This document shows, one piece after another, positions 1 through 64,000 of a stretch of 64,000 bases of DNA. Source of the DNA: Plantibacter flavus. Lineage in GTDB: Bacteria; Actinomycetota; Actinomycetes; Actinomycetales; Microbacteriaceae. The position numbers and the translations under genes are program-made. The stretch spans positions 930,001 through 994,000 of the forward strand of contig NZ_CP019402.1 in NCBI RefSeq assembly GCF_002024505.1. Direction: 5' to 3'. Below the pieces are notes generated by a model that did not search any database, was not told the DNA's origin, and saw only the letters and a program-made list of their open reading frames with translations. Positions within the stretch are counted from its first letter, which is position 1. Every line of letters begins with the position of its first letter.

Positions 1-1
1 C

Positions 2-2530
2 GCGCTGCTCGCGTCGCTCCTCGTCGCGCTCACCATCGTGCCGGTGCTCGCCTACTGGTTCCTGCGGGCTCCGAAGGCGCAGCGGCTCGCGGCCGCTGCC
101 GCAGCAGAGGAGGCGTCGGCCGACGCGAACGCCGAGCCAGTGCGGAGCCGACGGGAACGCCGAGTCAGCGTGCAGGACGAGGACGACCTCGCGAAGCCGT
201 CGAGGCTCCAGCGGGCGTACCTCCCGATCATCCACTGGACGCTGAAGCACTCGGCCGTCACCCTGCTCTTGTCGCTGCTCGTGCTCGGCGGCACGATCGC
301 GCTAATCCCCTCGATGAAGACGAACTTCCTCGGCGACTCGGGCCAGAACACGCTGACGGTCACGCAGACCCTGCCGGTCGGCACGAGCCTCGACGCCCAG
401 GACGCGGCGGCGAAGCAGGTCGAGACGAAGCTGCGCGACATCGACGGCATCGACACCGTCCAGCTCTCGATCGGGTCGAGCGGAAGCTCCCTGCGCGACG
501 CGTTCTCGGGTGGCGGCGGTGGAGCCATCACCTACTCGATCACGACCAGCGAAGACGCCGACCAGACGGCACTCCAGAAGACGGTCCGCAAGGACCTGTC
601 CGGCCTCGACGACGTCGGCGAGATCGAGGTCGCCGCGTCCGCGGGCTTCGGTGGGTCGAGCGACATCGAGATCGACATCACCTCCGCACGGCAGAGCGAC
701 CTCGCGGAGGCCGCCGACGCGATCCAGCAGGCCGTCACCGGCCTCGACGGCATCGACCAGGTCACGAGCAACCTCAGCGAATCGCGACCCTACGTCCAGG
801 TGGCCGTCGACCGCGACGCCGCTGCCGCTGCAGGGTTCAGCGAGGTCGCGCTCGGGGCGTACGTCTCGCAGCTCATGCAGCCGACGACGGTGGGCTCCAT
901 CGTCATCGACGACACCACGCTCACCATCTACGTCGACGCCCAGGACCCACCGACCACCGTCGACGCCCTCGCGGCGACGGAGATCCCCACCGCCACCGGC
1001 CCGAAACGCCTCGACGCTCTCGCGACGGTCTCGCAGGTCGACGGACCCGCGACGATCTCGACCGTCAAGGGGCTTCGCTCGGCCACGATCAGCGCGACTC
1101 CGGGCAGCGACAACCTCGGCACCGCCAGCGCCGAGGTGCAGACGGCGATCGACGACGTCAAGCTGCCCGCCGGCACCACGGCGACACTCGGGGGTGTCAC
1201 GGCATCGCAGAGCGACGCCTTCGGCCAGTTGGGCCTCGCGCTCCTCGCCGCGATCCTCATCGTGTACGTCATCATGGTCGCGACGTTCCGTTCGCTGCGG
1301 CAGCCGCTCGAACTCCTGGTGTCGGTGCCGTTCGCCGCCACCGGTGCGATCGGCCTCCAGGTGATCACCGGCGTGCCGCTCGGTGTCCCGTCCATCATCG
1401 GCGCGTTGATGCTGATCGGTATCGTCGTGACGAACGCGATCGTCCTGGTCGACCTCGTGAACCAATACCGGCGACGCGGCATGACGGTGGTCGAGGCGGT
1501 CGAGCACGGCGCGGCACGCAGACTCCGCCCGATCCTCATGACGGCACTCGCGACGATCTTCGCGCTCACCCCGATGGCGCTCGGTGTCACCGGGCACGGC
1601 GGGTTCATCTCGCAGCCGCTCGCGATCATCGTGATCGGCGGGCTTGTTTCGTCCACCGTGCTGACGCTCGTCGTCCTGCCGTCCCTCTACAACCTCGTCG
1701 AGGGGTTCCGCGAGCGTCGCGAGCAGCGGCGGGTTGCAGCCGTGCCGAAGCCGACAGCGCGCACGGTCGCCGCGATCGAGGGTCCGCGGGTCGCGACGGT
1801 CCCCGCTGAGGAACCGGCCCTCGTCGGCGCCGGTGGTGGAAGTGCTGCAACCGTGGCCACCGCGCCTGACGCGTCCGTTCCGTCGGCCACGGCGGACGCG
1901 GCTTCGGCGGACGCGGTTCCAGATGCCGCCGCTCCCGCTGGTGCGGAACCGACGGAGGAGGCCCCGATCGATTCGGTTCCCGCGGACGCTGGACCGGCCG
2001 ATGCGGTTCCCACGGACTCGGGTGCGGCACCCGAGACGCAGGTCGCTGCGCCGAGTGAGCCGGCGGTGGATCGACCGATGACGCGCCCGGCTGCGCACGA
2101 AGCCCACGAAGCCCACGAAGCCCACGAAGCCCACGAGGTGCACGGGGCGCATGTGGCGACGGGTGACGAGCTGCCGCGCACCGAGGCGATCACCCTCCCC
2201 GGCATGGTCTCCGACGCCCCTGCGGACGAGGTCGCGCATTCCGGCGAGCACGCCGCCCCAGCGGCGGAGCCTGAGCCGGACGCGCAGGCTGATGCGGACG
2301 CGCAGGCTGATGCTGATGCGGTCGCTGAGCCTGAGTCGGTCCTGGAGCCGGGGCCAGCGGCGGAGTCCGAGCTCCCTGCTGAGTCTGAGCGAGCTACCGA
2401 GTCCATGCCGACGCCCGACACCGAGTCGACGCCAGCCGCTGAGTCGGCGTCCGATGCCGATACGGCACCCGCTACCGAAGCGTCATCGGGCACCGAACGG
2501 CCGAAGCGCCGCCGCGCGCAGTGGCCGTGA
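2..2530 (+). CDS. RND/AcrB-type efflux transporter, C-terminal part (5' truncated by window)
   Basis: The frame is open from the first base, so the start lies upstream of the window. The visible part has the end of the first membrane bundle (SLLVALTIVPVLAYWFL), another transmembrane helix near nt 255-310, and a periplasmic porter/docking segment. The second half of the RND fold follows, with helices near nt 1215-1290, 1315-1480 and 1540-1690. The motif GIVVTNAIVLVD and the segment RLRPILMTALATIFALTPMALG are typical of RND pumps, which export drugs, metals or lipids using the proton gradient. After residue position nt ~1735 there is an unusual tail of about 265 residues, rich in Ala, Pro, Glu and Asp and lacking hydrophobic helices. 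It should be cytoplasmic and disordered. Substrate cannot be inferred. Confidence 0.9.
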   Translation, partial: ALLASLLVALTIVPVLAYWFLRAPKAQRLAAAAAAEEASADANAEPVRSRRERRVSVQDEDDLAKPSRLQRAYLPIIHWTLKHSAVTLLLSLLVLGGTIALIPSMKTNFLGDSGQNTLTVTQTLPVGTSLDAQDAAAKQVETKLRDIDGIDTVQLSIGSSGSSLRDAFSGGGGGAITYSITTSEDADQTALQKTVRKDLSGLDDVGEIEVAASAGFGGSSDIEIDITSARQSDLAEAADAIQQAVTGLDGIDQVTSNLSESRPYVQVAVDRDAAAAAGFSEVALGAYVSQLMQPTTVGSIVIDDTTLTIYVDAQDPPTTVDALAATEIPTATGPKRLDALATVSQVDGPATISTVKGLRSATISATPGSDNLGTASAEVQTAIDDVKLPAGTTATLGGVTASQSDAFGQLGLALLAAILIVYVIMVATFRSLRQPLELLVSVPFAATGAIGLQVITGVPLGVPSIIGALMLIGIVVTNAIVLVDLVNQYRRRGMTVVEAVEHGAARRLRPILMTALATIFALTPMALGVTGHGGFISQPLAIIVIGGLVSSTVLTLVVLPSLYNLVEGFRERREQRRVAAVPKPTARTVAAIEGPRVATVPAEEPALVGAGGGSAATVATAPDASVPSATADAASADAVPDAAAPAGAEPTEEAPIDSVPADAGPADAVPTDSGAAPETQVAAPSEPAVDRPMTRPAAHEAHEAHEAHEAHEVHGAHVATGDELPRTEAITLPGMVSDAPADEVAHSGEHAAPAAEPEPDAQADADAQADADAVAEPESVLEPGPAAESELPAESERATESMPTPDTESTPAAESASDADTAPATEASSGTERPKRRRAQWP
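2099..2143 (+). repeat. 9-nt tandem repeat in the RND tail (Glu-Ala-His units)
   Basis: Four exact copies of GAAGCCCAC followed by one degenerate copy encode a run of Glu-Ala-His. It lies inside the disordered C-terminal tail of the transporter. Exact nucleotide repetition suggests recent slippage; the His-rich run could bind metal, but that is only a possibility. Confidence 0.85.
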
Positions 2531-2576
2531 TCGACCACCTGCCGCTGGGTCGCTGAGCTGCGGCTCGCGCGGATCG

Positions 2577-2627
2577 ACACGAAGCCCTCGGGAACGCCGT
2601 CACCGGCGCCCGAGGGCTTCGTCGTGT
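2577..2627. terminator. bidirectional stem-loop terminator
   Basis: Two arms (2577-2592 and about 2609-2627) of the form CGAAGCCCTCGGG / CCCGAGGGCTTCG enclose a smaller CGCCG/CGGCG hairpin. The structure sits between the convergent RND gene and hutH, so it can serve both. Confidence 0.8.
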
Positions 2628-2637
2628 GACGCCCGAC

Positions 2638-4254
2638 TCAGCGGAGATCGCCGACCGCGCCGGTGACCGCCCGCACGACCCCACCCGACTGCACCAGTGC
2701 GGTGACCGCCTCGATCTCGGGGGAGAGGAACCGGTCGGGACCGGGACCCGTGACCTGCTCACGCACCCGGCGGAGCACCGCCCCGGTGCCGACGGCCGGC
2801 TCGAGCGGGCCGCGCAGGTCGAGGCCCCGGGCTGCCGTCATGACCTCGATCGCCAGCACCCGGCTGAGACCGTCGATCGCCCTCCGGAGCTTCCGCGCCG
2901 CCGCCCAACCCATCGAGACGTGGTCCTCCTGCATCGCGGAGGACGGGATCGAGTCGACGGACACCGGGTGCGCCAGGCGTTTCAGCTCACTCACGATGCC
3001 GGCCGCCGTGTACTGGGCGATCATGAGGCCCGAGTCGACACCGACCTCGTGTGCGAGGAACGGCGGGAGGCCGTTGCTCCGGCTCCGGTCCAGGAAACGG
3101 TCGGTGCGGCGCTCCGACATGGACGCGACATCGGCGACGGCGATCGCGAGGAAGTCGAGCACGTAGGCGACCGGGGCACCGTGGAAGTTCCCATTCGACT
3201 CGACGCGTCCGTCCGGTGTGAGCACCGGATTGTCGACGGCACTCGCGAGCTCACGCTCGGCGACCATCGCGGCGTGGTCGACGGTGTCCCTGGCGGCACC
3301 GTGCACCTGCGGGGCACAGCGCAGTGAGTAGGCGTCCTGCACCCGGGTGCACTCGGGACCCCGGTGGCTCGCGACGATCGGGGAGCCGTCGAGCAGCAAC
3401 CGCAGGTTCGCGGCGCTCTCGGCCTGACCCGACTGCGGGCGCAGGGCCTGCAGGTCGGCGGCGAACACCGCGTCCGTGCCGAGCAGGCCCTCGACGCTCA
3501 TCGCCGCGGCGACGTCGGCGGTGCGCAGGAGCATCCGCAGGTCGTCCACGGCGAGCGCGAGCATCCCCAGCATGCCGTCGGTGCCGTTGATGAGCGCGAG
3601 CCCCTCCTTCTCGGCGAGCTGTACCGGGACGAGGCCGGCGTCGGCCAGGGCGTCGGCTGCAGGACGACGGCGTCCGTACGAGTCGGTCACCTCGCCCTCG
3701 CCCATCACCGCCAGCGCGCAGTGCGCGAGGGGCGCGAGGTCGCCGGAGCAGCCGAGCGACCCGTACTCGCGCACGACCGGGGTGATGTCGGCGTTCAGCA
3801 TCGCTGCGTAGGCGCGGACCGTCTCCACCCGCACCCCGGTGCGGCCCGTCATGAGCGTCGAGAGCCGCAGCGTCATCAGGGAACGCACGACCTCCCGCTC
3901 GACGACGTCACCGCTGCCGGCGGCGTGCGAGCGGACGAGACTCGCCTGCAACTGCGAGCGGCGTGCCGGCTCGATGAACGTGGTCGCGAGCGCACCGAAC
4001 CCGGTCGAGATCCCGTAGTGGGGCTCGGGGTCGGAGGCGAGCGCTTCGATGATCCGACGGGATGCGGCGACGTCGTCGAGGGCCTCGCCGTCGAGGTCGA
4101 TCCGAGCGCCGTGCCGAGCGACGGCGACGACCTCGTCGATCGACAGCGGTCCGGTGCCGAGGGAGACCGAGGTCAGACCGACGGGCTCGGGATGCGGGCG
4201 ACCGGAGGTCGTCGGATCGCTGGTGGTCGGGGTCGCGCCGGGCTGGATGTCCAT
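2638..4254 (-). CDS. hutH: histidine ammonia-lyase
   Basis: This enzyme converts L-histidine to urocanate and ammonia, the first step of histidine degradation. The family signature GSLGCSGDLAPLAH is present. The catalytic MIO cofactor forms autocatalytically from a tripeptide that is usually Ala-Ser-Gly; here it is Cys-Ser-Gly, a variant I recall from Streptomyces HutH. The N-terminal STGFG motif and the downstream GTDGMLGM and QVHGAARDT segments also fit. I chose the ATG at 4254 (538 aa), because an in-frame ATG at 4326 would put the start inside the operator-like palindrome at 4308-4325. No hutU, hutI or hutG is adjacent. The divergent IclR gene is the likely regulator. Confidence 0.9.
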   Translation of the reverse strand: MDIQPGATPTTSDPTTSGRPHPEPVGLTSVSLGTGPLSIDEVVAVARHGARIDLDGEALDDVAASRRIIEALASDPEPHYGISTGFGALATTFIEPARRSQLQASLVRSHAAGSGDVVEREVVRSLMTLRLSTLMTGRTGVRVETVRAYAAMLNADITPVVREYGSLGCSGDLAPLAHCALAVMGEGEVTDSYGRRRPAADALADAGLVPVQLAEKEGLALINGTDGMLGMLALAVDDLRMLLRTADVAAAMSVEGLLGTDAVFAADLQALRPQSGQAESAANLRLLLDGSPIVASHRGPECTRVQDAYSLRCAPQVHGAARDTVDHAAMVAERELASAVDNPVLTPDGRVESNGNFHGAPVAYVLDFLAIAVADVASMSERRTDRFLDRSRSNGLPPFLAHEVGVDSGLMIAQYTAAGIVSELKRLAHPVSVDSIPSSAMQEDHVSMGWAAARKLRRAIDGLSRVLAIEVMTAARGLDLRGPLEPAVGTGAVLRRVREQVTGPGPDRFLSPEIEAVTALVQSGGVVRAVTGAVGDLR

Positions 4255-4307
4255 GTTCCGATCGAACACCCGGACGCCGACCGCGGCGGTGCGCGTAGAG
4301 TCGTCCG

Positions 4308-4325
4308 TGTCTGGGATGACAGACA
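4308..4325. promoter_or_regulatory. palindromic operator candidate between hutH and iclR
   Basis: A perfect 6-bp inverted repeat, TGTCTG-N6-CAGACA, lies between the divergent starts. A -10 element TAGAGT (4296-4301) would place the IclR transcription start at about 4308, the first base of the palindrome. This suits autoregulation by the IclR protein. Binding is inferred. Confidence 0.5.
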
Positions 4326-4371
4326 TGGGCGACCAGGCGGCCGCGTTCGAGCCGCAGAGACGAGGTCAACG

Positions 4372-5124
4372 GTGAGTCAGGTCCCGGCAGCCGACGCCAC
4401 TCTGCGCGTGCTGAGCCATCTCGCCGGAGCCCGCGGCCCGCTTCCGGCCGCGGCCATCGCCTCGGCACTCGACCTCCCGCGATCGACGGTCTACCACCTC
4501 CTCAGCGTGCTGCAGGAGCACGGCTTCGTGGTCCACCTGCCCGAAGCCCGTCGCTACGGGCTCGGGGTCGCCGCCTTCGAACTCTCCGGCGGGTACGCCC
4601 GGCAGGAGCCGCTCAGCATGCTCGGGCGCCCACTGCTCGCCGAGCTGGTCGACCGGGTGGGTGAGAGCGCGCACCTCGCCGTGCTGCACGGCCGGGATGT
4701 GCTCTACATCGTGGACGAGCGTGCCCCGCGTCGGCCGCACCTCGTCACCGATGTCGGGGTGCGCCTCCCGGCTCACCTGACCGCCAGCGGCTGCGCGATC
4801 CTCGCCGCGCTCCCGGCCGGCCAGCTGCGCGCCCTGTTCCCCGACCAGGCGGCGTTCGTCGACCGCACCGGCCACGGGCCGAAGCGGTACCGGGAGCTCC
4901 GACAGGTCCTGGCACAGACGACCCAGGACGGCTATGCGCGCGAGGCGGGCGGGGTGACGCTCGGTCTCGGGAGTGTCGGGGTGGTCGTCCGCGACCACAC
5001 GGGGTGGCCGGCGGCGGCGATCGCGGTCACCTACGACGCCGATGCGGGACTCGATCCGGCGTGGCTGGCCCGCGAGATCCAGCCGGCGGCCGCCGAGCTG
5101 TCGCGGCGGATCCGAGGTCGCTGA
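4372..5124 (+). CDS. IclR-family transcriptional regulator, probable hut regulator
   Basis: This 250-residue protein starts at a GTG (4372). The N-terminal third is a winged helix: LRVLSHLAGARGPLPAAAIA leads into the recognition segment LDLPRSTVYHLLSVLQEHGFV. The C-terminal effector domain contains ESAHLAVLHGRDVLYIVD and HLTASGCAILAALP, both typical of IclR ligand-binding domains. IclR proteins bind a small acid or catabolite and control neighbouring catabolic genes. Because it is divergent from hutH with 117 bp between the starts, histidine or urocanate is a plausible effector. That is inference from position. Confidence 0.88.
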   Translation: MSQVPAADATLRVLSHLAGARGPLPAAAIASALDLPRSTVYHLLSVLQEHGFVVHLPEARRYGLGVAAFELSGGYARQEPLSMLGRPLLAELVDRVGESAHLAVLHGRDVLYIVDERAPRRPHLVTDVGVRLPAHLTASGCAILAALPAGQLRALFPDQAAFVDRTGHGPKRYRELRQVLAQTTQDGYAREAGGVTLGLGSVGVVVRDHTGWPAAAIAVTYDADAGLDPAWLAREIQPAAAELSRRIRGR

Positions 5125-5179
5125 GCGCTCAGCGGTGCGGGCGGAGCGTGCGGGCGGTGCGGCGGCTCAGGAACCGTGG

Positions 5180-5662
5180 TCAGGCGACCGAGCGCAGGAT
5201 GAGCTCGAGCAGTGCGGTCGCATACGCGTCGGGCGCCGTCGCGGCGCTGAACCGTCGCAGTTCGCCGCCGAGCTCGACCACGACGGAGTACGCCTCGGCG
5301 TCGCCCAACGACAGGAGGACGTCGAGTTCGTCGTCGAGCGTCGGCTCGCCGTCGGTCGGCGCAGCCGGGGACACCGCGCGTTCGAGCGACCGGAACGAGC
5401 CGCGCAGTAGGGCACGCAGCTGGTGTTCCGACGGCAGCCAGAGCGTCTCCTCCTGATCGACGGAGTCCAACGCCCACTCGGTCGTGCCGTTGAAGCCGAA
5501 ACTGCGGCCACCCGGGTGCTCGTGCACCTCGACGGTCATCTCGCTCACCGTGAACACGTCGCCGGCGAGCTCGCCGCCGTCGATGGTGAAGCGGTCGCCG
5601 GGTTCGGGGGTCCAGCGCAGGCCGGCGGTGCGGAGCGCTCGGGCGAGGTCAGCGGAGATCAT
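5180..5662 (-). CDS. conserved actinobacterial protein of unknown function
   Basis: The 160-residue soluble protein opens with MISADLARALRTAGLRWTP and has a central GFNGTTEWALDSV segment followed by a Trp-Leu-Pro motif. I recognise this as a small conserved actinobacterial family that databases sometimes label misleadingly (for example as pilus assembly or pyruvate kinase), with no established function. There are no membrane segments or signal peptide. The upstream in-frame ATG at 5683 is less likely; the ATG at 5662 has a GGA 7 nt upstream and matches the family start. It is divergent from the AraC regulator at 5759. Confidence 0.75.
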   Translation of the reverse strand: MISADLARALRTAGLRWTPEPGDRFTIDGGELAGDVFTVSEMTVEVHEHPGGRSFGFNGTTEWALDSVDQEETLWLPSEHQLRALLRGSFRSLERAVSPAAPTDGEPTLDDELDVLLSLGDAEAYSVVVELGGELRRFSAATAPDAYATALLELILRSVA

Positions 5663-5758
5663 CAGTCCAGTATCGCCGACCACCGTGCGATGCGGCTGGC
5701 AACCCCTCGATTCGGACGGAACCCTGTGCGAGGGTGGATGGACTCTTCGAAGGGTCCG

Positions 5759-6730
5759 ATGATGCCCGCACCTGATGATGGCCTATCCGGTCGGTTTCCT
5801 GCGCGCGGCCGCGTGACCACACGACGGTTCGAGGGGACGACCGGGATGCAGGAGGCGTCGGGCGCGCTGCGATTCGTGGACGTGGACCCCGATCGGTTCT
5901 CGATGACGGTCGACTCGGTCGTGCTCGGCGAGTACGTCCTCCATCGCAACACAGTCGGGCCCGGGACGTTCGACGTCCTCGCCGACGCCTACGGGCTCGA
6001 TGAGCCGGTCGCGACGATCGTGATGCTCATCGAGGGTGCGGCCAGCCTGGTCCACGGCCGACAGCAACTCGACCTGCTCCCCGGGACCGGAACGCTCACG
6101 GAGGGCGCCGAGACGTATCGGACGACGATCCACGACCACGCGACCTATCTGTACGTGTTCGTGCCGATGCGTGCGCTCCGCCGCCTCGGCATCGCCCCGA
6201 CGAGCGCCCTCGGCCCGCTGGCGCCGTCGCCGCTGCTGCGGGGGAGCGCCGCGTTCCTCGTGGAGGTCATCTCCGCGTTCGAGCCGATCGGCGGCGCCGC
6301 GCAGCTCAGACTCTGCCGGGTGATCGACACGATGCTCGCGACGCTCTACGCGGAGAACGACCTCTTCCGGGCCGAGGGTGAGGCCGGACGGGTTCCGCTC
6401 CGGCTCCGGATCATCGAGCACATCGCCGCGTCCTTCGCCGAGCGGGAGCTGCGACCGGAGACGCTGGCGCGTCGCTTCAACATGTCGACCAGGTCCCTGC
6501 AACGGGTGTTCGAGGGCTCGGGAACGAGCGCCGCGGGCGAGATCGCCGAGCGGCGGGTGCAGCTCGCGCTCGCCCTCCTCTCGGACCCCGATCACCGAGG
6601 CCTGTCGATCGCCGAGGTCGCGGCCCGCTGCGGCTACCACTCGCAGGCGCACCTCCGTCGAGCGGTCGTCGCGCACACCGGTCTCAGCCCGAGCCAGTTC
6701 CGGGAGCAGACGAAGGCGGAGGACGCCTGA
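5759..6730 (+). CDS. AraC-family transcriptional regulator
   Basis: About 323 residues. The N-terminal two thirds form a ligand-binding/cupin-like region of the AraC_binding_2 type. The C-terminal third holds the two helix-turn-helix motifs: one in ERELRPETLARRFNMSTRSL, a second in GLSIAEVAARCGYHSQAHLR, and then the typical ending of the form GLSPSQFRE. Two adjacent ATGs (5759, 5762) follow AGGG by 5-8 nt; the ATG at 5738 is an alternative. It neighbours the divergent unknown protein at 5662 and a convergent ABM-domain membrane protein. Target genes and effector are unknown. Confidence 0.85.
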   Translation: MMPAPDDGLSGRFPARGRVTTRRFEGTTGMQEASGALRFVDVDPDRFSMTVDSVVLGEYVLHRNTVGPGTFDVLADAYGLDEPVATIVMLIEGAASLVHGRQQLDLLPGTGTLTEGAETYRTTIHDHATYLYVFVPMRALRRLGIAPTSALGPLAPSPLLRGSAAFLVEVISAFEPIGGAAQLRLCRVIDTMLATLYAENDLFRAEGEAGRVPLRLRIIEHIAASFAERELRPETLARRFNMSTRSLQRVFEGSGTSAAGEIAERRVQLALALLSDPDHRGLSIAEVAARCGYHSQAHLRRAVVAHTGLSPSQFREQTKAEDA

Positions 6731-6756
6731 CGTCGCAGCGTCGTCAGGCCGCCGGA

Positions 6757-7371
6757 TCAGCCTGCGGTACGCCTGCTTCGACGCGGGGCCGTCAACCAGG
6801 GACGCAGCAGCCTCGTGACGAGCGGCAGGAGCCAGTAGGTCATGATCGGCGTCAGGATGAGCGTCGAGATCAGCACGTGGAGGAACACGCCGAGCGGTTC
6901 CCAACCGGGCACGAGCGCCGTGACGAGGAGGGTGAAGACGAGGTTGAGCGGGAAGAAGCCCAACCAGATGCTCACCGCCTGCTTCCAGCGCGGCGGTGCG
7001 GGCGGGATCGGATCCGGGTCGCCGGAGAGCTCGGCCTCCTCGACGCGGAGGATGCCGTCCGGTGCGTCGAACCACCCCTCGATCCCGCTGCGCCGTTCGA
7101 CGCGGGACTGCTCCATGAACTCGCGGCCGCTCGAGAGCCACCAGGCGCGTTCCTTCGACTCCTCCCAGTCGGTGAGCGTCTGTTCGTCCGCGAAGCGGTA
7201 GAGCATGTACCAGACGTCGCTCTCGGCTCCCGCGCGCACCCAGCCGGAGCCGAGGAAGCCGGGGTACCGGTTCGCCAGGTTGATGCCCGCCTGGACCCAG
7301 ATGGTGGCCTCGGAGATCGACGCCGGGTTGACGCGTCGCTCGATCGAGACGGTGATGGGATCGTGTTCCAT
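6757..7371 (-). CDS. membrane protein with antibiotic-biosynthesis-monooxygenase (ABM) domain
   Basis: 204 residues from the ATG at 7371. The N-terminal about 100 residues form a dimeric ferredoxin-like ABM domain (ITVSIERRVNPASISEATIW, then YMLYRFADEQTLTDWEES). Two transmembrane helices follow (VSIWLGFFPLNLVFTLLVTA and VFLHVLISTLILTPIMTYWLL). This combination is a known family annotated as ABM superfamily enzyme, but its reaction is not established. The longer frame beginning at 7590 would overlap the NUDIX gene and is Arg/Pro-rich shadow sequence, so it was rejected. Confidence 0.8.
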   Translation of the reverse strand: MEHDPITVSIERRVNPASISEATIWVQAGINLANRYPGFLGSGWVRAGAESDVWYMLYRFADEQTLTDWEESKERAWWLSSGREFMEQSRVERRSGIEGWFDAPDGILRVEEAELSGDPDPIPPAPPRWKQAVSIWLGFFPLNLVFTLLVTALVPGWEPLGVFLHVLISTLILTPIMTYWLLPLVTRLLRPWLTAPRRSRRTAG

Positions 7372-7436
7372 ACGCCCAGTAGACCGCACTCGTGTTTCGA
7401 TCTCGTGTCCCACCGCAGCCCCCGTAGAGTCGAGGC

Positions 7437-7922
7437 ATGGCGACTCCTGACTTCGTACTGGCCCTCCGCGAGCGGATCGGGCACGCGCCCCTCTGGTTGA
7501 CGGGGGTGACCGCGGTCGTCCTGCGCGGTCTCGGGACGCCCGAGGCCGAGGTCCTGCTCGTCCGGCGACAGGACAACGGTGCGTGGACACCGGTCACGGG
7601 GATCATCGACCCGGGTGAGGAACCCGCGGTGGCGGCGGAGCGCGAGGTCCTCGAGGAGGCTGCCGTCGTCGCCGTCGCCGAGCGTCTCGCCCAGGTGCAG
7701 GTGCTCCCGCAGAACGTCTACGACAACGGCGACATCACGCAGTACATCGACCTCGTGTTCCGATGCCGCTATGAGTCGGGCGAGCCGTATCCGGCCGACG
7801 GCGAGAACTCCGAGGCGCGGTGGTTCCCGCTCGACGCCCTGCCCGAGCAGGTCTCGCAGAACTTCCGCACCCGGATCGCGCTCGCCGCCTCCGACGAGCG
7901 CGAGGCCCGCTTCACCCGCTGA
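7437..7922 (+). CDS. NUDIX hydrolase
   Basis: 161 residues with the fold VTAVVLR...VLLVRRQDNGAW. The Nudix box is GIIDPGEEPAVAAEREVLEE, the REVLEE core carrying the Mg-binding glutamates. The usual Gly after the EE pair is Ala here (EEAA), a tolerated change. Such enzymes hydrolyse nucleoside diphosphates linked to another group; the exact substrate is not predictable. A -10 element TAGAGT (7425-7430) lies exactly 6 nt before the ATG with no convincing ribosome site, so translation is probably leaderless. Confidence 0.88.
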   Translation: MATPDFVLALRERIGHAPLWLTGVTAVVLRGLGTPEAEVLLVRRQDNGAWTPVTGIIDPGEEPAVAAEREVLEEAAVVAVAERLAQVQVLPQNVYDNGDITQYIDLVFRCRYESGEPYPADGENSEARWFPLDALPEQVSQNFRTRIALAASDEREARFTR

Positions 7923-7935
7923 CGTCCCTCCACCT

Positions 7936-8002
7936 GCCCGCGAACTGTCACTTGAGGTCAGTTCTGTGGCCCCGGACTAGCCGTTGGTGACAGTTCGCGG
8001 GC
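7936..8002. repeat. long inverted repeat (16-bp perfect arms) at convergent gene ends
   Basis: GCCCGCGAACTGTCAC at 7936-7951 is repeated in exact reverse complement at 7987-8002, with a 35-nt spacer. It lies between the NUDIX stop and the GH15 stop, and the right arm falls within the last codons of the GH15 gene. It could terminate both genes, but the arms are longer and more widely spaced than the other terminators here. Confidence 0.8.
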
Positions 8003-9779
8003 TGGCGGGGGTGGCGGTGGCTGCGGCGATGGCGTCGGCGGCTCGGACGAGGGTGAGGTGCGAGAGCGCCTGCGGGGTGTTACCGACCTGCCGCGCCTGC
8101 TGCACGTCGTACTCCTCGGACAGCAGGCCCAGGTCGTTGCGGAAGGACAGCAGCCGGTCCATCAGCTCGCGGGCGTCGTCGAGTCGGCCCGAGGCCGCGT
8201 ACTGCTGCACGAGCCAGAACGAGCACGCGAGGAACGGGTGTTCATCGCCCGGCAGACCGTCGACCCCGCTCGTGGTGCGGTAGCGCAGGAGGAGACCGTC
8301 CTGGAGGAGGTCCTCCTCGATGGCGGCCACCGTCGCGAGCATGCGCGGGTCGTCGGGCGCCACGTAGCCGATCTGCGCGAGGACGAGCAGGGACGCGTCG
8401 ACCTCGGTCGTCCCGGCGTGCTGGACGTAGCACCCGCGTGCGTGGTCGACGTTCTCGCGCTCGATCGTCTCGCGGAGCGTCTCGCGCAGGGCCTCCCAGC
8501 GTTCGACGGGCCCGTCCAGGCCGTGCTCGCGGACCGCGCGGACGCCGCGGTCGAGCGCCGCCCAGATCATGGCGCGCGAGTGGGTGAAGTGCTGCTCGTC
8601 GCCCCGTACCTCCCAGATGCCACGGTCGGGGCGGTTCCAGTGCTCCTCGAGGACGCCGAGCAGGGCGCGCTGGAGGCTCCACGAGAAGTCGTCGTCCGCG
8701 AGACCGACCGCGCGTGCCTCGTCGAGGGCGATCATCACGGACCCGAAGACGTCGCCCTGGTACTGCGTGTAGGCGCCGTTGCCGACGCGCACCGGGGCGG
8801 CACCGAGGTAGCCGGGGAGGCTGTCGAGCTCCTCCTCCACGAGGTGGCGTTCGCCCGCGAGGCCGTACATGATCTGCAGATCGTTCGGATCACCGGCGAT
8901 AGCCCGGAGGAGCCACCTGCGCCAATCGTGCGCCTCCTCGGTGAAGCCGTGCTGCATGAGGGCTTCGAGGGTCAGCGAGGCGTCGCGCAACCAGACGTAG
9001 CGGTAGTCCCAGTTGCGGACGCCCCCGAACGACTCCGGCAGGCTCGTGGTCGCGGCTGCGACGATGCCGCCGGTGTCCTCGTGCGTGAGGGCGCGGAGGA
9101 CGAGCAGCGACCGCACGACCGCCTCCTCGTACTCGGCCGCGGGATCGCAGCGGGACGCCCAGTCGCGCCACCAGGCGATCGTGTGGTCGATCCGCTGACC
9201 GACGTCGACCGGGTCCGGCACTTCGCGGTGCGAGGGGTACCAGGTGAGGGTGAGGTCGACGGTGTCGCCCGCGGACACCTCGACGGTCGCCGAGTGGGCG
9301 TGATCGGAGGCCGTCAGGTGCACGCCGCGGACCACGACGGCATCGGGGCCGGCGACCGCGACGATCCCGGATCCATCCGGGAGCTGCCGCACCCAGGGGA
9401 TCGCGTCGGCGTACCCGAAGCGGAGGCGCACCTCGACGTCGACCGCGACGGTGCCGCTGAGTCCTTCGACCCGGCGGACCACATCCGCCCGGCGGTCGCC
9501 GTGGGGCATGAGGTCGGTCACGCGCACCTGGCCGTCGGGGGTCGTCCAGACGGTTTCGAGGACGAAGGTGTCGTCGAGGTAGGCGCGGCTCGCCGTCGCC
9601 CGAGCGTCGGCGGGCCGGACCGTCCAGCATCCGTGGTCCTCGGTGCCGAGCAGCGCGCCGAACATCGACGGCGAGTCGAAGCGGGGGAGGCACAGCCAGT
9701 CGATGCTGCCTTCCGACGAGACGAGCGCGGCGGTGTGGCAATCACCGATGAGGGCGTAATCCTCGATGGGGCTGGGCAT
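7977..9779 (-). CDS. glycoside hydrolase family 15 protein, probable trehalase/glucoamylase-like
   Basis: 600 residues, the usual length for actinobacterial GH15. An N-terminal beta-sandwich (IEDYALIGDCHTAALVSSEG, SIDWLCLPRFDSPSMFGALL) precedes an (alpha/alpha)6 barrel with NWDYRYVWLRDAS, which binds the sugar. The general acid is expected in GIWEVRG and the general base in LLSEEYD; both are present. Mycobacterial and Streptomyces relatives were shown to be alpha,alpha-trehalases, so trehalose hydrolysis is the best guess and glucoamylase activity the alternative. There is no signal peptide, so it is cytoplasmic. No trehalose synthesis gene is nearby. Confidence 0.88.
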   Translation of the reverse strand: MPSPIEDYALIGDCHTAALVSSEGSIDWLCLPRFDSPSMFGALLGTEDHGCWTVRPADARATASRAYLDDTFVLETVWTTPDGQVRVTDLMPHGDRRADVVRRVEGLSGTVAVDVEVRLRFGYADAIPWVRQLPDGSGIVAVAGPDAVVVRGVHLTASDHAHSATVEVSAGDTVDLTLTWYPSHREVPDPVDVGQRIDHTIAWWRDWASRCDPAAEYEEAVVRSLLVLRALTHEDTGGIVAAATTSLPESFGGVRNWDYRYVWLRDASLTLEALMQHGFTEEAHDWRRWLLRAIAGDPNDLQIMYGLAGERHLVEEELDSLPGYLGAAPVRVGNGAYTQYQGDVFGSVMIALDEARAVGLADDDFSWSLQRALLGVLEEHWNRPDRGIWEVRGDEQHFTHSRAMIWAALDRGVRAVREHGLDGPVERWEALRETLRETIERENVDHARGCYVQHAGTTEVDASLLVLAQIGYVAPDDPRMLATVAAIEEDLLQDGLLLRYRTTSGVDGLPGDEHPFLACSFWLVQQYAASGRLDDARELMDRLLSFRNDLGLLSEEYDVQQARQVGNTPQALSHLTLVRAADAIAAATATPASPRTVTNG

Positions 9780-10083
9780 GCACCCATGCTGCCACGCCGC
9801 CGTGCGCGTGCCTGGGAGTGATGCTCCGTGACTTCTCAGGAGGGATCGGGTAACGTAGGTGAGTCGGCTCGAGACACCGCGTTTGTACCGCGGAGGGTTA
9901 TGTCAGTCTGGTGGGCCGGTTTCGTCGGAGAGAACTCCGCGAACACACACATGATGTGGACGGCCCCGGCCAGTGATCGCCCGGGTATGAGCATGCCGCA
10001 GCGCAGCCGAGGTTTCGGATGGCGCTGTGTGAGTCATGCAGGTTGTTCATGCGAACGAGTTATAACCCGGAAAGCATTTCTCC
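9780..10083 (+). other. 304-bp leader/intergenic region upstream of the DEAD-box helicase
   Basis: No credible gene. A small CCGCG/CGCGG hairpin lies near 9878-9892. A TATAAC -10-like hexamer at 10061-10066 lacks a well-spaced -35. GGAAAG at 10069-10074 is the probable ribosome site for the helicase ATG (9-nt spacing). A long untranslated leader would fit the cold- or RNA-structure-responsive control known for some DEAD-box helicases, but no known riboswitch is recognisable. Confidence 0.5.
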
Positions 10084-12351
10084 ATGCCCAAGAACAACAC
10101 CCCCGCCGGCAAACGCCCGGCCAAGAACTTCGACCCCAAGTCCAAGTACGGCGAGAACAAGCGGCCCTTCGGCTCACGCCCCGGCGCGAAGTCCGGCAGC
10201 AAGAGCGAAGGCCACCGCGGCTACCGTCCCGACGCCGGTGGAGCGCCGCAGAAGTCTCGCTGGAACGCAGACGAGCGTGCCGAGCGCGCCGCCCGCTTCG
10301 AGTCTGAGGAGCGCGGCGACCGCGCACCCCGCGGCGACCGCAACGAGCGCCCCGCGTACAACCGTGGTGGCGACCGCAATGAGCGTCCTGCGTACAACCG
10401 TGGTGGCGACCGCAATGAGCGTCCTGCGTACAACCGTGGTGGCGACCGCAATGAGCGTCCTGCGTACAACCGTGGTGGCGACCGGAACGAGCGTCCTGCG
10501 TACAACCGTGGTGAGCGGACTGAACGTCCGTCCTACGGCGACCGGAACGAGCGTCCTGCGTACAACCGTGGTGGTGACCGGAACGAGCGTCCTGCGTACA
10601 ACCGTGGCGAGCGGTCCGAGCGTCCGTCCTACGGCGATCGGAACGAGCGCCCGTCGTACAACCGCGGCGAGCGGACCGAGCGTCCATCCTACGGTGACCG
10701 GAACGAGCGCCCGTCGTACAACCGCGGCGAGCGGACCGAGCGTCCCTCGTACGGCGACCGGAACGAGCGTCCTGCGTACAACCGTGGTGAGCGGTCCGAG
10801 CGTCCCTCGTACGGTGACCGGAACGACCGTCCCGCGTACAACCGTGGTGGCGACCGCAACGAGCGCCCGGCCTACAACCCGGGTGAGCGCACGGAGCGTC
10901 CCTCCTACGGCGACCGCACCGAGCGTCCGTCCTACGGGGACCGCCCGGCTCGCCAGGGTGACCCGCGTCAGGCGAACCGCACCGACCGCCCCGCGCGTTC
11001 GTACGATGACCGCCCCAAGCGGTCCTTCCACGACCGCCCGAAGCGCTCGTTCGACGACCGCGGCGCGTCCGACGCCGGCCGTGGCAGCGACTACTACCCG
11101 AAGCGCGACGCCGGCTCCTACACGCCCCAGGACGACGTGGTACTCGAGCGCCTCGAGGCCGACGCGATCCAGGCCGGCGACGTCGAGGGTGTGACCTTCG
11201 AGAGCCTCGGCCTCGGCGGCAACATCGTCCGTGCGCTCGCCGAGCTCGGCGCCGACAGCCCGTTCCCGATCCAGGCGGCGACCATCCCGGATGTCATCGC
11301 GGGCCGCGACGTGCTCGGACGTGGCCGCACCGGCTCCGGCAAGACCATCGCCTTCGGTGCCCCGCTCGTCGAGAAGCTCATGGAGAACGGCGGCGGCAAG
11401 AACCGCAAGCCGGGTCGCAAGCCCCGCGCCCTCATCCTCGCCCCGACGCGTGAGCTCGCCCTGCAGATCGACCGCACCGTGCAGCCCATCGCGCGCGCCG
11501 TCGGCCTCTTCACCACGCAGATCTACGGCGGTGTCCCGCAGGGTCGCCAGGTCGGCGCACTGCAGCGCGGCGTCGACATCATCGTCGGTACGCCCGGTCG
11601 CATCGAGGACCTCATCGAGCAGGGTCGCCTCGACCTCTCGCAGGTCACCGTGACCGTCCTCGACGAGGCCGACCACATGTGCGACCTCGGCTTCCTCGAG
11701 CCCGTGCAGCGCATCCTGCGTCGCACCGCGCCCGACGGCCAGAAGCTCCTCTTCTCCGCCACCCTCGACAAGGGTGTCGCAGCCCTCGTCAACGAGTTCC
11801 TCCCGAACCCGTCGGTGCACGAGGTCGCCGGTGAGGACCAGGCGTCCTCCACGATCGACCACCGCGTGCTGGTGGTCGAGCACAAGGGCAAGGACCGCCT
11901 CATCGAGGAGCTCGTCAACCGCACCGAGAAGACCCTCGTGTTCGCCCGCACCCGGGCGTACGCCGAGCGTCTCGCGGAGCAGCTCGGCATGGCGGGCATC
12001 CCCGCCGTCTCGCTCCACGGCGACCTCAACCAGGCGCGCCGCACGCGCAACCTGGAGAAGCTCACCTCGGGTCGGGTCAACGTGCTCGTCGCCACCGACG
12101 TCGCCGCCCGCGGTATCCACGTCGACGACATCACGCTCGTCGTGCAGGCCGACGCCCCGGACGAGTACAAGACGTACCTGCACCGTGCCGGCCGCACCGG
12201 TCGTGCCGGCAAGATCGGTCGCGTCGTCACGATCATCCCCAAGGCCCGTCGCCGCAGGATGACCGAACTGCTCGACCGCGCTGAGATCGAGGCCGCGTTC
12301 GACGACGCCGCCCCCGGCGACCAGCTCGTCGAGGACATCGCCACCGCGTAG
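10084..12351 (+). CDS. DEAD-box ATP-dependent RNA helicase with repetitive disordered N-terminus
   Basis: 755 residues. Residues 1 to about 360 are low-complexity and basic, dominated by 12-residue GDRNERPAYNRG and 20-residue ERTERPSYGDRNERPAYNRG units. A canonical helicase core follows: Q motif (FESLGLGGN, then FPIQ), Walker A GRTGSGKT near residue 415, PTRELALQI, TPGRIEDL, DEAD near 527, SAT, ARGIHV, and HRAGRTGRAG near 700. It should remodel RNA or ribosomal particles in the cytoplasm. RNA helicases with basic repeat tails exist elsewhere, but those tails are usually C-terminal RGG regions; here the expansion is N-terminal and unusually regular. Confidence 0.93.
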   Translation: MPKNNTPAGKRPAKNFDPKSKYGENKRPFGSRPGAKSGSKSEGHRGYRPDAGGAPQKSRWNADERAERAARFESEERGDRAPRGDRNERPAYNRGGDRNERPAYNRGGDRNERPAYNRGGDRNERPAYNRGGDRNERPAYNRGERTERPSYGDRNERPAYNRGGDRNERPAYNRGERSERPSYGDRNERPSYNRGERTERPSYGDRNERPSYNRGERTERPSYGDRNERPAYNRGERSERPSYGDRNDRPAYNRGGDRNERPAYNPGERTERPSYGDRTERPSYGDRPARQGDPRQANRTDRPARSYDDRPKRSFHDRPKRSFDDRGASDAGRGSDYYPKRDAGSYTPQDDVVLERLEADAIQAGDVEGVTFESLGLGGNIVRALAELGADSPFPIQAATIPDVIAGRDVLGRGRTGSGKTIAFGAPLVEKLMENGGGKNRKPGRKPRALILAPTRELALQIDRTVQPIARAVGLFTTQIYGGVPQGRQVGALQRGVDIIVGTPGRIEDLIEQGRLDLSQVTVTVLDEADHMCDLGFLEPVQRILRRTAPDGQKLLFSATLDKGVAALVNEFLPNPSVHEVAGEDQASSTIDHRVLVVEHKGKDRLIEELVNRTEKTLVFARTRAYAERLAEQLGMAGIPAVSLHGDLNQARRTRNLEKLTSGRVNVLVATDVAARGIHVDDITLVVQADAPDEYKTYLHRAGRTGRAGKIGRVVTIIPKARRRRMTELLDRAEIEAAFDDAAPGDQLVEDIATA
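10333..10950 (+). repeat. coding tandem repeats (36-nt and 60-nt units) in the helicase
   Basis: The 36-nt unit beginning GGCGACCGCAATGAGCGTCC occurs three times identically in a row around 10370-10480. Diverged copies occur on both sides, mixed with 60-nt units that add Glu-Arg-Thr/Ser-Glu-Arg-Pro-Ser-Tyr. All units keep the frame. Identity at synonymous sites points to recent expansion, so copy number probably varies between strains. Confidence 0.9.
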
Positions 12352-12366
12352 TCCGCACCGCAGCAG

Positions 12367-12400
12367 GAACGCCCGCCGAGCTCACGCTCGGCGGGCGTTC
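12367..12400. terminator. bidirectional stem-loop terminator
   Basis: A perfect 14-bp stem (GAACGCCCGCCGAG with its complement) and a 6-nt loop lie between the convergent helicase and carboxylesterase genes. Confidence 0.88.
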
Positions 12401-12407
12401 TCGCGTG

Positions 12408-13925
12408 TCAGGGGGTGAGGGCCGCCCGCTCGTCGTCGCGCGGGGCGAGGACGACGGCGTCGTCGACCCCGTCGAAGGTCCGGACCGGGCGGGTGGCGTC
12501 CCAGCGCTGCCAGCCCGGGTCGCCTGCCTTCGCGAACGCGACCCAGGCGTCGTGCATCGCGGTCGCGAGCGACTGCGGGGCCGAGCGGCCAGCCATCCGG
12601 ACGGCCTCCGGGGAGTCGAGGTGGTCGAAGACGAAGCCGATCTCCATCGCGTGGGCCGCACCGAGCTCACCTTCGCCGTCCCCGCCGACCGGGCTCCGCC
12701 AGGCGAACTCGTACACCCAGGTGTCCGAGCCGTTGTCGGCGCGTGCGTCCGCGAGTTGATTGAGCGGGACGCGGAGCAGGATGTCGGTCGCGATCGCCCC
12801 GAGGATCTCCCCGGACTTCGCTTTCGGACGGTTGCGGCGGAAGGTCCGCACGGCCGAAGCACTGACCCCGAAGCGCAGCCGCGCCGCGAACAGCTGGAGA
12901 CGCGTGATCCGCCGGGCGATACCGGTCGGGACGAGGAACAGGCGGTGTTCCTCGGTCGTCGTCCCGATGAGCACGGGGATGTCGGCGGAGCCGCCCGACA
13001 CCAGGGCGTCCAGCGGACTCAGCGGCGCGAGTGGTGACGACGTCGTGATCGAGAACCCCGGACCGCCGGTCAGTGGGTTGCCGCCACCCATGACCCGTTC
13101 CTGGGCCCCGACGAGTCCCTCCGGCGGCACTCGGCGGAAGCCGGCTCGGGTGGTCGGGACGCCGAGGTCCTTGCCCATGAGCTTCGAGATCCGGCCGGAG
13201 CGCTCTCGGGGTTCCGAGCGCAGCGGGCCGCTCTGGATGATCGCCCGTCGCATCACGGACGAGGCGTCCGGGTGCGCGAGGAGTGCCGCTACCGAGGCTC
13301 CGCCCGCGGACTCTCCGAAGACGGTGACGTTGTCGGGGTCACCGCCGAAGCGGGCGATCTCGTCCTGCACCCACGTCAACGCGGCGAGTTGGTCGGCGAG
13401 ACCGAGGTTCAGCGGGACGTCGTCGAGTACCGAGAACCCCTCGGACCCGAGGCGGTAGTTGACGGAGACGAGGACGACGCCGTCGCGCGCGAACGCGGTG
13501 CCGTCGTACGAGTCGAGTGCGTTGGAGCCGTGTACGAGCGAGCCGCCGTGGATCCACACCATGACCGGGAGCGGGGTGTCGGACCGCTCGGCCGGGGTCC
13601 AGATGTTGAGGTTCAGGATCTCATTGCCCGGCACCGTCACGGTGGCGAGCAGCTCGCCGACCGCGCCGGCGTAGGGCGGCTGCGGGGCGGTCGCACCGGG
13701 ACGGGTCGCATCGCGGGGGTCCTCCCAGGGGACGACCGGCTGGGGGAGTCGGAAGCGGTCGTCACCGAACGGAGCTGCCGCGTACGGGATACCGAGGAAT
13801 CGGGAGACACCGGCTTCGGTGAGCCCGGTGATCGGGCCGCTGCCGGTGGCGATGGTGACCGGTGTCGATCCGTCAGGCGCCGGGATCGGTTCGCCGGTCG
13901 GTTCCAGGCCAGGGTCGATGCTCAT
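12408..13925 (-). CDS. type-B carboxylesterase
   Basis: 505 residues from ATG 13925. The alpha/beta hydrolase fold shows FLGIPYAAAP at the N-terminus, the oxyanion-hole motif WIHGGSLVHG, and the nucleophile elbow VFGESAGGAS with Ser near residue 200. A probable catalytic His lies in GAAHAMEIGFVFD near residue 420. These match the carboxylesterase type B/para-nitrobenzyl esterase family, which hydrolyses esters of varied acids and alcohols. No signal peptide is visible, so it is probably intracellular. The longer frame starting at 14165 overlaps the GNAT gene and was rejected. The physiological substrate is unknown. Confidence 0.9.
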   Translation of the reverse strand: MSIDPGLEPTGEPIPAPDGSTPVTIATGSGPITGLTEAGVSRFLGIPYAAAPFGDDRFRLPQPVVPWEDPRDATRPGATAPQPPYAGAVGELLATVTVPGNEILNLNIWTPAERSDTPLPVMVWIHGGSLVHGSNALDSYDGTAFARDGVVLVSVNYRLGSEGFSVLDDVPLNLGLADQLAALTWVQDEIARFGGDPDNVTVFGESAGGASVAALLAHPDASSVMRRAIIQSGPLRSEPRERSGRISKLMGKDLGVPTTRAGFRRVPPEGLVGAQERVMGGGNPLTGGPGFSITTSSPLAPLSPLDALVSGGSADIPVLIGTTTEEHRLFLVPTGIARRITRLQLFAARLRFGVSASAVRTFRRNRPKAKSGEILGAIATDILLRVPLNQLADARADNGSDTWVYEFAWRSPVGGDGEGELGAAHAMEIGFVFDHLDSPEAVRMAGRSAPQSLATAMHDAWVAFAKAGDPGWQRWDATRPVRTFDGVDDAVVLAPRDDERAALTP

Positions 13926-13992
13926 ACGGGTCCGTTCGTCGATGCTCGGGTGACCAACTGTATCGACGCCGCGTGTGCGGAAGACTGGGCTG

Positions 13993-14415
13993 ATGCAGAT
14001 CCGTCCCTTCACGCCGTCCGACACCGAGGCCGTCATCGCCCTCTGGCACACCGTCGGGCTCACCCGACCGTGGAACGACCCGGCGAAGGACATCGAGCGC
14101 AAGTCGACGACGCAGCCCGAGCTGTTCCTCGTCGCGGCGGATGCCGACGGCGCCCTCGTCGGCACCGCGATGGTGGGGTACGACGGCCACCGCGGTTGGG
14201 TGCACTACCTGGCGGTGTCGCCGGCCCAGCAGGGCGGCGGGCTCGGACGGCAGCTCATGACCGAGGCCGAACGCCTGCTCACCGAACTCGGGTGCCCGAA
14301 GATCAACCTCATGGTCAGGACGGGCAACGACCGGGTGATCGGCTTCTACGAGGCGCTCGGGTACGGCACCGACGAGGTCGCGCTGCTCAGCAAGCGGCTC
14401 ATCCCCGACGCCTGA
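13993..14415 (+). CDS. GNAT-family N-acetyltransferase, YpeA-like
   Basis: 140 residues starting MQIRPFTPSDTEAVIALWH. The acetyl-CoA pyrophosphate loop is in VSPAQQGGGLGRQLM, preceded by beta-4 (GWVHYLAV) and followed by INLMVRTGN and GFYEALGYG. This is the arrangement of small YpeA-type acetyltransferases, whose substrates are mostly unknown. I chose the ATG at 13993; the longer ATG at 13975 lacks homologous sequence. An AAGACT hexamer ends 6 nt before the start and may act as a leaderless -10. Confidence 0.85.
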   Translation: MQIRPFTPSDTEAVIALWHTVGLTRPWNDPAKDIERKSTTQPELFLVAADADGALVGTAMVGYDGHRGWVHYLAVSPAQQGGGLGRQLMTEAERLLTELGCPKINLMVRTGNDRVIGFYEALGYGTDEVALLSKRLIPDA

Positions 14416-14420
14416 CGTCG

Positions 14421-14480
14421 GTTCGTTCGCCCATTCTTGGGCGAGGGAGTCCTCGTTCGCCCGAGAATGGGCGAACGAAC
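14421..14480. repeat. nested inverted repeat (24-bp arms, each arm itself a hairpin)
   Basis: The arms at 14421-14444 and 14457-14480 pair over 24 bp with one G.T-type mismatch and a 12-nt loop. Within each arm, TCGCCCA...TGGGCGA or TTCGCCC...GGGCGAA also folds alone, so the DNA or RNA can form one long stem or two hairpins. It separates the convergent GNAT and radical SAM genes and may be a terminator or a REP-like element. Confidence 0.85.
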
Positions 14481-14483
14481 GGG

Positions 14484-15575
14484 TCAGAAGAGGGTCGGCT
14501 GGACCTGCAGGCCGGTCGTGACGAATTCCGGGGCGCGCTTGCGCAGCTCGGCCCGCTCGCCGTACCCGTCGCGCAACATGCCGAGCGCCGACGAGCGGAC
14601 ACCTCCGGTAGCGGGGTCTTCGGTGCCGCGCTCGAGCCCGTGCTCGCGGATCATCGGGCGGATGCGCGCGGCGAGCCACTTCCGGTACTCCTTCGGGGCG
14701 TAGGTGCCGTCGGCGTACATCGAGGTGTAGCGGTCGACGAGCTCGGGGTGCTCCCGCGACAGCCACTGCATGAACCAGGGTTTGACGCCGGCTTTCAGGT
14801 ACAGGGTCGAGAAGAGGACAGTGCTCGCGCCCGCCTCGCGGATGCGCGACAGGGCGAGGTCGAGGTGGTCGACGGTGTCGGTCAGGTAGGGGAGGATCGG
14901 CATCATGAAGACCCCGACGTCGAAGCCGAGGTCGGCAGCAGCGCGGACGGTCGCGAGTCTGGCCGCCGCGGTCGGGGTTCCGGGTTCGATCGATTGCTGG
15001 AGCTCGTCGTCGTAGATGGCGATCGACATGGCGAGGTCGACCGGTACGCGTTGAGCGACCTCGGCCAGAAGGGGCAGGTCTCGCCGGAGCAGGGTGCCCT
15101 TCGTCAGGATCGAGAACGGGGTCCCCGAGTCGGCGAGGGCGTTGATGATCCCCGGCATGAGCCGGTACTTGCCCTCGGCGCGCTGATACGGGTCGGTGTT
15201 CGTGCCGAGCGCCACCGGGTGCCTGCCCCAGCTCACCTTCCCGAGCTCCTTCTCGAGGACCTCGGCGACGTTCACCTTGACGATGAGCTGCGAGTCGAAA
15301 TCCTTCCCGGCGTCGAGGTCCAGATACGAATGCGTCGGTCGGGCGAAGCAGTACACGCAGGCATGGGAGCAGCCCCGATAGGGGTTGATGGTCCACCCGA
15401 AGGGCATCACGGACTGACCGGGCACGCGGTTGAGCGCGGACTTCGCGAGCACCTCGTGGAAGGTGATCCCGGCGAACTCCGGCGTCTGGACGCTGCGCAC
15501 CAGATTGTTCAGCTTCGCGAGGCCAGGCAGCGCCGACGTCGTCTCAACCCCGAGTTCCTGTCCGCTCCACCGCAT
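14484..15575 (-). CDS. Rv2578c-type radical SAM protein
   Basis: 363 residues starting MRWSGQELG. The [4Fe-4S] ligands are in GCSHACVYCFAR (Cys69, Cys73, Cys76), the CxxxCxxC radical SAM signature. HPVALGTNTDPYQRAEG and FSILTKGTLLRRD are typical of the SPL-like subfamily that includes M. tuberculosis Rv2578c, whose reaction is unknown. A palindromic SOS box lies 11-22 nt upstream of the start, and I recall Rv2578c being listed among LexA-regulated genes, so a role in DNA-damage response is likely. The longer upstream frame to 16184 overlaps EcfT and is a shadow. Confidence 0.88.
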   Translation of the reverse strand: MRWSGQELGVETTSALPGLAKLNNLVRSVQTPEFAGITFHEVLAKSALNRVPGQSVMPFGWTINPYRGCSHACVYCFARPTHSYLDLDAGKDFDSQLIVKVNVAEVLEKELGKVSWGRHPVALGTNTDPYQRAEGKYRLMPGIINALADSGTPFSILTKGTLLRRDLPLLAEVAQRVPVDLAMSIAIYDDELQQSIEPGTPTAAARLATVRAAADLGFDVGVFMMPILPYLTDTVDHLDLALSRIREAGASTVLFSTLYLKAGVKPWFMQWLSREHPELVDRYTSMYADGTYAPKEYRKWLAARIRPMIREHGLERGTEDPATGGVRSSALGMLRDGYGERAELRKRAPEFVTTGLQVQPTLF

Positions 15576-15585
15576 GCCTCCATTA

Positions 15586-15597
15586 GAACATATGTTC
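15586..15597. promoter_or_regulatory. LexA/SOS box upstream of the radical SAM gene
   Basis: GAACATATGTTC is a perfect 12-bp palindrome. On the minus strand it reads TCGAACATATGTTCT, matching the actinobacterial SOS consensus (TCGAAC-N4-GTTCGA) except at the outermost bases. It overlaps a TATGTT -10-like hexamer and lies just before the start codon. Confidence 0.8.
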
Positions 15598-15622
15598 GAC
15601 TCATCAGGATGACTCCGGACGG

Positions 15623-16453
15623 TCAGTTCCGGGCGACGGGACCGGGCCCGGCGGCGAGGCTCCACCAGAGGAGGGCGGCGCTCACGAGCCAGAAGGCGAC
15701 CATGAAGCACCAGTCGCGGGTGCGGAAGGGGATGCGGGTCCGCTCCGTGCGCTGCGGATGGGCACCGAAGGCGCGGGAGTCCATGGCGAGCGCGACCCGC
15801 TCCGCATGACGGATGGCACCGGCCAGCAGCGGCACGACGGTGCCGGCGGCGCGGCGGACGGCGGCGATCGGTCCGCGACCCTCGGCCATCCCGCGGACGC
15901 GGTGGGCGGAACGGATGACCTCCAGCTCGTGCCCGAACCGCGGCACGAACCGGTAGGCGGCGAGCGCCGTGTACCCGATCCGGTAGGGCACGTGCAGCTG
16001 CTGGATCATCGCGCGGACGAACTCCGGGCCGGTCGAGGTGAGGCCGCCGATGCAGGCGAGGACGAGGAGGGCCGCGAGCCGCAGGGCCGTCGCGAGGCCG
16101 ACGAGCAGCGCCCCGAGGAAGAACCGGTAGTCGCCGACCTGGAACAGCAGGACGGATCGGTCGACGCGGCTCGGGTCGGTCCACAGGCCGAAGCTGAACG
16201 ACATGATCGCGACGATGAGCGGCAGCGCCACGAAGAGCAGGAGGGCGACCGTCCGCGTCAGGCTGGCTCCGACGAGGATGACGACGACCGCGAGGGCGAT
16301 GAACAGCGCCGGCGTGACCGGGTCCCTCGTGAACGCCAACAGGATCATCGCCGGCAGCGGAGCACCGAGCTTCGCCAGCGGGTTCAACCGGTACAGGAAT
16401 CGACCGGCCGGTGCCGTGCTCGAGGCGTACGGGTCGATCGTCGTGGCGCTCAT
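15623..16453 (-). CDS. ECF transporter transmembrane component (EcfT/YkoC type)
   Basis: 276 residues with about six hydrophobic segments. Its coupling motifs are AHRVRGMAEGRGP and AMDSRAFG, the two conserved Ala-Arg-Gly-type helices by which EcfT proteins contact the ATPases. The start overlaps the stop of the ATPase gene (ATGA), so it is translationally coupled as the last gene of a three-gene operon. With the fused ATPase and the S component it forms a vitamin-type ECF importer at the membrane. Confidence 0.88.
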   Translation of the reverse strand: MSATTIDPYASSTAPAGRFLYRLNPLAKLGAPLPAMILLAFTRDPVTPALFIALAVVVILVGASLTRTVALLLFVALPLIVAIMSFSFGLWTDPSRVDRSVLLFQVGDYRFFLGALLVGLATALRLAALLVLACIGGLTSTGPEFVRAMIQQLHVPYRIGYTALAAYRFVPRFGHELEVIRSAHRVRGMAEGRGPIAAVRRAAGTVVPLLAGAIRHAERVALAMDSRAFGAHPQRTERTRIPFRTRDWCFMVAFWLVSAALLWWSLAAGPGPVARN

Positions 16454-18198
16454 CGGGCGGCCGCCCCGGGCAGGTCGTCGAGTCTCGACACGTGCCGCCA
16501 GTCGGGGTGGTTCGCCAGCGAGCGCATCGCCTGGGCGAGCGGCGGTGGCCGGAGCCCCGCGCGGCGCAGGAGCTCGTCGTCGCCGAGGACCGCGGCGGTC
16601 GTGTCGTGGGCGAGCAGGCGACCGTCGGCCATGACCGCGACGTGACTCGCGTGATCGGCGACGAGCTGGAGGTCGTGGGTCACGACGAGGACCGTGGTGC
16701 CCTGCGCGTTGAGGCCGGCGAGGAGGTCCAGGAGCTCGTTCGCCCGCGCCCGGTCCTGACCGAAGGTCGGTTCGTCGAGCGCGAGCACCGGAGCTCCGGC
16801 GATGAGGGCGCTCCCGACGGACAGTCGACGCTTCTGACCACCGGAGAGGAGGAACGGGTGCACGTCGCGTGCGGACTCCAGGCCGAACCGCCGCAGCAGG
16901 TCGTCGACGCGCCGCTCGATCCCGGTGTCGTCGACGCCCCGGATCCGCAGGCCGTGCGCGAGTTCGTCGTGGACGGTGTGGGCGATGAACTGGTGCTCGG
17001 GGTTCTGGAAGACGAAGCCGATGTGTGCCGCGATCGTCCGCACCTCGCTGCGCCCCGGGTCGATCCCGCCGACGTCGATGCGCCCGCGGGGAGGTCGGAC
17101 CACCCCGGCGATCGCCTGGAGCAGCGTCGTCTTGCCGGCGCCGTTCGTCCCGATCACGGCCAGGAAGTCGCCCGCAGCGACCTCGAGGCTCACCTCGTGG
17201 AGGATCGGGGTGCGCCGGCGGCCCCGACCGCGTTGGACGCCGAGCCGGTCGACGCGGACCGCCATCGAGCACTCGGCGGTGACCGGGGCGACGGGTGCGG
17301 TCGGCGGCGTCGGCAGTGTGGTCGCGTCGAGTGCGGCGGTCAGCTCGGCGGGTGTCAGGGGGAGGTCCGGCAACGTGACACCGGCCGACCGCAGGCGCAG
17401 CGCGGCGAGCGTCGCGACGGGGAGCCAGACGCCCATCGCGAGCAGGTCGTCGAGGTGCCCGAGCAGGACCTCGCGGGTCGGGCCGTCGAAGGCGAGCCGC
17501 CCGTCACGATCGAGGACGACGACCCGGTCGACGAGGTCGATGGCGGCGTCGAGGTTGTGCTCGACGAGCAGGATCGCGTGCCGCTTCCCGGCGTCGCCCG
17601 GTCCGGAGACGAGTGAACGGAGGGCGGCGTAGACCTCCTCGATCCCGGCCGGATCGAGGTTCGCCGTCGGCTCGTCGAGGACGAGGAGGTCGCTGCCCAT
17701 GGCCAGGGCGCAGGCGATCGCGAGTCGCTGTCGGCCGCCGCCCGAGAGCCGGTCGGGGTTCTCGGTCCGGCGCTCCCAGAGCCCGACCTGCCGGAGCGCC
17801 CGTTCGGCGCGGGACAGCACCTCCTCGACGGGGAGCAGGAGGTTCTCCGGGCCGAAGCACACCTCGTCGAGGACCGTTCCGGTGACGATCTGCGCGTCGG
17901 GGTCCTGGAACACCATCGCCACGTGCTCGCTCAGCTGCGCGACCGTCGAGGTGGCCGTGTCGAGCCCGCCGGTGATCACAGCACCCTCGAACTCGGCCGG
18001 GACGGCGTGGGGGACGAGGCCGTTGAGCGCTAGGGCGAGCGTCGACTTCCCCGAGCCGCTCGGCCCGAGCAGCAGGACCACCTCACCGGGTGCGACCTGG
18101 AACGACACGTCGTCCGGGGTCCACTCCTCGCGCTCGTCGTGACGGATGCGCACCCGCCGGACAACGGTGGCGGGGTGCGTCGGCGGTGCGGGGTCCAC
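16450..18198 (-). CDS. fused dual ABC ATPase of an ECF transporter (EcfA1-EcfA2/YkoD type)
   Basis: 582 residues with two complete ABC domains in one chain. Domain 1 has Walker A GPSGSGKST (45-53), Q-loop FQDPDAQ, signature RLSGGGRQRL and Walker B LLVLDEPTANLDP. Domain 2 has Walker A GTNGAGKT near 350, Q-loop FQNPEHQ, signature LLSGGQKRRL and LALDEPTFGQD. The FQ(D/N)PxxQ Q-loops are typical of ECF ATPases. The gene sits directly between the S component (stop and start adjacent) and EcfT (overlap), as in YkoEDC-type systems for thiamine precursors. Confidence 0.92.
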   Translation of the reverse strand: MDPAPPTHPATVVRRVRIRHDEREEWTPDDVSFQVAPGEVVLLLGPSGSGKSTLALALNGLVPHAVPAEFEGAVITGGLDTATSTVAQLSEHVAMVFQDPDAQIVTGTVLDEVCFGPENLLLPVEEVLSRAERALRQVGLWERRTENPDRLSGGGRQRLAIACALAMGSDLLVLDEPTANLDPAGIEEVYAALRSLVSGPGDAGKRHAILLVEHNLDAAIDLVDRVVVLDRDGRLAFDGPTREVLLGHLDDLLAMGVWLPVATLAALRLRSAGVTLPDLPLTPAELTAALDATTLPTPPTAPVAPVTAECSMAVRVDRLGVQRGRGRRRTPILHEVSLEVAAGDFLAVIGTNGAGKTTLLQAIAGVVRPPRGRIDVGGIDPGRSEVRTIAAHIGFVFQNPEHQFIAHTVHDELAHGLRIRGVDDTGIERRVDDLLRRFGLESARDVHPFLLSGGQKRRLSVGSALIAGAPVLALDEPTFGQDRARANELLDLLAGLNAQGTTVLVVTHDLQLVADHASHVAVMADGRLLAHDTTAAVLGDDELLRRAGLRPPPLAQAMRSLANHPDWRHVSRLDDLPGAAAR

Positions 18199-18780
18199 TC
18201 AGGCCCGCGTGCCGGCCGAGCCGCGGTCGCGCTGCAGAGGTTTCGCGATGGACCGCCCCACACCGGCTCTCGCGAGGGCCGCTGCGACCGCCCGCCCGAG
18301 CGCGGTGAAGGCGATCGGGCTCAGGACGAAGAGCGCGATGTAGACCGTCTGGGCGAGGGGCGCGAAGTGCTCGATCCCGAGGACGACGAGCACGGAGCCG
18401 CCGAAGACGAGTCCAGCGATGCCCGCGGCCAGGTAGAAGACCCAGGCCTTCCAGACGCGGTAGCGCGACACGGCGAAGGGGATCTCCTGCAGGAGCCCGA
18501 TCGCGAGGCCGGTGCCGAAATAGCGGAAGAACCACTGCGGGCTGAACGCCGCGGAGACGAGGCCTGCGGTGAGCCCGGTCATGAGGGCCACGCCACCTCG
18601 TCGGAGGAGCGCCTGCGAGACGACGCCCGGCAGGAAGTACACGCCGATGATGAGGCCGTAGAGCACGGGGGCGGTCGCGGAGATCGTGCCGCCGACGTAC
18701 CCGGAGACGACGAAGACGAGGCCGCCTCCGACGCCGATGGCGGCGCAGGTCAGCAGCAGTCGCGTACTCAGACGTTGCAT
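18199..18780 (-). CDS. ECF transporter substrate-binding (S) component, YkoE-like
   Basis: 193 residues with about five or six membrane helices and a basic C-terminus. LYGLIIGVYFLPGVVSQALLRR and FFRYFGTGLAIGLLQEIPFA resemble YkoE, the S component predicted for hydroxymethylpyrimidine or thiamine. The ribosome site AGGTGGG lies 6 nt before ATG 18780. I looked for a TPP riboswitch upstream on the minus strand and did not find the THI-box signature, so the vitamin specificity rests on protein resemblance alone. It is the first gene of the ECF operon. Confidence 0.75.
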   Translation of the reverse strand: MQRLSTRLLLTCAAIGVGGGLVFVVSGYVGGTISATAPVLYGLIIGVYFLPGVVSQALLRRGGVALMTGLTAGLVSAAFSPQWFFRYFGTGLAIGLLQEIPFAVSRYRVWKAWVFYLAAGIAGLVFGGSVLVVLGIEHFAPLAQTVYIALFVLSPIAFTALGRAVAAALARAGVGRSIAKPLQRDRGSAGTRA

Positions 18781-18893
18781 GAGCCCACCTTCACGAGCAG
18801 CCGATCTCCTGAGGACAGCCTATCCTTTATCGGCCCGTCGAGACGCCGACGGACACTGCTCGGAACGGGGTCCCGAGCACCCGATCCGGGCGA

Positions 18894-19844
18894 TCAGATC
18901 GAGCGTCGGCGCGGGGTCAGCCGGACGTTCGGCAAGGGCGGCGCCGGGATGCGGTCCGTGCCGTGGCCGGCGACCGAGCCGAAGCGCGGCGACCCCGCCT
19001 CCCAGTCCTCCCGGGCGGACGCGATGTCCTCGTGAGTGCGACCGACGAAGTTCCACCACATGACCAGCTCCTCCGGGAACGGCGTCCCTCCGAGGAGCAC
19101 GAAGCGGGCACCGGTCGCGCTCCGGAACTCGAGGCGATCGCACCCGGGCGCCAGGTAGAGCAACGGGCCCGAGTCGAGTTCGACGCCGCCGACCTCGAGC
19201 ACCCCGTCGAGCACCAGGACGCCGTGCTCGAAGGCCGGATCCACCGGCACCTCGACGACGGTGTCGGCCTCGAGCGTCACGTCGGCACCGAGCAGGGGCG
19301 AGTGGACGGTCGCGGTCGACGTCGCCCCGCCGAGCGTGCCGACGAGGACGGTCGCCTCCAAACCCGGAGCGCGGTGGACGGGCAGGTCCGTGTGCTGCTC
19401 GAACGCCGCCGGCACCGAGGCGGCGGCCTCCGGGAGCGCCACCCACAGCTGGAGGCCGTGCATGGCGGCCGCTTCCTCGCCCACCGAGAACTCGGAGTGC
19501 GACACGCCCCGGCCGCTCGTCATGAGGTTGAGCTCGCCCGGGCGGACGACCACGTCGCTGCCCACGCTGTCGCGGTGGCGGATGTCGCCGACCAGCGGCC
19601 ACGTCACGGTCTGCAGGCCGGTGTGCGGATGCGGCAGGACGCGCATCAGCGAACGGTCCTCGTCGAAGCGGTCGAGGAAACACCAGGCGCCGATCATCGG
19701 CAGCTCGCGCTGCGGGAGGGTGCGGTGGACGCTCAGGCCGCGGACGCCGCCCAGGGGGACCTCGCGGGCCTCGAGGAGTCTCGTCCCGGATCCGTCAGGT
19801 GCGTGGCAGACGCTGGGGACCGGGTCGGCGTCGAGTCTCGTCAT
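18894..19844 (-). CDS. pirin-family cupin protein
   Basis: 316 residues from ATG 19844, preceded by GGAGGCGC. The N-terminal cupin contains the metal-binding pattern PHPHTGLQTVTW, then GELNLMTSGRGVSHSE and MHGLQLWVALP, all hallmarks of pirin. The C-terminal cupin (VLVDGVLEV-like, GARFVLLGGTPFPEELVMWWNFV) is also typical. Bacterial pirins bind iron and some oxidise quercetin or modulate metabolic enzymes; which applies here is unknown. It is divergent from the AI-2E-family gene. Confidence 0.9.
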   Translation of the reverse strand: MTRLDADPVPSVCHAPDGSGTRLLEAREVPLGGVRGLSVHRTLPQRELPMIGAWCFLDRFDEDRSLMRVLPHPHTGLQTVTWPLVGDIRHRDSVGSDVVVRPGELNLMTSGRGVSHSEFSVGEEAAAMHGLQLWVALPEAAASVPAAFEQHTDLPVHRAPGLEATVLVGTLGGATSTATVHSPLLGADVTLEADTVVEVPVDPAFEHGVLVLDGVLEVGGVELDSGPLLYLAPGCDRLEFRSATGARFVLLGGTPFPEELVMWWNFVGRTHEDIASAREDWEAGSPRFGSVAGHGTDRIPAPPLPNVRLTPRRRSI

Positions 19845-19962
19845 GAGCGCCTCCTTATCACGGACAACGCTACTCCCGCTCGGCCTGACCTCGGCCCGCA
19901 CCGACGTGGTTGACTGGGCGCGGGGCCCGTCCGGCTCCGCCGCTGCCGAGATTGGGGATCCC

Positions 19963-21081
19963 ATGGGCCTGTTCGACAAGCATGAGGACGCACCGGAGCC
20001 GCTCGCCCGCGGCCTCTGGCACGACCGCATCGGCACGCTCGCGACCCGGAGTGTCCAGACGCTCGCCATCGTCGCGGTCGCCGCGCTGATCGTCTTCGCG
20101 CTGACCCAGCTCTCGCTCGTGATGATCCCCGTCGTCATCGCACTCATCCTCGCCTCGGCGATCTACCCGCTCATGCGGTGGATGCGATCGAAGGGGCTCC
20201 CGTCGATCCTCGCCACCTGGATCGCCCTCGTCTCGATCCTCGTCGTCCTCGGCGGCATCGGGTGGCTCATCGTCTGGGCCGTGCGCAGCCAATGGGACGA
20301 CCTCGTCGACTCCGCCTCGAAGGGCTTCGGTCAGCTGCAGGACTGGCTCGGCACCCTGCCGTTCGACATCGACGAGAAGCAGATCGAGGACGCCAAGCAG
20401 ACCGCGGTCGACTTCCTCACCTCGAGTCAGTTCGGCAGCGGGGCGCTCGCCGGCGTCTCCGCGACGGCGAGCTTCCTCACCGGTCTGGTGCTCATGGTCG
20501 TCGTCCTGTTCTTCTTCCTCAAGGACGGGCCGCGGCTGTGGGAGTTCCTGCTCCGCCCCTTCACCGGAACCGCATACGACCGTGCCAAGCGCATCGGCGG
20601 CAAGACGGTGGACACCCTCGGCGGGTACGTGCGCGGCACGGCGACCATCGCGGCCGTCGACGCGATCGGTATCGGTATCGGCCTCGCGATCATCGGGGTC
20701 CCCCTCGCCCTCCCGCTCAGCGTCATCGTGTTCCTGACCGCCTTCATCCCGATCGTCGGTGCGACCGCCGCGGGCATCCTCGCGGCCCTCGTCGCGCTCG
20801 TCGCCAACGGTCCGGTCGCCGCCCTCATCGTCGTCGGCGTCGTCGTGCTCGTGAACCAGCTCGAGGGCAACTTCCTCCAGCCCGTCGTCATGGCCCGCTC
20901 GCTCAAACTGCACGCCCTCGTCGTCCTCCTCGCCCTGACGGCCGGCACCATCCTCGGCGGCATCGTCGGCGCGGTCCTCGCCGTCCCGATCGCCGCGGTC
21001 GCGTGGGGCATCATCGGCGTCTGGAACGGTCCGGACCAGCCGGCCGAGCCCATGCGACAGAAGCGACCCGAGTCCGTCTGA
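19963..21081 (+). CDS. AI-2E family transporter (PF01594-type permease)
   Basis: 372 residues from ATG 19963 with GGGGA 8 nt upstream. There are about eight membrane helices: two near residues 30-70, a helix then a soluble QLQDWLGTLPFDID segment, and the characteristic C-terminal block FIPIVGATAAGILAALVALV, VLVNQLEGNFLQPVVMARSL and LHALVVLLALTAGTILGGIVGAVLAVP. The family includes TqsA (AI-2 export) and Na+/H+ antiporters; the substrate here cannot be told. Start sites further upstream are antisense to pirin and were rejected. Confidence 0.9.
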   Translation: MGLFDKHEDAPEPLARGLWHDRIGTLATRSVQTLAIVAVAALIVFALTQLSLVMIPVVIALILASAIYPLMRWMRSKGLPSILATWIALVSILVVLGGIGWLIVWAVRSQWDDLVDSASKGFGQLQDWLGTLPFDIDEKQIEDAKQTAVDFLTSSQFGSGALAGVSATASFLTGLVLMVVVLFFFLKDGPRLWEFLLRPFTGTAYDRAKRIGGKTVDTLGGYVRGTATIAAVDAIGIGIGLAIIGVPLALPLSVIVFLTAFIPIVGATAAGILAALVALVANGPVAALIVVGVVVLVNQLEGNFLQPVVMARSLKLHALVVLLALTAGTILGGIVGAVLAVPIAAVAWGIIGVWNGPDQPAEPMRQKRPESV

Positions 21082-21128
21082 GGGAGGCCGTCCGGGTCGT
21101 GGGTCCGCCCGCCGGATAGCATGTGATC

Positions 21129-21557
21129 GTGGACCCCCACGATCTCCTCGGCCTCGTCCTCGAGGTCTTCACCTGGATCGGCTTCGGCAGCGCCGTCGTC
21201 GTGCTGCTCGTCATGCTCATCGCGCGGGCCGCGGACGGCAGCTGGGTGGAGACGCACGGGGTCATCGTGGACCTGCCGGACGACGCGGACGGCGGGCAGG
21301 GGCGCGAGGTCCGCTGGATGACCGAGTCGGCCGAGCTGTACTCACGACCCGTCACGGACGCGGAGTTCGACGCTCTCCGCGACCCCGAGGAGCCGAACGT
21401 CTTCTACGCCCGCCGGGAACCGTCGCGCGCACGCTTCCGCCGGACGGCCGATCACACGAGAGCGCTCCGACTGCTCTTCGGCGTGACCTTCGGCATCGGC
21501 GTCGTCTGCTCCATCGCTTCGATCGTGCTGCTGTTCGTCGCCGACACCGGGGCCTGA
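21129..21557 (+). CDS. small two-helix membrane protein, unknown function
   Basis: 142 residues with one hydrophobic helix at each end (LVLEVFTWIGFGSAVVVLLVMLIA near the N-terminus and LLFGVTFGIGVVCSIASIVLLFV at the C-terminus). A charged middle, probably cytoplasmic or extracytoplasmic, lies between them. I do not recognise the family. A TAGCAT -10 (21117-21122) lies 6 nt before GTG 21129, so this GTG is preferred over GTG 21123 as a leaderless start. Confidence 0.65.
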   Translation: MDPHDLLGLVLEVFTWIGFGSAVVVLLVMLIARAADGSWVETHGVIVDLPDDADGGQGREVRWMTESAELYSRPVTDAEFDALRDPEEPNVFYARREPSRARFRRTADHTRALRLLFGVTFGIGVVCSIASIVLLFVADTGA

Positions 21558-21590
21558 GCACTCTCTCCGGTCCCTGAGTACCTGCTCCCC

Positions 21591-21615
21591 GGTCCCTGAG
21601 CCTGTCGAAGGGCGG
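21591..21615 (+). repeat. dispersed palindromic repeat, copy 1
   Basis: The core CTGAGCCTGTCGAAGGG is preceded by GGTCC. The same element occurs at 23878, 31191 (minus) and 57878. A partial copy (GGTCCCTGAG) lies just upstream at 21569. It lies between two plus-strand genes. Confidence 0.85.
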
Positions 21616-21679
21616 CGCTCGGGTAGGCTGTGAGCACGAGCGTCGACACCTGGTCCGCTCGTTCTCCCGGAGGCAGCGC

Positions 21680-22294
21680 ATGACGGAACGGTGGGCCCGT
21701 GTCGCCCGCGGCACCGCCGCAGCCGCGTTCGCCACCTTCGCCGCCGCCCTCTCGCACACGATCGGTGGGGCCGCCGCGCCGTCCGCGTTCGTGCTCCTGG
21801 TCGGTGGAACCTTCGCCGTCCTGGTCTGTGTCCTCCTCGCCGGCCGCCGTATCACCGCACTCGGGGTCGTCGCCTCCGTGCTCGTGAGTCAGCTCGGCTA
21901 CCACGCGCTCTTCACCCTCGTCCCGAGCACCGTCAGTGCCACGGTCGCCTCCGGCGGCGCGGCGGGCCCCGCCGACTGGCACCGGCACGGGGTCGTCGAA
22001 CTCGCGACCGGCGGCGTCACCACGGCACACTCGCACGGCGACACCACGATGTGGGCGGCGCACCTCGTCGCGGCCGTCGCGACCATCGCCGCCATCCTGT
22101 TCGCCGAACGCGCGACGCTCGCCGCGCTCGCCGCGCTGACCGTCCGGATCCTCGCCCGCCGTGCAGCACCGACCCACCTCGTCCCCGCGCCCCGTCGGGT
22201 GCGCTGGGTCCGGGTCAACCGTCGCCCCCGCAACCTCGGGGTGGTCCTGCTCCACCTGCGACACCGCGGTCCGCCGGCGCTCGCCGCCGCCTGA
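21680..22294 (+). CDS. membrane protein of the YcnI/CopC copper locus
   Basis: 204 residues with four predicted membrane helices (residues about 10-30, 35-55, 60-85 and 125-145) and a basic cytoplasmic tail. A His-containing loop (DWHRHGVVELATGG, then AHSHGDTTMWAAH) sits before the last helix and could bind copper. No named family is recognised with confidence. Its position as first gene before ycnI and copC, with CGGAGG upstream of its ATG, suggests a role in copper handling. That is inferred from context. Confidence 0.7.
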   Translation: MTERWARVARGTAAAAFATFAAALSHTIGGAAAPSAFVLLVGGTFAVLVCVLLAGRRITALGVVASVLVSQLGYHALFTLVPSTVSATVASGGAAGPADWHRHGVVELATGGVTTAHSHGDTTMWAAHLVAAVATIAAILFAERATLAALAALTVRILARRAAPTHLVPAPRRVRWVRVNRRPRNLGVVLLHLRHRGPPALAAA

Positions 22295-22394
22295 CCGACG
22301 CATCACCGTCCGACCGGGACGGGTGCCGTGCGTGGCCGGGTCGGCCCAGCGCAGCAGCACCCTTCGGCGCGCCATCCGGCGTGACCATCCCCAT

Positions 22395-22418
22395 TCCGCA
22401 CGCTCGACGCCGTGCGGA
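22395..22418. promoter_or_regulatory. 8-bp perfect hairpin upstream of ycnI
   Basis: TCCGCACG and its exact complement flank an 8-nt loop, ending 18 nt before the ycnI ATG. It may be an operator or an RNA hairpin setting expression relative to the upstream gene. No known copper-box sequence is recognised. Confidence 0.45.
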
Positions 22419-22436
22419 TCAGTCGACAGGACGATC

Positions 22437-23204
22437 ATGAACGCAACCACCCCCCGCCCCACCTTCCGCAAGCCCGCCGTACTCGGTGCCGTCGCCATCG
22501 GCGCCGGAGCGCTCCTCGCGGTCGGCGCACCGCTGGCAGCCAGCGCCCACGTCAGCGTCACGCCGACCTCCACGGCCGCCGGCTCCTACACGGTGCTGAG
22601 CTTCGCCGTCGGTCACGGCTGCGACGGCTCGCCCACGACGAGCCTCTCTTTCGAGATCCCCGAGGAGATCAACGCCGTGACGCCGACGGTCAACCCGAAC
22701 TGGACCATCGACAAGCAGCTGGCCCCGCTCGCGAAGCCCATCACCGACAGCCACGGTGAGCAGCTCGCCGAGCGTGTCGGCACGGTCGTCTACACGGCCA
22801 AGACGCCGCTCGCCGACGGGTACCGCGACACCGTCTCCTTCCAGGTCCAGCTGCCGGCCGACGCCGAGGGCAAGACGCTCGTCTTCCCGGTGACGCAGAC
22901 CTGCGAGGTCGGCCAGACCGACTGGACCGACGTCGCGAAGGACGGTCAGACCGAGGACGACCTCGAGTCGCCGGCGCCGGTCGTCGTCGTGACCGCTGCC
23001 GAGGCCGGCGACCACCACGGTGGCGCCGCCACGGACGACGACGGTGACGGCGACCACACCGAGGCCGCCGCCGCGACCGACGCCGGCAGCACCGACGTGC
23101 TGGGCCGCGTGCTCGGCATCGCCGGTCTCGTCGTCGGTGCCGCCGGCATCGTCATCGCTGCCTCCGCACGCCGCGCAGCGTCCGACGCGAAGCGCCAGGC
23201 CTGA
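22437..23204 (+). CDS. ycnI: YcnI-family (DUF1775) copper-binding protein
   Basis: 255 residues. The signal peptide is residues 1-37 with cleavage at ASA|H, leaving His38 as the mature N-terminus, as needed for the copper site of YcnI. The domain shows HVSVTPTSTAAGSYTVLSF, the conserved HGCDGSPTTSL and a Trp in NWTIDK. In B. subtilis YcnI, the N-terminal His and a Trp form a Cu(II) site. An Asp/His-rich linker (about residues 190-215, including DHHGG) and a C-terminal transmembrane helix anchor it to the outer face of the membrane. The stop overlaps the copC start, implying coupling. Confidence 0.9.
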   Translation: MNATTPRPTFRKPAVLGAVAIGAGALLAVGAPLAASAHVSVTPTSTAAGSYTVLSFAVGHGCDGSPTTSLSFEIPEEINAVTPTVNPNWTIDKQLAPLAKPITDSHGEQLAERVGTVVYTAKTPLADGYRDTVSFQVQLPADAEGKTLVFPVTQTCEVGQTDWTDVAKDGQTEDDLESPAPVVVVTAAEAGDHHGGAATDDDGDGDHTEAAAATDAGSTDVLGRVLGIAGLVVGAAGIVIAASARRAASDAKRQA

Positions 23205-23863
23205 TGACGGTCTCCCGCCGTCGCCGTCTCGTCGGCACCGCTGCGACCGCGTTCCTCGCGGTCGCAGCGGTGCTCGCCGTGGCCCAGCCGGCCTCAGCGC
23301 ACAACAGCATCATCTCGACGACGCCGGCCGAGGGGTCGACGATCACGGAGCAGCCGGAGCAGCTCGTCATCACGACGAACGACAACCTGCTCGACCTCGG
23401 GGACGCCGGCCAGTCCAACCAGATCCAGGTGACCGGTCCCGGTGACGAGCGGCTGTATTACGGCACCGCCTGCGCAGCCGTGAACGGCCCGGCGCTCGTC
23501 ATGCCGCTGCAGCTCGGGCAAGCCGGCGAGTACACCGTCGTCTGGCAGCTCGTCTCGACCGACGGCCACCCGCTGTCGGGCAGCTACACCTTCGAGTGGG
23601 CGCCGGCCGAGGGCCAGGAACTCGCGACGGGGAGCGCGAAGCCCGCGTGCGCGACGGGCGGTGCCTCCACGGTCGAGCCCTCGTCGGAGGCGGGCGGTGT
23701 CGAGCCGCAGTCGTCATCCGACGGCGGCTTGAGCGGTGATGTGTGGTGGATCGTCGGCGCGATCGGCGTCGTCCTGATCGCCGGCATCGGCGTGCTCCTC
23801 GTGACCCGGCGGAAGCCGGAGCACGTCTCGGACGACCAGGGCACGGACACCTCCGCACCCTGA
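23204..23863 (+). CDS. CopC-domain copper-binding membrane-anchored protein
   Basis: 219 residues. The signal peptide ends at ASA|H, giving His33 as the first mature residue, the usual CopC Cu(II) ligand. AHNSIISTTPAEGSTI and VSTDGHPLSGSYTFEW are CopC signatures, with the second His a likely ligand. A Ser/Glu/Gly-rich linker and a single C-terminal helix (WWIVGAIGVVLIAGIGVLLVT) anchor it. The start shares one base with the ycnI stop (TGATG). It probably buffers or delivers copper at the cell surface together with YcnI. No CopD domain is fused. Confidence 0.9.
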   Translation: MTVSRRRRLVGTAATAFLAVAAVLAVAQPASAHNSIISTTPAEGSTITEQPEQLVITTNDNLLDLGDAGQSNQIQVTGPGDERLYYGTACAAVNGPALVMPLQLGQAGEYTVVWQLVSTDGHPLSGSYTFEWAPAEGQELATGSAKPACATGGASTVEPSSEAGGVEPQSSSDGGLSGDVWWIVGAIGVVLIAGIGVLLVTRRKPEHVSDDQGTDTSAP

Positions 23864-23877
23864 GCCGTACCCCGCCC

Positions 23878-23902
23878 GGACTCTGAGCTTGTCGAAGGGT
23901 CC
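23878..23902 (+). repeat. dispersed palindromic repeat, copy 2
   Basis: GGACTCTGAGCTTGTCGAAG followed by GGTCC, immediately downstream of copC and before the terminator. Confidence 0.85.
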
Positions 23903-23914
23903 CCACACAACGGA

Positions 23915-23950
23915 ACAGCCCCGCCATCCTCGAGAGGATGACGGGGCTGT
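23915..23950. terminator. bidirectional stem-loop terminator
   Basis: Arms ACAGCCCCG and CGGGGCTGT enclose a second helix (CATCCT/AGGATG) around CGAG. It separates copC from the convergent fasciclin gene. Confidence 0.88.
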
Positions 23951-23990
23951 CGCTGTTACCGGTGTAGCGTGCGGGTGAACCCGCGGTCGG

Positions 23991-24650
23991 CTACTTTGCC
24001 GGCGGCATCAGCACCGAGTCGATGAGGTACACGGTCGCGTTGGCGGTCTTGACGCCACCGCAGATGACCTTGGCACCGTTGACGGTGATGTTGTCACCCG
24101 AGCCCTCGACCTTGACGGTTCCACCCTCGACGGTGGTCTGCTCACCGTCGATGTCGGACGGAGCGATCTGGCCGGGGATCACGTGGTACGTGAGGATCGA
24201 GGTCAGCGTCGCGGCACCCTCAGGCGTCTTGAGGCTGTCGATCGTCGCGGCGTCGATCTTCTTGAACGCGTCGTCGACCGGGGCGAAGACGGTGAACTCG
24301 GAGCCGTTCAGCGTGTCGACGAGGTTGACGTCGGGGTTCAGCTGGCCGGAGACCGCAGCGGTCAGCGTGGTGAGGAGCGGGTTGTTCGACGCGGCGACGG
24401 CGACGGGGTCGGCCGACATGCCGGCGACGGAGCCTGCACCGTCCGGGACAGCCTCGGCGTAGGCGGCGCAGCCCGAGCCGACGAGGTCCGCTGCGGGGTC
24501 GGAGGTCATGCTCGACTCGGAGGGAGCGGAGCTCGGCTCCATCGACGAACCGCTGTCGGAGCTGGAGCCGCTGGAACAGGCGGCGAGGCCGAAGGTCGCG
24601 ACGGCGGCGAGTGCGAGCACTGCCATGTGGTTTCGCTTGATGGTACGCAT
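23991..24650 (-). CDS. fasciclin-domain lipoprotein (MPT70/MPT83-like)
   Basis: 219 residues. The signal peptide ends in the lipobox LAAC (Cys25), so the protein should be lipid-anchored to the outer leaflet. A Ser/Pro-rich linker (26-55) precedes one FAS1 domain: [15 protein letters not shown], then the H1 motif [14 protein letters not shown], and the H2 region [15 protein letters not shown]. The last strand [14 protein letters not shown] completes it. FAS1 proteins mediate adhesion or surface interactions. GGAGAATC lies before the ATG. It is divergent from recQ. Confidence 0.92.
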
Positions 24651-24858
24651 GTGATTCTCCTTTGATGAGGTTTGGACCGGTTGTCGAGTGCCTCTCAGAA
24701 CCGGCCCTCGATGACACTTCGGAGCCCCCTCGGGGGTGGTTTGGAAAAAGATCCGATCGCGACTCGGACGGGGTCGCGCATTAAGAGGAGCGAAATTCTT
24801 CGGATCCGTTCCTGTGGAGGGGCACCGGGGTGTCAGCCGCTGCGGCTACGATCGACGG

Positions 24859-26853
24859 ATGAGCTGGAGCACCGAACCCGACTGGATCCCGGACGACGCG
24901 GACGCTCCCGACGACTTCGACGCCCCGCCGCCCGACGACGCGTATCTCGGCGGTGGCGTCGCCTGGGGGAGCGGTGCTGTCAACTCGGCTCCCGCCGCTC
25001 CGCCTGTGGTGGCGGTGCGTGCGGCAGGCCAGAAGTTCGCCACGGCGCAGGAGGCACTCCACACGGTCTTCGGGTACGACGCGTTCCGCGGTGAGCAGCA
25101 GCAGATCATCGAGCAGGTCGCCGGCGGCGGCGACGCGGTCGTCCTCATGCCGACGGGTGGGGGCAAGAGCCTCTGCTACCAGATCCCCGCCCTGCTCCGG
25201 CCGGGCACCGGCATCGTCGTCTCCCCACTGATCGCCCTCATGCAGGACCAGGTCGACGCCCTCCTCGCCGTCGGTGTCCGCGCCGCGTTCCTCAACTCGA
25301 CCCAGGATCCGGCTGAGCGCTCCCGGGTCGAACAGGCCTACCTCGCGGGCGAGCTCGACCTCCTCTACGTCGCGCCCGAGCGTTTGAGCTCCGAGGCGAC
25401 CCGGCGCTTCCTCGGCCAGGGCACCATCGCCCTGCTCGCGATCGACGAGGCGCACTGTGTGTCGCAGTGGGGGCACGACTTCCGTCCCGACTACCTCATG
25501 CTCGGCGAGCTCGCCGAACGCTGGCCCGACGTCCCGCGCATCGCACTCACGGCGACCGCGACCGAGGCGACGCACCAGGAGATCACGCAGCGGCTCCACC
25601 TCGGCGAGGCGAAGCACTTCGTCTCGAGCTTCGACCGCCCGAACATCCAGTACCGGATCGTCGGCAAGAACGAGGTCCGCAAGCAGCTCGTCGCGTTCGT
25701 GAAGGAGCAGCCGGCCGGCACCGCGGGGATCGTCTACTGCCTGAGTCGGAAGACGGTGGAGCAGACGGCACAGCTGCTGCGCGACAACGGGGTGGACGCC
25801 GTGGCGTACCACGCCGGACTCGACGCCTCCGTGCGTGCCGCGGCGCAGTCGCGCTTCCTCCGCGAGGACGGCGTCGTGGTGGTCGCGACCATCGCCTTCG
25901 GCATGGGGATCGACAAGCCGGACGTCCGCTTCGTCGCCCACGTCGACCTCCCGAAGAGCGTCGAAGGCTACTACCAGGAGACGGGCCGCGCGGGGCGAGA
26001 CGGCGAGCCGTCCATCGCTTGGCTCGCGTACGGTCTGCAGGACGTCGTCCAGCAGCGGCGCATGATCGCCGAGTCGCCGGGCGACCTCGCGCACCAGCGC
26101 AATCTCAGCGCCCACCTCGACGCGATGCTGGCCCTCTGCGAGACCGTCGACTGCCGCCGGGTCAACCTGCTGCGCTACTTCGGTCAGCCCTCCACGCCGT
26201 GCGGCAACTGCGACACCTGTCTCGAACCCCCGGTCACCTGGGACGGCACCGTGCCGGCGCAGAAGCTCCTCTCGACGATCGTGCGCCTGAAGCGCGAGCG
26301 CAACCAGTCCTTCGGTGCGGGGCAGATCATCGACATCCTCCGCGGCAAGCGCACCGACCGCGTCGCCCAGCAGCGGCACGACGAACTCGCGACCTTCGGC
26401 ATCGGCGAGGACCTCAGCGACCAGGAATGGCGCGGCGTCGTCCGTCAGCTGCTCGCACGCGACCTCCTGGCCACCGTCGGCGAGTACGGCACGCTCGGCC
26501 TCACCGAGGGGAGCGCCGAGGTGCTCGCGGGGAACCGGCCGGTCGCCATGCGTCGCGAGCCGGAACGCGCCGCCCGCTCCTCGTCGAGGTCGTCCTCCCG
26601 CTCGTCGAGCGCGAACGCCGAGCTCGAGCCCGCCGCGGCCGAGCTGTTCCAGGCCTTGCGTGCCTGGCGAGCCGGGGTGGCGAAGGAGCAGGGCGTCCCC
26701 GCCTACATCGTCTTCGGCGACGCGACTCTGCGGGAGGTCGCGACGGCGAAGCCCGACTCGCTCGGCGCGCTCGACGGCATCAGCGGCATCGGCGCGAAGA
26801 AGCTCGACGCCTACGGGCGAGCGCTCATCGAGGTCGTCGCCGCCAACGCCTGA
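24859..26853 (+). CDS. recQ: ATP-dependent DNA helicase RecQ
   Basis: 664 residues, preferred start ATG 24859. The Asp/Pro-rich N-terminus (1-50) is followed by superfamily 2 motifs: Walker A MPTGGGKS (98-104), DEAH with the aromatic-rich loop AIDEAHCVSQWGHDFRPDY near 196, and QETGRAGRDG. A zinc-binding RQC region follows (CRRVNLLRYFG, then CGNCDTC). A Ser-rich linker leads to a C-terminal HRDC domain (about 592-664, with FGDATLREVA and ISGIGAKKLDAYG). RecQ unwinds DNA 3' to 5' in recombination repair. A -10 TACGAT (24847-24852) ends 6 nt before the ATG, so it is probably leaderless. Confidence 0.95.
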   Translation: MSWSTEPDWIPDDADAPDDFDAPPPDDAYLGGGVAWGSGAVNSAPAAPPVVAVRAAGQKFATAQEALHTVFGYDAFRGEQQQIIEQVAGGGDAVVLMPTGGGKSLCYQIPALLRPGTGIVVSPLIALMQDQVDALLAVGVRAAFLNSTQDPAERSRVEQAYLAGELDLLYVAPERLSSEATRRFLGQGTIALLAIDEAHCVSQWGHDFRPDYLMLGELAERWPDVPRIALTATATEATHQEITQRLHLGEAKHFVSSFDRPNIQYRIVGKNEVRKQLVAFVKEQPAGTAGIVYCLSRKTVEQTAQLLRDNGVDAVAYHAGLDASVRAAAQSRFLREDGVVVVATIAFGMGIDKPDVRFVAHVDLPKSVEGYYQETGRAGRDGEPSIAWLAYGLQDVVQQRRMIAESPGDLAHQRNLSAHLDAMLALCETVDCRRVNLLRYFGQPSTPCGNCDTCLEPPVTWDGTVPAQKLLSTIVRLKRERNQSFGAGQIIDILRGKRTDRVAQQRHDELATFGIGEDLSDQEWRGVVRQLLARDLLATVGEYGTLGLTEGSAEVLAGNRPVAMRREPERAARSSSRSSSRSSSANAELEPAAAELFQALRAWRAGVAKEQGVPAYIVFGDATLREVATAKPDSLGALDGISGIGAKKLDAYGRALIEVVAANA

Positions 26854-26990
26854 CGCCGCTCCTGAGAGCCAGCTGCGACAGCTGTGGGGGAGGACCAAGT
26901 CGATCGACGACGATCGGGCGGGCCCTTGTCCACATCCCACAGGCGCTTTCACCCATCGTTATGACAGTCCTACCATTGTGGGAGGTTTTC

Positions 26991-29096
26991 ATGGGTGAAA
27001 GGCAGGACAGAGCGATGGTCGACACAGCGATCCGGACGAGCGTCAGCGGGAGCACGGCAGCGACGGTCGAGGTGGCGCCGTCCGACGCGCGGATCGACGT
27101 CCCGGCGCTGGCGCACCAGCTGCTCGGCACCTGGCCTGAGGCCCGTCTCGCGTCCCGGGCGCTCGCCGCCAAGCCGGAGATGCAGCGCATCGAGGGCCAG
27201 TCGATGGACGACCATCGCGACCGCGTCTTCCACCAGCTCAAGCTCCTCGTCGAGAACGGTCAGGTGCACAAGGCGTTCCCGAAGCGCCTCGGCGGCGCCG
27301 ACGACCACGGCGGCAACATCGCCGGGTTCGAGGAGCTCGTCCTCGCCGACCCGTCCCTCCAGATCAAGTCCGGTGTGCAGTGGGGGCTCTTCGGTGCGGC
27401 GATCCTGCACCTGGGCACCGAGCCGCACCACGACGCGTTCCTGCCCGGCGCGATGAACCTCGACGTCCCCGGCGCCTTCGCGATGACGGAGTCCGGTCAC
27501 GGCTCCGACGTCGCCTCGATCGCGACCACCGCGACGTACGACCCGGAGACCCAGGAGTTCGTCATCGACACCCCGTTCCGCGCGGCGTGGAAGGACTACC
27601 TCGGCAACGCAGCGGTCCACGGGAAGGCGGCGACGCTGTTCGCGCAGCTCATCACGAAGGGCGTGAACCACGGTGTGCACTGCTTCTACGTGCCGATCCG
27701 CGACGACGAGGGTGCGTTCCTCCCCGGGATCGGCGGCGAGGACGACGGTCTGAAGGGCGGGCTCAACGGCATCGACAACGGCCGGCTCCACTTCACCGGC
27801 GTGCGCGTGCCGCGCACCAACCTCCTCAACCGCTACGGCGACGTCGCCGAGGACGGCACCTACTCCTCGCCGATCAAGAGCCCCGGGCGTCGCTTCTTCA
27901 CCATGCTCGGGACGCTCGTCCAGGGCCGGGTGTCCCTCGACGGGGCCGCCACGTCGGCCTCCGCGCTCGCCCTCCAGATCGCGATCACCTACGGCAGTGA
28001 GCGTCGGCAGTTCAACGCGGGCAGCGACACCCAGGAAGAGGTCATCCTCGACTACCAGCGCCACCAGCGTCGGCTCCTGCCGCGCCTTGCGACGACGTAC
28101 GCGCAGATCTTCGCCCACGACCGACTGCTCGTGAAGTTCGACGAGGTGTTCAGCGGCAAGGCCGACTCGGACGACGACCGTCAAGACCTCGAGACGCTCG
28201 CGGCGGCCCTCAAGCCGCTGTCGACCTGGCACGCGCTCGACACGCTCCAGGAGGCGCGCGAGGCATGCGGTGGCAACGGCTTCCTCGCGGAGAACCGCCT
28301 CACCGGCCTGCGCGCCGACCTCGACGTCTACGCGACGTTCGAGGGCGACAACAACGTGCTGCTGCAGCTCGTCGCCAAGCGACTCCTCACCGACTACAGC
28401 CGGAAGTTCGCGAAGGTCGACGCCGGTGCGCTCGCCCGCTACGTCGTCGAGCAGGCGACCGACCGCGCCGTCCACAGCAGCGGACTCCGGAGCCTTGCGC
28501 AGACCGTGAAGGACTTCGGGTCCACCGCACGCTCGGTGAGCCAGCTGCGCGACACGAACGTCCAACGCGAGCTGCTGACCGAGCGCGTCGAGTCGATGAT
28601 CGCCGAGGTCGCGACCAAGCTGCGCGGCGCGAACAAGCTCTCGAAGCAGGCCGCGTCCGACCTGTTCAATGCACACCAGAACGAGCTCATCGAGGCGGCG
28701 CGCGCCCATGGCGAGCTCCTGCAGTGGGAGGCGTTCACCGAGGGTGTCGAGCAGATCCAGGATCCCGGGACGAAGCAGGTACTGACCTGGGTGCACGACC
28801 TCTTCGGGCTCTCGCTCATCGAGAAGCACCTCGCCTGGTACCTCATCCACGGGCGCCTCTCGCCGCAGCGCGGCCAGGCCGTCAGCGCCTACGTCGACCG
28901 CCTCATCTCCCGGCTGCGTCCGCACGCCCTCGATCTCGTCGAGGCGTTCGGCTTCGCGCCCGAGCACGTGCGGGCACCCATTGCGACGGGCCAGGAGGCG
29001 CAGCGTCAGCAGGAGGCCGCCGACTACTTCGCCGCCCTCCGCGCCTCGGGCGACGCGCCCGTCGACGAGAAGACGCTCACGAAGAAGCAGCGCTGA
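26991..29096 (+). CDS. acyl-CoA oxidase/acyl-CoA dehydrogenase family protein
   Basis: 701 residues from ATG 26991 with GGGAGG 5 nt upstream. The N-terminal all-alpha region contains FPKRLGGADDHGGN; the middle beta-domain contains the FAD-contacting FAMTESGHGSDVASI. A C-terminal extension of about 190 residues distinguishes acyl-CoA oxidases from ordinary 380-residue dehydrogenases. The expected catalytic Glu is in YATFEGDNNVLLQL. It should oxidise acyl-CoA esters to 2-enoyl-CoA, passing electrons to oxygen (oxidase) or an acceptor; chain-length preference is unknown. There are no other beta-oxidation genes adjacent. Confidence 0.9.
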   Translation: MGERQDRAMVDTAIRTSVSGSTAATVEVAPSDARIDVPALAHQLLGTWPEARLASRALAAKPEMQRIEGQSMDDHRDRVFHQLKLLVENGQVHKAFPKRLGGADDHGGNIAGFEELVLADPSLQIKSGVQWGLFGAAILHLGTEPHHDAFLPGAMNLDVPGAFAMTESGHGSDVASIATTATYDPETQEFVIDTPFRAAWKDYLGNAAVHGKAATLFAQLITKGVNHGVHCFYVPIRDDEGAFLPGIGGEDDGLKGGLNGIDNGRLHFTGVRVPRTNLLNRYGDVAEDGTYSSPIKSPGRRFFTMLGTLVQGRVSLDGAATSASALALQIAITYGSERRQFNAGSDTQEEVILDYQRHQRRLLPRLATTYAQIFAHDRLLVKFDEVFSGKADSDDDRQDLETLAAALKPLSTWHALDTLQEAREACGGNGFLAENRLTGLRADLDVYATFEGDNNVLLQLVAKRLLTDYSRKFAKVDAGALARYVVEQATDRAVHSSGLRSLAQTVKDFGSTARSVSQLRDTNVQRELLTERVESMIAEVATKLRGANKLSKQAASDLFNAHQNELIEAARAHGELLQWEAFTEGVEQIQDPGTKQVLTWVHDLFGLSLIEKHLAWYLIHGRLSPQRGQAVSAYVDRLISRLRPHALDLVEAFGFAPEHVRAPIATGQEAQRQQEAADYFAALRASGDAPVDEKTLTKKQR

Positions 29097-29115
29097 CCGC
29101 AGCCGGCTGACGGGA

Positions 29116-29156
29116 GGCAGATCGTCGTCGGCGCAAGGGTCCGGCGACGATATGCC
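29116..29156 (+). terminator. stem-loop downstream of the acyl-CoA oxidase gene
   Basis: GGCA...ATCGTCG and CGACGAT...TGCC pair, with CGG/CCG continuing the stem, 20-60 nt after the stop. No T tract follows. Confidence 0.55.
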
Positions 29157-29186
29157 TCACCTCGCGCTGCGCGGTAGGGTGCCGAC

Positions 29187-30074
29187 ATGACGTTCAACGA
29201 CAACGCCGACATCAGCGGGAACAAGGTCAAGCGACGGGGCCGCACGACCGGCATCGCCGTCGGTGGCGGCGCGGTCGGCGTCATCGTGATCGCCCTCATC
29301 TCGCAGTTCCTCGGGGTCGACGTGTCGGGCATCCTCGGTGGCGCGGGTGTCGGCGGGGGCCAGCAGGAGGAGACCCAGCTCTCCGACGAGTGCCAGACGG
29401 GCGCCGACGCGAACGCGAGCGTCGACTGCCGCATGGGTGGTGCTTACTCGTCGCTCGACGCCTACTGGGCCGAGGAGCTGCCCGCGCTCGGTGCCGACTA
29501 CACCTCGCCGGCCGATTTCATCATCTTCGATCAGCAGACGAACACGGGTTGCGGGGCCGCCACGAGCGCCACCGGCCCGTTCTACTGCCCTCCGGATCAG
29601 ACCATCTACATCGACACCAGCTTCTACGCTGAACTGCGCGACCGCTTCGGGGCGTCGGGCGGACCGCTCGCCGAGATGTACGTCGTCGCCCACGAGTGGG
29701 GGCACCACATCCAGGCGCTCGCCGGCATCATGGACCGCGCCGATCGCAGCGGTACCGGGCCCGCCTCCGACTCCGTACGGATCGAGGTCCAGGCCGACTG
29801 CTTCGCCGGTGCCTGGGTCGCCGCGGCGTCGGACACGGAGGACGCGAAGGGGGTCGCCTTCCTGAAGCCCGTGACCCAGCAGGAGATCGACGACGCGCTG
29901 AGCGCCGCGGCGGCCGTCGGTGACGACCGCATCCAGGAGGCCGCGACCGGCCAGGTGAACCCCGAGGCCTGGACCCACGGCTCCGCCGAGCAGCGTCAGC
30001 GCTGGTTCATGACCGGGTACCAGTCCGGTCCGTCCGCCTGCGACACCTTCTCGGTGTCCGCCGACCAGCTCTAG
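29187..30074 (+). CDS. neutral zinc metallopeptidase (YpfJ family)
   Basis: 295 residues. A short basic N-terminus precedes a single transmembrane helix (TGIAVGGGAVGVIVIALISQFLG), a Gly-rich linker and an extracytoplasmic peptidase domain. The zinc motif is AHEWGHH (His169, Glu170, His173), and a downstream RIEVQADCFAGAWV supplies the third ligand Glu. Paired cysteines (C in SDEC, VDC, NTGC, YCP) suggest disulfides. Substrates of this family are not established. TAGGGT (29175-29180) stands 6 nt before the ATG, suggesting a leaderless transcript. Confidence 0.92.
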   Translation: MTFNDNADISGNKVKRRGRTTGIAVGGGAVGVIVIALISQFLGVDVSGILGGAGVGGGQQEETQLSDECQTGADANASVDCRMGGAYSSLDAYWAEELPALGADYTSPADFIIFDQQTNTGCGAATSATGPFYCPPDQTIYIDTSFYAELRDRFGASGGPLAEMYVVAHEWGHHIQALAGIMDRADRSGTGPASDSVRIEVQADCFAGAWVAAASDTEDAKGVAFLKPVTQQEIDDALSAAAAVGDDRIQEAATGQVNPEAWTHGSAEQRQRWFMTGYQSGPSACDTFSVSADQL

Positions 30075-30141
30075 CCCGCGAGGGGTCCCGAATGGTCGGT
30101 TCAGCGCGTGCCGAGGGGACCATTCGGGACCCCTCGCGAGC
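30074..30141. repeat. long inverted repeat (24-bp arms, one mismatch)
   Basis: The arms at 30074-30097 and 30118-30141 (core GAGGGGTCCCGAATGGTC and complement) are separated by 20 nt. The left arm begins at the last base of the metallopeptidase stop codon. It is compatible with a terminator, but it also resembles the other long intergenic inverted repeats at 7936 and 14421. Confidence 0.85.
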
Positions 30142-30207
30142 TGTGGGGCGATGGGTGCGGCATGCTAGGTGAGACACATGTCGTGAACGCAGGAGGAAGT
30201 GGACCGC

Positions 30208-31167
30208 ATGGCTGAGCTGTATCCCGAGATCGAGCCGTACGAGACCGGCATGCTCGACGTCGGCGACGGGCAGTCGCTGTACTGGGAGACCTCCGGCAAC
30301 CCCGACGGCAAGCCCGTCGTGTTCCTCCACGGTGGCCCTGGCGGCGCGACGAGTCCCGTCCACCGTCGGCTCTTCGACCCGAAGCGCTACCGCATCGTCC
30401 TCGTCGACCAGCGCGGCTGCGGCAGGAGCACGCCGCACGCGAGCGACCCGGCGGCCGACCTGTCGACGAACACGACCTGGCACCTCGTCGCCGACCTCGA
30501 GGTCCTCCGCAAGGCGCTGAAGATCAAGCGCTGGATGGTGTTCGGCGGGTCCTGGGGGTCGACGCTCGCGCTCGCCTACGCCCAGAAGCACACGAAGCGC
30601 GTCACCGAGCTCGTGCTCCGCGGCATCTTCACCCTGCGCGACGCCGAGCTCGACTGGTTCTACGAGGGTGGTGCCTCCGCGGTCTTCCCCGACCTGTGGG
30701 AGGGCTACCTCGAGCCGATCCCGGTCGGCGAGCGCCGCCACCTCATCGAGGCCTACCACCGGCGGCTGTTCGACGAGGACCCGGCCGTCCACGGGCCGGC
30801 GGCCGTCGCTTGGTCGCGGTGGGAGTCGTCGACGATCACGCTGCTCCCGCAGGCGGAGACCGTCGCGCGCTTCACCGACCCGCACTTCGCGGTGGCGTTC
30901 GCGCGCATCGAGAACCACTTCTTCACGAACAAAGGCTGGTTCGAACCTGAGCAGCTCATCCGGGACGCAGGCAAGCTCGCCGGAGTCCCCGGTGTGATCG
31001 TCCAGGGCCGCTACGACATGTGCACGCCGGTCTTCACCGCGTGGGACCTGCACCGGGCGTGGCCGGAGGCGGACTTCTCGATCATCCCCGACGCGGGGCA
31101 CGCCTTCGACGAGCCGGGCATCCTGTCGGCGCTCATCGACGCGACGGACCGGTTCGCGAAGGACTGA
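30208..31167 (+). CDS. pip: proline iminopeptidase
   Basis: 319 residues from ATG 30208, preceded by AGGAGG. This alpha/beta hydrolase removes N-terminal proline from peptides. The oxyanion-side motif LHGGPGGATSP, the acid-base pair region DQRGCGRSTPHA, and the nucleophile motif FGGSWGSTLAL are diagnostic of the S33 family. The C-terminal RYDMCTPVFTAWDLH and DAGHAFDEPGI supply Asp and His. Its length matches the family (about 315). An in-frame GTG at 30199 is too close to the ribosome site. It is cytoplasmic with no operon partner. Confidence 0.95.
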   Translation: MAELYPEIEPYETGMLDVGDGQSLYWETSGNPDGKPVVFLHGGPGGATSPVHRRLFDPKRYRIVLVDQRGCGRSTPHASDPAADLSTNTTWHLVADLEVLRKALKIKRWMVFGGSWGSTLALAYAQKHTKRVTELVLRGIFTLRDAELDWFYEGGASAVFPDLWEGYLEPIPVGERRHLIEAYHRRLFDEDPAVHGPAAVAWSRWESSTITLLPQAETVARFTDPHFAVAFARIENHFFTNKGWFEPEQLIRDAGKLAGVPGVIVQGRYDMCTPVFTAWDLHRAWPEADFSIIPDAGHAFDEPGILSALIDATDRFAKD

Positions 31168-31190
31168 GGGGCTGTTCCGGTCGCTGATGA

Positions 31191-31214
31191 CGCCCTTCGA
31201 CAGGCTCAGGGACC
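31191..31214 (-). repeat. dispersed palindromic repeat, copy 3
   Basis: Reverse-complement copy (CCCTTCGACAGGCTCAGGG core) between the convergent proline iminopeptidase and deacetylase genes. Confidence 0.85.
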
Positions 31215-31254
31215 GGCGGCGGCTCAGGGGCTGGGGAGCCGGAGCCGCTGGCGG

Positions 31255-31977
31255 CTATTCCGTGAAGCGGGCCCGGCGGACGGCCTTGCCCTCGCGCAGC
31301 GCTTCGCCGAGCGAGCGGCCGACGAGACCCTCGCGGGCGAACCCGCTCAGCAGCTCGGCTGCGAGCGCACCGCGGTCGACCTCGGGTTCCGGGCCGTCGT
31401 CGACGCCGTCGGCCGGGCCGGCGAATCCGTCGTGGGCGAGCAGGATCGAGCCCTGGTGGCAGTGCCGGACGGCGTGGGCGACGCGCTCGTGCTCGCCGAC
31501 GTCCTTGACGTCCCAGGCGGTCGCGGTCCACAGCACGGTCTGCAGGCCGGCTCGTTTGACGGCCTGCCACGTCTCGATGCTCTGCGCGCCGTAGGGCGGC
31601 CGGAACCACTCGATCGGCTGGCCGCTCAGCTGCTCGAGCTCCTGTTTGGCGGCGAGGGTGCGCCGGTAGGCGACCTCTTCGGAGAAGTCGGTGAGGCGAA
31701 CGTGGTCGTCGCCGTGCAGCGCGAGTTCATGCCCACCGGCGACGATGCGTTCGAGGAGCTCCGGGTACTTCCGCGCGCGGCCGACGAGGACGAAGAACGT
31801 CGCGGTCGCTCCGGCCTCGGCGAGGGCGTCGAGGACCCCCGGCGTCCCGTCGGGACTCGGGCCGTCGCCGTACGTGATGACGACCGTGCGCTCGTCGGTC
31901 GCGACGCCGACGATCGAACCGTGGACGGGCAGCGAGCCGGTGAGCCGGGCGAGCAACGCCTGCCGAGCCTTCGTCAT
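31255..31977 (-). CDS. NodB-type polysaccharide deacetylase paralog lacking the catalytic Asp
   Basis: 240 residues, aligning end to end with the deacetylase at 32698-33420. Motif 1 of this family (TFDDGP) normally begins with the catalytic-base Asp and then the metal-binding Asp. Here it reads TYGDGP (35-40), so residue 37 is Gly and only Asp38 remains. The two metal-binding histidines (His88, His92 in LHGDDH), the WFRPPYGAQ motif and the LLAHD motif are intact, so metal and sugar might still be bound. There is no signal peptide. It is either a non-catalytic partner of its twin or an altered enzyme. It is the last gene of the minus-strand glycosyltransferase run. Confidence 0.85.
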   Translation of the reverse strand: MTKARQALLARLTGSLPVHGSIVGVATDERTVVITYGDGPSPDGTPGVLDALAEAGATATFFVLVGRARKYPELLERIVAGGHELALHGDDHVRLTDFSEEVAYRRTLAAKQELEQLSGQPIEWFRPPYGAQSIETWQAVKRAGLQTVLWTATAWDVKDVGEHERVAHAVRHCHQGSILLAHDGFAGPADGVDDGPEPEVDRGALAAELLSGFAREGLVGRSLGEALREGKAVRRARFTE

Positions 31978-32078
31978 GTGTCCACCGCCCTGTGAGTCGA
32001 TCCGTCCAACAGTACCTCGCTGTCGTGGCGAACGGGAGCGTGGCCGCGGCGGCGGAACGGGCGCGGGGAGGGCGGGTG

Positions 32079-32549
32079 TCAGGCCTGGACGAGCGTCGTG
32101 TCGAGCTCGCGCTGCTCCTCGAGCTGGGCGAGGGCACGGCGGAGCGCCGTACTCGAGGTGCTCATCGTGTACGGGAAGTAGACGACCTCGACGCCGACCT
32201 TGGCGAACTCCGCTTCGAGCCGGAGGCCCTCGGCGGTCCCGCGCCAGTCGTCGCCCTTGAAGAAGATGTCGAACCGGAGCGCGTCCCAGGCCTGGAGCTT
32301 GTCGTCCCAGGTCTCCTCGACGGCCTCGTCGACGAAGCCGATGTGGCGGACGATCTCGAGACGCTCCGTCAGCGGGACGACGGGCTCGATGCGCTTGCGG
32401 GTGCGGAGCAGCTCATCCGAGACGACTCCGGCGATGAGGTAGTCGCACGCGCTCTTGGCGTGGCGAAGGATGTTCAGGTGACCGACGTGGAAGAGGTCGA
32501 AGGCCCCTGCGGCGTAGCCGACGCGTCCGACGGTGCTTCGATCGGTCAT
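32079..32549 (-). CDS. TagD-like adenylyltransferase/cytidylyltransferase family protein
   Basis: 156 residues. The nucleotidyltransferase signature GAFDLFHVGHLNIL places the HxGH phosphate-binding histidines at 21 and 24. VSDELLRTRKR and the C-terminal STSSTALRRAL resemble glycerol-3-phosphate cytidylyltransferases and related enzymes. The likely reaction joins CTP and an alcohol phosphate to give a CDP-alcohol. Placed among surface polysaccharide genes, it may supply the CDP-alcohol phosphotransferase at 54128. That link is inference. The start is ATG 32549 with a GGGGG run upstream; the longer frame is shadow. Confidence 0.8.
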   Translation of the reverse strand: MTDRSTVGRVGYAAGAFDLFHVGHLNILRHAKSACDYLIAGVVSDELLRTRKRIEPVVPLTERLEIVRHIGFVDEAVEETWDDKLQAWDALRFDIFFKGDDWRGTAEGLRLEAEFAKVGVEVVYFPYTMSTSSTALRRALAQLEEQRELDTTLVQA

Positions 32550-32669
32550 GCTGTCGCCCCCTGGCGTGCTCGTGTGGTGTGCGCACGGAGCCGGCTGGAT
32601 CGACTCCGGTGCTCGGCGCGTCCATCGGGCCACTTGCGAGCCTATGAGGGGCATCACGGCTTGCCGAGT

Positions 32670-32683
32670 CCACTTTCGAGTGG
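32670..32683 (-). terminator. small UUCG-type hairpin after the second deacetylase
   Basis: CCACT-TTCG-AGTGG forms a compact tetraloop hairpin, 15-28 nt after the stop at 32698. Without a T tract it may only attenuate transcription into the TagD-like gene. Confidence 0.45.
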
Positions 32684-32697
32684 CACCCGGACAGGGC

Positions 32698-33420
32698 TCA
32701 GGACGAGAAGACGGCGCTCTTGACCGGTCGACCGTGCTCGAGCGCATCGGCGAGCGACCGACCGACCCAGCCTCGCGCCCGGAACTCGGCGAGCAGGGTC
32801 GCGGTGAGCGCCCCGCGGTCGACCTCGGGCTCGGCTCCGTCGTCGACACCGTCGGCCGGTCCGGCGAAGGCGTCGTGCGCCAGCAGGATCGTCCCCGGGC
32901 GGCAGTCGGCCAGGGCGTGGGCGACGCGCTCCTCGGCGGCGACGGCGCGCGCATCCCAGGTGGTCGCCGACCAGAGCACGGATTCGAGGTCGGCCCGGCG
33001 GATGGCACGCCAGGTCGCGAGATGCTGAGCCCCGTACGGTGGCCGGAACCATCGGACGGGCGTACCGGCGAGGTCCTCGAGCTCGTGCTTCGCGTCGACG
33101 GTGCGCCGGGTGACCTGCTCAGCTGTGAACGCCGTGAGACGCCGGTGGTCGACACCGTGCAGGGCGATCTCGTGCCCCTCCGCGGTGATCCGCGGGATGA
33201 GCTCCGGGTGACGGCGAGCGCTGCTCAGCAGGACGAAGAACGTGGCGGTCGCCCCGGCGTCGGCGAGGGATCGGAGGACGCCGTCCGTACCGACCGGGTG
33301 CGGCCCGTCGTCGTAGGTCAACACGACGGTGGGGGTCGAGGTCTCGACCTCGACGATCGAGCCCAGGGCCGGTAGCGACCGCTTCACGCGATCCTTGAGC
33401 CGTGATCCGAGACCGCTCAT
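32698..33420 (-). CDS. NodB-type polysaccharide deacetylase, intact catalytic site
   Basis: 240 residues. Motif 1 is canonical, TYDDGP with Asp37 and Asp38. Metal-binding His88 and His92 lie in LHGVDH, followed by WFRPPYGAQ and ILLAHD. It should remove acetyl groups from amino sugars, but no signal peptide or membrane helix is visible, so it probably acts on cytoplasmic lipid-linked intermediates or nucleotide sugars. The start overlaps the stop of the GT2 gene (ATGA), indicating translational coupling. Its paralog at 31255 has lost Asp37. Confidence 0.9.
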   Translation of the reverse strand: MSGLGSRLKDRVKRSLPALGSIVEVETSTPTVVLTYDDGPHPVGTDGVLRSLADAGATATFFVLLSSARRHPELIPRITAEGHEIALHGVDHRRLTAFTAEQVTRRTVDAKHELEDLAGTPVRWFRPPYGAQHLATWRAIRRADLESVLWSATTWDARAVAAEERVAHALADCRPGTILLAHDAFAGPADGVDDGAEPEVDRGALTATLLAEFRARGWVGRSLADALEHGRPVKSAVFSS

Positions 33421-34397
33421 GATCGCTCGTCCCGCGCGTACTCGCGGAAGACCACGCCGAAGGCGCCGACGAACATGCCGCCACCCTTCCGGATGGCTCG
33501 CGCGCCGCGCGCCCGGTGATGGAGCGAGCCGGTGAGCGTCCCGAACACGGAACGTGCGACACCGACCGCGGCCCGAGCGGCACCACCCACCGCCGCGACC
33601 ACACGGATCCGCGCTCGGTCACGGCGCCCCGACGCGAAGTACCGCTCCACCGTGATCCTGGTGTTGCCATGGCTCCACGCGCGCTGCAACGCCCAGCGCT
33701 TCGTCGCTCGGTCCCGTTCGACGAAGTCGTGGGTGACGGACTCGTTGCACCAGACGATCCGCCCGCCCCGCCGGACGAGGTGCTTGCTGAAGAGCGTGTC
33801 CTCGCCACCGCCGAGCTCGAGTTTCGACTCGAACCGCACGCCGAGTGCGCGGACCTGGTCGAGGTCCAGGAGCAGGTTCCCGGCGGCGGCCTCGCCGATG
33901 ACGGTGCCCGTCGGGCGCTGCACGCGGTCGAAGAACCCGCCCGCGACGACCCACGGGTCGGTGCCCTCCGGCAGGTGCGACTGCACGCGACCCATGACCG
34001 CCGCAGCGCCCGTCGCCCGCCACGTCTCGACGATGGGCAGCAGCCAGTGCTCGCCCGGTTCCTCGTCGTCGTCGATGAAGACGAGGAGCTCGGCCGGGTC
34101 CGCCTCGGAGAGCGCCCGGTTCCTCGCCGCCGCGATGCCCGGTGTCGATTCCACCACGTAGCGGACGCCCGCCGTCGACCCGGCGACCTCCCTGGCGCTC
34201 GCCGCGGGGTCGTTGTCGATCACGAGCACCTCGGTGCTCACGACCGCCGCGTCGGCATCGCGGAGCCACCGGGTCTGCTCCAGCACCTTCGGCAGGCTCC
34301 CGGCAAGGGCTGTCGGGCGTCGGAAGGTGAGGATGCCGACGACGAGGCGGACCTCGGCAGTACGGGCGTCGGGCCTGCCTGCGGACGACCCGGTCAT
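33417..34397 (-). CDS. glycosyltransferase family 2
   Basis: 326 residues from ATG 34397. The GT-A fold is shown by RLVVGILTFRRPTALAGSL, VLVIDNDP, GIAAARNRAL and the metal-binding LLVFIDDDEEPGEHWL, followed by GGGEDTLFSKHLVRRGG near the acceptor site. The C-terminal part has weakly hydrophobic segments that may associate with the membrane. It overlaps both neighbours by 4 bp (the upstream GT-B gene and downstream deacetylase), so the three are one operon. Donor and acceptor sugars are unknown. Confidence 0.9.
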   Translation of the reverse strand: MTGSSAGRPDARTAEVRLVVGILTFRRPTALAGSLPKVLEQTRWLRDADAAVVSTEVLVIDNDPAASAREVAGSTAGVRYVVESTPGIAAARNRALSEADPAELLVFIDDDEEPGEHWLLPIVETWRATGAAAVMGRVQSHLPEGTDPWVVAGGFFDRVQRPTGTVIGEAAAGNLLLDLDQVRALGVRFESKLELGGGEDTLFSKHLVRRGGRIVWCNESVTHDFVERDRATKRWALQRAWSHGNTRITVERYFASGRRDRARIRVVAAVGGAARAAVGVARSVFGTLTGSLHHRARGARAIRKGGGMFVGAFGVVFREYARDERS

Positions 34398-35437
34398 CGC
34401 GCGGCCCCGGCCGTGGGCGCCGGAGCTCCGCGTCGGGCGGCGATGGCCCGTCGGTAGGCCTCGACGTGTCGTGCGGCTCCGAGATCCCAATCACGGTCGA
34501 CGAACGTCACCGGACCGCGCGCTGTGGCGCGGACGTGTTCCATCGCCGAGAGCAGTGCCTCGGCATCGAGCTCGCCGGAGAACCGATGGACCCAACCGGG
34601 CCCGACCTCGGCTTCGAGGAGTCGGTTCACGGCGTTGTCCGGCACGAGCACCGGGCGGTCCAGCGACAGGGCGGCCAGCGTGCTGCCGGAGTTGTGCATG
34701 AACCGGTACGGGAGGACCACGAGCTCCGACGAGGTCGCGATGTCCACGAGTTCGTCGTCACCGAGGAAGTGGAGGTCGAGCAGGACGTCGTCCTCCCGGC
34801 CGGCCAGCGAGGTGAGGGTGTCGGCGAGTTCCGCCGTCGACGGCTTGCCGCCGACGCGGAGCGAGAGTCCGCGGGTCGTCGACACCGCGGAACGGAACGC
34901 CTCGATGAGGGTTTCGACACCCTTGTAGCGGCGGATCAGCCCGAAGTACCCGAACCGGCCGTCCTGCTGTGCAGCGCGCGGGTGACGGGCGAACCACTCA
35001 CGGTAGTGGCCGTGCGGGATCAGGATGGACGGTTGGTCCTCGGGCAGGGTCGTCGTCTCGTTGAGCGTGATCCGGAAGTCCGTGCGTCGGTCGATGAGGC
35101 GGAGCAGCGTGATCTCGACCCGCGAGATGTCCTGCGGGAGTTCGACGTTGTGCACCGTCCTGACGATCGGGGTCCGGGTGACCGCGAGCCGGACGATGAG
35201 CAGCACGGTGAGGCACTGGCGGAGGAACTGCTTCAGCGGGGTGTGCCCCGACACGAGGATCTCGGGCCAGTGGATGTGGAACGCGTCGTACCGCCCGAGG
35301 AGCGCGCCCTTCCAGGTGAAGTTCTGCACCGAGACCCCGGGGACCGCGCGGAGATGGTCGGCGAGCATCACCAGATACGGGTTCGTCGTCGGGCGTGGCA
35401 CGGGGAACTGCTGCAGGACGGTCAGGTGTCCGCTCAT
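34394..35437 (-). CDS. GT-B fold glycosyltransferase
   Basis: 347 residues from ATG 35437, preceded by GGAGGG. It begins LTVLQQFPVPRPTTNPYL and has HIHWPE and RTVHNVELP in the N-terminal Rossmann domain. FGYFGLIRRYKGVETLIEAF and GSTLAALSLDRPVLVPD are in the donor-binding C-terminal domain. HIHWPE and TVHN recur in glycosyltransferases of exopolysaccharide loci such as AmsK-like enzymes. First gene of the minus-strand operon with GT2 and deacetylase. Sugar specificity cannot be inferred. Confidence 0.85.
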   Translation of the reverse strand: MSGHLTVLQQFPVPRPTTNPYLVMLADHLRAVPGVSVQNFTWKGALLGRYDAFHIHWPEILVSGHTPLKQFLRQCLTVLLIVRLAVTRTPIVRTVHNVELPQDISRVEITLLRLIDRRTDFRITLNETTTLPEDQPSILIPHGHYREWFARHPRAAQQDGRFGYFGLIRRYKGVETLIEAFRSAVSTTRGLSLRVGGKPSTAELADTLTSLAGREDDVLLDLHFLGDDELVDIATSSELVVLPYRFMHNSGSTLAALSLDRPVLVPDNAVNRLLEAEVGPGWVHRFSGELDAEALLSAMEHVRATARGPVTFVDRDWDLGAARHVEAYRRAIAARRGAPAPTAGAAR

Positions 35438-35665
35438 GAACCCTCCAGGGGTCGGTGCTCGGGTGCATCGGTCGCGCTCGGCGTTCGTCGGTGCCTTTCG
35501 GTAGCCGAGGGTTCGCTGCGAGATCGGGGAGGCGTCGGGTGGTGTGAGCCATTGTGACATGAGCGGCGGCCGGGGTCGCGAGCCGGACGAGGCCGCGCAC
35601 GGAGCCGAGGCAGTACACTCGGGGCATCGAGCGCCGGGTGGCCGTCGTCGAGGAGAGGTACGGGC

Positions 35666-36304
35666 GTGAGCGAGCCGGCAGCAGAGCAGCAGACCCCCAC
35701 GTCGAGCACGCCCGACCCGCGGCGCCGACGCCGGATGGTCGTCATCTCGGTGCTCGCGGCGGTCGTCGTCGCGGTGGTGGCCGTGGTCGTGGTGTTCGCG
35801 GTGAACGCCAACCGCGTCGGCACCGGCGACGTCGTGAACCCGCCCGCCATCACGGGCACGCCCACGCCGAGCCCCATCATCACCGACCCGGCCGAAGCCC
35901 TCCCCGAACGTGACCCGGTCGCCGGTGACGCACCTGTGGAGATCGTGCCCGGCGTGACCGTCTCCTTGGGCGACTTCGAGGCGGTCGACGGCGAAGCGAA
36001 GGCCCCGGGCGAGACAGCCGGACCCGCGGTCCGGTTCACGGCGACGATCGAGAACGCCACCGACGCCAGCATCGATCTCAGCTCGGTGGTCGTCACAGCG
36101 TTCTCCGGAGCCGACCGGGTGCCGGCGGAGCCACTCACCGAACCCGGCGCCGCGCCCTTCGACCCGGAGGTGGCGGCGGGGGACACCGCGACGGCCACGT
36201 TCGTCTTCACGGTGCCCGTCGAGCAGCGGGACGACGTCACGATCCTGGTCGATTACCAGGCAGGCGTCCCCGCGGCCGTGTTCCAGGTCACCGCTCCCCG
36301 CTGA
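35666..36304 (+). CDS. membrane-anchored extracytoplasmic protein with DUF4352-like domain
   Basis: 212 residues from GTG 35666 with GAGGAGAGG upstream. The N-terminus is short, polar and basic (DPRRRRR). A strong Val/Ala-rich transmembrane helix (residues about 25-48) and a Pro/Thr-rich stalk come next. The outer beta-domain (VSLGDFEAVDG, then RFTATIENATDASIDLSS, then TATFVFTVP) resembles DUF4352/telomeric-repeat-binding-like immunoglobulin folds. Function is unknown. A TACACT -10 lies near 35614. It precedes the giant surface protein by 127 bp and might be co-expressed with it. Confidence 0.7.
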   Translation: MSEPAAEQQTPTSSTPDPRRRRRMVVISVLAAVVVAVVAVVVVFAVNANRVGTGDVVNPPAITGTPTPSPIITDPAEALPERDPVAGDAPVEIVPGVTVSLGDFEAVDGEAKAPGETAGPAVRFTATIENATDASIDLSSVVVTAFSGADRVPAEPLTEPGAAPFDPEVAAGDTATATFVFTVPVEQRDDVTILVDYQAGVPAAVFQVTAPR

Positions 36305-36431
36305 CCCGATCCGGATCCGCGCTGACCCCCGCAGGATCCCCGTGAAATCGGACCTGTTTTGGGGGTGACGCCCCTGATGCCCCCCGCGTTATGGTTCACG
36401 AGCGAGGCACCCCTGCACCTGGCCGGCGATC

Positions 36432-39400
36432 GTGGATCCGAAACACGATCGCACCCCTCGGCCCGTCCGCGGAGTTCTGTCGCGCCCCGAGCCCGCCTCC
36501 AGCGAAACCCGAGAACCCGTGTCCAGATTTCTGCGATCCCAGGATCGACCGAGCGCGCACGCGCCGAGCCGTAACGACGCCCGCGGCGTCCCGTCCAAGT
36601 TGAAGAAGCCCGTGGCGCTCGGCGTGATCGGCGCGGTGTTCGCCGCGCTGCTCACGTTCACCGCGACGGCGGCTCCGGCGGTGGCCGACACGGTCCCCCA
36701 GGGCGCCGGCGAGGCATCGACGGTCTCGGCGGACGCGCTGCCCACGGTGCAGATCAACAAGACCGTGTGGTCGCAGGTCGTCGTCGGGAACACCGTCTAC
36801 GCGGGCGGCACCTTCACGAAGGCTCGTCCGGCCGGCAACGCAGCCGGCGTCGGCGAGGTCGACCGCACCTACCTGCTCGCGTACGACCTCACCACCGGCG
36901 TGCTCATCAACTCGTTCGCTCCGGTCCTCAACGCCGAGGTCAAGGCGGTCACAGCCTCGCCTGACGGCAAGACCCTCTACGTCGCCGGTAGCTTCACGAA
37001 GGTCAACGGGCAGGATCGGACGCGGATCGCCGCGTTCGACACGGCGACCGGCGCCCTCAAGTCCTTCGCCCCGGCACTCAACTACATCGCCTACAGCGTC
37101 GCAGCGACGAACAGCACGGTGTACGTCGGTGGCGGATTCACCAACGCCGGCGGCCAGACCAGGAAGGGAGCGGCGGCGTTCACGAACGCCGGTGCCCTCC
37201 TGCCCTGGGCGCCCGTCACCGAGGGCGGCGTCGTCCGCGCCCTCGCGATCGCGCCCGATCAGTCCAAGGTGATCCTCGGCGGAGCGTTCACGACGCTCAA
37301 CGGCAGCAGCAACCCCGGCTACGGCCTCGGCGCCGTGGACGCGACCGCCGGTGCGCTCCTCCCGTGGAACGTCAACGGCCTCATCCGCAACGGCGGCGCC
37401 AACGCCGCGATCTACTCGCTCACGAGCGACGCGAACAACGTCTACGGCACCGGCTACGTCTTCGGCTCCGGGGGCAACCTCGAGGGGGCCTTCAACGCCG
37501 GCTGGGCGAACGGCGACATGAACTGGGTCGAGGACTGCCACGGCGACTCCTACTCGGTCGCCTCGCACGGCGACGCCGTCTACATCGCCGGCCACCCGCA
37601 CTACTGCGGGAACATCGGCGGCTTCCCGCAGACCCAGCCGTGGACCTTCCAGAACGCACTGGCGTTCTCGAAGACCACCACCGGCACGGCCACGGCAGAC
37701 CCGTACGGCTACTACAACTACGCCGGTCAACCGACGCCGAGCATCCTGAGCTGGTTCCCGGACTTCACTCCCGGTACCGCGACCAACCAGAACCAGGGTC
37801 CGTGGAGCGTCGCGGCGAGCACGAACTACGTCGTCTACGGCGGGGAGTTCCTCGCCGTCAACAACAAGTCGCAGCAGGGACTGGTCCGGTTCGCGACGAA
37901 GGCGGTCGCACCGAACCTCGAGGGTCCGAAGCTCAAGGGGAGTGCGTTCCCGGTCACCGCTGTCTCGCTCGCCAGCGGCACCGTGCGCGTCTCCTGGAAG
38001 ACGAACAACGACCGCGACAACGAACTCCTCAAGTACGAGCTGATCCGCAACAACCAGACGGCGACGCCGATCATGACGAAGTCCGTGCGCTCGACCTTCT
38101 GGAAGGTCAGCAACCTCATGTACACCGACAGCGGCCTGACGCCGGGGACGACCGTCAACTACCGCGTCAAGGTGACCGATCCGCTCGGCAACTCGACGAT
38201 GAGTGACAACGTCCCGGTGACCGTGTCCGCCGACGGCTCCACCTCGGCGTACGCGCAGGCCGTCCTCGCGTCCGGTCCCACGTCGTTCTGGCCGCTCGGC
38301 GAGGCCAGCGGCACCACCGGCTACGACTGGGCCACCGGCGACGACCTGACGCTCACGAGCAACACGACGCGCGGGACGGCGGGTTCGATCATCGGCTCGA
38401 ACACGACCGCGACCACGTTCGCCGGCACGAGCGACAGCGCAGCCTCGACCACGACGGCGCAGCACGCACCGAACACCTTCACCGCTGAGACCTGGATCAA
38501 GACGACCACCGACCGTGGCGGCAAGATCCTCGGCTTCGGCGGGAACTCCACCGGGACCTCCGGGAACTACGACCGCATGATCTTCATGAACAACGACGGG
38601 CGCCTGATGTTCGGTGTCTACCCGGGCACCGTCCGGACCGTCCAGTCCTCGAAGGCGTACAACGACGGCGAGTGGCACCACGTGGTCGCGACGCTCGGCG
38701 CCAACGGCATGCAGCTCTTCGTGGACGGCAAGAAGCTCGACAGCCGCACCGACACGACGAGCGGCCAGGACTTCACCGGCTACTGGCGGGTCGGCGGCGA
38801 CAACCTCGGCGGTTGGCCGGGCTCGCGCTCGAGCGACTACTTCGCCGGCGCGATCGACGACACCGCGATCTACCCGACGGTCCTCGACCGCGACACGATC
38901 GTGAACCACTACGTGGCCTCCGGCCGGACCTCGCCGGTCCCGGCTGCTCCCACCGACGCCTACGGTGCAGCGGTGTTCAACCTCGACCCGACGTCCTACT
39001 GGCGCTTCGATGAGACGACCGGCACCACGGCGAAGGACTCCGGCCGGAACGACAGCCCCGCCACCTACTACGGTGCCGTCGGGAAGGACCAGAACGGTGC
39101 GCTCGCCGGCGTCGCCGGGAACCGCTCCGCACAGTTCGGTCCCGATGGGGCAGGTGTCGCCAGCGACACCGCTTACTCCAACCCGACGAGCTACGCGCTC
39201 GAGGCCTGGTTCAACACCACGACCACCAACGGTGGCAAGATCGTCGGCTTCGGTTCCAACCAGCAGGGCGGTTCCGGCGGCTACGACCGGCACATCTACA
39301 TGGAGAACGGCGGCCAACTCACCTTCGGCACCTGGACCGGTCAGACCAACACGATCACGACCCAGTCCGCCTACAACGACGGGGCCTGGCACCACGTCGT

Positions 39401-42197
39401 GGCACAGCAGTCGTCGGCGGGCATGAAGCTCTACGTCGACGGTGTCCTCCAGGGGACCAACCCGCAGACGAGTGCCCAGGACTACACCGGGTACTGGCGC
39501 GTGGGCTCCGACACGACGTGGGGTGGAACGGCCGGCACCTTCACCGGACGCATCGACGAGGTGGCCGTCTACGCGCAGCCGCTCACCGCGGCGCAGGTCA
39601 CCCAGCACCACGACCTCGGGCTCGGCATCCTGCCGAACGTCGCTCCGACCGCCGGCTTCGCCGTCACGAACACCGACCTCACCGCGCACCTCGATGCGTC
39701 GAGCTCGGTCGACTCCGACGGGACCATCGCGTCCTACGCCTGGGACTTCGGCGACGGCACTACCGGCACCGGCGTGACGACCGATCACACCTACGCCGCG
39801 GCCGGCACCTACACGGTGACGCTCACGGTGACCGACAACCGCGGCGGAACCGGGACCCTGCAGCACCCGGCGACCGTCGTCGCACCGAACGTCGCCCCCA
39901 CGGCGTCGTTCACCGCGACCGTCGCGAACCTGGGGGTCCAGTTCGACGCCTCGGCATCGAGCGACTCCGACGGAACGATCGCCTCGTACGCCTGGAACTT
40001 CGGCGACGGCACGACCGGGACCGGCGTCAACCCGAGTCACACGTACGCCTCGGCGGGCTCCTTCACCGTCCACCTGACGGTGACCGACGACAAGGGGCTC
40101 CTCGGAGAGACGAGCCAGGCGGTCGTGACGACCGTCCCGGTGAACCAGCCCCCGGTCGCCGCCTTCACCCCGACCGCATCGGGCCTCACGGTCACGGTCG
40201 ACGGTTCGGCGTCGAGCGACCCGGACGGGACGATCGCCTCCTACGCGTGGAACTTCGGTGACGGCGCGACCAGCACGGGTGCGACGGCGGCACACGCCTA
40301 CGCCGCCGGTGGGACGTACACGCTCGCGCTGACGGTCACCGACAACGGCGGGGCCAGTACGACGACCTCGCAGGCCGTCACGGTGGTGGCTCCGCCCGCG
40401 GCGACCGTCTTGGCGAAGGACACCTTCGCCCGCTCGGTCACCGGCGGATGGGGTTCCGCCGACGTGGGAGGCGCCTGGACCCTCGACGCGGCGTCCAACT
40501 ACTCCGTGGCGGGTGGCAGCGGTCTCATCTCGACCGCAGTCGGCCTCACGCGGACAGCCAAGCTGACCACGGCCGGCGCCACGGACACCGAGACGCAGGT
40601 CCGCCTGTCCTTCGACAAGAGCTCGACCGGCGGCGGGAACTACGCCTCGGTCATGGGTCGCGTCGTCGGCGCCGACAGCTACGCCGCGCGGATCTGGATC
40701 CGGAACAACCAGGGCGTGCAGCTCCAACTGATGAACGGGAACACGATCCTCAAGGCGGTGAACATCGACGGTCTGACCTACTTGCCCGGTACCCAGCTGC
40801 AGGTCCGGTTCCAGGCCGTCGGGACCTCGCCGACCGAGCTCAAGGCCAAGGTCTGGGCGATCGGATCGACCGAGCCCACCGCCTGGCAGCTGACGGCCAC
40901 GGACAGCACCGCTGCCCTGCAGGCGGCCGGCTCGGTGAGCCTCCGCTCGTACATCTCGGGCACCGCCACCGGCGGCACCGTGGTGACGCGCTTCGGCAAC
41001 CTGATCGCGCAGCCCTCCGGCTCGGTCACGGCGCCGCCGGCGAACGTGCCGCCCACCGCGGCGTTCACGCAGGCGGCGACGTTCCTGACCGCCTCCTTCG
41101 ACGCTTCGACGTCGACCGACTCGGACGGCTCCATCGCGTCCTACGTCTGGGACTTCGGGGACGGCACCTCGGGGACGGGCGTCACCGCGAGTCACACCTA
41201 CGCGGCTGCAGGGGCGTACCCGGTGAAGCTCACCGTGACCGACAACGCGGGAGCCTCCGCCACCAAGACCAGCACGGTCACGGTGCAAGCGCCGCCGCCG
41301 AACGTCGCACCGACCGCCGCCTTCACGACGAGCGTGACCGGCCTCGCCCTGACGACCGACGGATCGGGATCAACCGACACCGACGGCACCGTCACCGGGT
41401 ACACCTGGGACTTCGGAGACGGAGCCACCGCCACCGGAGCGACCGCGAGCCACACCTACGCGGCCGACGGCACCTTCACGGTGACGCTGACCGTGACCGA
41501 CAACGCCGGCGCCACCGCGGCGACCCAGAAGCAGGTCACCGTGGCAGGAACGGTCGTCGTGCCCCCGGTCACCCCGGCCACCGCGCAGGACGCCTTCGAG
41601 CGTCCGGCCGGTGCCGGGTGGGGGACGGCCGAGGCGGGTGGCGCCTGGACGCCGGCGAACAACCCGTCCGCGTTCAGCCTCGCCGACGGCAAGGCCTTGA
41701 TCACGACCCCGGCCGGCCAGACCCGGGCCACCACGCTCAACGGCGTGAGCCAGACGAGCTCCGACAGCAGCGTGAAGGTCTCGTTCGATCAAGGACCGAC
41801 CGGCGGCGGCAACTACGTCTCGGTGATCGGCCGTCAGGTCGGCTCGGCGAACTACGCGGCGCGGGTGTGGATCCGCTCGAACAGCGGGGTGCAGCTGCAG
41901 CTCCTGCAGGGCGGCACCACCCTGTCCGCCGTGAACATCGCCGACCTGGTGTACGTTCCCGGCCAGCAGCTGCAGGTCCGTCTGCAGGTGTTCGGCACCT
42001 CGCCCACCACGGTGCGTGCGAAGGTCTGGGCGGCCGGGACGACCGAACCGACGAACTGGCAGCTGACGAGCGTCGACTCGACGGCGGCGCTGCAGGCTCC
42101 CGGCACCGTCGGACTGAGCCAGTACATCTCGGGCACCGCGACCAACGGGCCGATCATCGCCCGGTTCGACGAGTACCTCGTCAAGCCGACGGTCTAG
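36432..42197 (+). CDS. giant secreted multidomain surface protein (beta-propeller, FN3, 2 LamG-like, 5 PKD, 2 beta-sandwich)
   Basis: 1921 residues. A signal peptide centred on KLKKPVALGVIGAVFAALLT (about 56-85) ends near AVA|DT. The real start may be GTG 36519 (residue 30). Approximate domains: WD/delta-60-like propeller 95-490 (repeated VYAGGTFT, YVAGSFT, YVGGGFT), FN3 500-600, LamG/concanavalin-like 609-831 and 843-1061, and PKD 1069-1152, 1153-1236 and 1239-1321 (DFGDGTTGTGV type). A beta-sandwich repeat follows at 1327-1528, then PKD 1537-1620 and 1624-1709, and a second sandwich copy 1717-1921 (GGNYVSVIGR, QLTSVDSTAALQA). No LPXTG or C-terminal helix, so it is released or held non-covalently, likely binding polysaccharide. 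Neighbouring genes build polysaccharide. Confidence 0.9.
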   Translation: MDPKHDRTPRPVRGVLSRPEPASSETREPVSRFLRSQDRPSAHAPSRNDARGVPSKLKKPVALGVIGAVFAALLTFTATAAPAVADTVPQGAGEASTVSADALPTVQINKTVWSQVVVGNTVYAGGTFTKARPAGNAAGVGEVDRTYLLAYDLTTGVLINSFAPVLNAEVKAVTASPDGKTLYVAGSFTKVNGQDRTRIAAFDTATGALKSFAPALNYIAYSVAATNSTVYVGGGFTNAGGQTRKGAAAFTNAGALLPWAPVTEGGVVRALAIAPDQSKVILGGAFTTLNGSSNPGYGLGAVDATAGALLPWNVNGLIRNGGANAAIYSLTSDANNVYGTGYVFGSGGNLEGAFNAGWANGDMNWVEDCHGDSYSVASHGDAVYIAGHPHYCGNIGGFPQTQPWTFQNALAFSKTTTGTATADPYGYYNYAGQPTPSILSWFPDFTPGTATNQNQGPWSVAASTNYVVYGGEFLAVNNKSQQGLVRFATKAVAPNLEGPKLKGSAFPVTAVSLASGTVRVSWKTNNDRDNELLKYELIRNNQTATPIMTKSVRSTFWKVSNLMYTDSGLTPGTTVNYRVKVTDPLGNSTMSDNVPVTVSADGSTSAYAQAVLASGPTSFWPLGEASGTTGYDWATGDDLTLTSNTTRGTAGSIIGSNTTATTFAGTSDSAASTTTAQHAPNTFTAETWIKTTTDRGGKILGFGGNSTGTSGNYDRMIFMNNDGRLMFGVYPGTVRTVQSSKAYNDGEWHHVVATLGANGMQLFVDGKKLDSRTDTTSGQDFTGYWRVGGDNLGGWPGSRSSDYFAGAIDDTAIYPTVLDRDTIVNHYVASGRTSPVPAAPTDAYGAAVFNLDPTSYWRFDETTGTTAKDSGRNDSPATYYGAVGKDQNGALAGVAGNRSAQFGPDGAGVASDTAYSNPTSYALEAWFNTTTTNGGKIVGFGSNQQGGSGGYDRHIYMENGGQLTFGTWTGQTNTITTQSAYNDGAWHHVVAQQSSAGMKLYVDGVLQGTNPQTSAQDYTGYWRVGSDTTWGGTAGTFTGRIDEVAVYAQPLTAAQVTQHHDLGLGILPNVAPTAGFAVTNTDLTAHLDASSSVDSDGTIASYAWDFGDGTTGTGVTTDHTYAAAGTYTVTLTVTDNRGGTGTLQHPATVVAPNVAPTASFTATVANLGVQFDASASSDSDGTIASYAWNFGDGTTGTGVNPSHTYASAGSFTVHLTVTDDKGLLGETSQAVVTTVPVNQPPVAAFTPTASGLTVTVDGSASSDPDGTIASYAWNFGDGATSTGATAAHAYAAGGTYTLALTVTDNGGASTTTSQAVTVVAPPAATVLAKDTFARSVTGGWGSADVGGAWTLDAASNYSVAGGSGLISTAVGLTRTAKLTTAGATDTETQVRLSFDKSSTGGGNYASVMGRVVGADSYAARIWIRNNQGVQLQLMNGNTILKAVNIDGLTYLPGTQLQVRFQAVGTSPTELKAKVWAIGSTEPTAWQLTATDSTAALQAAGSVSLRSYISGTATGGTVVTRFGNLIAQPSGSVTAPPANVPPTAAFTQAATFLTASFDASTSTDSDGSIASYVWDFGDGTSGTGVTASHTYAAAGAYPVKLTVTDNAGASATKTSTVTVQAPPPNVAPTAAFTTSVTGLALTTDGSGSTDTDGTVTGYTWDFGDGATATGATASHTYAADGTFTVTLTVTDNAGATAATQKQVTVAGTVVVPPVTPATAQDAFERPAGAGWGTAEAGGAWTPANNPSAFSLADGKALITTPAGQTRATTLNGVSQTSSDSSVKVSFDQGPTGGGNYVSVIGRQVGSANYAARVWIRSNSGVQLQLLQGGTTLSAVNIADLVYVPGQQLQVRLQVFGTSPTTVRAKVWAAGTTEPTNWQLTSVDSTAALQAPGTVGLSQYISGTATNGPIIARFDEYLVKPTV

Positions 42198-42209
42198 TCC
42201 ACCGCGGGT

Positions 42210-42245
42210 GAACGGCCGGTCGTCCTTCGGGACGGCCGGCCGTTC
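42210..42245. terminator. bidirectional stem-loop terminator with UUCG loop
   Basis: A 15-bp stem (GAACGGCCGGTCGTC and near-perfect complement, one mismatch) closes a CTTCGG loop, between the giant gene and the convergent GT2 gene. Confidence 0.88.
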
Positions 42246-42314
42246 GACGTGCGGGGAGGCGTCCACGCGCAGCGGCGACGCCGAGGCGATGGCCTGGCTG
42301 CGTGACCGCGTGCG

Positions 42315-43250
42315 TCAGCGTCCGCGCGCGGCGGCCTTCGAGAGCCGGAGCCCGTCGACGACCCCGCGGACGCCCGCACGGAGGGGGCTGCGGGTGCTGA
42401 GGAACTGCCGACGACCGCCCTGCAGGAGCACGGACCAGGCCACGGGGATGGTCGAGCGTCTCCAGGCCCGCACCTCGGCCGGCGAGAGATGTTCGGCCGC
42501 GTAGACGAGACGGTTCCGGATGTTGAAATAGTAGTAGGTCGTCGACTTGGCACGCGCCGAGGCGGCGTCCGAGCGGTCGTGGGTGCCGCCCTCGTCGTGG
42601 ACGGCGGTGGCCTCCTCGACGACGGCCAGCGAGCCGCCGACGGCGACGACGCGGTGCGACAGGTCGACATCCTCCCAGTAGAGGAAGTAGGCGTCGTGGA
42701 AGCCGCCGGTGCGCGCCCAGAGTTCCGTGCTGAGCATGAGGCAGGCACCGCTCAACCACGGCGCCACGGCTGCCCCGGGGTGGTCCTCGCGTCGTCTCCG
42801 CGATCGGATCGTCCCGTCGTGCAGATACAGGTCCACCCCGTCGAACCACAGGCTGCCGTCCGGTCGCTCGATCCGCGGAGCGAGCATCGTCATCGGCTGC
42901 TCGGCGCAACGATGCGAGAGCACGTCGAGCGCCTCGGGCGTGAGCGACGCGTCCGGGTTGAGGAGCAGCACCTGCTCGACGCCGAGTTCGATCGCCCGGG
43001 CGACACCGAGGTTCATGCCGGCGCCGAATCCGAGGTTGTCGTCGGGCAGGATGACGTCCCAGCGTTCCGCGTCGGCGAGCCGAGTGACGGCGTCGCGGGC
43101 TGCAGGGGAGGAGTAGTTGTCGACGACGACGGTCCGGAGGCCGGGTACGGCGCGGGTCAGGGTCGCGAGGTGCTGCTCGAGGAGTGCGGGGTCGCCGTAG
43201 TTCACGACGACGATGCCGATCCGCTCGGGTGAACGCACGGGTCCGGTCAT
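42315..43250 (-). CDS. glycosyltransferase family 2 (rhamnosyltransferase-like)
   Basis: 311 residues from ATG 43250. It has the WbbL/rhamnosyltransferase pattern: IGIVVVNYGDPALLEQHL, VVVDNYSSP, NLGFGAGMNLGV, VLLLNPDASL, then WLSGACLMLS and FLYWEDVDLSHR, where Glu-Asp is expected near the catalytic site. A short C-terminal basic region follows. The start overlaps the Wzy stop by 4 bp; it is the last gene of the wzz-GT4-wzx-wzy-GT2 operon. It should add one sugar of the repeat unit on the cytoplasmic side. Confidence 0.9.
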   Translation of the reverse strand: MTGPVRSPERIGIVVVNYGDPALLEQHLATLTRAVPGLRTVVVDNYSSPAARDAVTRLADAERWDVILPDDNLGFGAGMNLGVARAIELGVEQVLLLNPDASLTPEALDVLSHRCAEQPMTMLAPRIERPDGSLWFDGVDLYLHDGTIRSRRRREDHPGAAVAPWLSGACLMLSTELWARTGGFHDAYFLYWEDVDLSHRVVAVGGSLAVVEEATAVHDEGGTHDRSDAASARAKSTTYYYFNIRNRLVYAAEHLSPAEVRAWRRSTIPVAWSVLLQGGRRQFLSTRSPLRAGVRGVVDGLRLSKAAARGR

Positions 43251-44665
43251 GCTGCGTCCCCCCGACGGTGCTCGGACGCGAGGGTCGCCTGGTGTCGTCC
43301 CGCACCAGGGCCGTCGGTGCCGACCTTCAGGATGAGGGCGAGCCCCAGGAACAGGGTGAGCGTCGGGACGGAACTGTAGAGCGGACTGAAGAAGAGGTCC
43401 CAACAGGTCCGCACCCCCAGGAAGATGACGACCGCGCTCGCGTTGCGCCGTGCGATGCCGTGCCCGAGGCCGTAGATGGTGAGCCAGGCGATCAGCACGG
43501 CCAGGGCGAGCCCGATGAGGCCGAAGCGGACCCAGAGGTCGCCGATGGTGGAGTGGACCTCGAACCCGGTGCCGAACATGAAGCGTTCGACGTAGCCGTT
43601 GTTCGGGTCGTACCCGATGGAGGCCATACCGGTCTTGGCGACCAGCACGTCGCTCAGAGAGGCGTAGGTGCCGCTCCCGTACCCCGCCGGCTGATGGAGG
43701 AAGAGGGCGGCGGTCGCGGCGAGCTCCGGCCGTCCGCCGAGCAGGATGGATCCCGACTGATCGAGTTGCGCGACGGTGCGACTCTGGGTCTCCGCGCCGA
43801 ACACCCCGTCGAGGAGCAGGGCCTGGCCGACGTTGAACACGAACGCCGCGGCGATGCCGATCCCGATGATGACCCGTGCGGTCGACGCCTTGCGGCTCCT
43901 GCCGGCGGAGCGCATCTGCCAGGCGACGAGGCAGAGGGTCAGGAGCAGGATCGCGAACAGCGACCGCGAGTCGTTGAGGATCGACACGGCTGCGAGGGCG
44001 GCGACGACGGCGACCTCGATCCAGCGGCGGCGGGTCGCCAGGGCCAGTCCGAGCAGGATCACGGTCAGCGGGACCGAGTACTGGAACTTCCACACGTTCG
44101 TCATGTACGCGGTACCGCCCGGGCCGGCGATGACGGCTCGGACGAGCAGTCCGAGGCCGTAGAACACGATGATGTGCGACGGCGTCAAGACCGTCCGGGT
44201 CCAGACGATGCACGCGACCGACACGAGTGGGCCGAGGAGCACGATGGTCGCACCGATGGCGACGCCCTGGCCGGTCTGGTGGTCGTCGGCCATCGCAGCC
44301 GTGAGCCAGAGCCCCGACACCGCTGCAGCGACCCCGCCGAGGAGCAGGGGCACTCCGCCACGGTACCTCCGGAGCTCGCCCATCCAGAGGGGGAGCAGGA
44401 TCAGGGCCACGCCGAAGCCCACGGTGAAGCCCTGGAAGACCTGGAGGCGAGCGCCGAGGAGCACGAGGAACACGATCGCGATGATGCGGTGGACCGTCGC
44501 CATGGTCGGATCGGCCGGCGGTCGCAGGACCGGGAGCGGTTCGAGCCGCTCGTCCGCGGGTGCTCCGACGGTGCCCCGCGATACGCGCCGCGGGCGGGCC
44601 GCACGCCACCGCGGGCTTGCGGTCCCCGTCGGGCCCGCCGTCGTCTTCGGGTCAGCGAGCGACAT
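43247..44665 (-). CDS. Wzy-like O-antigen/exopolysaccharide polymerase
   Basis: 472 residues. After about 50 polar residues there are at least ten hydrophobic helices, with a larger extracytoplasmic loop between the later ones containing NNGYVERFMFGTGFEVHSTIGDLWVRFG. That is the position and character of the Wzy_C/O-antigen ligase loop. STIGDLW-type motifs occur in this family. Wzy links lipid-bound repeat units into polymer on the outer face of the membrane. The N-terminus overlaps wzx by 14 bp; a second ATG at residue 55 is an alternative start. Assignment rests on topology and position since these proteins diverge strongly. Confidence 0.82.
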   Translation of the reverse strand: MSLADPKTTAGPTGTASPRWRAARPRRVSRGTVGAPADERLEPLPVLRPPADPTMATVHRIIAIVFLVLLGARLQVFQGFTVGFGVALILLPLWMGELRRYRGGVPLLLGGVAAAVSGLWLTAAMADDHQTGQGVAIGATIVLLGPLVSVACIVWTRTVLTPSHIIVFYGLGLLVRAVIAGPGGTAYMTNVWKFQYSVPLTVILLGLALATRRRWIEVAVVAALAAVSILNDSRSLFAILLLTLCLVAWQMRSAGRSRKASTARVIIGIGIAAAFVFNVGQALLLDGVFGAETQSRTVAQLDQSGSILLGGRPELAATAALFLHQPAGYGSGTYASLSDVLVAKTGMASIGYDPNNGYVERFMFGTGFEVHSTIGDLWVRFGLIGLALAVLIAWLTIYGLGHGIARRNASAVVIFLGVRTCWDLFFSPLYSSVPTLTLFLGLALILKVGTDGPGAGRHQATLASEHRRGDAA

Positions 44666-46001
44666 CGACGGGCTCCGCTTCCGTCGCGAGCCGGCGTCGC
44701 TTCGCGAGGTCGCGCTGGACGTACCAGAGGTTCGGGACGACCTGGCAGATCGCGACCGCGACCGCGGATCCGACGATGGGACCTGCGGCCCCGAGGACGG
44801 GGATGAGCACCCAGGAGAGGCCGAGGTTGAGCGGCACCATGAACAGGATGGGGAGGACCTGGAACTGGAGCCCCTTCGCGTCCGTCATGTACATCCCGAC
44901 CGGGTACTTCGCGGCCTGGAGGGCGACGAACACGACGTAGGAGACGAGGATCGGCCAACCGAGGGTGATCTCGCCGTCGGAGACGAACCCGGCGATCCAC
45001 GGGGAGATCGCCGCGAGGACGACCGCGAGGGCGAGCCCGCCGCCGAGGAACCACAGCGTCGGGACGAGCGGCGACTCGACGCGCTTCGCGGACCGCGCCT
45101 TGGCATAGATCGGCCACAGGGCCAGCCCGGCCGCACCGATCGTCTGGATGACGAGCCCGAACAGCTGGGTCGCGAGGTTGTACTGGGCGAGTTCCGGTCC
45201 GGTCGTCAGGTGGCTGAGCAGCAAGCGGTCGGTCTGCATGGCGATGGGCAAGGCGATCATCTGGACGACCATCGGCCAGGCGAGGGCGAACGCGGGGACG
45301 CCCGGAGCGCTGCGGAGCTTGGGCACCTCCTTCATCGCCTGCCAGACCTGCGGCCTGATCGAGCGCGCGGCGAGCACCAGGCAGACGGCGGCGACGACGC
45401 CGCTCGCCGCGTAGGAGAGGACGGCGACGAAGGAGCCGCCGTCGAACCCGGTGACGACGAAGAGCCACACGCCGAGGAAGATCGCCGGAGCGGCGATCGC
45501 CTGCGTCGCGACCTGGGTGCTCGTCTTGCCGACTCCGATGAGGATGCGTTGACCGACGGTCATCGGCAGGACGAGTCCGAACGTCGCGAGGCAGAGGAAC
45601 GCCGCGACGCTGCCGCCGTCGGGTGCGAGGCCGTTGCCGAGGATCGCCGGCCACAGGTCGAGGACGGTGATGAGGATGGCGACGAGCATGATGACCGCGC
45701 CCGACACGGTGAGGATCCGGAACGCCGTCACGATCGAACGCCGCACCTGCAGGTCGCGCTTCGGGTCGTCGGATCCGGCGATGGCGTTGATGACGACGGC
45801 GGCGATGCCGAGGTCGGCGAACGGCAGCAGGGCCGGCAGGCTCGTCAGCAGCCCGTACTGGGCGTAGGCGCCGGAGCCGAAGTGTTCGATGATCATCCGG
45901 CTCGTGAAGATGCCGAGGACGCCGGAGAGCCCCATCACGAAGATCTTCGCGACGGCCGTCTGGCTGACGGAGGCCCAGATGCCGCCCCTGCCGCGCGCCA
46001 T
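44652..46001 (-). CDS. Wzx-like polysaccharide flippase (MOP superfamily)
   Basis: 449 residues with 12-14 helices. The start SVSQTAVAKIFVMGLSGVLGIFTSRMIIEHFG is typical of polysaccharide biosynthesis flippases. Further marks are FADLGIAAVVINAIA, TDRLLLSHLTTGPELAQYNLA and LNLGLSWVLIPVLGAAGPIVGSAV. It would move undecaprenyl-linked repeat units across the membrane for Wzy. It overlaps the upstream GT4 gene by 3 bases and the downstream wzy by 14, so it is fully embedded in the operon. Confidence 0.9.
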   Translation of the reverse strand: MARGRGGIWASVSQTAVAKIFVMGLSGVLGIFTSRMIIEHFGSGAYAQYGLLTSLPALLPFADLGIAAVVINAIAGSDDPKRDLQVRRSIVTAFRILTVSGAVIMLVAILITVLDLWPAILGNGLAPDGGSVAAFLCLATFGLVLPMTVGQRILIGVGKTSTQVATQAIAAPAIFLGVWLFVVTGFDGGSFVAVLSYAASGVVAAVCLVLAARSIRPQVWQAMKEVPKLRSAPGVPAFALAWPMVVQMIALPIAMQTDRLLLSHLTTGPELAQYNLATQLFGLVIQTIGAAGLALWPIYAKARSAKRVESPLVPTLWFLGGGLALAVVLAAISPWIAGFVSDGEITLGWPILVSYVVFVALQAAKYPVGMYMTDAKGLQFQVLPILFMVPLNLGLSWVLIPVLGAAGPIVGSAVAVAICQVVPNLWYVQRDLAKRRRLATEAEPVDVAR

Positions 46002-47104
46002 CAGCGATCACCGCCGGCGTCACGGAACAGCCAGGTGTCGGCGGCGAGACGGCCGTCACGGGCGGGAAGGTCCGCGAGCACGTTCTCCGGGGTCCGGGTG
46101 CTGGCGAGCGTCGCGAGCAGGGCTTCGGCGAGCGCCACCGCGTCGTCCCCCGGCTCGATGACCCGGTGGCCGTGCTCGTCCAGCCAGCCCGCGACGCCGG
46201 TCTCGGTCGTGGTCACCACGAGGCAGCCGGCGGCGAGGCCCTCGACGATCGGCAGGCCGACCTGCTCGCGCCAGTCCGGACGTGGCTGAGAGGGCAGGAC
46301 GAGTGTGCGGCTCGCGGCGAGGGTGTCGAAGATCACGGAGCGTGCCGGGTCGCGGTGGAAGGTGACGGACGGGTGGCGGTCGCTGAGCGCGGTCGCTGCG
46401 GGCTCGAGCTCGCCGGAGCCGAGGATGACGAGGGAGGCGCGCGGTTCGCGCTGCAGGACGGTCGACCAGGCTTCGACGAGCAGGGGGAAGCCCTTCCGCT
46501 CGACGAGGGCTCCGAGGAAGACGACCTGCAGGGGGTTCCGGACGATGTCGCTCCGCTCGGGCATGGGCGCGGGCAGGGCTTCGATGACCGTGGACTCGAG
46601 GTCGCGTCGCGCCGGCAGGACCCGGGCGTGCAGATCGCGGGCACCGGTCGTCCCGTAGACGATCCGGTCGAGACGACGCCACACCCGACCGGCGGCCCAA
46701 CGCTGCGCCCGGAGTTTGACGCGCGATCGGAGGCGGGCGGGGCGGGCGGACATCGGGTCGAGGTTCTCGATGGCGTACGTCACCACGAGCGGCCGTGTTC
46801 CACGGAGGCGTGCGCGCAGGTCGAGGGCGATCAGGGTGCTCAGGGTGGCGATGGCGGTGGACAGTTGGAGCGGCTCGTTGACCTCGAGCGCGGTCACGCC
46901 GGAGCGTATGAGCAGCCGTGCTGCGGCCATCGGCTCGGCCTGGACGAGCTCGACGCCCGGGGCGACGCTCGGGTCGAAGTCGTAGCGGCGGCGACGGTAG
47001 ACGATGCTCGCAGGCGCCAGTTCACGGGCCCGTTCGAGGTGCGCGGTGCGGACGACCTCGTACAGCCTGGCGCGGCGGTGGCTCAGGCGAGCGGGTGTTG
47101 GCAT
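46001..47104 (-). CDS. glycosyltransferase family 4 (GT-B)
   Basis: 367 residues. The acceptor domain is followed by the C-terminal GT4 core: VVFLGALVERKGFPLLVEAWS and SLVILGSGELE, then the EX7E-like donor site QVGLPIVEGLAAGCLVVTTTETG. It sits 40 bp after the BY-kinase gene and overlaps wzx. It should transfer a sugar from a nucleotide donor during repeat-unit assembly. The N-terminal half is less conserved, and the sugar is unknown. Confidence 0.88.
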   Translation of the reverse strand: MPTPARLSHRRARLYEVVRTAHLERARELAPASIVYRRRRYDFDPSVAPGVELVQAEPMAAARLLIRSGVTALEVNEPLQLSTAIATLSTLIALDLRARLRGTRPLVVTYAIENLDPMSARPARLRSRVKLRAQRWAAGRVWRRLDRIVYGTTGARDLHARVLPARRDLESTVIEALPAPMPERSDIVRNPLQVVFLGALVERKGFPLLVEAWSTVLQREPRASLVILGSGELEPAATALSDRHPSVTFHRDPARSVIFDTLAASRTLVLPSQPRPDWREQVGLPIVEGLAAGCLVVTTTETGVAGWLDEHGHRVIEPGDDAVALAEALLATLASTRTPENVLADLPARDGRLAADTWLFRDAGGDR

Positions 47105-47143
47105 CGTTCCTCGGTCCCTTCGGGCGCGTCGTCGGGCAGCGGC

Positions 47144-48586
47144 TCAGCGGCCGGCCATGGACGGCGTGCGCGCCGCGTCGTTCGCGGCGGGGGTGGCCCC
47201 TCCCGCAGCGGGTGGGCCGAGTGGGACGGTGTCCGGAGCCGAGCGGTACGAGTTGTAGCGGTAGTAGGAACTCGTCTCGTCCTGCTTGAGGCCGTTGAGG
47301 ACCAGCCCGATCGTGCGGGCGTTCGCGCCGTCGAGGGTCTCGAGCGCGCGGTGGAGCTGCTGGCGGCGGGTCGACTTGTAGCGGGAGACGACGATCGCAC
47401 CGTCGGTCATGTGCGTGAGCCAGAGCGGGTCGGTGACCGGGATGATCGGCGCGGTGTCGATGATGACGAAGTCGTACGACTCCTTGGCGCGGTCCACCAG
47501 CTGGCGCATCGCGTCGGAGGCGAGGAGCTGGCTCGGGTTCGGCGGCACCCCGCCGGAGGCGAGGACGTCGAGGTTGCCGCGACCCCAGGACTGCACGGCC
47601 TCGTCGAGGGTGATGTCGCCCACGAGGACACTGGTCAAGCCGACCTCGCCTTCGATCTGGGTGTAGCCGGCGATCGAGGGGCGGCGGAGGTCCGCGTCGA
47701 TGAGGAGGACGCGCGGCGCGCGTTCGGTCATCGCGAGGGCGAGACCGAGCGCGACGGTGCTCTTGCCCTCACCGGGGAGTGCTGAGGTGACGATGACGGA
47801 GGTGATCCGTTCGTCGACGTCGGCGAAACTGAGGTTCGTCGCGAGGCTCCGGAAGCCCTCGGCGATCATGCCGTTCGGGTTCCGCATCATGGCCTGCGTC
47901 GGCAGCTCGCCCTTCCGTGTGCGGGAGACCGTGGTGAGGACGGGGGTGTCGGAGACCTGCTGCAGCTCGCGCAGCGACCGGATCCTCGTGTCGAGGAGCT
48001 CCCGGCCGAACGCGTACAGGACGCCGATGAGCAGGCCGCCGAGTCCGCCTCCGGCGACGAGGAGTTTGGTGTTGGGCGCGAAGGCGAAGATGGGGAGCTT
48101 GGCCGGCGCGATGATCGTGAGCTGGACGGCCGGGCGGTCCTGATCGTCCCTCGGGGAGATGCCGTCCACCGCGGAGGACAGGGAGTTCGCCACGGCGGCG
48201 GCGATGCTCTGCGCCTGGTCGGCGCTCGTCGACACTGCGGAGATCTCGACGATCACCGTGTTGAGGGGCGCGTCGGCGGTGACCGCTTCCGCGAGGTCCT
48301 GGACGCTCATGTCGAGACCGAGCTCGTTGATGACCGGCTCGAGCACGATCGGGGAGGACGCGAGGACGGCGTAGGACTGCACGAGGTTCTGCACGTAGGT
48401 GGATCCCTGGACCAGTTCGGTCGTGGAGTTGCCGGCCTCGGTGGTCACGAACACGCTCGTCGTGGAACGGTACTGCGGTGCCATCGTCTGTGCGAAGACG
48501 TAGGCTCCGGTCGCGCCGACGAGTGCGAGCACCACGATGACGATCCACTGCTTGCGCAGCGTTGCGATGTAGTCGCCGAGATCCAT
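47144..48586 (-). CDS. polysaccharide chain-length/BY-type tyrosine autokinase (Wzz-Wzc/CpsCD fusion)
   Basis: 480 residues. The N-terminal Wzz domain has two membrane helices (residues about 15-35 and 175-195) around an outer loop. The C-terminal BY-kinase carries Walker A SALPGEGKST, Walker A' VLLIDADLRRP and Walker B FVIIDTAP. The C-terminus has a Tyr cluster (SSYYRYNSYRS), the usual autophosphorylation site, then a Pro/Ala-rich end. BY-kinases cycle between phosphorylated and dephosphorylated states to set polymer length, with the opposing phosphatase plausibly encoded divergently at 48838. It is the first gene of the operon. CCCC-N7-GGGG sites lie upstream. Confidence 0.93.
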   Translation of the reverse strand: MDLGDYIATLRKQWIVIVVLALVGATGAYVFAQTMAPQYRSTTSVFVTTEAGNSTTELVQGSTYVQNLVQSYAVLASSPIVLEPVINELGLDMSVQDLAEAVTADAPLNTVIVEISAVSTSADQAQSIAAAVANSLSSAVDGISPRDDQDRPAVQLTIIAPAKLPIFAFAPNTKLLVAGGGLGGLLIGVLYAFGRELLDTRIRSLRELQQVSDTPVLTTVSRTRKGELPTQAMMRNPNGMIAEGFRSLATNLSFADVDERITSVIVTSALPGEGKSTVALGLALAMTERAPRVLLIDADLRRPSIAGYTQIEGEVGLTSVLVGDITLDEAVQSWGRGNLDVLASGGVPPNPSQLLASDAMRQLVDRAKESYDFVIIDTAPIIPVTDPLWLTHMTDGAIVVSRYKSTRRQQLHRALETLDGANARTIGLVLNGLKQDETSSYYRYNSYRSAPDTVPLGPPAAGGATPAANDAARTPSMAGR

Positions 48587-48660
48587 CTGACTCCCCCTGG
48601 TTTGTTGACACCCAACACCTCAGCGTACCGACGATTTCCCGGTTTATCAGGGGAAAGACG

Positions 48661-48676
48661 CCCCCACTCAGGGGGG
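48661..48676. promoter_or_regulatory. CCCC-N7-GGGG palindrome, site B1
   Basis: CCCCCACTCAGGGGGG sits 75-90 bp upstream of the BY-kinase start in the 251-bp divergent region. A degenerate copy (CCCCC-N7-GGG) follows at 48694-48708. Confidence 0.55.
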
Positions 48677-48727
48677 TACGGGCCGTTTGATGACCCCCAG
48701 TCCGAGGGTGTCAACCCCCGCGGATGA

Positions 48728-48743
48728 CCCCCGTTCGACGGGG
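48728..48743. promoter_or_regulatory. CCCC-N7-GGGG palindrome, site B3
   Basis: CCCCC-GTTCGAC-GGGG lies about 95-110 bp upstream of the phosphatase ATG. Half-sites (TGACCCCC, GTCAAGGGGG) flank it. A TACGAT -10 at 48793-48798 has the last GGGGG run (48774-48778) near its -35 position. Confidence 0.55.
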
Positions 48744-48837
48744 TTCAGGGCGGTCTCCTTCGGTGTCGGTCAAGGGGGTGTGGCGCTCACGCTACGATTG
48801 TCGGAATTCTTCCCCCGAGCGAAAACCGAAGGACGTC

Positions 48838-49473
48838 ATGGCGCGGATCCTCGTAGTGTGCAGTGCCAACGTCTGTCGCTCCCCGCTCGCGGAACAGCTC
48901 CTCCAAGCCCGGTTCTCGACCATTCCCGGCTTCGACCGCCTCGTCTGCTCGAGCGCCGGCATCGAGGTCAGTCGCGGGCACGAGATGTGCGCTGACGCGG
49001 CCGCGATCCTCGGCCTGCCGGCGGAGGGGCCGAAGGCGTCAGCTCATCGTGCACGCCGCGTCACCAAGTCGATGATCGGTGGTGCGGGGCTCGTGCTGAC
49101 CGCGAGCCGCGCCGAGCGCTCCGCCCTCGCCAAACTCTCTCCCGAGGCCCGTTCAAAGGTCTTCACCCTCCGCGAGGCGGCAGCGCTCGCCGAAGCGCCC
49201 GACCAGGCGATCGCCACCTGGCGACCCGGTGCCGGCACGACGGCCGATCAGCGTCTGTCCGACCTGGCGGCCCTGCTCAACGCCCGTCGAGGTCTCGCTC
49301 CTGCTCCGAAGCCGGAGCGCACCGGGCTGTTCGCGCGACTCGGGAGCGACGTCGACCCGCTCGACATCGCCGACGGACACAACCTCGGCAAGCGGGCGCA
49401 CCGGGCGACCCTGCGGTCCGTCCAGCGCTCGGTCGAGCGGTTCGGCGCCGCTGTGGAAGCCCTCGCGCGGTAG
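48838..49473 (+). CDS. low-molecular-weight protein tyrosine phosphatase
   Basis: 211 residues from ATG 48838 with AAGGA upstream. The P-loop VCSANVCRSPLAEQL supplies the nucleophile Cys and the phosphate-binding Arg of the CX5RS motif. The general acid Asp is probably in DVDPLDIADGH. The middle is longer than in the usual 155-residue family members because of an Ala/Arg-rich insert around 120-160. It is divergent from the BY-kinase gene and probably dephosphorylates its Tyr cluster, as in other capsule and exopolysaccharide loci. Confidence 0.92.
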   Translation: MARILVVCSANVCRSPLAEQLLQARFSTIPGFDRLVCSSAGIEVSRGHEMCADAAAILGLPAEGPKASAHRARRVTKSMIGGAGLVLTASRAERSALAKLSPEARSKVFTLREAAALAEAPDQAIATWRPGAGTTADQRLSDLAALLNARRGLAPAPKPERTGLFARLGSDVDPLDIADGHNLGKRAHRATLRSVQRSVERFGAAVEALAR

Positions 49474-49493
49474 CGGTTCGAGGGTCATCACTA

Positions 49494-49509
49494 CCCCTGT
49501 CTTTGGGGG
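49494..49509. promoter_or_regulatory. CCCC-N7-GGGG palindrome, site C
   Basis: ACCCC-TGTCTTT-GGGGGT lies between the phosphatase stop and the next glycosyltransferase, about 126-141 bp before ATG 49635. Its centre resembles that of site D2 (CTTTGGGGG). Confidence 0.55.
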
Positions 49510-49634
49510 TACGCAGGGCGCGATTTTCCCGTTTTCCGACGAATGTTGGGCGGTAGGCTCTTCAGCATTCCAGCCGAGACACGCTCCGTGTCCGCGTCGC
49601 CCGAACGGCGCCTGGAGCGATGAGGAGAAGCTCG

Positions 49635-50786
49635 ATGGGGGACAACGCTGCACGGCGTCAGGGGCAGCCGACGGTTCGGATCCTCGGCACGCACGGGATC
49701 CCGGCGGCCTACGGAGGGTTCGAGACGGCAGCCGAGAACATCGCCGTCTTCCTCCGGGATCAGGGCTGGCGCGTCATCGTGTACTGCCAGTCCGACGGCG
49801 ACGGGCCGATCGTCGAGGACGACTGGCGCGGCATCGAACGCGTGACGATCCCCGTCGGTCCGGACGGGTGGAAGGGCACCTCGCTGTTCGACCTGAAGTC
49901 GATCGGACACGCCTCGCGGTTCGACGACGTCTGCCTCACGTTCGGCTACAACACCGCCGTCTTCAACGTCCTGCAGCGTCTCAAAGGCATCCCGAACGTC
50001 ATCAACATGGACGGCATCGAATGGTCACGGGCGCGCTGGGGGTTCATGAAGCAGGCGATCCTCTACGTGAACGAACGCATCGCGTGCTGGGTCGGGAACA
50101 CGCTCATCGCCGACCACCCCGAGATCGAGACCTACCTCGCGAAGAAGGCGAAGCGGTCGAAGCTCACGACGATCACCTACGGCGCACACCGTGTCGACTC
50201 GGCACCCGTCGCACCGCTGACGGCCCACGGGCTGACGCCGGGGGAGTACCTGACGCTGATCTGCCGCCCGATCCCGGAGAACACGATCCTGGAGCTCGTG
50301 CAGGCGTTCTCGGCCGAACGGCGTGGCGTCACCCTCGCCGTCTTCGGCACCTACACCCCGGAGACGGACCCGTACCACCGCGCCGTCGTCGACGCCGCGA
50401 GCGACGAGGTCGCGTTCGTCGGGTCGGTCTACGACCCCGACGAGCTCGCCGCCCTCCGATTCCACGCGCTCGGCTACCTCCACGGGCACACCGTGGGCGG
50501 CACGAACCCCTCGCTCGTCGAGGCGATGGCCGCCGGGAACGCCGTGATCGCCCACGACAACCCGTACAACCGATGGGTCGCCGGCGACGGCGCCCTCTAC
50601 TTCACCACCGCCCGTGACGCCGCCGCACGGATCGGCGAGCTGCTCCAGAACCCCGCCCGCCGTGCCGCCCTGTCCTCCGCCGCGTCCGCGCGGCACGCCG
50701 AGGAGTTCACCTGGGAGCACGTCGCCGGCCAATACGAAACCGTCCTGCAGACCTATCTTGGAGGTGCACGTGTCGCACGTGTCTGA
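49635..50786 (+). CDS. glycosyltransferase family 4 with DUF1972 N-terminus
   Basis: 383 residues from ATG 49635, which has GAGGAG 7 nt upstream; ATG 49620 is less likely. VRILGTHGIPAAYGGFETAAENIA is diagnostic of the DUF1972 rhamnosyltransferase-like subfamily, followed by LTFGYNTAVFN and NMDGIEWSRARWG. In the donor domain, GHTVGGTNPSLVEAMAAGNAVIAHDN carries the GT4 signature. It should add a deoxyhexose or similar sugar in the polysaccharide pathway. The downstream dehydrogenase start overlaps its end by 17 bp, so translation is coupled. Confidence 0.9.
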   Translation: MGDNAARRQGQPTVRILGTHGIPAAYGGFETAAENIAVFLRDQGWRVIVYCQSDGDGPIVEDDWRGIERVTIPVGPDGWKGTSLFDLKSIGHASRFDDVCLTFGYNTAVFNVLQRLKGIPNVINMDGIEWSRARWGFMKQAILYVNERIACWVGNTLIADHPEIETYLAKKAKRSKLTTITYGAHRVDSAPVAPLTAHGLTPGEYLTLICRPIPENTILELVQAFSAERRGVTLAVFGTYTPETDPYHRAVVDAASDEVAFVGSVYDPDELAALRFHALGYLHGHTVGGTNPSLVEAMAAGNAVIAHDNPYNRWVAGDGALYFTTARDAAARIGELLQNPARRAALSSAASARHAEEFTWEHVAGQYETVLQTYLGGARVARV

Positions 50787-51921
50787 AACGAACGCCCCGG
50801 CCGCGGAAGTGCCCATCGAGACGGCCCGCGTGCGGGTCGGTGTGATCGGGCTCGGCAAGATGGGCCTCTCCCACCTCGCCATGATCAAGGCCCACCCGTG
50901 GGTGAGCGTCGATGCGGTCGTCGACTCGACCGGCTACATCCTCGACGTCCTCGGCAAGTACACCGGCCTCAAGACCTTCACCTCGGTGGATGAGATGCTG
51001 GCCGCGGTCGAGCTCGACGCGGTCATCATCGCGACCCCGACGAAGTTCCACGCACCCATGGTGAAGTCGGTGCTCGAGCGTGGTCTCCACATCTTCTGCG
51101 AGAAGCCGCTCAGCCTGAGCGCGGCCGACTCCGACGAGCTCGCGGCACTCGCCGAGCGTCGCGGCGTCGTGACCCAGGTCGGGTACCACAACCGCTTCGT
51201 GGGTGCGTTCCGCGAGGTCAAGCGTCTGCTCGACCTCGGTGCCATCGGTCGCGTCACGCACATCCAGGCGGAGGCCTACGGTCCCGTCGTGTTGAAGTCG
51301 CGCGGCTCGACCTGGCGGAGCAACCGCAACGAGGGCGGTGGCTGCCTCTACGACTACGCCGCCCACCCCGTCGACCTCCTCACCTGGTACGCCGGCGAGC
51401 CGATCGGCGTCGGGGGCACGGTCCTCGGCAGCGTGTTCTCCGAGCACACCGAGGACGAGGTCTTCTCGACCCTCTTCTTCGACGCCGGCGTCAGCGCGCA
51501 GCTCTCCGTCAACTGGTCTGACGAGTCCTACCGCAAGATGACCACGCAGATCACCATCACCGGGACCGCCGGTCGGATCCACGCCGACCGCCAGGAATGC
51601 CAGGTCTACCTGCGCGACACCGCGCCCGAGATCGAGGGCTACGAGACCGGCTGGAACGTCAAGTACACCACCGAGCTCACCGACGAGGTCTGGTACTACC
51701 TGCGGGGCGAGGAGTACAGCGCACAGCTGGACCACTTCGTCACCCGGGTCGTCGAGGGCGCCGTGCTGGGGACGAACTCCTTCACCAGCGCGGCCGCCAC
51801 CGACCACGTCCTCGAACTCCTCACCATCGACGCGGCGGCAGGCCCGTCCACCCGAGCCGCGACGGCCGCACCCGCTCCCGTCGCGAAGAAGAAAGGCCTC
51901 CTCCCATGGCGACGAGCGTAG
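50770..51921 (+). CDS. Gfo/Idh/MocA-family oxidoreductase
   Basis: 383 residues from GTG 50770, which has GGAGG 5 nt upstream. The N-terminal Rossmann fold has the NAD(P) motif VGVIGLGKMGLSHLAMI, followed by the diagnostic HIFCEKPLSL and TQVGYHNRFVGAF. The C-terminal domain contains GGGCLYDYAAHPVDLLTWY with the usual catalytic His-Asp region. A Pro/Ala-rich tail ends in a basic Trp-Arg-Arg segment. Such enzymes oxidise or reduce sugar rings, often nucleotide sugars in polysaccharide loci. It overlaps its upstream and downstream partners, implying that a modified sugar donor or lipid intermediate is made here. Confidence 0.9.
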   Translation: MSHVSETNAPAAEVPIETARVRVGVIGLGKMGLSHLAMIKAHPWVSVDAVVDSTGYILDVLGKYTGLKTFTSVDEMLAAVELDAVIIATPTKFHAPMVKSVLERGLHIFCEKPLSLSAADSDELAALAERRGVVTQVGYHNRFVGAFREVKRLLDLGAIGRVTHIQAEAYGPVVLKSRGSTWRSNRNEGGGCLYDYAAHPVDLLTWYAGEPIGVGGTVLGSVFSEHTEDEVFSTLFFDAGVSAQLSVNWSDESYRKMTTQITITGTAGRIHADRQECQVYLRDTAPEIEGYETGWNVKYTTELTDEVWYYLRGEEYSAQLDHFVTRVVEGAVLGTNSFTSAAATDHVLELLTIDAAAGPSTRAATAAPAPVAKKKGLLPWRRA

Positions 51922-52823
51922 AGACCCAGACCGGCGCGGCCGCGACAGCTGCCCCGAAGCTTCCCCGGCTCCTGTTCGGAGACAACCAGTTCTTCGGCGT
52001 CAACCACATGTCGGAGGAGAAGGCGCGCGCCCAGGCCATGCGCTTCCAGGACACCGGCGCGATCATGGACGTGCTCGACGTCGCGTACGACGAGGGCATC
52101 ACCTCGTTCATGTGCACCACACACGACCGGATCGCCGAGGTCGCGGAGCGGGTACGGCTCGACCCGACGCGGTACGCCGACTTCACGTTCCAACCGTGCA
52201 TGCCGTACGCGCACAAGTACGCGGACGCCGTCACGGAGAACGGCATGCTCGGTGCGCTCAAGCGCTTCCTGCCTGAGGAGGGCCTGATGAACGCCGCCCT
52301 GCGTGGCGGCAAGGCGTTCGCCACGAAGGACGTCGAGGGCATCATCACGCTGCTCATCGACGCCGAGATGGCGATGTTCCGAGGCGTCGAGACGCCGGTG
52401 ATCTGGCTGCAGAACGTCGTCGTCGACCTCCTGCTCGGTCTCGGGTTCAAGGACGCGTTCGCCATCTTCGACCACCACGTGCGCACGAAGTACCGCGCGC
52501 AGCCCGGGTTCATCACGATGAACCTGCCCCTGCTGCTCGACGCCTTGGACGAGGCCGGCCTCGACAACCCGATCGTGTGCTCGAACATCAACAAGATCGG
52601 CTTCCGCATGTCGGGAGGGATCGAGGGCTACCAGCGGGTGCTCGAGGGCCGCCGGTTCCGTGCCGTCGCGATGTCCGTCTACGCGTCCGGTGCGATCCCG
52701 CCGCGCGAGGCGATCGAATGGCTCTCCGAGCAGCCGAACATCGAGTCGATGGTGTTCGGCGCCTCCAGCCGGCAGAACATCCAGAGCACGCGACGCCTGG
52801 TCGACGAGTTCTTCGGGGTGTGA
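51906..52823 (+). CDS. unrecognised TIM-barrel-like protein of the polysaccharide operon
   Basis: 305 residues from ATG 51906, overlapping the dehydrogenase stop by 16 bp. I do not recognise the family with confidence. There are alternating hydrophobic beta/alpha units (LLFGDNQFFGVNH, ITSFMCTTHDRIAEVAERV, DFTFQPCMPYAHKYADAV, NPIVCSNINKIGFRM). The end, IESMVFGASSRQNIQSTRRLV, resembles the last barrel strand and NADP-phosphate loop of aldo/keto reductases. A reductase or aldolase acting with the preceding dehydrogenase is plausible but not shown. There is no signal peptide or membrane helix. Confidence 0.7.
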   Translation: MATSVETQTGAAATAAPKLPRLLFGDNQFFGVNHMSEEKARAQAMRFQDTGAIMDVLDVAYDEGITSFMCTTHDRIAEVAERVRLDPTRYADFTFQPCMPYAHKYADAVTENGMLGALKRFLPEEGLMNAALRGGKAFATKDVEGIITLLIDAEMAMFRGVETPVIWLQNVVVDLLLGLGFKDAFAIFDHHVRTKYRAQPGFITMNLPLLLDALDEAGLDNPIVCSNINKIGFRMSGGIEGYQRVLEGRRFRAVAMSVYASGAIPPREAIEWLSEQPNIESMVFGASSRQNIQSTRRLVDEFFGV

Positions 52824-52838
52824 TCCGGCACGAGTCCG

Positions 52839-52890
52839 GCTGACGCGAGGAACGGCCCCTGGCATGCCAGGGGCCGTTCCTCGTGTCAGC
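52839..52890. terminator. 52-nt near-perfect palindrome, bidirectional terminator
   Basis: The two 26-nt halves (GCTGACGCGAGGAACGGCCC... meeting at GGCATGCC) pair with a single G/T-type mismatch. It lies between the convergent unknown protein and GT4 genes. Confidence 0.9.
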
Positions 52891-52919
52891 CGGTGCGTTG
52901 CCCGTCGGGGACCTCGCCG

Positions 52920-54131
52920 TCAGACGCGGACGCGACGGACGGACTCGATCACCTGGATGATCTCTGATCGATAGCGCTCCGGGGAGAAGTGCTCCTGCGC
53001 CGAGCGGCGGGCCCGGTCGGCGATCCGTGCGCTCCGGTCCGGATCGTCGAGGAGCTCGGCGACCGCTGCGGCCATGGCCTCGGCGTCACCCGCCGGCACG
53101 AGCAGGCCGGTCGCGCCGTCCTCGATGCTCTCCAGGTGACCGAGCGCTGCTGATGCGACGACGGGTCGCAGCGCCAGCTGGGCCTCGACCACGGCATTGC
53201 CGAAGGGTTCCCGGAGCGAGGGGGCGACGACGAGGTGCGCGCGCTCCAGCGCCGGCCAGATCGGCGAGACGTAGCCCGAGAAGGTGACCGCGCCCCGGAG
53301 GTCCGGTCGGTCGGCACGGTCCCGGAGCTGCTGCTCGAACCACTCGTACCCCTCGAACGGCGTACCCGCGATCTCGATCCGCACGTCGCGTCCGGCGCGG
53401 CGTAGGATCCCGACCGCGTCGAGCGCGATGTCGGGCCCCTTCCGCGGGGAGAGCCTGGCCACGATCGCGAGTCGATGCGGTTCGGAACCGATCGGCGCCG
53501 GCAGGGGATCGACATCCGGGCCGGCGACGCCGTTGAAGACGAGCCGGACCTTCCCGGCGAGTCCTGGAGCGGCCGTGGTGGTCGCCTCGACTGCTGCACG
53601 GCTGATGACGATGAGCGCGTCGGCGAGGATCAGGGGCGAGTTCAGGGCGAAGCGGACCAGTCTGCCGTCCGCGGTCTCCGCCTCGTGCACGTGGCAGACG
53701 ACCGGTGTGCGCGTCAGGCGTGCGGCGAGGATCCACCACGGAAGCGTCACGGTGTTGACGTAGACCGCGGTCGGGGCGATCTCCTCGATGACCTTGCGCA
53801 GGAAGCGGACGGATCGCAGACCGTCCATCGCGAGCGAGGCGACGCCGCCCAGCGAGGCGTTGGCCCGACGCAGGACGGGGAAGGGGACGAACCGGACCTC
53901 CGCGCCGCGGCCGAGCAGCCTCGGGACCAGCTTGCCGTCGGCGGGGAGGGCGACGATCACCCGGTACCCGCGCTCGACGAAGGCGGTGATGCTTTCGAGC
54001 ATCTGCAGGTCGGACCCGTAAACGTCACCCGATGGATTCGCGATGAGGACCGTTCGCCCGGCGTCGGTGGCCGAGGTGCCGGCGAGCTCGTGAGCGTCCA
54101 GGGTGGTCTCCGATGCGTCGATGGCGGTCAC
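52920..54131 (-). CDS. glycosyltransferase family 4 (GT-B)
   Basis: 403 residues, starting at GTG 54131. The N-terminal domain reads VLIANPSGDVYGSDLQMLESI with the acceptor-side VVCHVHEAE. The C-terminal donor domain carries RLAIVARLSPRKGPDIALDAV, then SLREPFGNAVVEAQLALRPVV with the EX7E pair. It overlaps the CDP-alcohol phosphotransferase stop (GTGA), so both belong to one operon read from upstream of 54940. Probably extends the lipid-linked glycan. The sugar is unknown. Confidence 0.9.
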   Translation of the reverse strand: MTAIDASETTLDAHELAGTSATDAGRTVLIANPSGDVYGSDLQMLESITAFVERGYRVIVALPADGKLVPRLLGRGAEVRFVPFPVLRRANASLGGVASLAMDGLRSVRFLRKVIEEIAPTAVYVNTVTLPWWILAARLTRTPVVCHVHEAETADGRLVRFALNSPLILADALIVISRAAVEATTTAAPGLAGKVRLVFNGVAGPDVDPLPAPIGSEPHRLAIVARLSPRKGPDIALDAVGILRRAGRDVRIEIAGTPFEGYEWFEQQLRDRADRPDLRGAVTFSGYVSPIWPALERAHLVVAPSLREPFGNAVVEAQLALRPVVASAALGHLESIEDGATGLLVPAGDAEAMAAAVAELLDDPDRSARIADRARRSAQEHFSPERYRSEIIQVIESVRRVRV

Positions 54132-54940
54132 CGGCCGAGTGCGACGGGCTGCCCGCCGGATGCGGTCACGACGGAGCCGAGCCGTTCCATGTCACGGAAC
54201 CACTTGACCGAGGCGAGCAGCAGGTGACCGCCGTTGGCGAGGAACATGAGGGTGTAGGCGGCGAAGAACACCTGCGGGGCACCGAGGAGGACGAAGACCA
54301 GGCAGAGGAAGCCGTAGTCGGTCGGGATGACGAGCAGCGAGCGCAGGACGGTGCTGTGACCGTTCTCCGGAGCCGGATCGGCACCGTAGACCCGCTTGAG
54401 CTGCTCGTTGAGGATGATCGCGAAGAACGCGACGGCCGCCACGACGCAGTAGCCGATGGGGACGAGCAGCAGCGCTGGCGTCGGCAGCTCGAAGAACCGG
54501 AACGCGCTGATGAGGACGGCGAGGTGCAGGGAGGAGATCTTGGTCGCGTCGATGACGTGGTCGAGCCACTCACCGGACGGTGACCCACCGCCGCGGAGTC
54601 GCGCGACCTGGCCGTCGGCCGAGTCGAAGGCGTACCCGATCGCGAGACAGAGCCACACGCCGACACCGAGACCGATGCTCGGGGGCAGGGTCGCGAGCAT
54701 GACGATGCCGCTGAACGTGAAGACCGCGCTGATCACGGTGACCATGTTCGGCGTGAGACCGAGCTGGTACGCCGCCGCGGCGAGGTAGCGACCCGCCTTG
54801 CGGTTGACGTAGATCGAGTACGCCGGAGCGCCTCGCGTCCGCTTCTTCTGTGCACCGGCGAGACGGGCGACGATGTCGGAGTACCGCTCGGCGACGTCGG
54901 GGTCTTCCGTGGGCTGAGTCATGGGGGCAGTTCGGGTCAT
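54128..54940 (-). CDS. CDP-alcohol phosphatidyltransferase family protein
   Basis: 270 residues from ATG 54940, with AAGGA 6 nt upstream; ATG 54922 is a second choice. The family motif D-x2-DG-x2-AR-x8-G-x3-D-x3-D is present in DSADGQVARLRGGG and GEWLDHVID, giving the metal-binding Asp residues. About six membrane helices surround it. Such enzymes move a phospho-alcohol from a CDP-alcohol to an acceptor, or make phospholipids. Within a glycan locus it may add a glycerol- or inositol-type phosphate. The TagD-like gene at 32079 could make its substrate. Not proven. Confidence 0.88.
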   Translation of the reverse strand: MTRTAPMTQPTEDPDVAERYSDIVARLAGAQKKRTRGAPAYSIYVNRKAGRYLAAAAYQLGLTPNMVTVISAVFTFSGIVMLATLPPSIGLGVGVWLCLAIGYAFDSADGQVARLRGGGSPSGEWLDHVIDATKISSLHLAVLISAFRFFELPTPALLLVPIGYCVVAAVAFFAIILNEQLKRVYGADPAPENGHSTVLRSLLVIPTDYGFLCLVFVLLGAPQVFFAAYTLMFLANGGHLLLASVKWFRDMERLGSVVTASGGQPVALGR

Positions 54941-55259
54941 GCCGGTCCTTGTGTTCTCATGTGGGCGCTGCAGGCGATCGCTGATTCGGGTGAGCGGTCG
55001 TGAGCGGTCGGGCGACGAAGGCGCGCCCGGATTCGGGTGTTCCGCGACCGGTCGGGTACCGGGACGCGGGGATCGTGGCGAGGCGCGCACGGTGCCGGAC
55101 GTGATGCGTCGACGACTCGGGTAAGTCGTCGCTGCAGTGCGTCGCGGGCGGGTTCGGGTGTGCGGGTCTTGCCAGTGAGCAGCTGTGCGATCGAGCCGTT
55201 TTCGGGTGACTCGCCGTGCGACTGCGGGCGGTGATGGTGACGACTGTATCGAAGTGTTG

Positions 55260-55275
55260 CCCCCTCTGGAAGGGG
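55260..55275. promoter_or_regulatory. CCCC-N7-GGGG palindrome, site D1
   Basis: CCCCC-TCTGGAA-GGGG; the spacing is exactly 7 between C and G runs. It is centred about 39 bp from site D2. Confidence 0.55.
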
Positions 55276-55298
55276 ATTTGTCCTCTTTTCGCAGGACA

Positions 55299-55314
55299 CC
55301 CCTCGCTTTGGGGG
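55299..55314. promoter_or_regulatory. CCCC-N7-GGGG palindrome, site D2
   Basis: ACCCC-TCGCTTT-GGGGGC; the right half (CTTTGGGGG) is shared with site C. Confidence 0.55.
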
Positions 55315-55337
55315 CATCACCGACAGAAGTCCTGACA

Positions 55338-56882
55338 TCAGTACGCGCCGACCGGTTTGAGCACGACCTTGACGGTCTGCCACATGATCATCAGGTCGCC
55401 CGTGATGGACCAGTTCTCGACGTAGTAGAGGTCCAGGCGGACGCTCTCCTCCCACGTCAGGTCGGAACGTCCGGAGACCTGCCACATGCCCGTGAGGCCC
55501 GGCTTGATGTGCAGACGCCGGTGGACGTCCTTCTCGTACTCGGCGACCTCGCTCGCGAGCGGCGGCCGGGGCCCGACGAGACTCATGTCGCCGGTGAGGA
55601 TGTTCCACAGCTGTGGCAACTCGTCGAGGGAGTACTTGCGCAGGATGCGACCGACGCGGGTGACGCGCGGGTCGTTCCTCATCTTGAAGAGCACGCCGTT
55701 GCCCTCGCTCTGCGCCAGGAGGGCTGGGAGGGCGGCTTCGGCGTCGGTGATCATCGACCGGAACTTGAACATCGTGAACCGCTCACCGTTGCGCCCGACG
55801 CGCTCCTGGCGGAAGAGCACGGGACCCGGGCTGTCGAGCTTGACGGCGAGGGCGATGAGCGCCAGCAGCGGCGAGATGAGCAGCATCCCGAGGCTCGTGA
55901 GGCCGATGTCGAGCGCCCGCTTCATGATGTGGTGACCACCCTCGAACTGTGGGATCTCCACGTGGATGAGCGGTAGCTCCTCCACCGGGCGGAAGTGGAT
56001 GCGCGGCCCGGCCACGTCGGTGAGACGAGCCGCGAGCACCAGTTCGGTCGCCGTGCCCTCGAGGTCCCACCCGAGGCGACGGACGTAGTCGCTGCCGCCG
56101 TCGACGGGGCCGGCGATGATGACCGCGTCGGCGGTGAGGTTCGCGGCGGCCTGGGCGACGCCGTCGATGTGCGCGATGACCGGGACGGAGGTTCCCCGGC
56201 TCGAGAACGGCTCTGCCGTCTCCTGGTCGACCACGGCCGCACCGACGACGGTGTAGCTCATGCTGTGCTGCTTGGCGACCTGTTCGAGGACGTACGCGAC
56301 GTCGTCACGCCGGCCGACGACGACCGTCCGTGCGGTGTACTCGCCGACGCGACGACGGCTGAGCAGCCATCTGCGCCACATCCAGCGGGAAGCGAGGAGC
56401 GCGAGTGTCCCCGCGGGGAGCGCGAGGATGAAGTAGCCCCGGGCGATGTCGATCTTCAGGATCAGGAAGACGATGGCGAGGATGCCGAAGGCGAACGCGC
56501 TGGCGTTGACGACGCGCTTGTACTCGGCGACACCGGAACCGATGATGCGGCTGTCCCGGGTCCTGGTGAAGCCGAGGAAGGCGAGCCAGACGAGCACGAT
56601 GACCCCCGACAGCAGGATGTAGAGCTGCTGGGCCTCGGGGCCGACCGGGTCGTCGCCGAACCGCACGACGAAGGCGGCCGAGACGGCGAAGAGTGCGATG
56701 ACGCTGTCAGTGAGGATGAGCCAGCGACGGTAGCGCTTCGACCACTCGCGCTGCGTCAACGAGGTGACCGCGGCGGGAGACGACTGGGCGCCGAGCGCTG
56801 CGGTCCGACGGCGGCGCAGGCCGATGGGGGTCGCGATCGGCGCGCTCATCGGGAACGGGCTCTCGTTGAGTTCCGCGCTCAC
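55338..56882 (-). CDS. polyprenyl-phosphate sugar-1-phosphate transferase (initiating glycosyltransferase)
   Basis: 514 residues from GTG 56882; ATG 56849 is the main alternative. Four N-terminal membrane helices (about 50-190) are followed by a CoA-binding-like domain (TARTVVVGRRDDVAYVLEQV). Next is the C-terminal Bac_transf domain: KRALDIGLTSLGMLLISPLL, a re-entrant helix, then SPGPVLFRQERVGRNG, FKFRSM, KYSLDELPQLWNILTGDMSL and VGPRPPL. These match PglC/WbaP-type enzymes that start repeat-unit assembly by moving a sugar-1-phosphate onto undecaprenyl phosphate. It is transcribed from the 485-bp region holding two CCCC-N7-GGGG sites. Confidence 0.93.
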   Translation of the reverse strand: MSAELNESPFPMSAPIATPIGLRRRRTAALGAQSSPAAVTSLTQREWSKRYRRWLILTDSVIALFAVSAAFVVRFGDDPVGPEAQQLYILLSGVIVLVWLAFLGFTRTRDSRIIGSGVAEYKRVVNASAFAFGILAIVFLILKIDIARGYFILALPAGTLALLASRWMWRRWLLSRRRVGEYTARTVVVGRRDDVAYVLEQVAKQHSMSYTVVGAAVVDQETAEPFSSRGTSVPVIAHIDGVAQAAANLTADAVIIAGPVDGGSDYVRRLGWDLEGTATELVLAARLTDVAGPRIHFRPVEELPLIHVEIPQFEGGHHIMKRALDIGLTSLGMLLISPLLALIALAVKLDSPGPVLFRQERVGRNGERFTMFKFRSMITDAEAALPALLAQSEGNGVLFKMRNDPRVTRVGRILRKYSLDELPQLWNILTGDMSLVGPRPPLASEVAEYEKDVHRRLHIKPGLTGMWQVSGRSDLTWEESVRLDLYYVENWSITGDLMIMWQTVKVVLKPVGAY

Positions 56883-57165
56883 GCGTGCACCCGTCCTTCG
56901 GGACGGTGCGCGGGAGTGGCCTCGGTCCGCGCGTGCGGAGCGGCCTGTCGGAAGGACCGACGGCGGTTCGGGTACGTCGTCATGGGGTGTTGTCCGATGG
57001 TGGGGTTCGGGTGCGATTCTGGTGTGCGGTGCACATGGGCGGTTCGGGCCGCCCGCGGAGAACGCGACGTCACTCGTGTACCCACGATCGACCGGTGAAC
57101 CCGGTCGAGATGAGCGTCCCCCTTGGATATCCCTCAACTGTAGAAAGCGGGGGTCATCGGCGGAT

Positions 57166-57182
57166 CCCCCACTCCAGGGGGG
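57166..57182. promoter_or_regulatory. CCCC-N7-GGGG palindrome, site E1
   Basis: CCCCC-ACTCCAG-GGGGG followed by TCA; about 185 bp upstream of marR. Confidence 0.5.
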
Positions 57183-57188
57183 TCACCG

Positions 57189-57204
57189 CCCCCAATGCTG
57201 GGGG
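57189..57204. promoter_or_regulatory. CCCC-N7-GGGG palindrome, site E2
   Basis: CCCC-CAATGCT-GGGGG, then TGTCA; 22 bp centre to centre from E1, roughly two helical turns. Confidence 0.5.
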
Positions 57205-57367
57205 TGTCAGGGGTCTCCGACGCGCGATTCCGTCGTCATCGGCCGAGACGACGACGGACCTCGTCGGTCGCTCTCGCCGCTGCCCGGTGGGGGACAGCAC
57301 GGTCCGCCCACGTCACGCCGGTGATGGGTGGCGGCTCGGCCGCACGCTCAGCGACTACATTGGTGCC

Positions 57368-57853
57368 ATGGATGGAGCGCGCGCGACCGATGGCGCGATC
57401 GCCGACGCCGCCCGCGATCCCATGGCCGATTGGCCGACCGGGCGCCTCCTCTCCACGGCGTCGCGACTGATCGAGCACACCTGGCAGCAGGCCCTCGACG
57501 GCATCGGGGTGACCCACGCCGGGCTCATCGTGCTGCACTTGCTCGACAGCGGGCCCGCCAGTCAGAAGGAGCTCGCCCGTCGGGCCCGCGTGCAGAACCA
57601 GACGATGTCGCGCACGCTCGACCGACTGGAGCGGGCCGGCCACATCGAGCGCATCGCCGCGGTCGACGACCGTCGCCGTCACGTGGTGAGCCGGACGACT
57701 GCGGGTGATGAGGCCTGGCTCGCCGCACACCGGCTGGAGGCCGACGTCTTCCCGGAACTCCCCGACGAGTCGGCGTTGCGGTCCCAGCTGCTCGCGATCA
57801 TCCGTTCGGGCGAGTCCGCCCGTTGGTCGCCCGAGGACGTCGAACCCGCCTGA
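57368..57853 (+). CDS. MarR-family transcriptional regulator
   Basis: 161 residues from ATG 57368. A short acidic N-terminus leads to the dimerisation helix (LLSTASRLIEHTWQQALDGI). The winged helix-turn-helix follows: ASQKELARRARVQNQTMSRTL as recognition region, then LERAGHIERIAAVDDRRRHVVS as the wing. MarR proteins are usually autorepressors released by small ligands. TACATT ends 6 nt before the ATG, so the message is probably leaderless. It neighbours the two-palindrome promoter region of the polysaccharide initiating transferase and is the nearest candidate for binding those sites. Confidence 0.88.
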   Translation: MDGARATDGAIADAARDPMADWPTGRLLSTASRLIEHTWQQALDGIGVTHAGLIVLHLLDSGPASQKELARRARVQNQTMSRTLDRLERAGHIERIAAVDDRRRHVVSRTTAGDEAWLAAHRLEADVFPELPDESALRSQLLAIIRSGESARWSPEDVEPA

Positions 57854-57877
57854 CCTGTGGCCCGACGCGCCCACCCC

Positions 57878-57901
57878 GGTCGCTGAGCTTGTCGAAGTGC
57901 C
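57878..57901 (+). repeat. dispersed palindromic repeat, copy 4
   Basis: GGTCGCTGAGCTTGTCGAAG followed by TGCC, 25 bp after the marR stop; the second base pair of the outer stem is altered compared with the other copies. Confidence 0.8.
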
Positions 57902-58032
57902 CTCGGGGAACCTGCGTGATGCGGGTGTCCGGTCTGGGCTGCCCTTCGGGTGTCCGCTCAGAGGCACACCCAGGCACGGCCGTACCCCGTCCGGGGGGAT
58001 TCGAGCTGGTGCTCCGGGACGAGAGTGGCTAG

Positions 58033-58065
58033 TGTGATCAAAGTTTCTATTGTGACTGTTGTGAC
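58033..58065 (+). promoter_or_regulatory. 9-bp-phased TGTGAC half-sites (MtrA-like) upstream of the NlpC/P60 gene
   Basis: TGTGAC occurs at 58051 and 58060 (9-bp period) and TGTGAT at 58033 (two periods earlier). On the minus strand this reads GTCACA-N3-GTCACA, the direct-repeat pattern known for MtrA of mycobacteria. It ends 58 bp before the start codon. Binding is inferred. Confidence 0.55.
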
Positions 58066-58123
58066 AGGATGACGGCCGCGACCCGCCGAGGTCGCCGTGA
58101 TCGTGTCGTCGGACTGGAGAATG

Positions 58124-59425
58124 ATGACCCCCGCACGAACGCCCGGTGCGCAGTACGGCCGCCGCCGTCCCTGGCTGGCGATGGCCCTCTCCGTCGGCGT
58201 CGTCACCGCGTCACTCACCGTCGGTGCACTACCGGCCCATGCGGACGACTACCCGAGCTGGGCCGACGTCGAAGCGGCCAAGTCGAGTGAGTCAGCGAAG
58301 GCCGCCGAGATCACGAACATCACCGCACTCATCACCTCGCTACAGGAGCAGTCCGACGCCGCGTTCCGCACGGCGCAGATCGCCGCCGAGGCCTATCGTC
58401 AGGCGCAGGACGCCGTGACCGAGGCGACCGCCCGCGAGTCGGCCCTGCGCGAGCAGGCCGAAGCCGCTGCGGCCGCTGCCAAGGTCTCGAAGCAGCGCGC
58501 CGGTGCGCTCATCGCGCAGCTGTCGCGCGGCGGCGGCGGCGACGTCTCGCTCGACCTCGTCCTCGGCGCGGGGAAGTCCGACGACCTGTTGTCCCGACTG
58601 TCCGTCATGGACAAGCTGGGCGAGCGGAACGCCGCGAGCTACGCCGAGGCGGTGACCGACCGCAACGCGGCGAGCGGGCTGACCGACCAGGCGGAGGTCG
58701 CGAAGACCGAACGCGAACGCCTCGAGGGCGAAGCGCAGACGAAGTACGACGAGGCGGAGAGCGCCTCGGCGGCGGCATCCGCCGCCGTGGCGGCCCAGGA
58801 GCAGCAGGCCGACCAGCTCTACGCGCAGCTCGCCTCGTTGAAGAACACCACCGCCGAGACCGAGCGCGGGTACGCGGCCGGCGAGTCCGCTCGTCAGGCG
58901 GCGGAGGCGGCGGCAGTCGCTGCGGCTGCCGCCGCGGCCAACACCCCTCCCGCCTCGGGCGGCGGTTCATCCGGCGGCGGCGGATCGAGCGGCGGCGGCG
59001 GCGGTGCGTCCAGCGGCGGTGGCGGTGGCGGCGGCTCGGTCGCACCTCCGGACTCCGCCGGCGTCGAGTCGGCGATCGCCTTCGCGCTCGCCCAGGTCGG
59101 CAAGGGCTACCAGCTCGGCGGTTCCGGCCCGAACGTCTGGGACTGCTCGGGGCTCACCCGCGCGGCCTACGGCAGCGGCATCGGGACGCATTCGGCGACG
59201 AACCAGTACTACACGATGCAGTCGCAGGGACGCCTCGTGCCCTACAGCCAGAAGCAGCGTGGCGACCTCATCTTCTGGTCGAGCGGCTACGACTACTACC
59301 ACGTCGCCATCTACCTGGGGAACGGCCAGATCGTCGAGGCGGCCAACGAGCGGGCCGGCACCCGTGTCGGCGGCATCTGGGGCTCCGGCGACGTCGCACC
59401 CTACGTCGGTCGCCCGACGGGTTGA
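58124..59425 (+). CDS. secreted NlpC/P60 peptidoglycan hydrolase
   Basis: 433 residues from ATG 58124, with GGAG 5 nt upstream; ATG 58121 is equally in frame. A signal peptide (through LPAHA|DD) is followed by a long Ala/Glu-rich coiled-coil (about 40-260). A Gly/Ser linker (about 275-310) leads to a C-terminal C40 peptidase. The catalytic Cys is in WDCSGLTRAAYG and the His in YDYYHVAIYLG, with LAQVGKGYQLGGSGP preceding, as in RipA/CwlO-like D,L-endopeptidases. It would cut stem peptides in cell division or growth, with the coiled coil likely mediating control by FtsEX-like partners. The 5' half-sites suggest MtrA control. Confidence 0.92.
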   Translation: MTPARTPGAQYGRRRPWLAMALSVGVVTASLTVGALPAHADDYPSWADVEAAKSSESAKAAEITNITALITSLQEQSDAAFRTAQIAAEAYRQAQDAVTEATARESALREQAEAAAAAAKVSKQRAGALIAQLSRGGGGDVSLDLVLGAGKSDDLLSRLSVMDKLGERNAASYAEAVTDRNAASGLTDQAEVAKTERERLEGEAQTKYDEAESASAAASAAVAAQEQQADQLYAQLASLKNTTAETERGYAAGESARQAAEAAAVAAAAAAANTPPASGGGSSGGGGSSGGGGGASSGGGGGGGSVAPPDSAGVESAIAFALAQVGKGYQLGGSGPNVWDCSGLTRAAYGSGIGTHSATNQYYTMQSQGRLVPYSQKQRGDLIFWSSGYDYYHVAIYLGNGQIVEAANERAGTRVGGIWGSGDVAPYVGRPTG

Positions 59426-59429
59426 TCCC

Positions 59430-59807
59430 ATGAGCTCCGCCGAGGTCGACGCCTACCTCGCGTCCCTCACGCACCAGCTGAAACCGGCGGTCGTCCGTCT
59501 GCGCGAGGCGATCATGGCCTCGGACACGGGGTTCTCGGAGCACCTGAAGTGGAAGGCGCCGAGCTTCGTCTACGACGGTGAGGACCGCGTCACCTTCGCG
59601 CTGCACCCGGCGAACCGTATCCGGATCATCCTGCACCGGGGCGTGCATCAGCGCGACGACGCCGACGCCTTCCGGTTCGACGACCCCTCCGGTCTCGTGG
59701 TGTGGGCTGCGCCGGACCGCGGTGTCGTCACCTTCTCGACCATCGATGCGGCGGCCGCCGCCGAACCCGCCCTGCTCGAACTGATCGGGCGCTGGGTGCG
59801 GGCCTGA
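59430..59807 (+). CDS. DUF1801 domain protein
   Basis: 125 residues from ATG 59430, 4 nt after the NlpC stop. MSSAEVDAYLASLTHQLKPAVVRLREAIMASD is the start of the DUF1801/YdhG fold, with the conserved KWKAPSFVYDGEDRVTFALHP core. The family is soluble and small with no agreed function. Tight spacing suggests co-transcription with the hydrolase, although the link may be incidental. A second, distinct DUF1801 protein is encoded at 60705-61502. Confidence 0.82.
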   Translation: MSSAEVDAYLASLTHQLKPAVVRLREAIMASDTGFSEHLKWKAPSFVYDGEDRVTFALHPANRIRIILHRGVHQRDDADAFRFDDPSGLVVWAAPDRGVVTFSTIDAAAAAEPALLELIGRWVRA

Positions 59808-59909
59808 CACCCGTCGACGAGCGCAGGGGCACGCGGTCGGCGAGCCGTCGTATGATCGACTGCCGAGCGGGCGACAGCGCACCGACGGACCGGTGGTGAA
59901 GGAGGCCTC

Positions 59910-61112
59910 GTGCGCAGTGCCGTGCTCGGCGTCGTGCTGCTCGTCATCGGGACGATCGCGGTCCTCACCGGCGTCCTCCCCGCCCCGGAGGCCCTCGGCA
60001 TCGCCGACCGCGTGTGGCCGATCCTCCTGTTCGTCGTCGCGATCACCGTCGTCGCCGAACTCGCTGCCGACGCCGGCCTGTTCACCCTCGTCGCCTCGCG
60101 GCTCGTGCGCTGGGGTCGGGGGAGCACCTGGTTGCTCTGGTTGCTCGTCGTCGCGCTGGCCACGCTCAGCACCGTCTTCCTCTCGCTCGACACCACGGCC
60201 GTCCTCCTGACGCCGGTCGTCATCACGCTCGCGCGGCACGCGGGGCTGTCGCCGGTGCCGTTCGCCCTGACCACCGTCTGGTTGGCGTGCACGGCGTCGT
60301 TGCTGTTGCCGGTGTCGAACCTCACCAACCTCCTCGCTGAGCACGCGATCGACGAGGCCGCCACGGCGTCGGGCGGCGGCCCGCTCGGTCCCGGTGGTTT
60401 CGCAGCGCTCATGGTCGTCCCCGCGATCATCGCGGTCGTGGTCCCGTGCATGGTCCTCGCGATCGTGTACCGCCGCCAGCTCGCCGGTGCCTACACGGTG
60501 GACGTGGAGGCGCAGGACGACGACCGGGTGCTGCTGTGGACGTCCGGGCTCGTGGTGCTGGTGCTCCTGCCACTGCTGGTGTCGGGTATCCCGGTGTGGA
60601 TGTCGGCGGTCGGCGCGGCGGTGATCCTCGTCGTCGTGTTCCTCATCCGGCGTCCGGCGGCGTTGCGTCCGGCGCTCGTCCCGTGGCAGCTCGTCCTGCT
60701 CGCCTCAGGACTGTTCCTCGTGGTCGAGGCGGCTCACGCCCTCGGGCTCGCGCGGGCGCTCGCGTCCATCGCGGGGACCGGCGACTCCCTCCTGGCGCTC
60801 CTGCAGCTGGCGGGGGTCGGCATGGCGAGCGCCAACCTCGTCGACAACCTCCCGGCGTACCTCGCATTGGAGCCGGTGGCCGGCGATCCCGTGCGGTTCG
60901 CCGCCCTGCTCGTCGGCGTGAACGCGGGCGCGCTCATCACCCCGTGGGCCGCCCTCGCGACCCTGCTCTGGCATGCGCGGCTCACCGCGGCGGACGTCGA
61001 GTTCGGTTGGGGTCGGTTCATCGCGCTCGGATTCGTGGTCGCCCCGCTGACGGTGGCCCTCGCCACCGTCGGGCTCTGGCTGGCCCAGGGTGCCGGCGCC
61101 GTACTGCCGTGA
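59910..61112 (+). CDS. ArsB/NhaD-superfamily (SLC13-type) permease
   Basis: 400 residues from GTG 59910, with GGAGG 4 nt upstream. There are about 11 membrane helices. STVFLSLDTTAVLLTPVVITLA and GMASANLVDNLPAYLALEPV are the repeated DxTA/N-P half-sites typical of the ion transporter superfamily containing arsenite permease ArsB, NhaD and citrate carriers. CTASLLLPVSNLTNLLAEHA is also characteristic. Arsenite or an organic anion are both possible; no ArsR/ArsC is adjacent, so arsenic resistance is unsupported. The 3' end is overlapped on the other strand by the DUF1801 frame. Confidence 0.85.
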   Translation: MRSAVLGVVLLVIGTIAVLTGVLPAPEALGIADRVWPILLFVVAITVVAELAADAGLFTLVASRLVRWGRGSTWLLWLLVVALATLSTVFLSLDTTAVLLTPVVITLARHAGLSPVPFALTTVWLACTASLLLPVSNLTNLLAEHAIDEAATASGGGPLGPGGFAALMVVPAIIAVVVPCMVLAIVYRRQLAGAYTVDVEAQDDDRVLLWTSGLVVLVLLPLLVSGIPVWMSAVGAAVILVVVFLIRRPAALRPALVPWQLVLLASGLFLVVEAAHALGLARALASIAGTGDSLLALLQLAGVGMASANLVDNLPAYLALEPVAGDPVRFAALLVGVNAGALITPWAALATLLWHARLTAADVEFGWGRFIALGFVVAPLTVALATVGLWLAQGAGAVLP

Positions 61113-61502
61113 CTTCCCAGCGCCGCCCTCGTGCTCGTGGCGTGCGTCGGCCGCCCGGCGCCGCTCCAACAGCTCCATGACGATCCGGTCGATGAGGTCG
61201 AAGGGGATCGGCCGGCTGAACGGGAACTGCAGGGTGTCCGTCGCCGCCCGGTAGTCGGCGACGGCGTTCTGGAGGGGGCCGTCGAACGGGGGGATCGAGT
61301 AGAGGGCGATGTGGTGTTTCCAGGCGCCGAGGTACAGCAGGTAGCGGTCGTCGAGCATGAACGTCGGCATGCCGTACCGGATGGCCTCGGTGACTCCAGG
61401 CACGATGCGGTGGACGCGGAGTCGGATCTCCTCGATGGCGTCCGCGGCGTCGGCGGGTTGCGCGGCGAGGTAGTCGTCGATCGTGGTGGGTGCACCCGGC
61501 AT
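60705..61502 (-). CDS. DUF1801 domain protein with antisense-encoded C-terminal extension
   Basis: From ATG 61502 the first about 125 residues form a clear DUF1801 domain: TTIDDYLAAQPADAADAIEEI, AIRYGMPTFMLDDRYLLYLGA and YSIPPFDGPL. Members normally stop soon after the PFDLIDRIVMELLERRR helix, at about nt 61120. No stop occurs here; the frame runs another 140 residues, opposite the permease gene, to 60705. That extension is polar and unlike any domain I know. Either the stop was lost and a 408-bp tail-to-tail overlap is real, or the true end is earlier through an unseen frameshift. The first part is confident, the tail is not. Confidence 0.65.
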   Translation of the reverse strand: MPGAPTTIDDYLAAQPADAADAIEEIRLRVHRIVPGVTEAIRYGMPTFMLDDRYLLYLGAWKHHIALYSIPPFDGPLQNAVADYRAATDTLQFPFSRPIPFDLIDRIVMELLERRRAADARHEHEGGAGKSRQYGAGTLGQPEPDGGEGHRQRGDHESERDEPTPTELDVRRGEPRMPEQGREGGPRGDERARVHADEQGGEPHGIAGHRLQCEVRREVVDEVGARHADPRQLQERQEGVAGPRDGRERPREPEGVSRLDHEEQS

Positions 61503-61595
61503 GTCTCTCCTCGTCGGAACGGACACGGCACGGGAGCCGTCGGGCCCCCGTGCCGTCATCGTCCCACGTCCGAGTCTCGCGCGACAGGGGTGGTT

Positions 61596-62567
61596 CTACC
61601 GCTTCGCGAGGGCGCGCCGCACGTCCTCCTGGACGAGGTCGGCGTTCATGATCGCGCCGGCCATCGATCCGGCCGCCGCCGCCTGGAGGACCTGCGTACG
61701 CAGGTTCGTGACGTCGCCGGCCGCCCAGACGCCCGGCACCGAGGTGGCACCCAGCTCGTCGACGCCGATCGCGTCGCCGAACTCGGCTCCGCGGGGGTGC
61801 GGTCGCGTGTGGAGCCCGAGACCGGTGAACGCTTCGGCGCGCACCCGGTTGAACGGGGCGACGGCCAGCGCCTCGACGGGGACGGTGCGGCCGTCGTCCA
61901 GGCGCACGCCGACGAGCCGGTCGTCGGCGATCTCGAGCCGCTCCACGACACCGTCGACCACCTCGATGCCGCGCGCCGCGAACGCCGCCTCCTGCTCCGC
62001 CGTGAAGGCGCCCGCGGTGTTGCGGAGCACGACGACCCGGTCGCTCAGCTGCCGGAACAGCTGCGCCTGGTGGGCTGCGGCCTCCGCGTTCGTGCCGAGG
62101 ACACCGATCACGCGGTCCTGGACCTCCCAGCCGTGGCAGTAGGGGCAGTGGAGGGCGTCGCGGCCGAACCGCTCCCAGAGGCCGGGGATGGGCGGGAGCT
62201 CGTCGGCGGTGCCGGTGGCGATGAGGAGGCGGCGGCCTCGGACGATCGCGCCGTCCGCCGTCGTCACGGTGAACCCGTCATCGTCGCGCCCGGCATCGAC
62301 GACCTGACCGTCGACGACGCGGACGCCGTACGACGCCACCTCCGCGCGGCCGAGGCGGAGGAGCTCGCGAGGCGGGGTGCCCTCTCGGGTCAGGAAACCG
62401 TGGACGCCGTCGGCGGGTGCGTTCCGGGGCTCGCCGCCGTCGACGACGATCACGGACCGTCGTGATCGTCCGAGCATGATGGCTGCGCTGAGCCCGGCGG
62501 CGCCCCCGCCGACGATGACGGCGTCGACGAGGTCGGTGGTGGTTGCTGGAGTGACGGGAGTGTTCAT
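61596..62567 (-). CDS. thioredoxin-reductase-like NAD(P)/FAD oxidoreductase
   Basis: 323 residues from ATG 62567. The FAD motif is VDAVIVGGGAAGLSAAIMLG and the second nucleotide site is VIGVLGTNAEAAAHQAQL. A CPYCHGWE motif gives the redox-active CxxC pair, and GVWAAGDVTNLRTQVLQAAAAGSMAG is the C-terminal FAD contact. Length and motifs match the thioredoxin reductase fold, but the CPYCHGWE group is usually called an NAD(P)/FAD-dependent oxidoreductase because the partner is unknown. It is divergent from the XRE-cupin regulator, a common pairing that suggests local control. Confidence 0.9.
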   Translation of the reverse strand: MNTPVTPATTTDLVDAVIVGGGAAGLSAAIMLGRSRRSVIVVDGGEPRNAPADGVHGFLTREGTPPRELLRLGRAEVASYGVRVVDGQVVDAGRDDDGFTVTTADGAIVRGRRLLIATGTADELPPIPGLWERFGRDALHCPYCHGWEVQDRVIGVLGTNAEAAAHQAQLFRQLSDRVVVLRNTAGAFTAEQEAAFAARGIEVVDGVVERLEIADDRLVGVRLDDGRTVPVEALAVAPFNRVRAEAFTGLGLHTRPHPRGAEFGDAIGVDELGATSVPGVWAAGDVTNLRTQVLQAAAAGSMAGAIMNADLVQEDVRRALAKR

Positions 62568-62630
62568 GGATCGTTCCGTTCGTTCGACGTGCTGGGAGGT
62601 GTCCAGGGTGCGCCGACTGGTGCCGAACTG

Positions 62631-62655
62631 GCAAGAACCCTTGCTGAAGCGGCAA
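62631..62655. promoter_or_regulatory. operator candidate with GCAA/TTGC half-sites
   Basis: GCAAG-N4-CTTGC (62631-62644) is a perfect inverted repeat, and TTGC-N7-GCAA (62641-62655) overlaps it. The region is between the divergent oxidoreductase and XRE genes, 22-46 nt before the XRE ATG. Confidence 0.5.
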
Positions 62656-62676
62656 TGTGCGAGCGAGAATCGACCC

Positions 62677-63288
62677 ATGGCGCATGCACACGACGAGCAA
62701 CGGTCCATCGACGGTGTCCTGGATGCCGTCGGGCCGAGGCTGCGAGCCATCCGGCAGCATCGCGGCACCACCCTCGCCGCATTGTCGGCGGAGACGGGCA
62801 TCTCGGTCTCCACCCTCTCCCGGCTCGAGTCCGGCCAGCGCCGACCGAACCTCGAGCTGCTCCTCCCGCTCGCCAAGGCGCACCAGGTGCCCCTGGACGA
62901 CCTCGTCGGTGCTCCGCAGACGGGGGACCCCCGCGTCCATCTGAAGCCCGTCCAGCGGCACGGCCAGACGATCGTGCCGCTGACGCGTCGATCGGGCGGC
63001 CTCCACGCGTTCAAGAGCATCATCCACGGCGGCGACGGCCCGCAGACGCCTGAGACGCAGAAGGTCCACGAGGGCTACGAGTGGCTCTATGTCCTCAACG
63101 GCCGGTTGCGGCTCCTCCTCGGCGACCAGGACATCGTGCTCACCGCGGGTGAGGTCGCCGAGTTCGACACCCGCGTCCCGCACTGGTTCGGCCGGGCCGA
63201 GGCCGCAGGGGTGGAGTTCCTCAGCCTGTTCGGCAAGCAGGGTGAACGGATGCACGTCCGCGCGACGTCGACGAGGAGGAGCGCGTGA
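62677..63288 (+). CDS. XRE-family regulator with C-terminal cupin domain
   Basis: 203 residues from ATG 62677. The helix-turn-helix is in LRAIRQHRGTTLAALSAETG, ISVSTLSRLESGQRRPN. The cupin (about 110-190) has EGYEWLYVLNGRLRLLLGD and GEVAEFDTRVPHWFG, with His ligands expected. Such regulators sense small ligands and often control a divergent enzyme gene. GAGAAT ends 6 nt before the ATG, suggesting a leaderless start. It overlaps the next gene (GTGA) and so is coupled to it. Confidence 0.9.
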   Translation: MAHAHDEQRSIDGVLDAVGPRLRAIRQHRGTTLAALSAETGISVSTLSRLESGQRRPNLELLLPLAKAHQVPLDDLVGAPQTGDPRVHLKPVQRHGQTIVPLTRRSGGLHAFKSIIHGGDGPQTPETQKVHEGYEWLYVLNGRLRLLLGDQDIVLTAGEVAEFDTRVPHWFGRAEAAGVEFLSLFGKQGERMHVRATSTRRSA

Positions 63289-63713
63289 TCGGACGTGATG
63301 ACGAGGAGGGTGCCCGCCCACCCGAGGACGACCGGCCGTTCGCGGAGCAGCTCCTCGAACGCCGCGGTTTCGCGATCACGGCGGCCCTGTTCGTGATGCT
63401 CGGCGGGCTCGTCGTGCCGTTCGTCGGCTGGGTGGCCGGCATGGTCATGCTGTGGCGGTCGCGCGCCTGGACGACCAGGCAGAAGGTCTGGGCCACCGGC
63501 GGACCAGTCCTCGCGAGCGCCGCGGTACTGCTCGTCCTGGCCCTCCTGAGCGCGAACGGGAAGTCGACGGATGCCGGCGTCGGTGGCTCCCCGGTGATCC
63601 CCGTCGTCTACGACCTCGGGTCGACGGCTGTCGTGCTGCTGTTGGTCGGCTACGCCGCTGCCGGCACCTGGTTGCTCTGGCTGGCGCTCCGGCCCGTGGG
63701 CCGGCGCGCCTGA
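63285..63713 (+). CDS. small three-helix membrane protein, unknown function
   Basis: 142 residues from GTG 63285, overlapping the XRE stop. The N-terminus is acidic; there are three hydrophobic helices (FAITAALFVMLGGLVVPFVG, PVLASAAVLLVLALLSA, VLLLVGYAAAGTWLLWLAL). I do not recognise the family. Translational coupling to the regulator suggests joint expression, but its role is unknown. Confidence 0.7.
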   Translation: MIGRDDEEGARPPEDDRPFAEQLLERRGFAITAALFVMLGGLVVPFVGWVAGMVMLWRSRAWTTRQKVWATGGPVLASAAVLLVLALLSANGKSTDAGVGGSPVIPVVYDLGSTAVVLLLVGYAAAGTWLLWLALRPVGRRA

Positions 63714-63753
63714 TTCGCGGTCGTCGTTCAGGTGGACCGGGCAGCATGGGGAG

Positions 63754-64000
63754 ATGCCCGACTCCTCGCGATTCCGCCGCCCCCTGCCCGTCCAGCCCGG
63801 ACCCGGTGAGGAGTCCGTCTGGGAGTACCCTCGTCCGCCGCGGGTCGAGCCGCGCGACGAGCGCGTCGTGATCCGGTTCGGTGGCACGGTCATCGCGGAG
63901 TCGACGGCCGCCGTCCGGGTCCTGGAGACGAGCCACCCGCCGGTGTACTACGTGCCGGCGGCGGACTTCTCGCCCGGGGTCCTGGTGCCGGTCGACGGGA
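63754..64000 (+). CDS. DUF427 domain protein, 5' part (truncated by window end)
   Basis: The first 82 residues are visible from ATG 63754. VWEYPRPPRVEPRDERVVIRF and RVLETSHPPVYYVPAADF are the hallmarks of DUF427 (PF04248), a small beta-rich family of unknown function. The frame runs to the edge. A CAGCAT hexamer ends 6 nt before the ATG, suggesting another leaderless start. Confidence 0.85.
   Translation, partial: MPDSSRFRRPLPVQPGPGEESVWEYPRPPRVEPRDERVVIRFGGTVIAESTAAVRVLETSHPPVYYVPAADFSPGVLVPVDG

Follow-up and report, generated by a model that had tools for sequence, protein, structure and literature searches.

NarL-family response regulators and class I and class II activators of the CRP/FNR type bind inverted repeats, and their activator positions lie near −41.5, −61.5 and −72.5. 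The CCCC-N7-GGGG sites considered here are similar in being inverted repeats and in their predicted activator position, but the half-sites and the spacing differ. In other bacteria, BldD is a lifestyle regulator of several surface structures (pili, matrix and flagella) whose sites differ from CCCC-N7-GGGG. FleQ likewise places such structures under one regulator, and its sites are different again. LysR-type operators (OxyR, BenM/CatM) share a 4-7-4 dyad with this locus, and their two sites, which lie 2–3 helical turns apart in front of a promoter, resemble the pairs before putative promoters here, but they have ATAC and GTAT arms in place of CCCC and GGGG arms that lack T-N11-A. In two reports, the LysR motif is T-N11-A inside ATAC-N7-GTAT (PMC6628147), and OxyR contacts four elements spaced 10 bp apart, either in four adjacent grooves or as two pairs one helical turn apart (PMC3953959). 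The Streptomyces CsoR type 2 operator, ATATACCCCTNAGGGGTATAT, is also a dyad of a C-tract and a G-tract; however, the tracts are separated by 3 bp rather than 7, TAC/GTA flanks are needed and the targets are copper efflux genes (PMC3902906). Because N7 separates the tracts and TAC-N9-GTA is absent from the seven sites described below, we rejected a CsoR-type operator.

The window, by which we mean the whole 64,000-nt stretch of DNA that was analysed, contains ten overlapping CCCC-N7-GGGG matches. These form seven distinct sites within 8.5 kb of a polysaccharide locus (Table 1), and the scan gave none in the rest of the window. On average, 3.4 matches were found in 100 shuffles of the window, one of which reached ten. 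The whole 4.21-Mb genome contains 60 overlapping matches, compared with 81 for the reversed control; therefore, the motif is not enriched in general, and the unusual feature is the cluster. About 0.10 sites would be expected by chance in 8.5 kb (P ~2e-11), which excludes the possibility that the motif is as common elsewhere in the genome. Among 36 strict sites outside the locus, taken from the 40 matches listed (of up to 50), 11 were intergenic according to a simple gene caller. A site model built from sequence alone gave six places in the same genome, none of them strong (best E 0.93); four lie in the locus, and the other two, at 896191 and 677174, are one single site each. In 120 kb from six relatives, matches peaked at a spacing of exactly 7 (48 overlapping matches versus 16 for the reversed pattern). 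An earlier sequence-only reading had described seven exactly spaced sites, all intergenic, with half-sites GATGACCCCC and GGGGGTCA near them and with no counterpart upstream of the unrelated genes that it inspected; we confirmed these points, the intergenic positions by our own reading. Its degenerate copy at 36354–36366, preceding a giant surface protein, was absent from our one-mismatch scan. Two of its coordinates, 48728 and 55260, are corrected here to 48729 and 55261.

Table 1. Sites, putative promoter elements and genes of the polysaccharide locus (positions in the window)
Feature	Position	Strand	Remarks
BY-kinase with Wzz domain	47144..48586	-	presumed target
Putative -10 hexamer TACGCT, kinase gene	48622..48627	-	33 bp from site 1; hexamer match only
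Site 1, CCCCC...GGGGGG	48661..48676		upstream of BY-kinase/Wzz gene (start 48586, -); second-best site-model place in genome
Degenerate site, one mismatch	48694..48708		33 bp from site 1, 35 bp from site 2
Site 2	48729..48743		between kinase and tyrosine-phosphatase genes
Low-molecular-weight tyrosine phosphatase	48838..49473	+	presumed target
Site 3	49494..49508		upstream of DUF1972 glycosyltransferase gene (49620 +)
DUF1972 glycosyltransferase	49620..50786	+	presumed target
CDP-alcohol phosphatidyltransferase family	54128..55090	-	presumed target
Putative -10 hexamer TACAGT	55243..55248	-	12 bp from site 4; invariant in 7/7 genus genomes
Site 4	55261..55275		proximal, upstream of CDP-alcohol transferase gene (55090, -); strict in 5/7 genus genomes
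Site 5	55299..55313		38 bp from site 4; invariant in 7/7 genus genomes
Sugar transferase (Bac_transf) ORF	55338..57137	-	presumed target
Putative -10 hexamer TACAGT	57137..57142	-	23 bp from site 6; invariant in 7/7 genus genomes
Site 6	57166..57181		upstream of initiating sugar transferase gene (-); strict in 7/7 genus genomes
Site 7	57189..57204		23 bp from site 6; strict in 7/7 genus genomes; best site-model place in genome
MarR-family gene	57368..57853	+	neighbour, probably not regulator
Degenerate site, one mismatch	57984..57998		~100 bp upstream of NlpC/P60 gene (58097 +)

Four of the seven sites are kept at equivalent positions within the genus, three of them in all seven genomes and one in five. 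In a seven-species footprint, 20/20 and 15/16 positions of the arms and 11/12 and 11/14 of the loops were invariant, compared with 203/348 and 136/260 of all other positions. Conservation upstream of orthologous genes thus holds for these four sites and fails for 48661, 48729 and 49494, for which no counterpart with at most one mismatch was found in the five corresponding regions of relatives (the stretch retrieved from a further relative, G002, lacks the kinase gene). In three of the five regions, our own gene calls let the kinase gene run into the phosphatase gene, so the intergenic space itself is absent there. Upstream of the NlpC/P60 gene, where the window has a one-mismatch site, relatives G005 and G002 have a strict one.

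The usual unit is a tandem array whose centres lie approximately 2, 3 or 4 helical turns apart. In 40 loci picked by eye for A/T in their loops among the matches listed, the distances of 41 pairs fell at 19–26, 32–37 and 43–45 bp, with nothing in between; in a fuller list of 76 pairs, nine lay at 27.5–31.5 bp, in the gaps between the classes. Of 2000 random sets drawn uniformly, 5 equalled the 11-bp periodicity of the 49 pairs in that list with A/T-containing loops; the 27 pairs with few A/T showed no phasing (466/2000). In the window, the first two sites become a triplet (48661/48694/48729) with steps of 33 and 35 bp once the one-mismatch site is counted, and the genus pair at 38 bp lies just beyond the 32–37 class. 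Tandem pairs numbered 22 in the genus, versus none for the reversed pattern, and 95 versus 53 in the rest of the family when 13 genomes with at least five of either were left out. Outside the family there was hardly any excess (77 versus 64 in the control), and an order-level scan found no clear excess of pairs there; a pair conserved in one other family (L245–L247) does not adjoin evident surface genes.

A TANNNT hexamer often begins 23–24 bp beyond the array. This was so at 7 of 26 promoters, a number matched in 0 of 2000 shuffles, and once on the opposite side. When both sides of all loci were considered, eight hexamers began at 22–25 on 86 independent sides, where 2.1 were expected (2/2000); with all 104 sides the figure was 11/2000, and with a floating position it was 22/2000 (86 sides) or 75/2000 (104 sides). 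This placement would set the nearer site near −43, which suggests from sequence that the regulator reading the arrays is an activator. No −35/−10 pair was found in 48500–57400, but because only 0.5 would be expected, this absence says little.

Which genes do such arrays adjoin in other genera of the family? At 22 of the 40 chosen loci, a raw count over hand-picked loci, pairs lie beside pilus, exopolysaccharide, surface or secreted, or flagellar genes, the last in one genome; the other 18 loci have no evident surface function. In two other genera, the genes for homologs of the giant surface protein are preceded by perfect pairs (L129, L165), and type IV pilus genes have pairs in four genera. 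Sugar transferase genes bear a pair in the window and in locus L130, as do beta-helix protein genes in the genus loci and in L166. A reading that ties the motif to the polysaccharide locus alone was too narrow; pairs recur beside surface genes in other genera. A small ORF cluster (cl18) beside pairs in four loci is probably not a gene, and an Rfam search of these loci returned only tRNAs.

What might bind these sites? From the sites and their clustering, conservation, phasing, neighbours and hexamers, we infer a single binding protein, the same in all genera, that would activate and whose dimers would cooperate. We consider it probable, with some reserve, that CCCC-N7-GGGG is the operator of one dimeric helix-turn-helix transcription factor, mainly an activator, that controls surface structures across the family. 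The earlier proposal is partly supported: one regulator over several transcription units agrees with sites that are clustered, conserved in the genus, helically phased and found again beside surface genes elsewhere, but its tentative choice of MarR and its restriction to polysaccharide genes were not borne out. In the proposed mechanism, dimers on phased tandem sites would cooperate, and the nearer dimer would recruit RNA polymerase from a place near −43, or from some turns beyond it on the upstream side. In the window, the factor would activate the polysaccharide locus; in the family as a whole, it would control exopolysaccharide, type IV pili and large secreted adhesin-like proteins, and flagella in one genome. 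More tentatively, and with the odds rather against it, a single, hitherto undescribed family-wide activator may be a master switch of cell-surface building; through phased tandem CCCC-N7-GGGG sites it would act on genes for polysaccharide, type IV pili, adhesin-like proteins and flagella, with its binding in place of a −35 element. In the open-access literature, we found neither a regulator that links the sugar coat with pili, surface proteins and flagella in such actinobacteria nor the motif as a letter string. The defined operator and the predicted promoter geometry make the question testable; the DNA could serve as bait, and lists of targets in other genera can be derived from sequence.

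Two alternatives appear unlikely, to a similar degree. The first, a special case of the single-operator model, is a LysR-type tetramer that, like OxyR or BenM, occupies two 4-7-4 sites and switches between near and far spacings. ATAC-N7-GTAT shares its 4-7-4 geometry with our motif (PMC6628147), and the two binding arrangements of OxyR resemble the two main spacing classes of the pairs (PMC3953959); the paired sites lie 19–26 and 32–38 bp apart, compared with 2–3 helical turns for a LysR tetramer. However, this geometry by itself also fits other dimeric helix-turn-helix families, and the T and A of the LysR motif are replaced by C and G, both in the search pattern, which demands C/G arms, and in the sites at 57166, 57189 and 55299, where C and G are invariant in the genus. 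Moreover, none of the 14 PF00126 matches in the same genome (13 over the cut-off; loci of 3.1–3.2 kb) has a strict site; three LysR loci have a one-mismatch site, a raw count from one side per locus that is incomplete for genes on the minus strand.

The second accepts the genus cluster as real and regards the family-wide pattern as several GC-rich operators with no relation to one another, or as chance palindromes that our selection brought together. By the reversed control, approximately half of the family-wide pairs could indeed be due to chance, the family loci were hand-picked, and some pairs adjoin tRNA, tig, dnaB or metabolic genes. Against this, related targets have pairs in different genera, namely the sugar transferase, the giant surface protein, the beta-helix protein and type IV pilus genes.

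It is improbable that the neighbouring MarR protein acts as the regulator, with 57166/57189 as its autoregulated divergent operator. In all seven genus genomes, this pair does separate the start codon of marR from the sugar transferase gene. However, a search of 37 genomes, including two without pairs (G301 and G333), found a MarR ortholog (E ≤ 1e-15) in only 13 of the 35 pair-bearing genomes (14 of 37 overall), and in the 14 ortholog loci the 1.3 kb preceding marR held no strict site (at one locus a site lies 1.36 kb upstream, and another has sites past the end of the gene). Reading of the genus alignment also places the apparent marR promoter approximately 150 bp beyond the pair, where a TACATT hexamer beside the start codon is identical in 7/7 rows. 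The pair, previously assigned to the initiating transferase and marR together, seems to serve the sugar transferase, and marR appears to own the TACATT hexamer. We also rejected a LAL-type LuxR protein as an autoregulated candidate: its gene follows pairs in two species belonging to one genus, but it occurs in 9 of 52 genomes (six of one genus and three distant matches), none of which is from the genus of the window. The regulator was thus not found among the MarR, LAL-type LuxR and LysR candidates checked.

Least probable of all, we consider, is a role in RNA, with the palindromes as hairpins that serve as terminators, attenuators or processing sites in place of protein sites. Every site could fold into a short GC hairpin, site 4 is among the three terminator-like matches (hairpin plus T-run) in 48500–57400, and by our own gene calls the array lies at most 25 bp past a stop codon in 11 family loci (e.g., L118 and L119). 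However, three such matches are close to chance (2.1 in shuffles), the downstream hexamers and the helical phasing speak against hairpins, and at 55261 both G002 and G005 have a change that disrupts pairing without a compensating one. Finally, four orthologs of the sugar transferase align only from residue 35–42; therefore, the true start of this gene is probably downstream of 57137.

Could the CCCC-N7-GGGG sites of the polysaccharide locus be a matter of base composition? Pattern search of the 64-kb window gave ten overlapping matches at seven distinct places spanning 48661-57204, all of which, as the sequence-only reading had claimed, proved intergenic when we read the window; its gene identities at the locus also agree with Pfam matches. 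In the whole genome (4,211,582 bases, one contig; the window is C1:930001-994000), there are 60 overlapping matches versus 81 of the reversed pattern, our control. From the 50 matches outside the locus, 0.10 are expected per 8.5 kb, and seven or more have a probability of ~2e-11. The genome-wide scan thus upheld the cluster as beyond chance, although the motif is rarer than its reversed control; the sites are genuinely clustered in the locus, and the motif shows no general enrichment in the genome. Outside the locus, 11 of 36 examined sites (from 40 listed, the total being up to 50) were intergenic according to a simple gene caller.

Six of the seven sites belong to tandem arrays, and site pairs 19-45 bp apart were matched in 83 of 398 genomes of the family Microbacteriaceae. 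There were 22 pairs in the genus versus no reversed controls and, once 13 genomes holding at least five of either pattern are set aside, 95 versus 53 in the rest of the family, so that chance may account for about half of the pairs across the family. At 40 loci outside the genus, visually selected among the matches listed because their loops contain A/T, 41 pair distances fall at 19-26, 32-37 and 43-45 bp with empty gaps, whereas in a fuller set of 76 pairs the gaps are occupied (nine at 27.5-31.5 and one at 38.5-42.5). An 11-bp periodicity is present in the 49 pairs with at least five A/T in the loops (5 of 2000 uniform random sets were as periodic) and absent from the other 27, which have fewer (466 of 2000). 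Within a site, the arm centres are 11 bp apart, one helical turn. In another family of the order, a conserved tandem pair 29-30 bp apart (L245, L246, L247) has no evident surface genes alongside.

Conservation was compared in seven genomes of the genus, our own included, by fetching the corresponding loci of the other six. The expectation that the sites are kept at orthologous polysaccharide genes held for 57166, 57189 and 55299 (strict in all seven) and for 55261 (five of seven); it failed for the kinase and phosphatase sites, which have no counterpart with one mismatch or fewer in the five genus regions examined. In the two promoter regions aligned across seven species, 20/20 and 15/16 arm positions are invariant, as are 11/12 and 11/14 loop positions and 203/348 and 136/260 of the remainder, in which other conserved blocks are also present. 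In the pooled 20-kb loci of the six relatives, matches peak at spacing 7 (48, overlapping); the counts for spacing 6 (26) and spacing 8 (29) are expected because the runs are longer than four. The reversed pattern gives 16 at spacing 7 and rises again at 13, which we read as a product of the tandem arrays themselves. Between 55261 and 55299, a further inverted repeat, GTCC...GGAC (55280-55297), is almost invariant across the genus, and a similar one lies inside the pair that, in another genus (L167), precedes the gene for a protein of 1961 aa. Across species, the polysaccharide genes (43247-55090 versus L070, L073, L076, L078, L080 and L082) diverge strongly within flanks that are conserved, and therefore the locus appears to swap its content but to keep the operators next to the sugar transferase; identity is 26-56% for the kinase and 87-97% for the sugar transferase.

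How are the arrays placed relative to promoters? In 26 promoters (33 minus near-copies, oriented by annotation and read from array toward target), a TANNNT hexamer starts 23-24 bp past the last G of the array in seven, which none of 2000 shuffles matched; the opposite side has one. If orientation is ignored, a hexamer at 22-25 is present on 8 of 86 independent sides (2.1 expected; 2/2000) and on 8 of all 104 sides (2.6 expected; 11/2000), and with a floating position the values become 22/2000 and 75/2000, respectively. TACAGT at 57137 and at 55243 is invariant in all seven species. Array-hexamer distances of 12, 33, 38-40 and 50-58 also occur. By reading, the first six to nine bases past the array in these promoters, the expected -35 place, show no likeness to TTGACA, and no -35/-10 pair was found in 48500-57400, although chance alone would give just 0.5 there. 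When a site ends 23 bp ahead of the -10 element, its centre is near -43, where activators contacting the polymerase bind. This geometry most likely reflects one dimeric helix-turn-helix protein that would bind each palindrome, several of its dimers cooperating along the same DNA face and the closest helping the polymerase to start.

Pilus, exopolysaccharide/glycosyl, surface/secreted or flagellar genes adjoin the pairs at 22 of the 40 loci outside the genus, a raw count from hand-chosen loci; the other 18 include metabolic genes and arrays near tRNA/tig. Several of nine further family loci (L250-L258) have no evident surface role.

Arrays in the window and genes beside site pairs at loci (L-numbers) fetched from other genomes
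Feature	Location	Remark
Array	48661/48694/48729	33 and 35 bp apart; middle site with one mismatch
Array	55261/55299	38 bp apart
Array	57166/57189	23 bp apart
Locus genes by Pfam		BY-kinase/Wzz, tyrosine phosphatase, DUF1972 glycosyltransferase, oxidoreductase, glycosyltransferase, CDP-alcohol transferase, bacterial sugar transferase, MarR, NlpC/P60
Type IV pilus (8 loci)	L117, L118	at PilB
Type IV pilus	L119, L121, L122, L124, L125	between PilC and gene with pilin N-terminal motif or its relative
Type IV pilus	L134	array before gene with pilin N-terminal motif or its relative
Exopolysaccharide/glycosyl (6 loci)	L115, L116, L120, L127, L130, L175	L175 by Pfam match below cut-off
Large surface/secreted proteins (7 loci)	L129, L165, L166, L167, L169, L172, L179	L169, L172 by reading, without Pfam match
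Flagellar cluster (1 locus)	L163	FlgK and flagellin-like gene on one side; sigma factor, flagellin, FliD on the other
LAL-type LuxR genes	L123 6365-9064; L126 6401-9112	among remaining 18
Abhydrolase genes	L131-L133	among remaining 18
ECF-type sigma factor	L173	among remaining 18
Kinase/phosphatase pair	L174	among remaining 18
Giant secreted protein	L253, L254	two species; by reading
Sigma factor	L250, L251	two species; Pfam

The giant secreted protein of the window (36432-42197) has homologs in two other genera (L129, L165), both with perfect site pairs upstream; PKD and laminin-G domains are present in the L165 homolog. In three genomes (L173, L250, L251), a pair lies upstream of a short ECF-type sigma factor gene of the sigma-70 family. 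Arrays also lie near genes for tRNA-Gly/tRNA-Pro and trigger factor (L178, L179, also L162, L180), with a histidine kinase gene close by in L178 and L179; in L179, the array is followed by a VanY protein that has a cell-wall-binding domain. In two genera (L164, L258), pairs lie between rplI and dnaB, away from surface genes (DnaB of L164 by Pfam, the other identities by reading).

Which protein might bind these sites? The geometry of LysR operators, in the accessible parts of two descriptions (PMC6628147, PMC3953959), agrees with that of our sites, although their T-N11-A letters are not matched, and none of the 14 LysR-domain matches of the genome has a strict site in its own stretch. In two species of one genus, a site pair lies upstream of the gene for a LAL-type LuxR protein (AAA_16 and GerE domains); this protein, found in 9 of 52 genomes, of which six belong to one genus, was rejected as the regulator, and is possibly a target or local partner. 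The adjacent MarR protein, which the sequence-only reading had raised as a possibility, is not supported: an ortholog was detected in 14 of the 37 genomes searched, including 13 of the 35 that have pairs, and at all 14 loci the 1.3 kb upstream of the gene lack a strict site. Listings of open-access papers yielded nothing relevant on the motif as a string or on proteins regulating pili, flagella and exopolysaccharide in bacteria of this kind. Among the published dyads of a C-tract and a G-tract that we met, the closest are CsoR type 2 sites, which, in the accessible part of their description, differ in spacing, flanks and targets (PMC3902906). A further putative regulator is encoded near the locus, in an ORF with Cro/C1-type helix-turn-helix and cupin domains (62377-63288).
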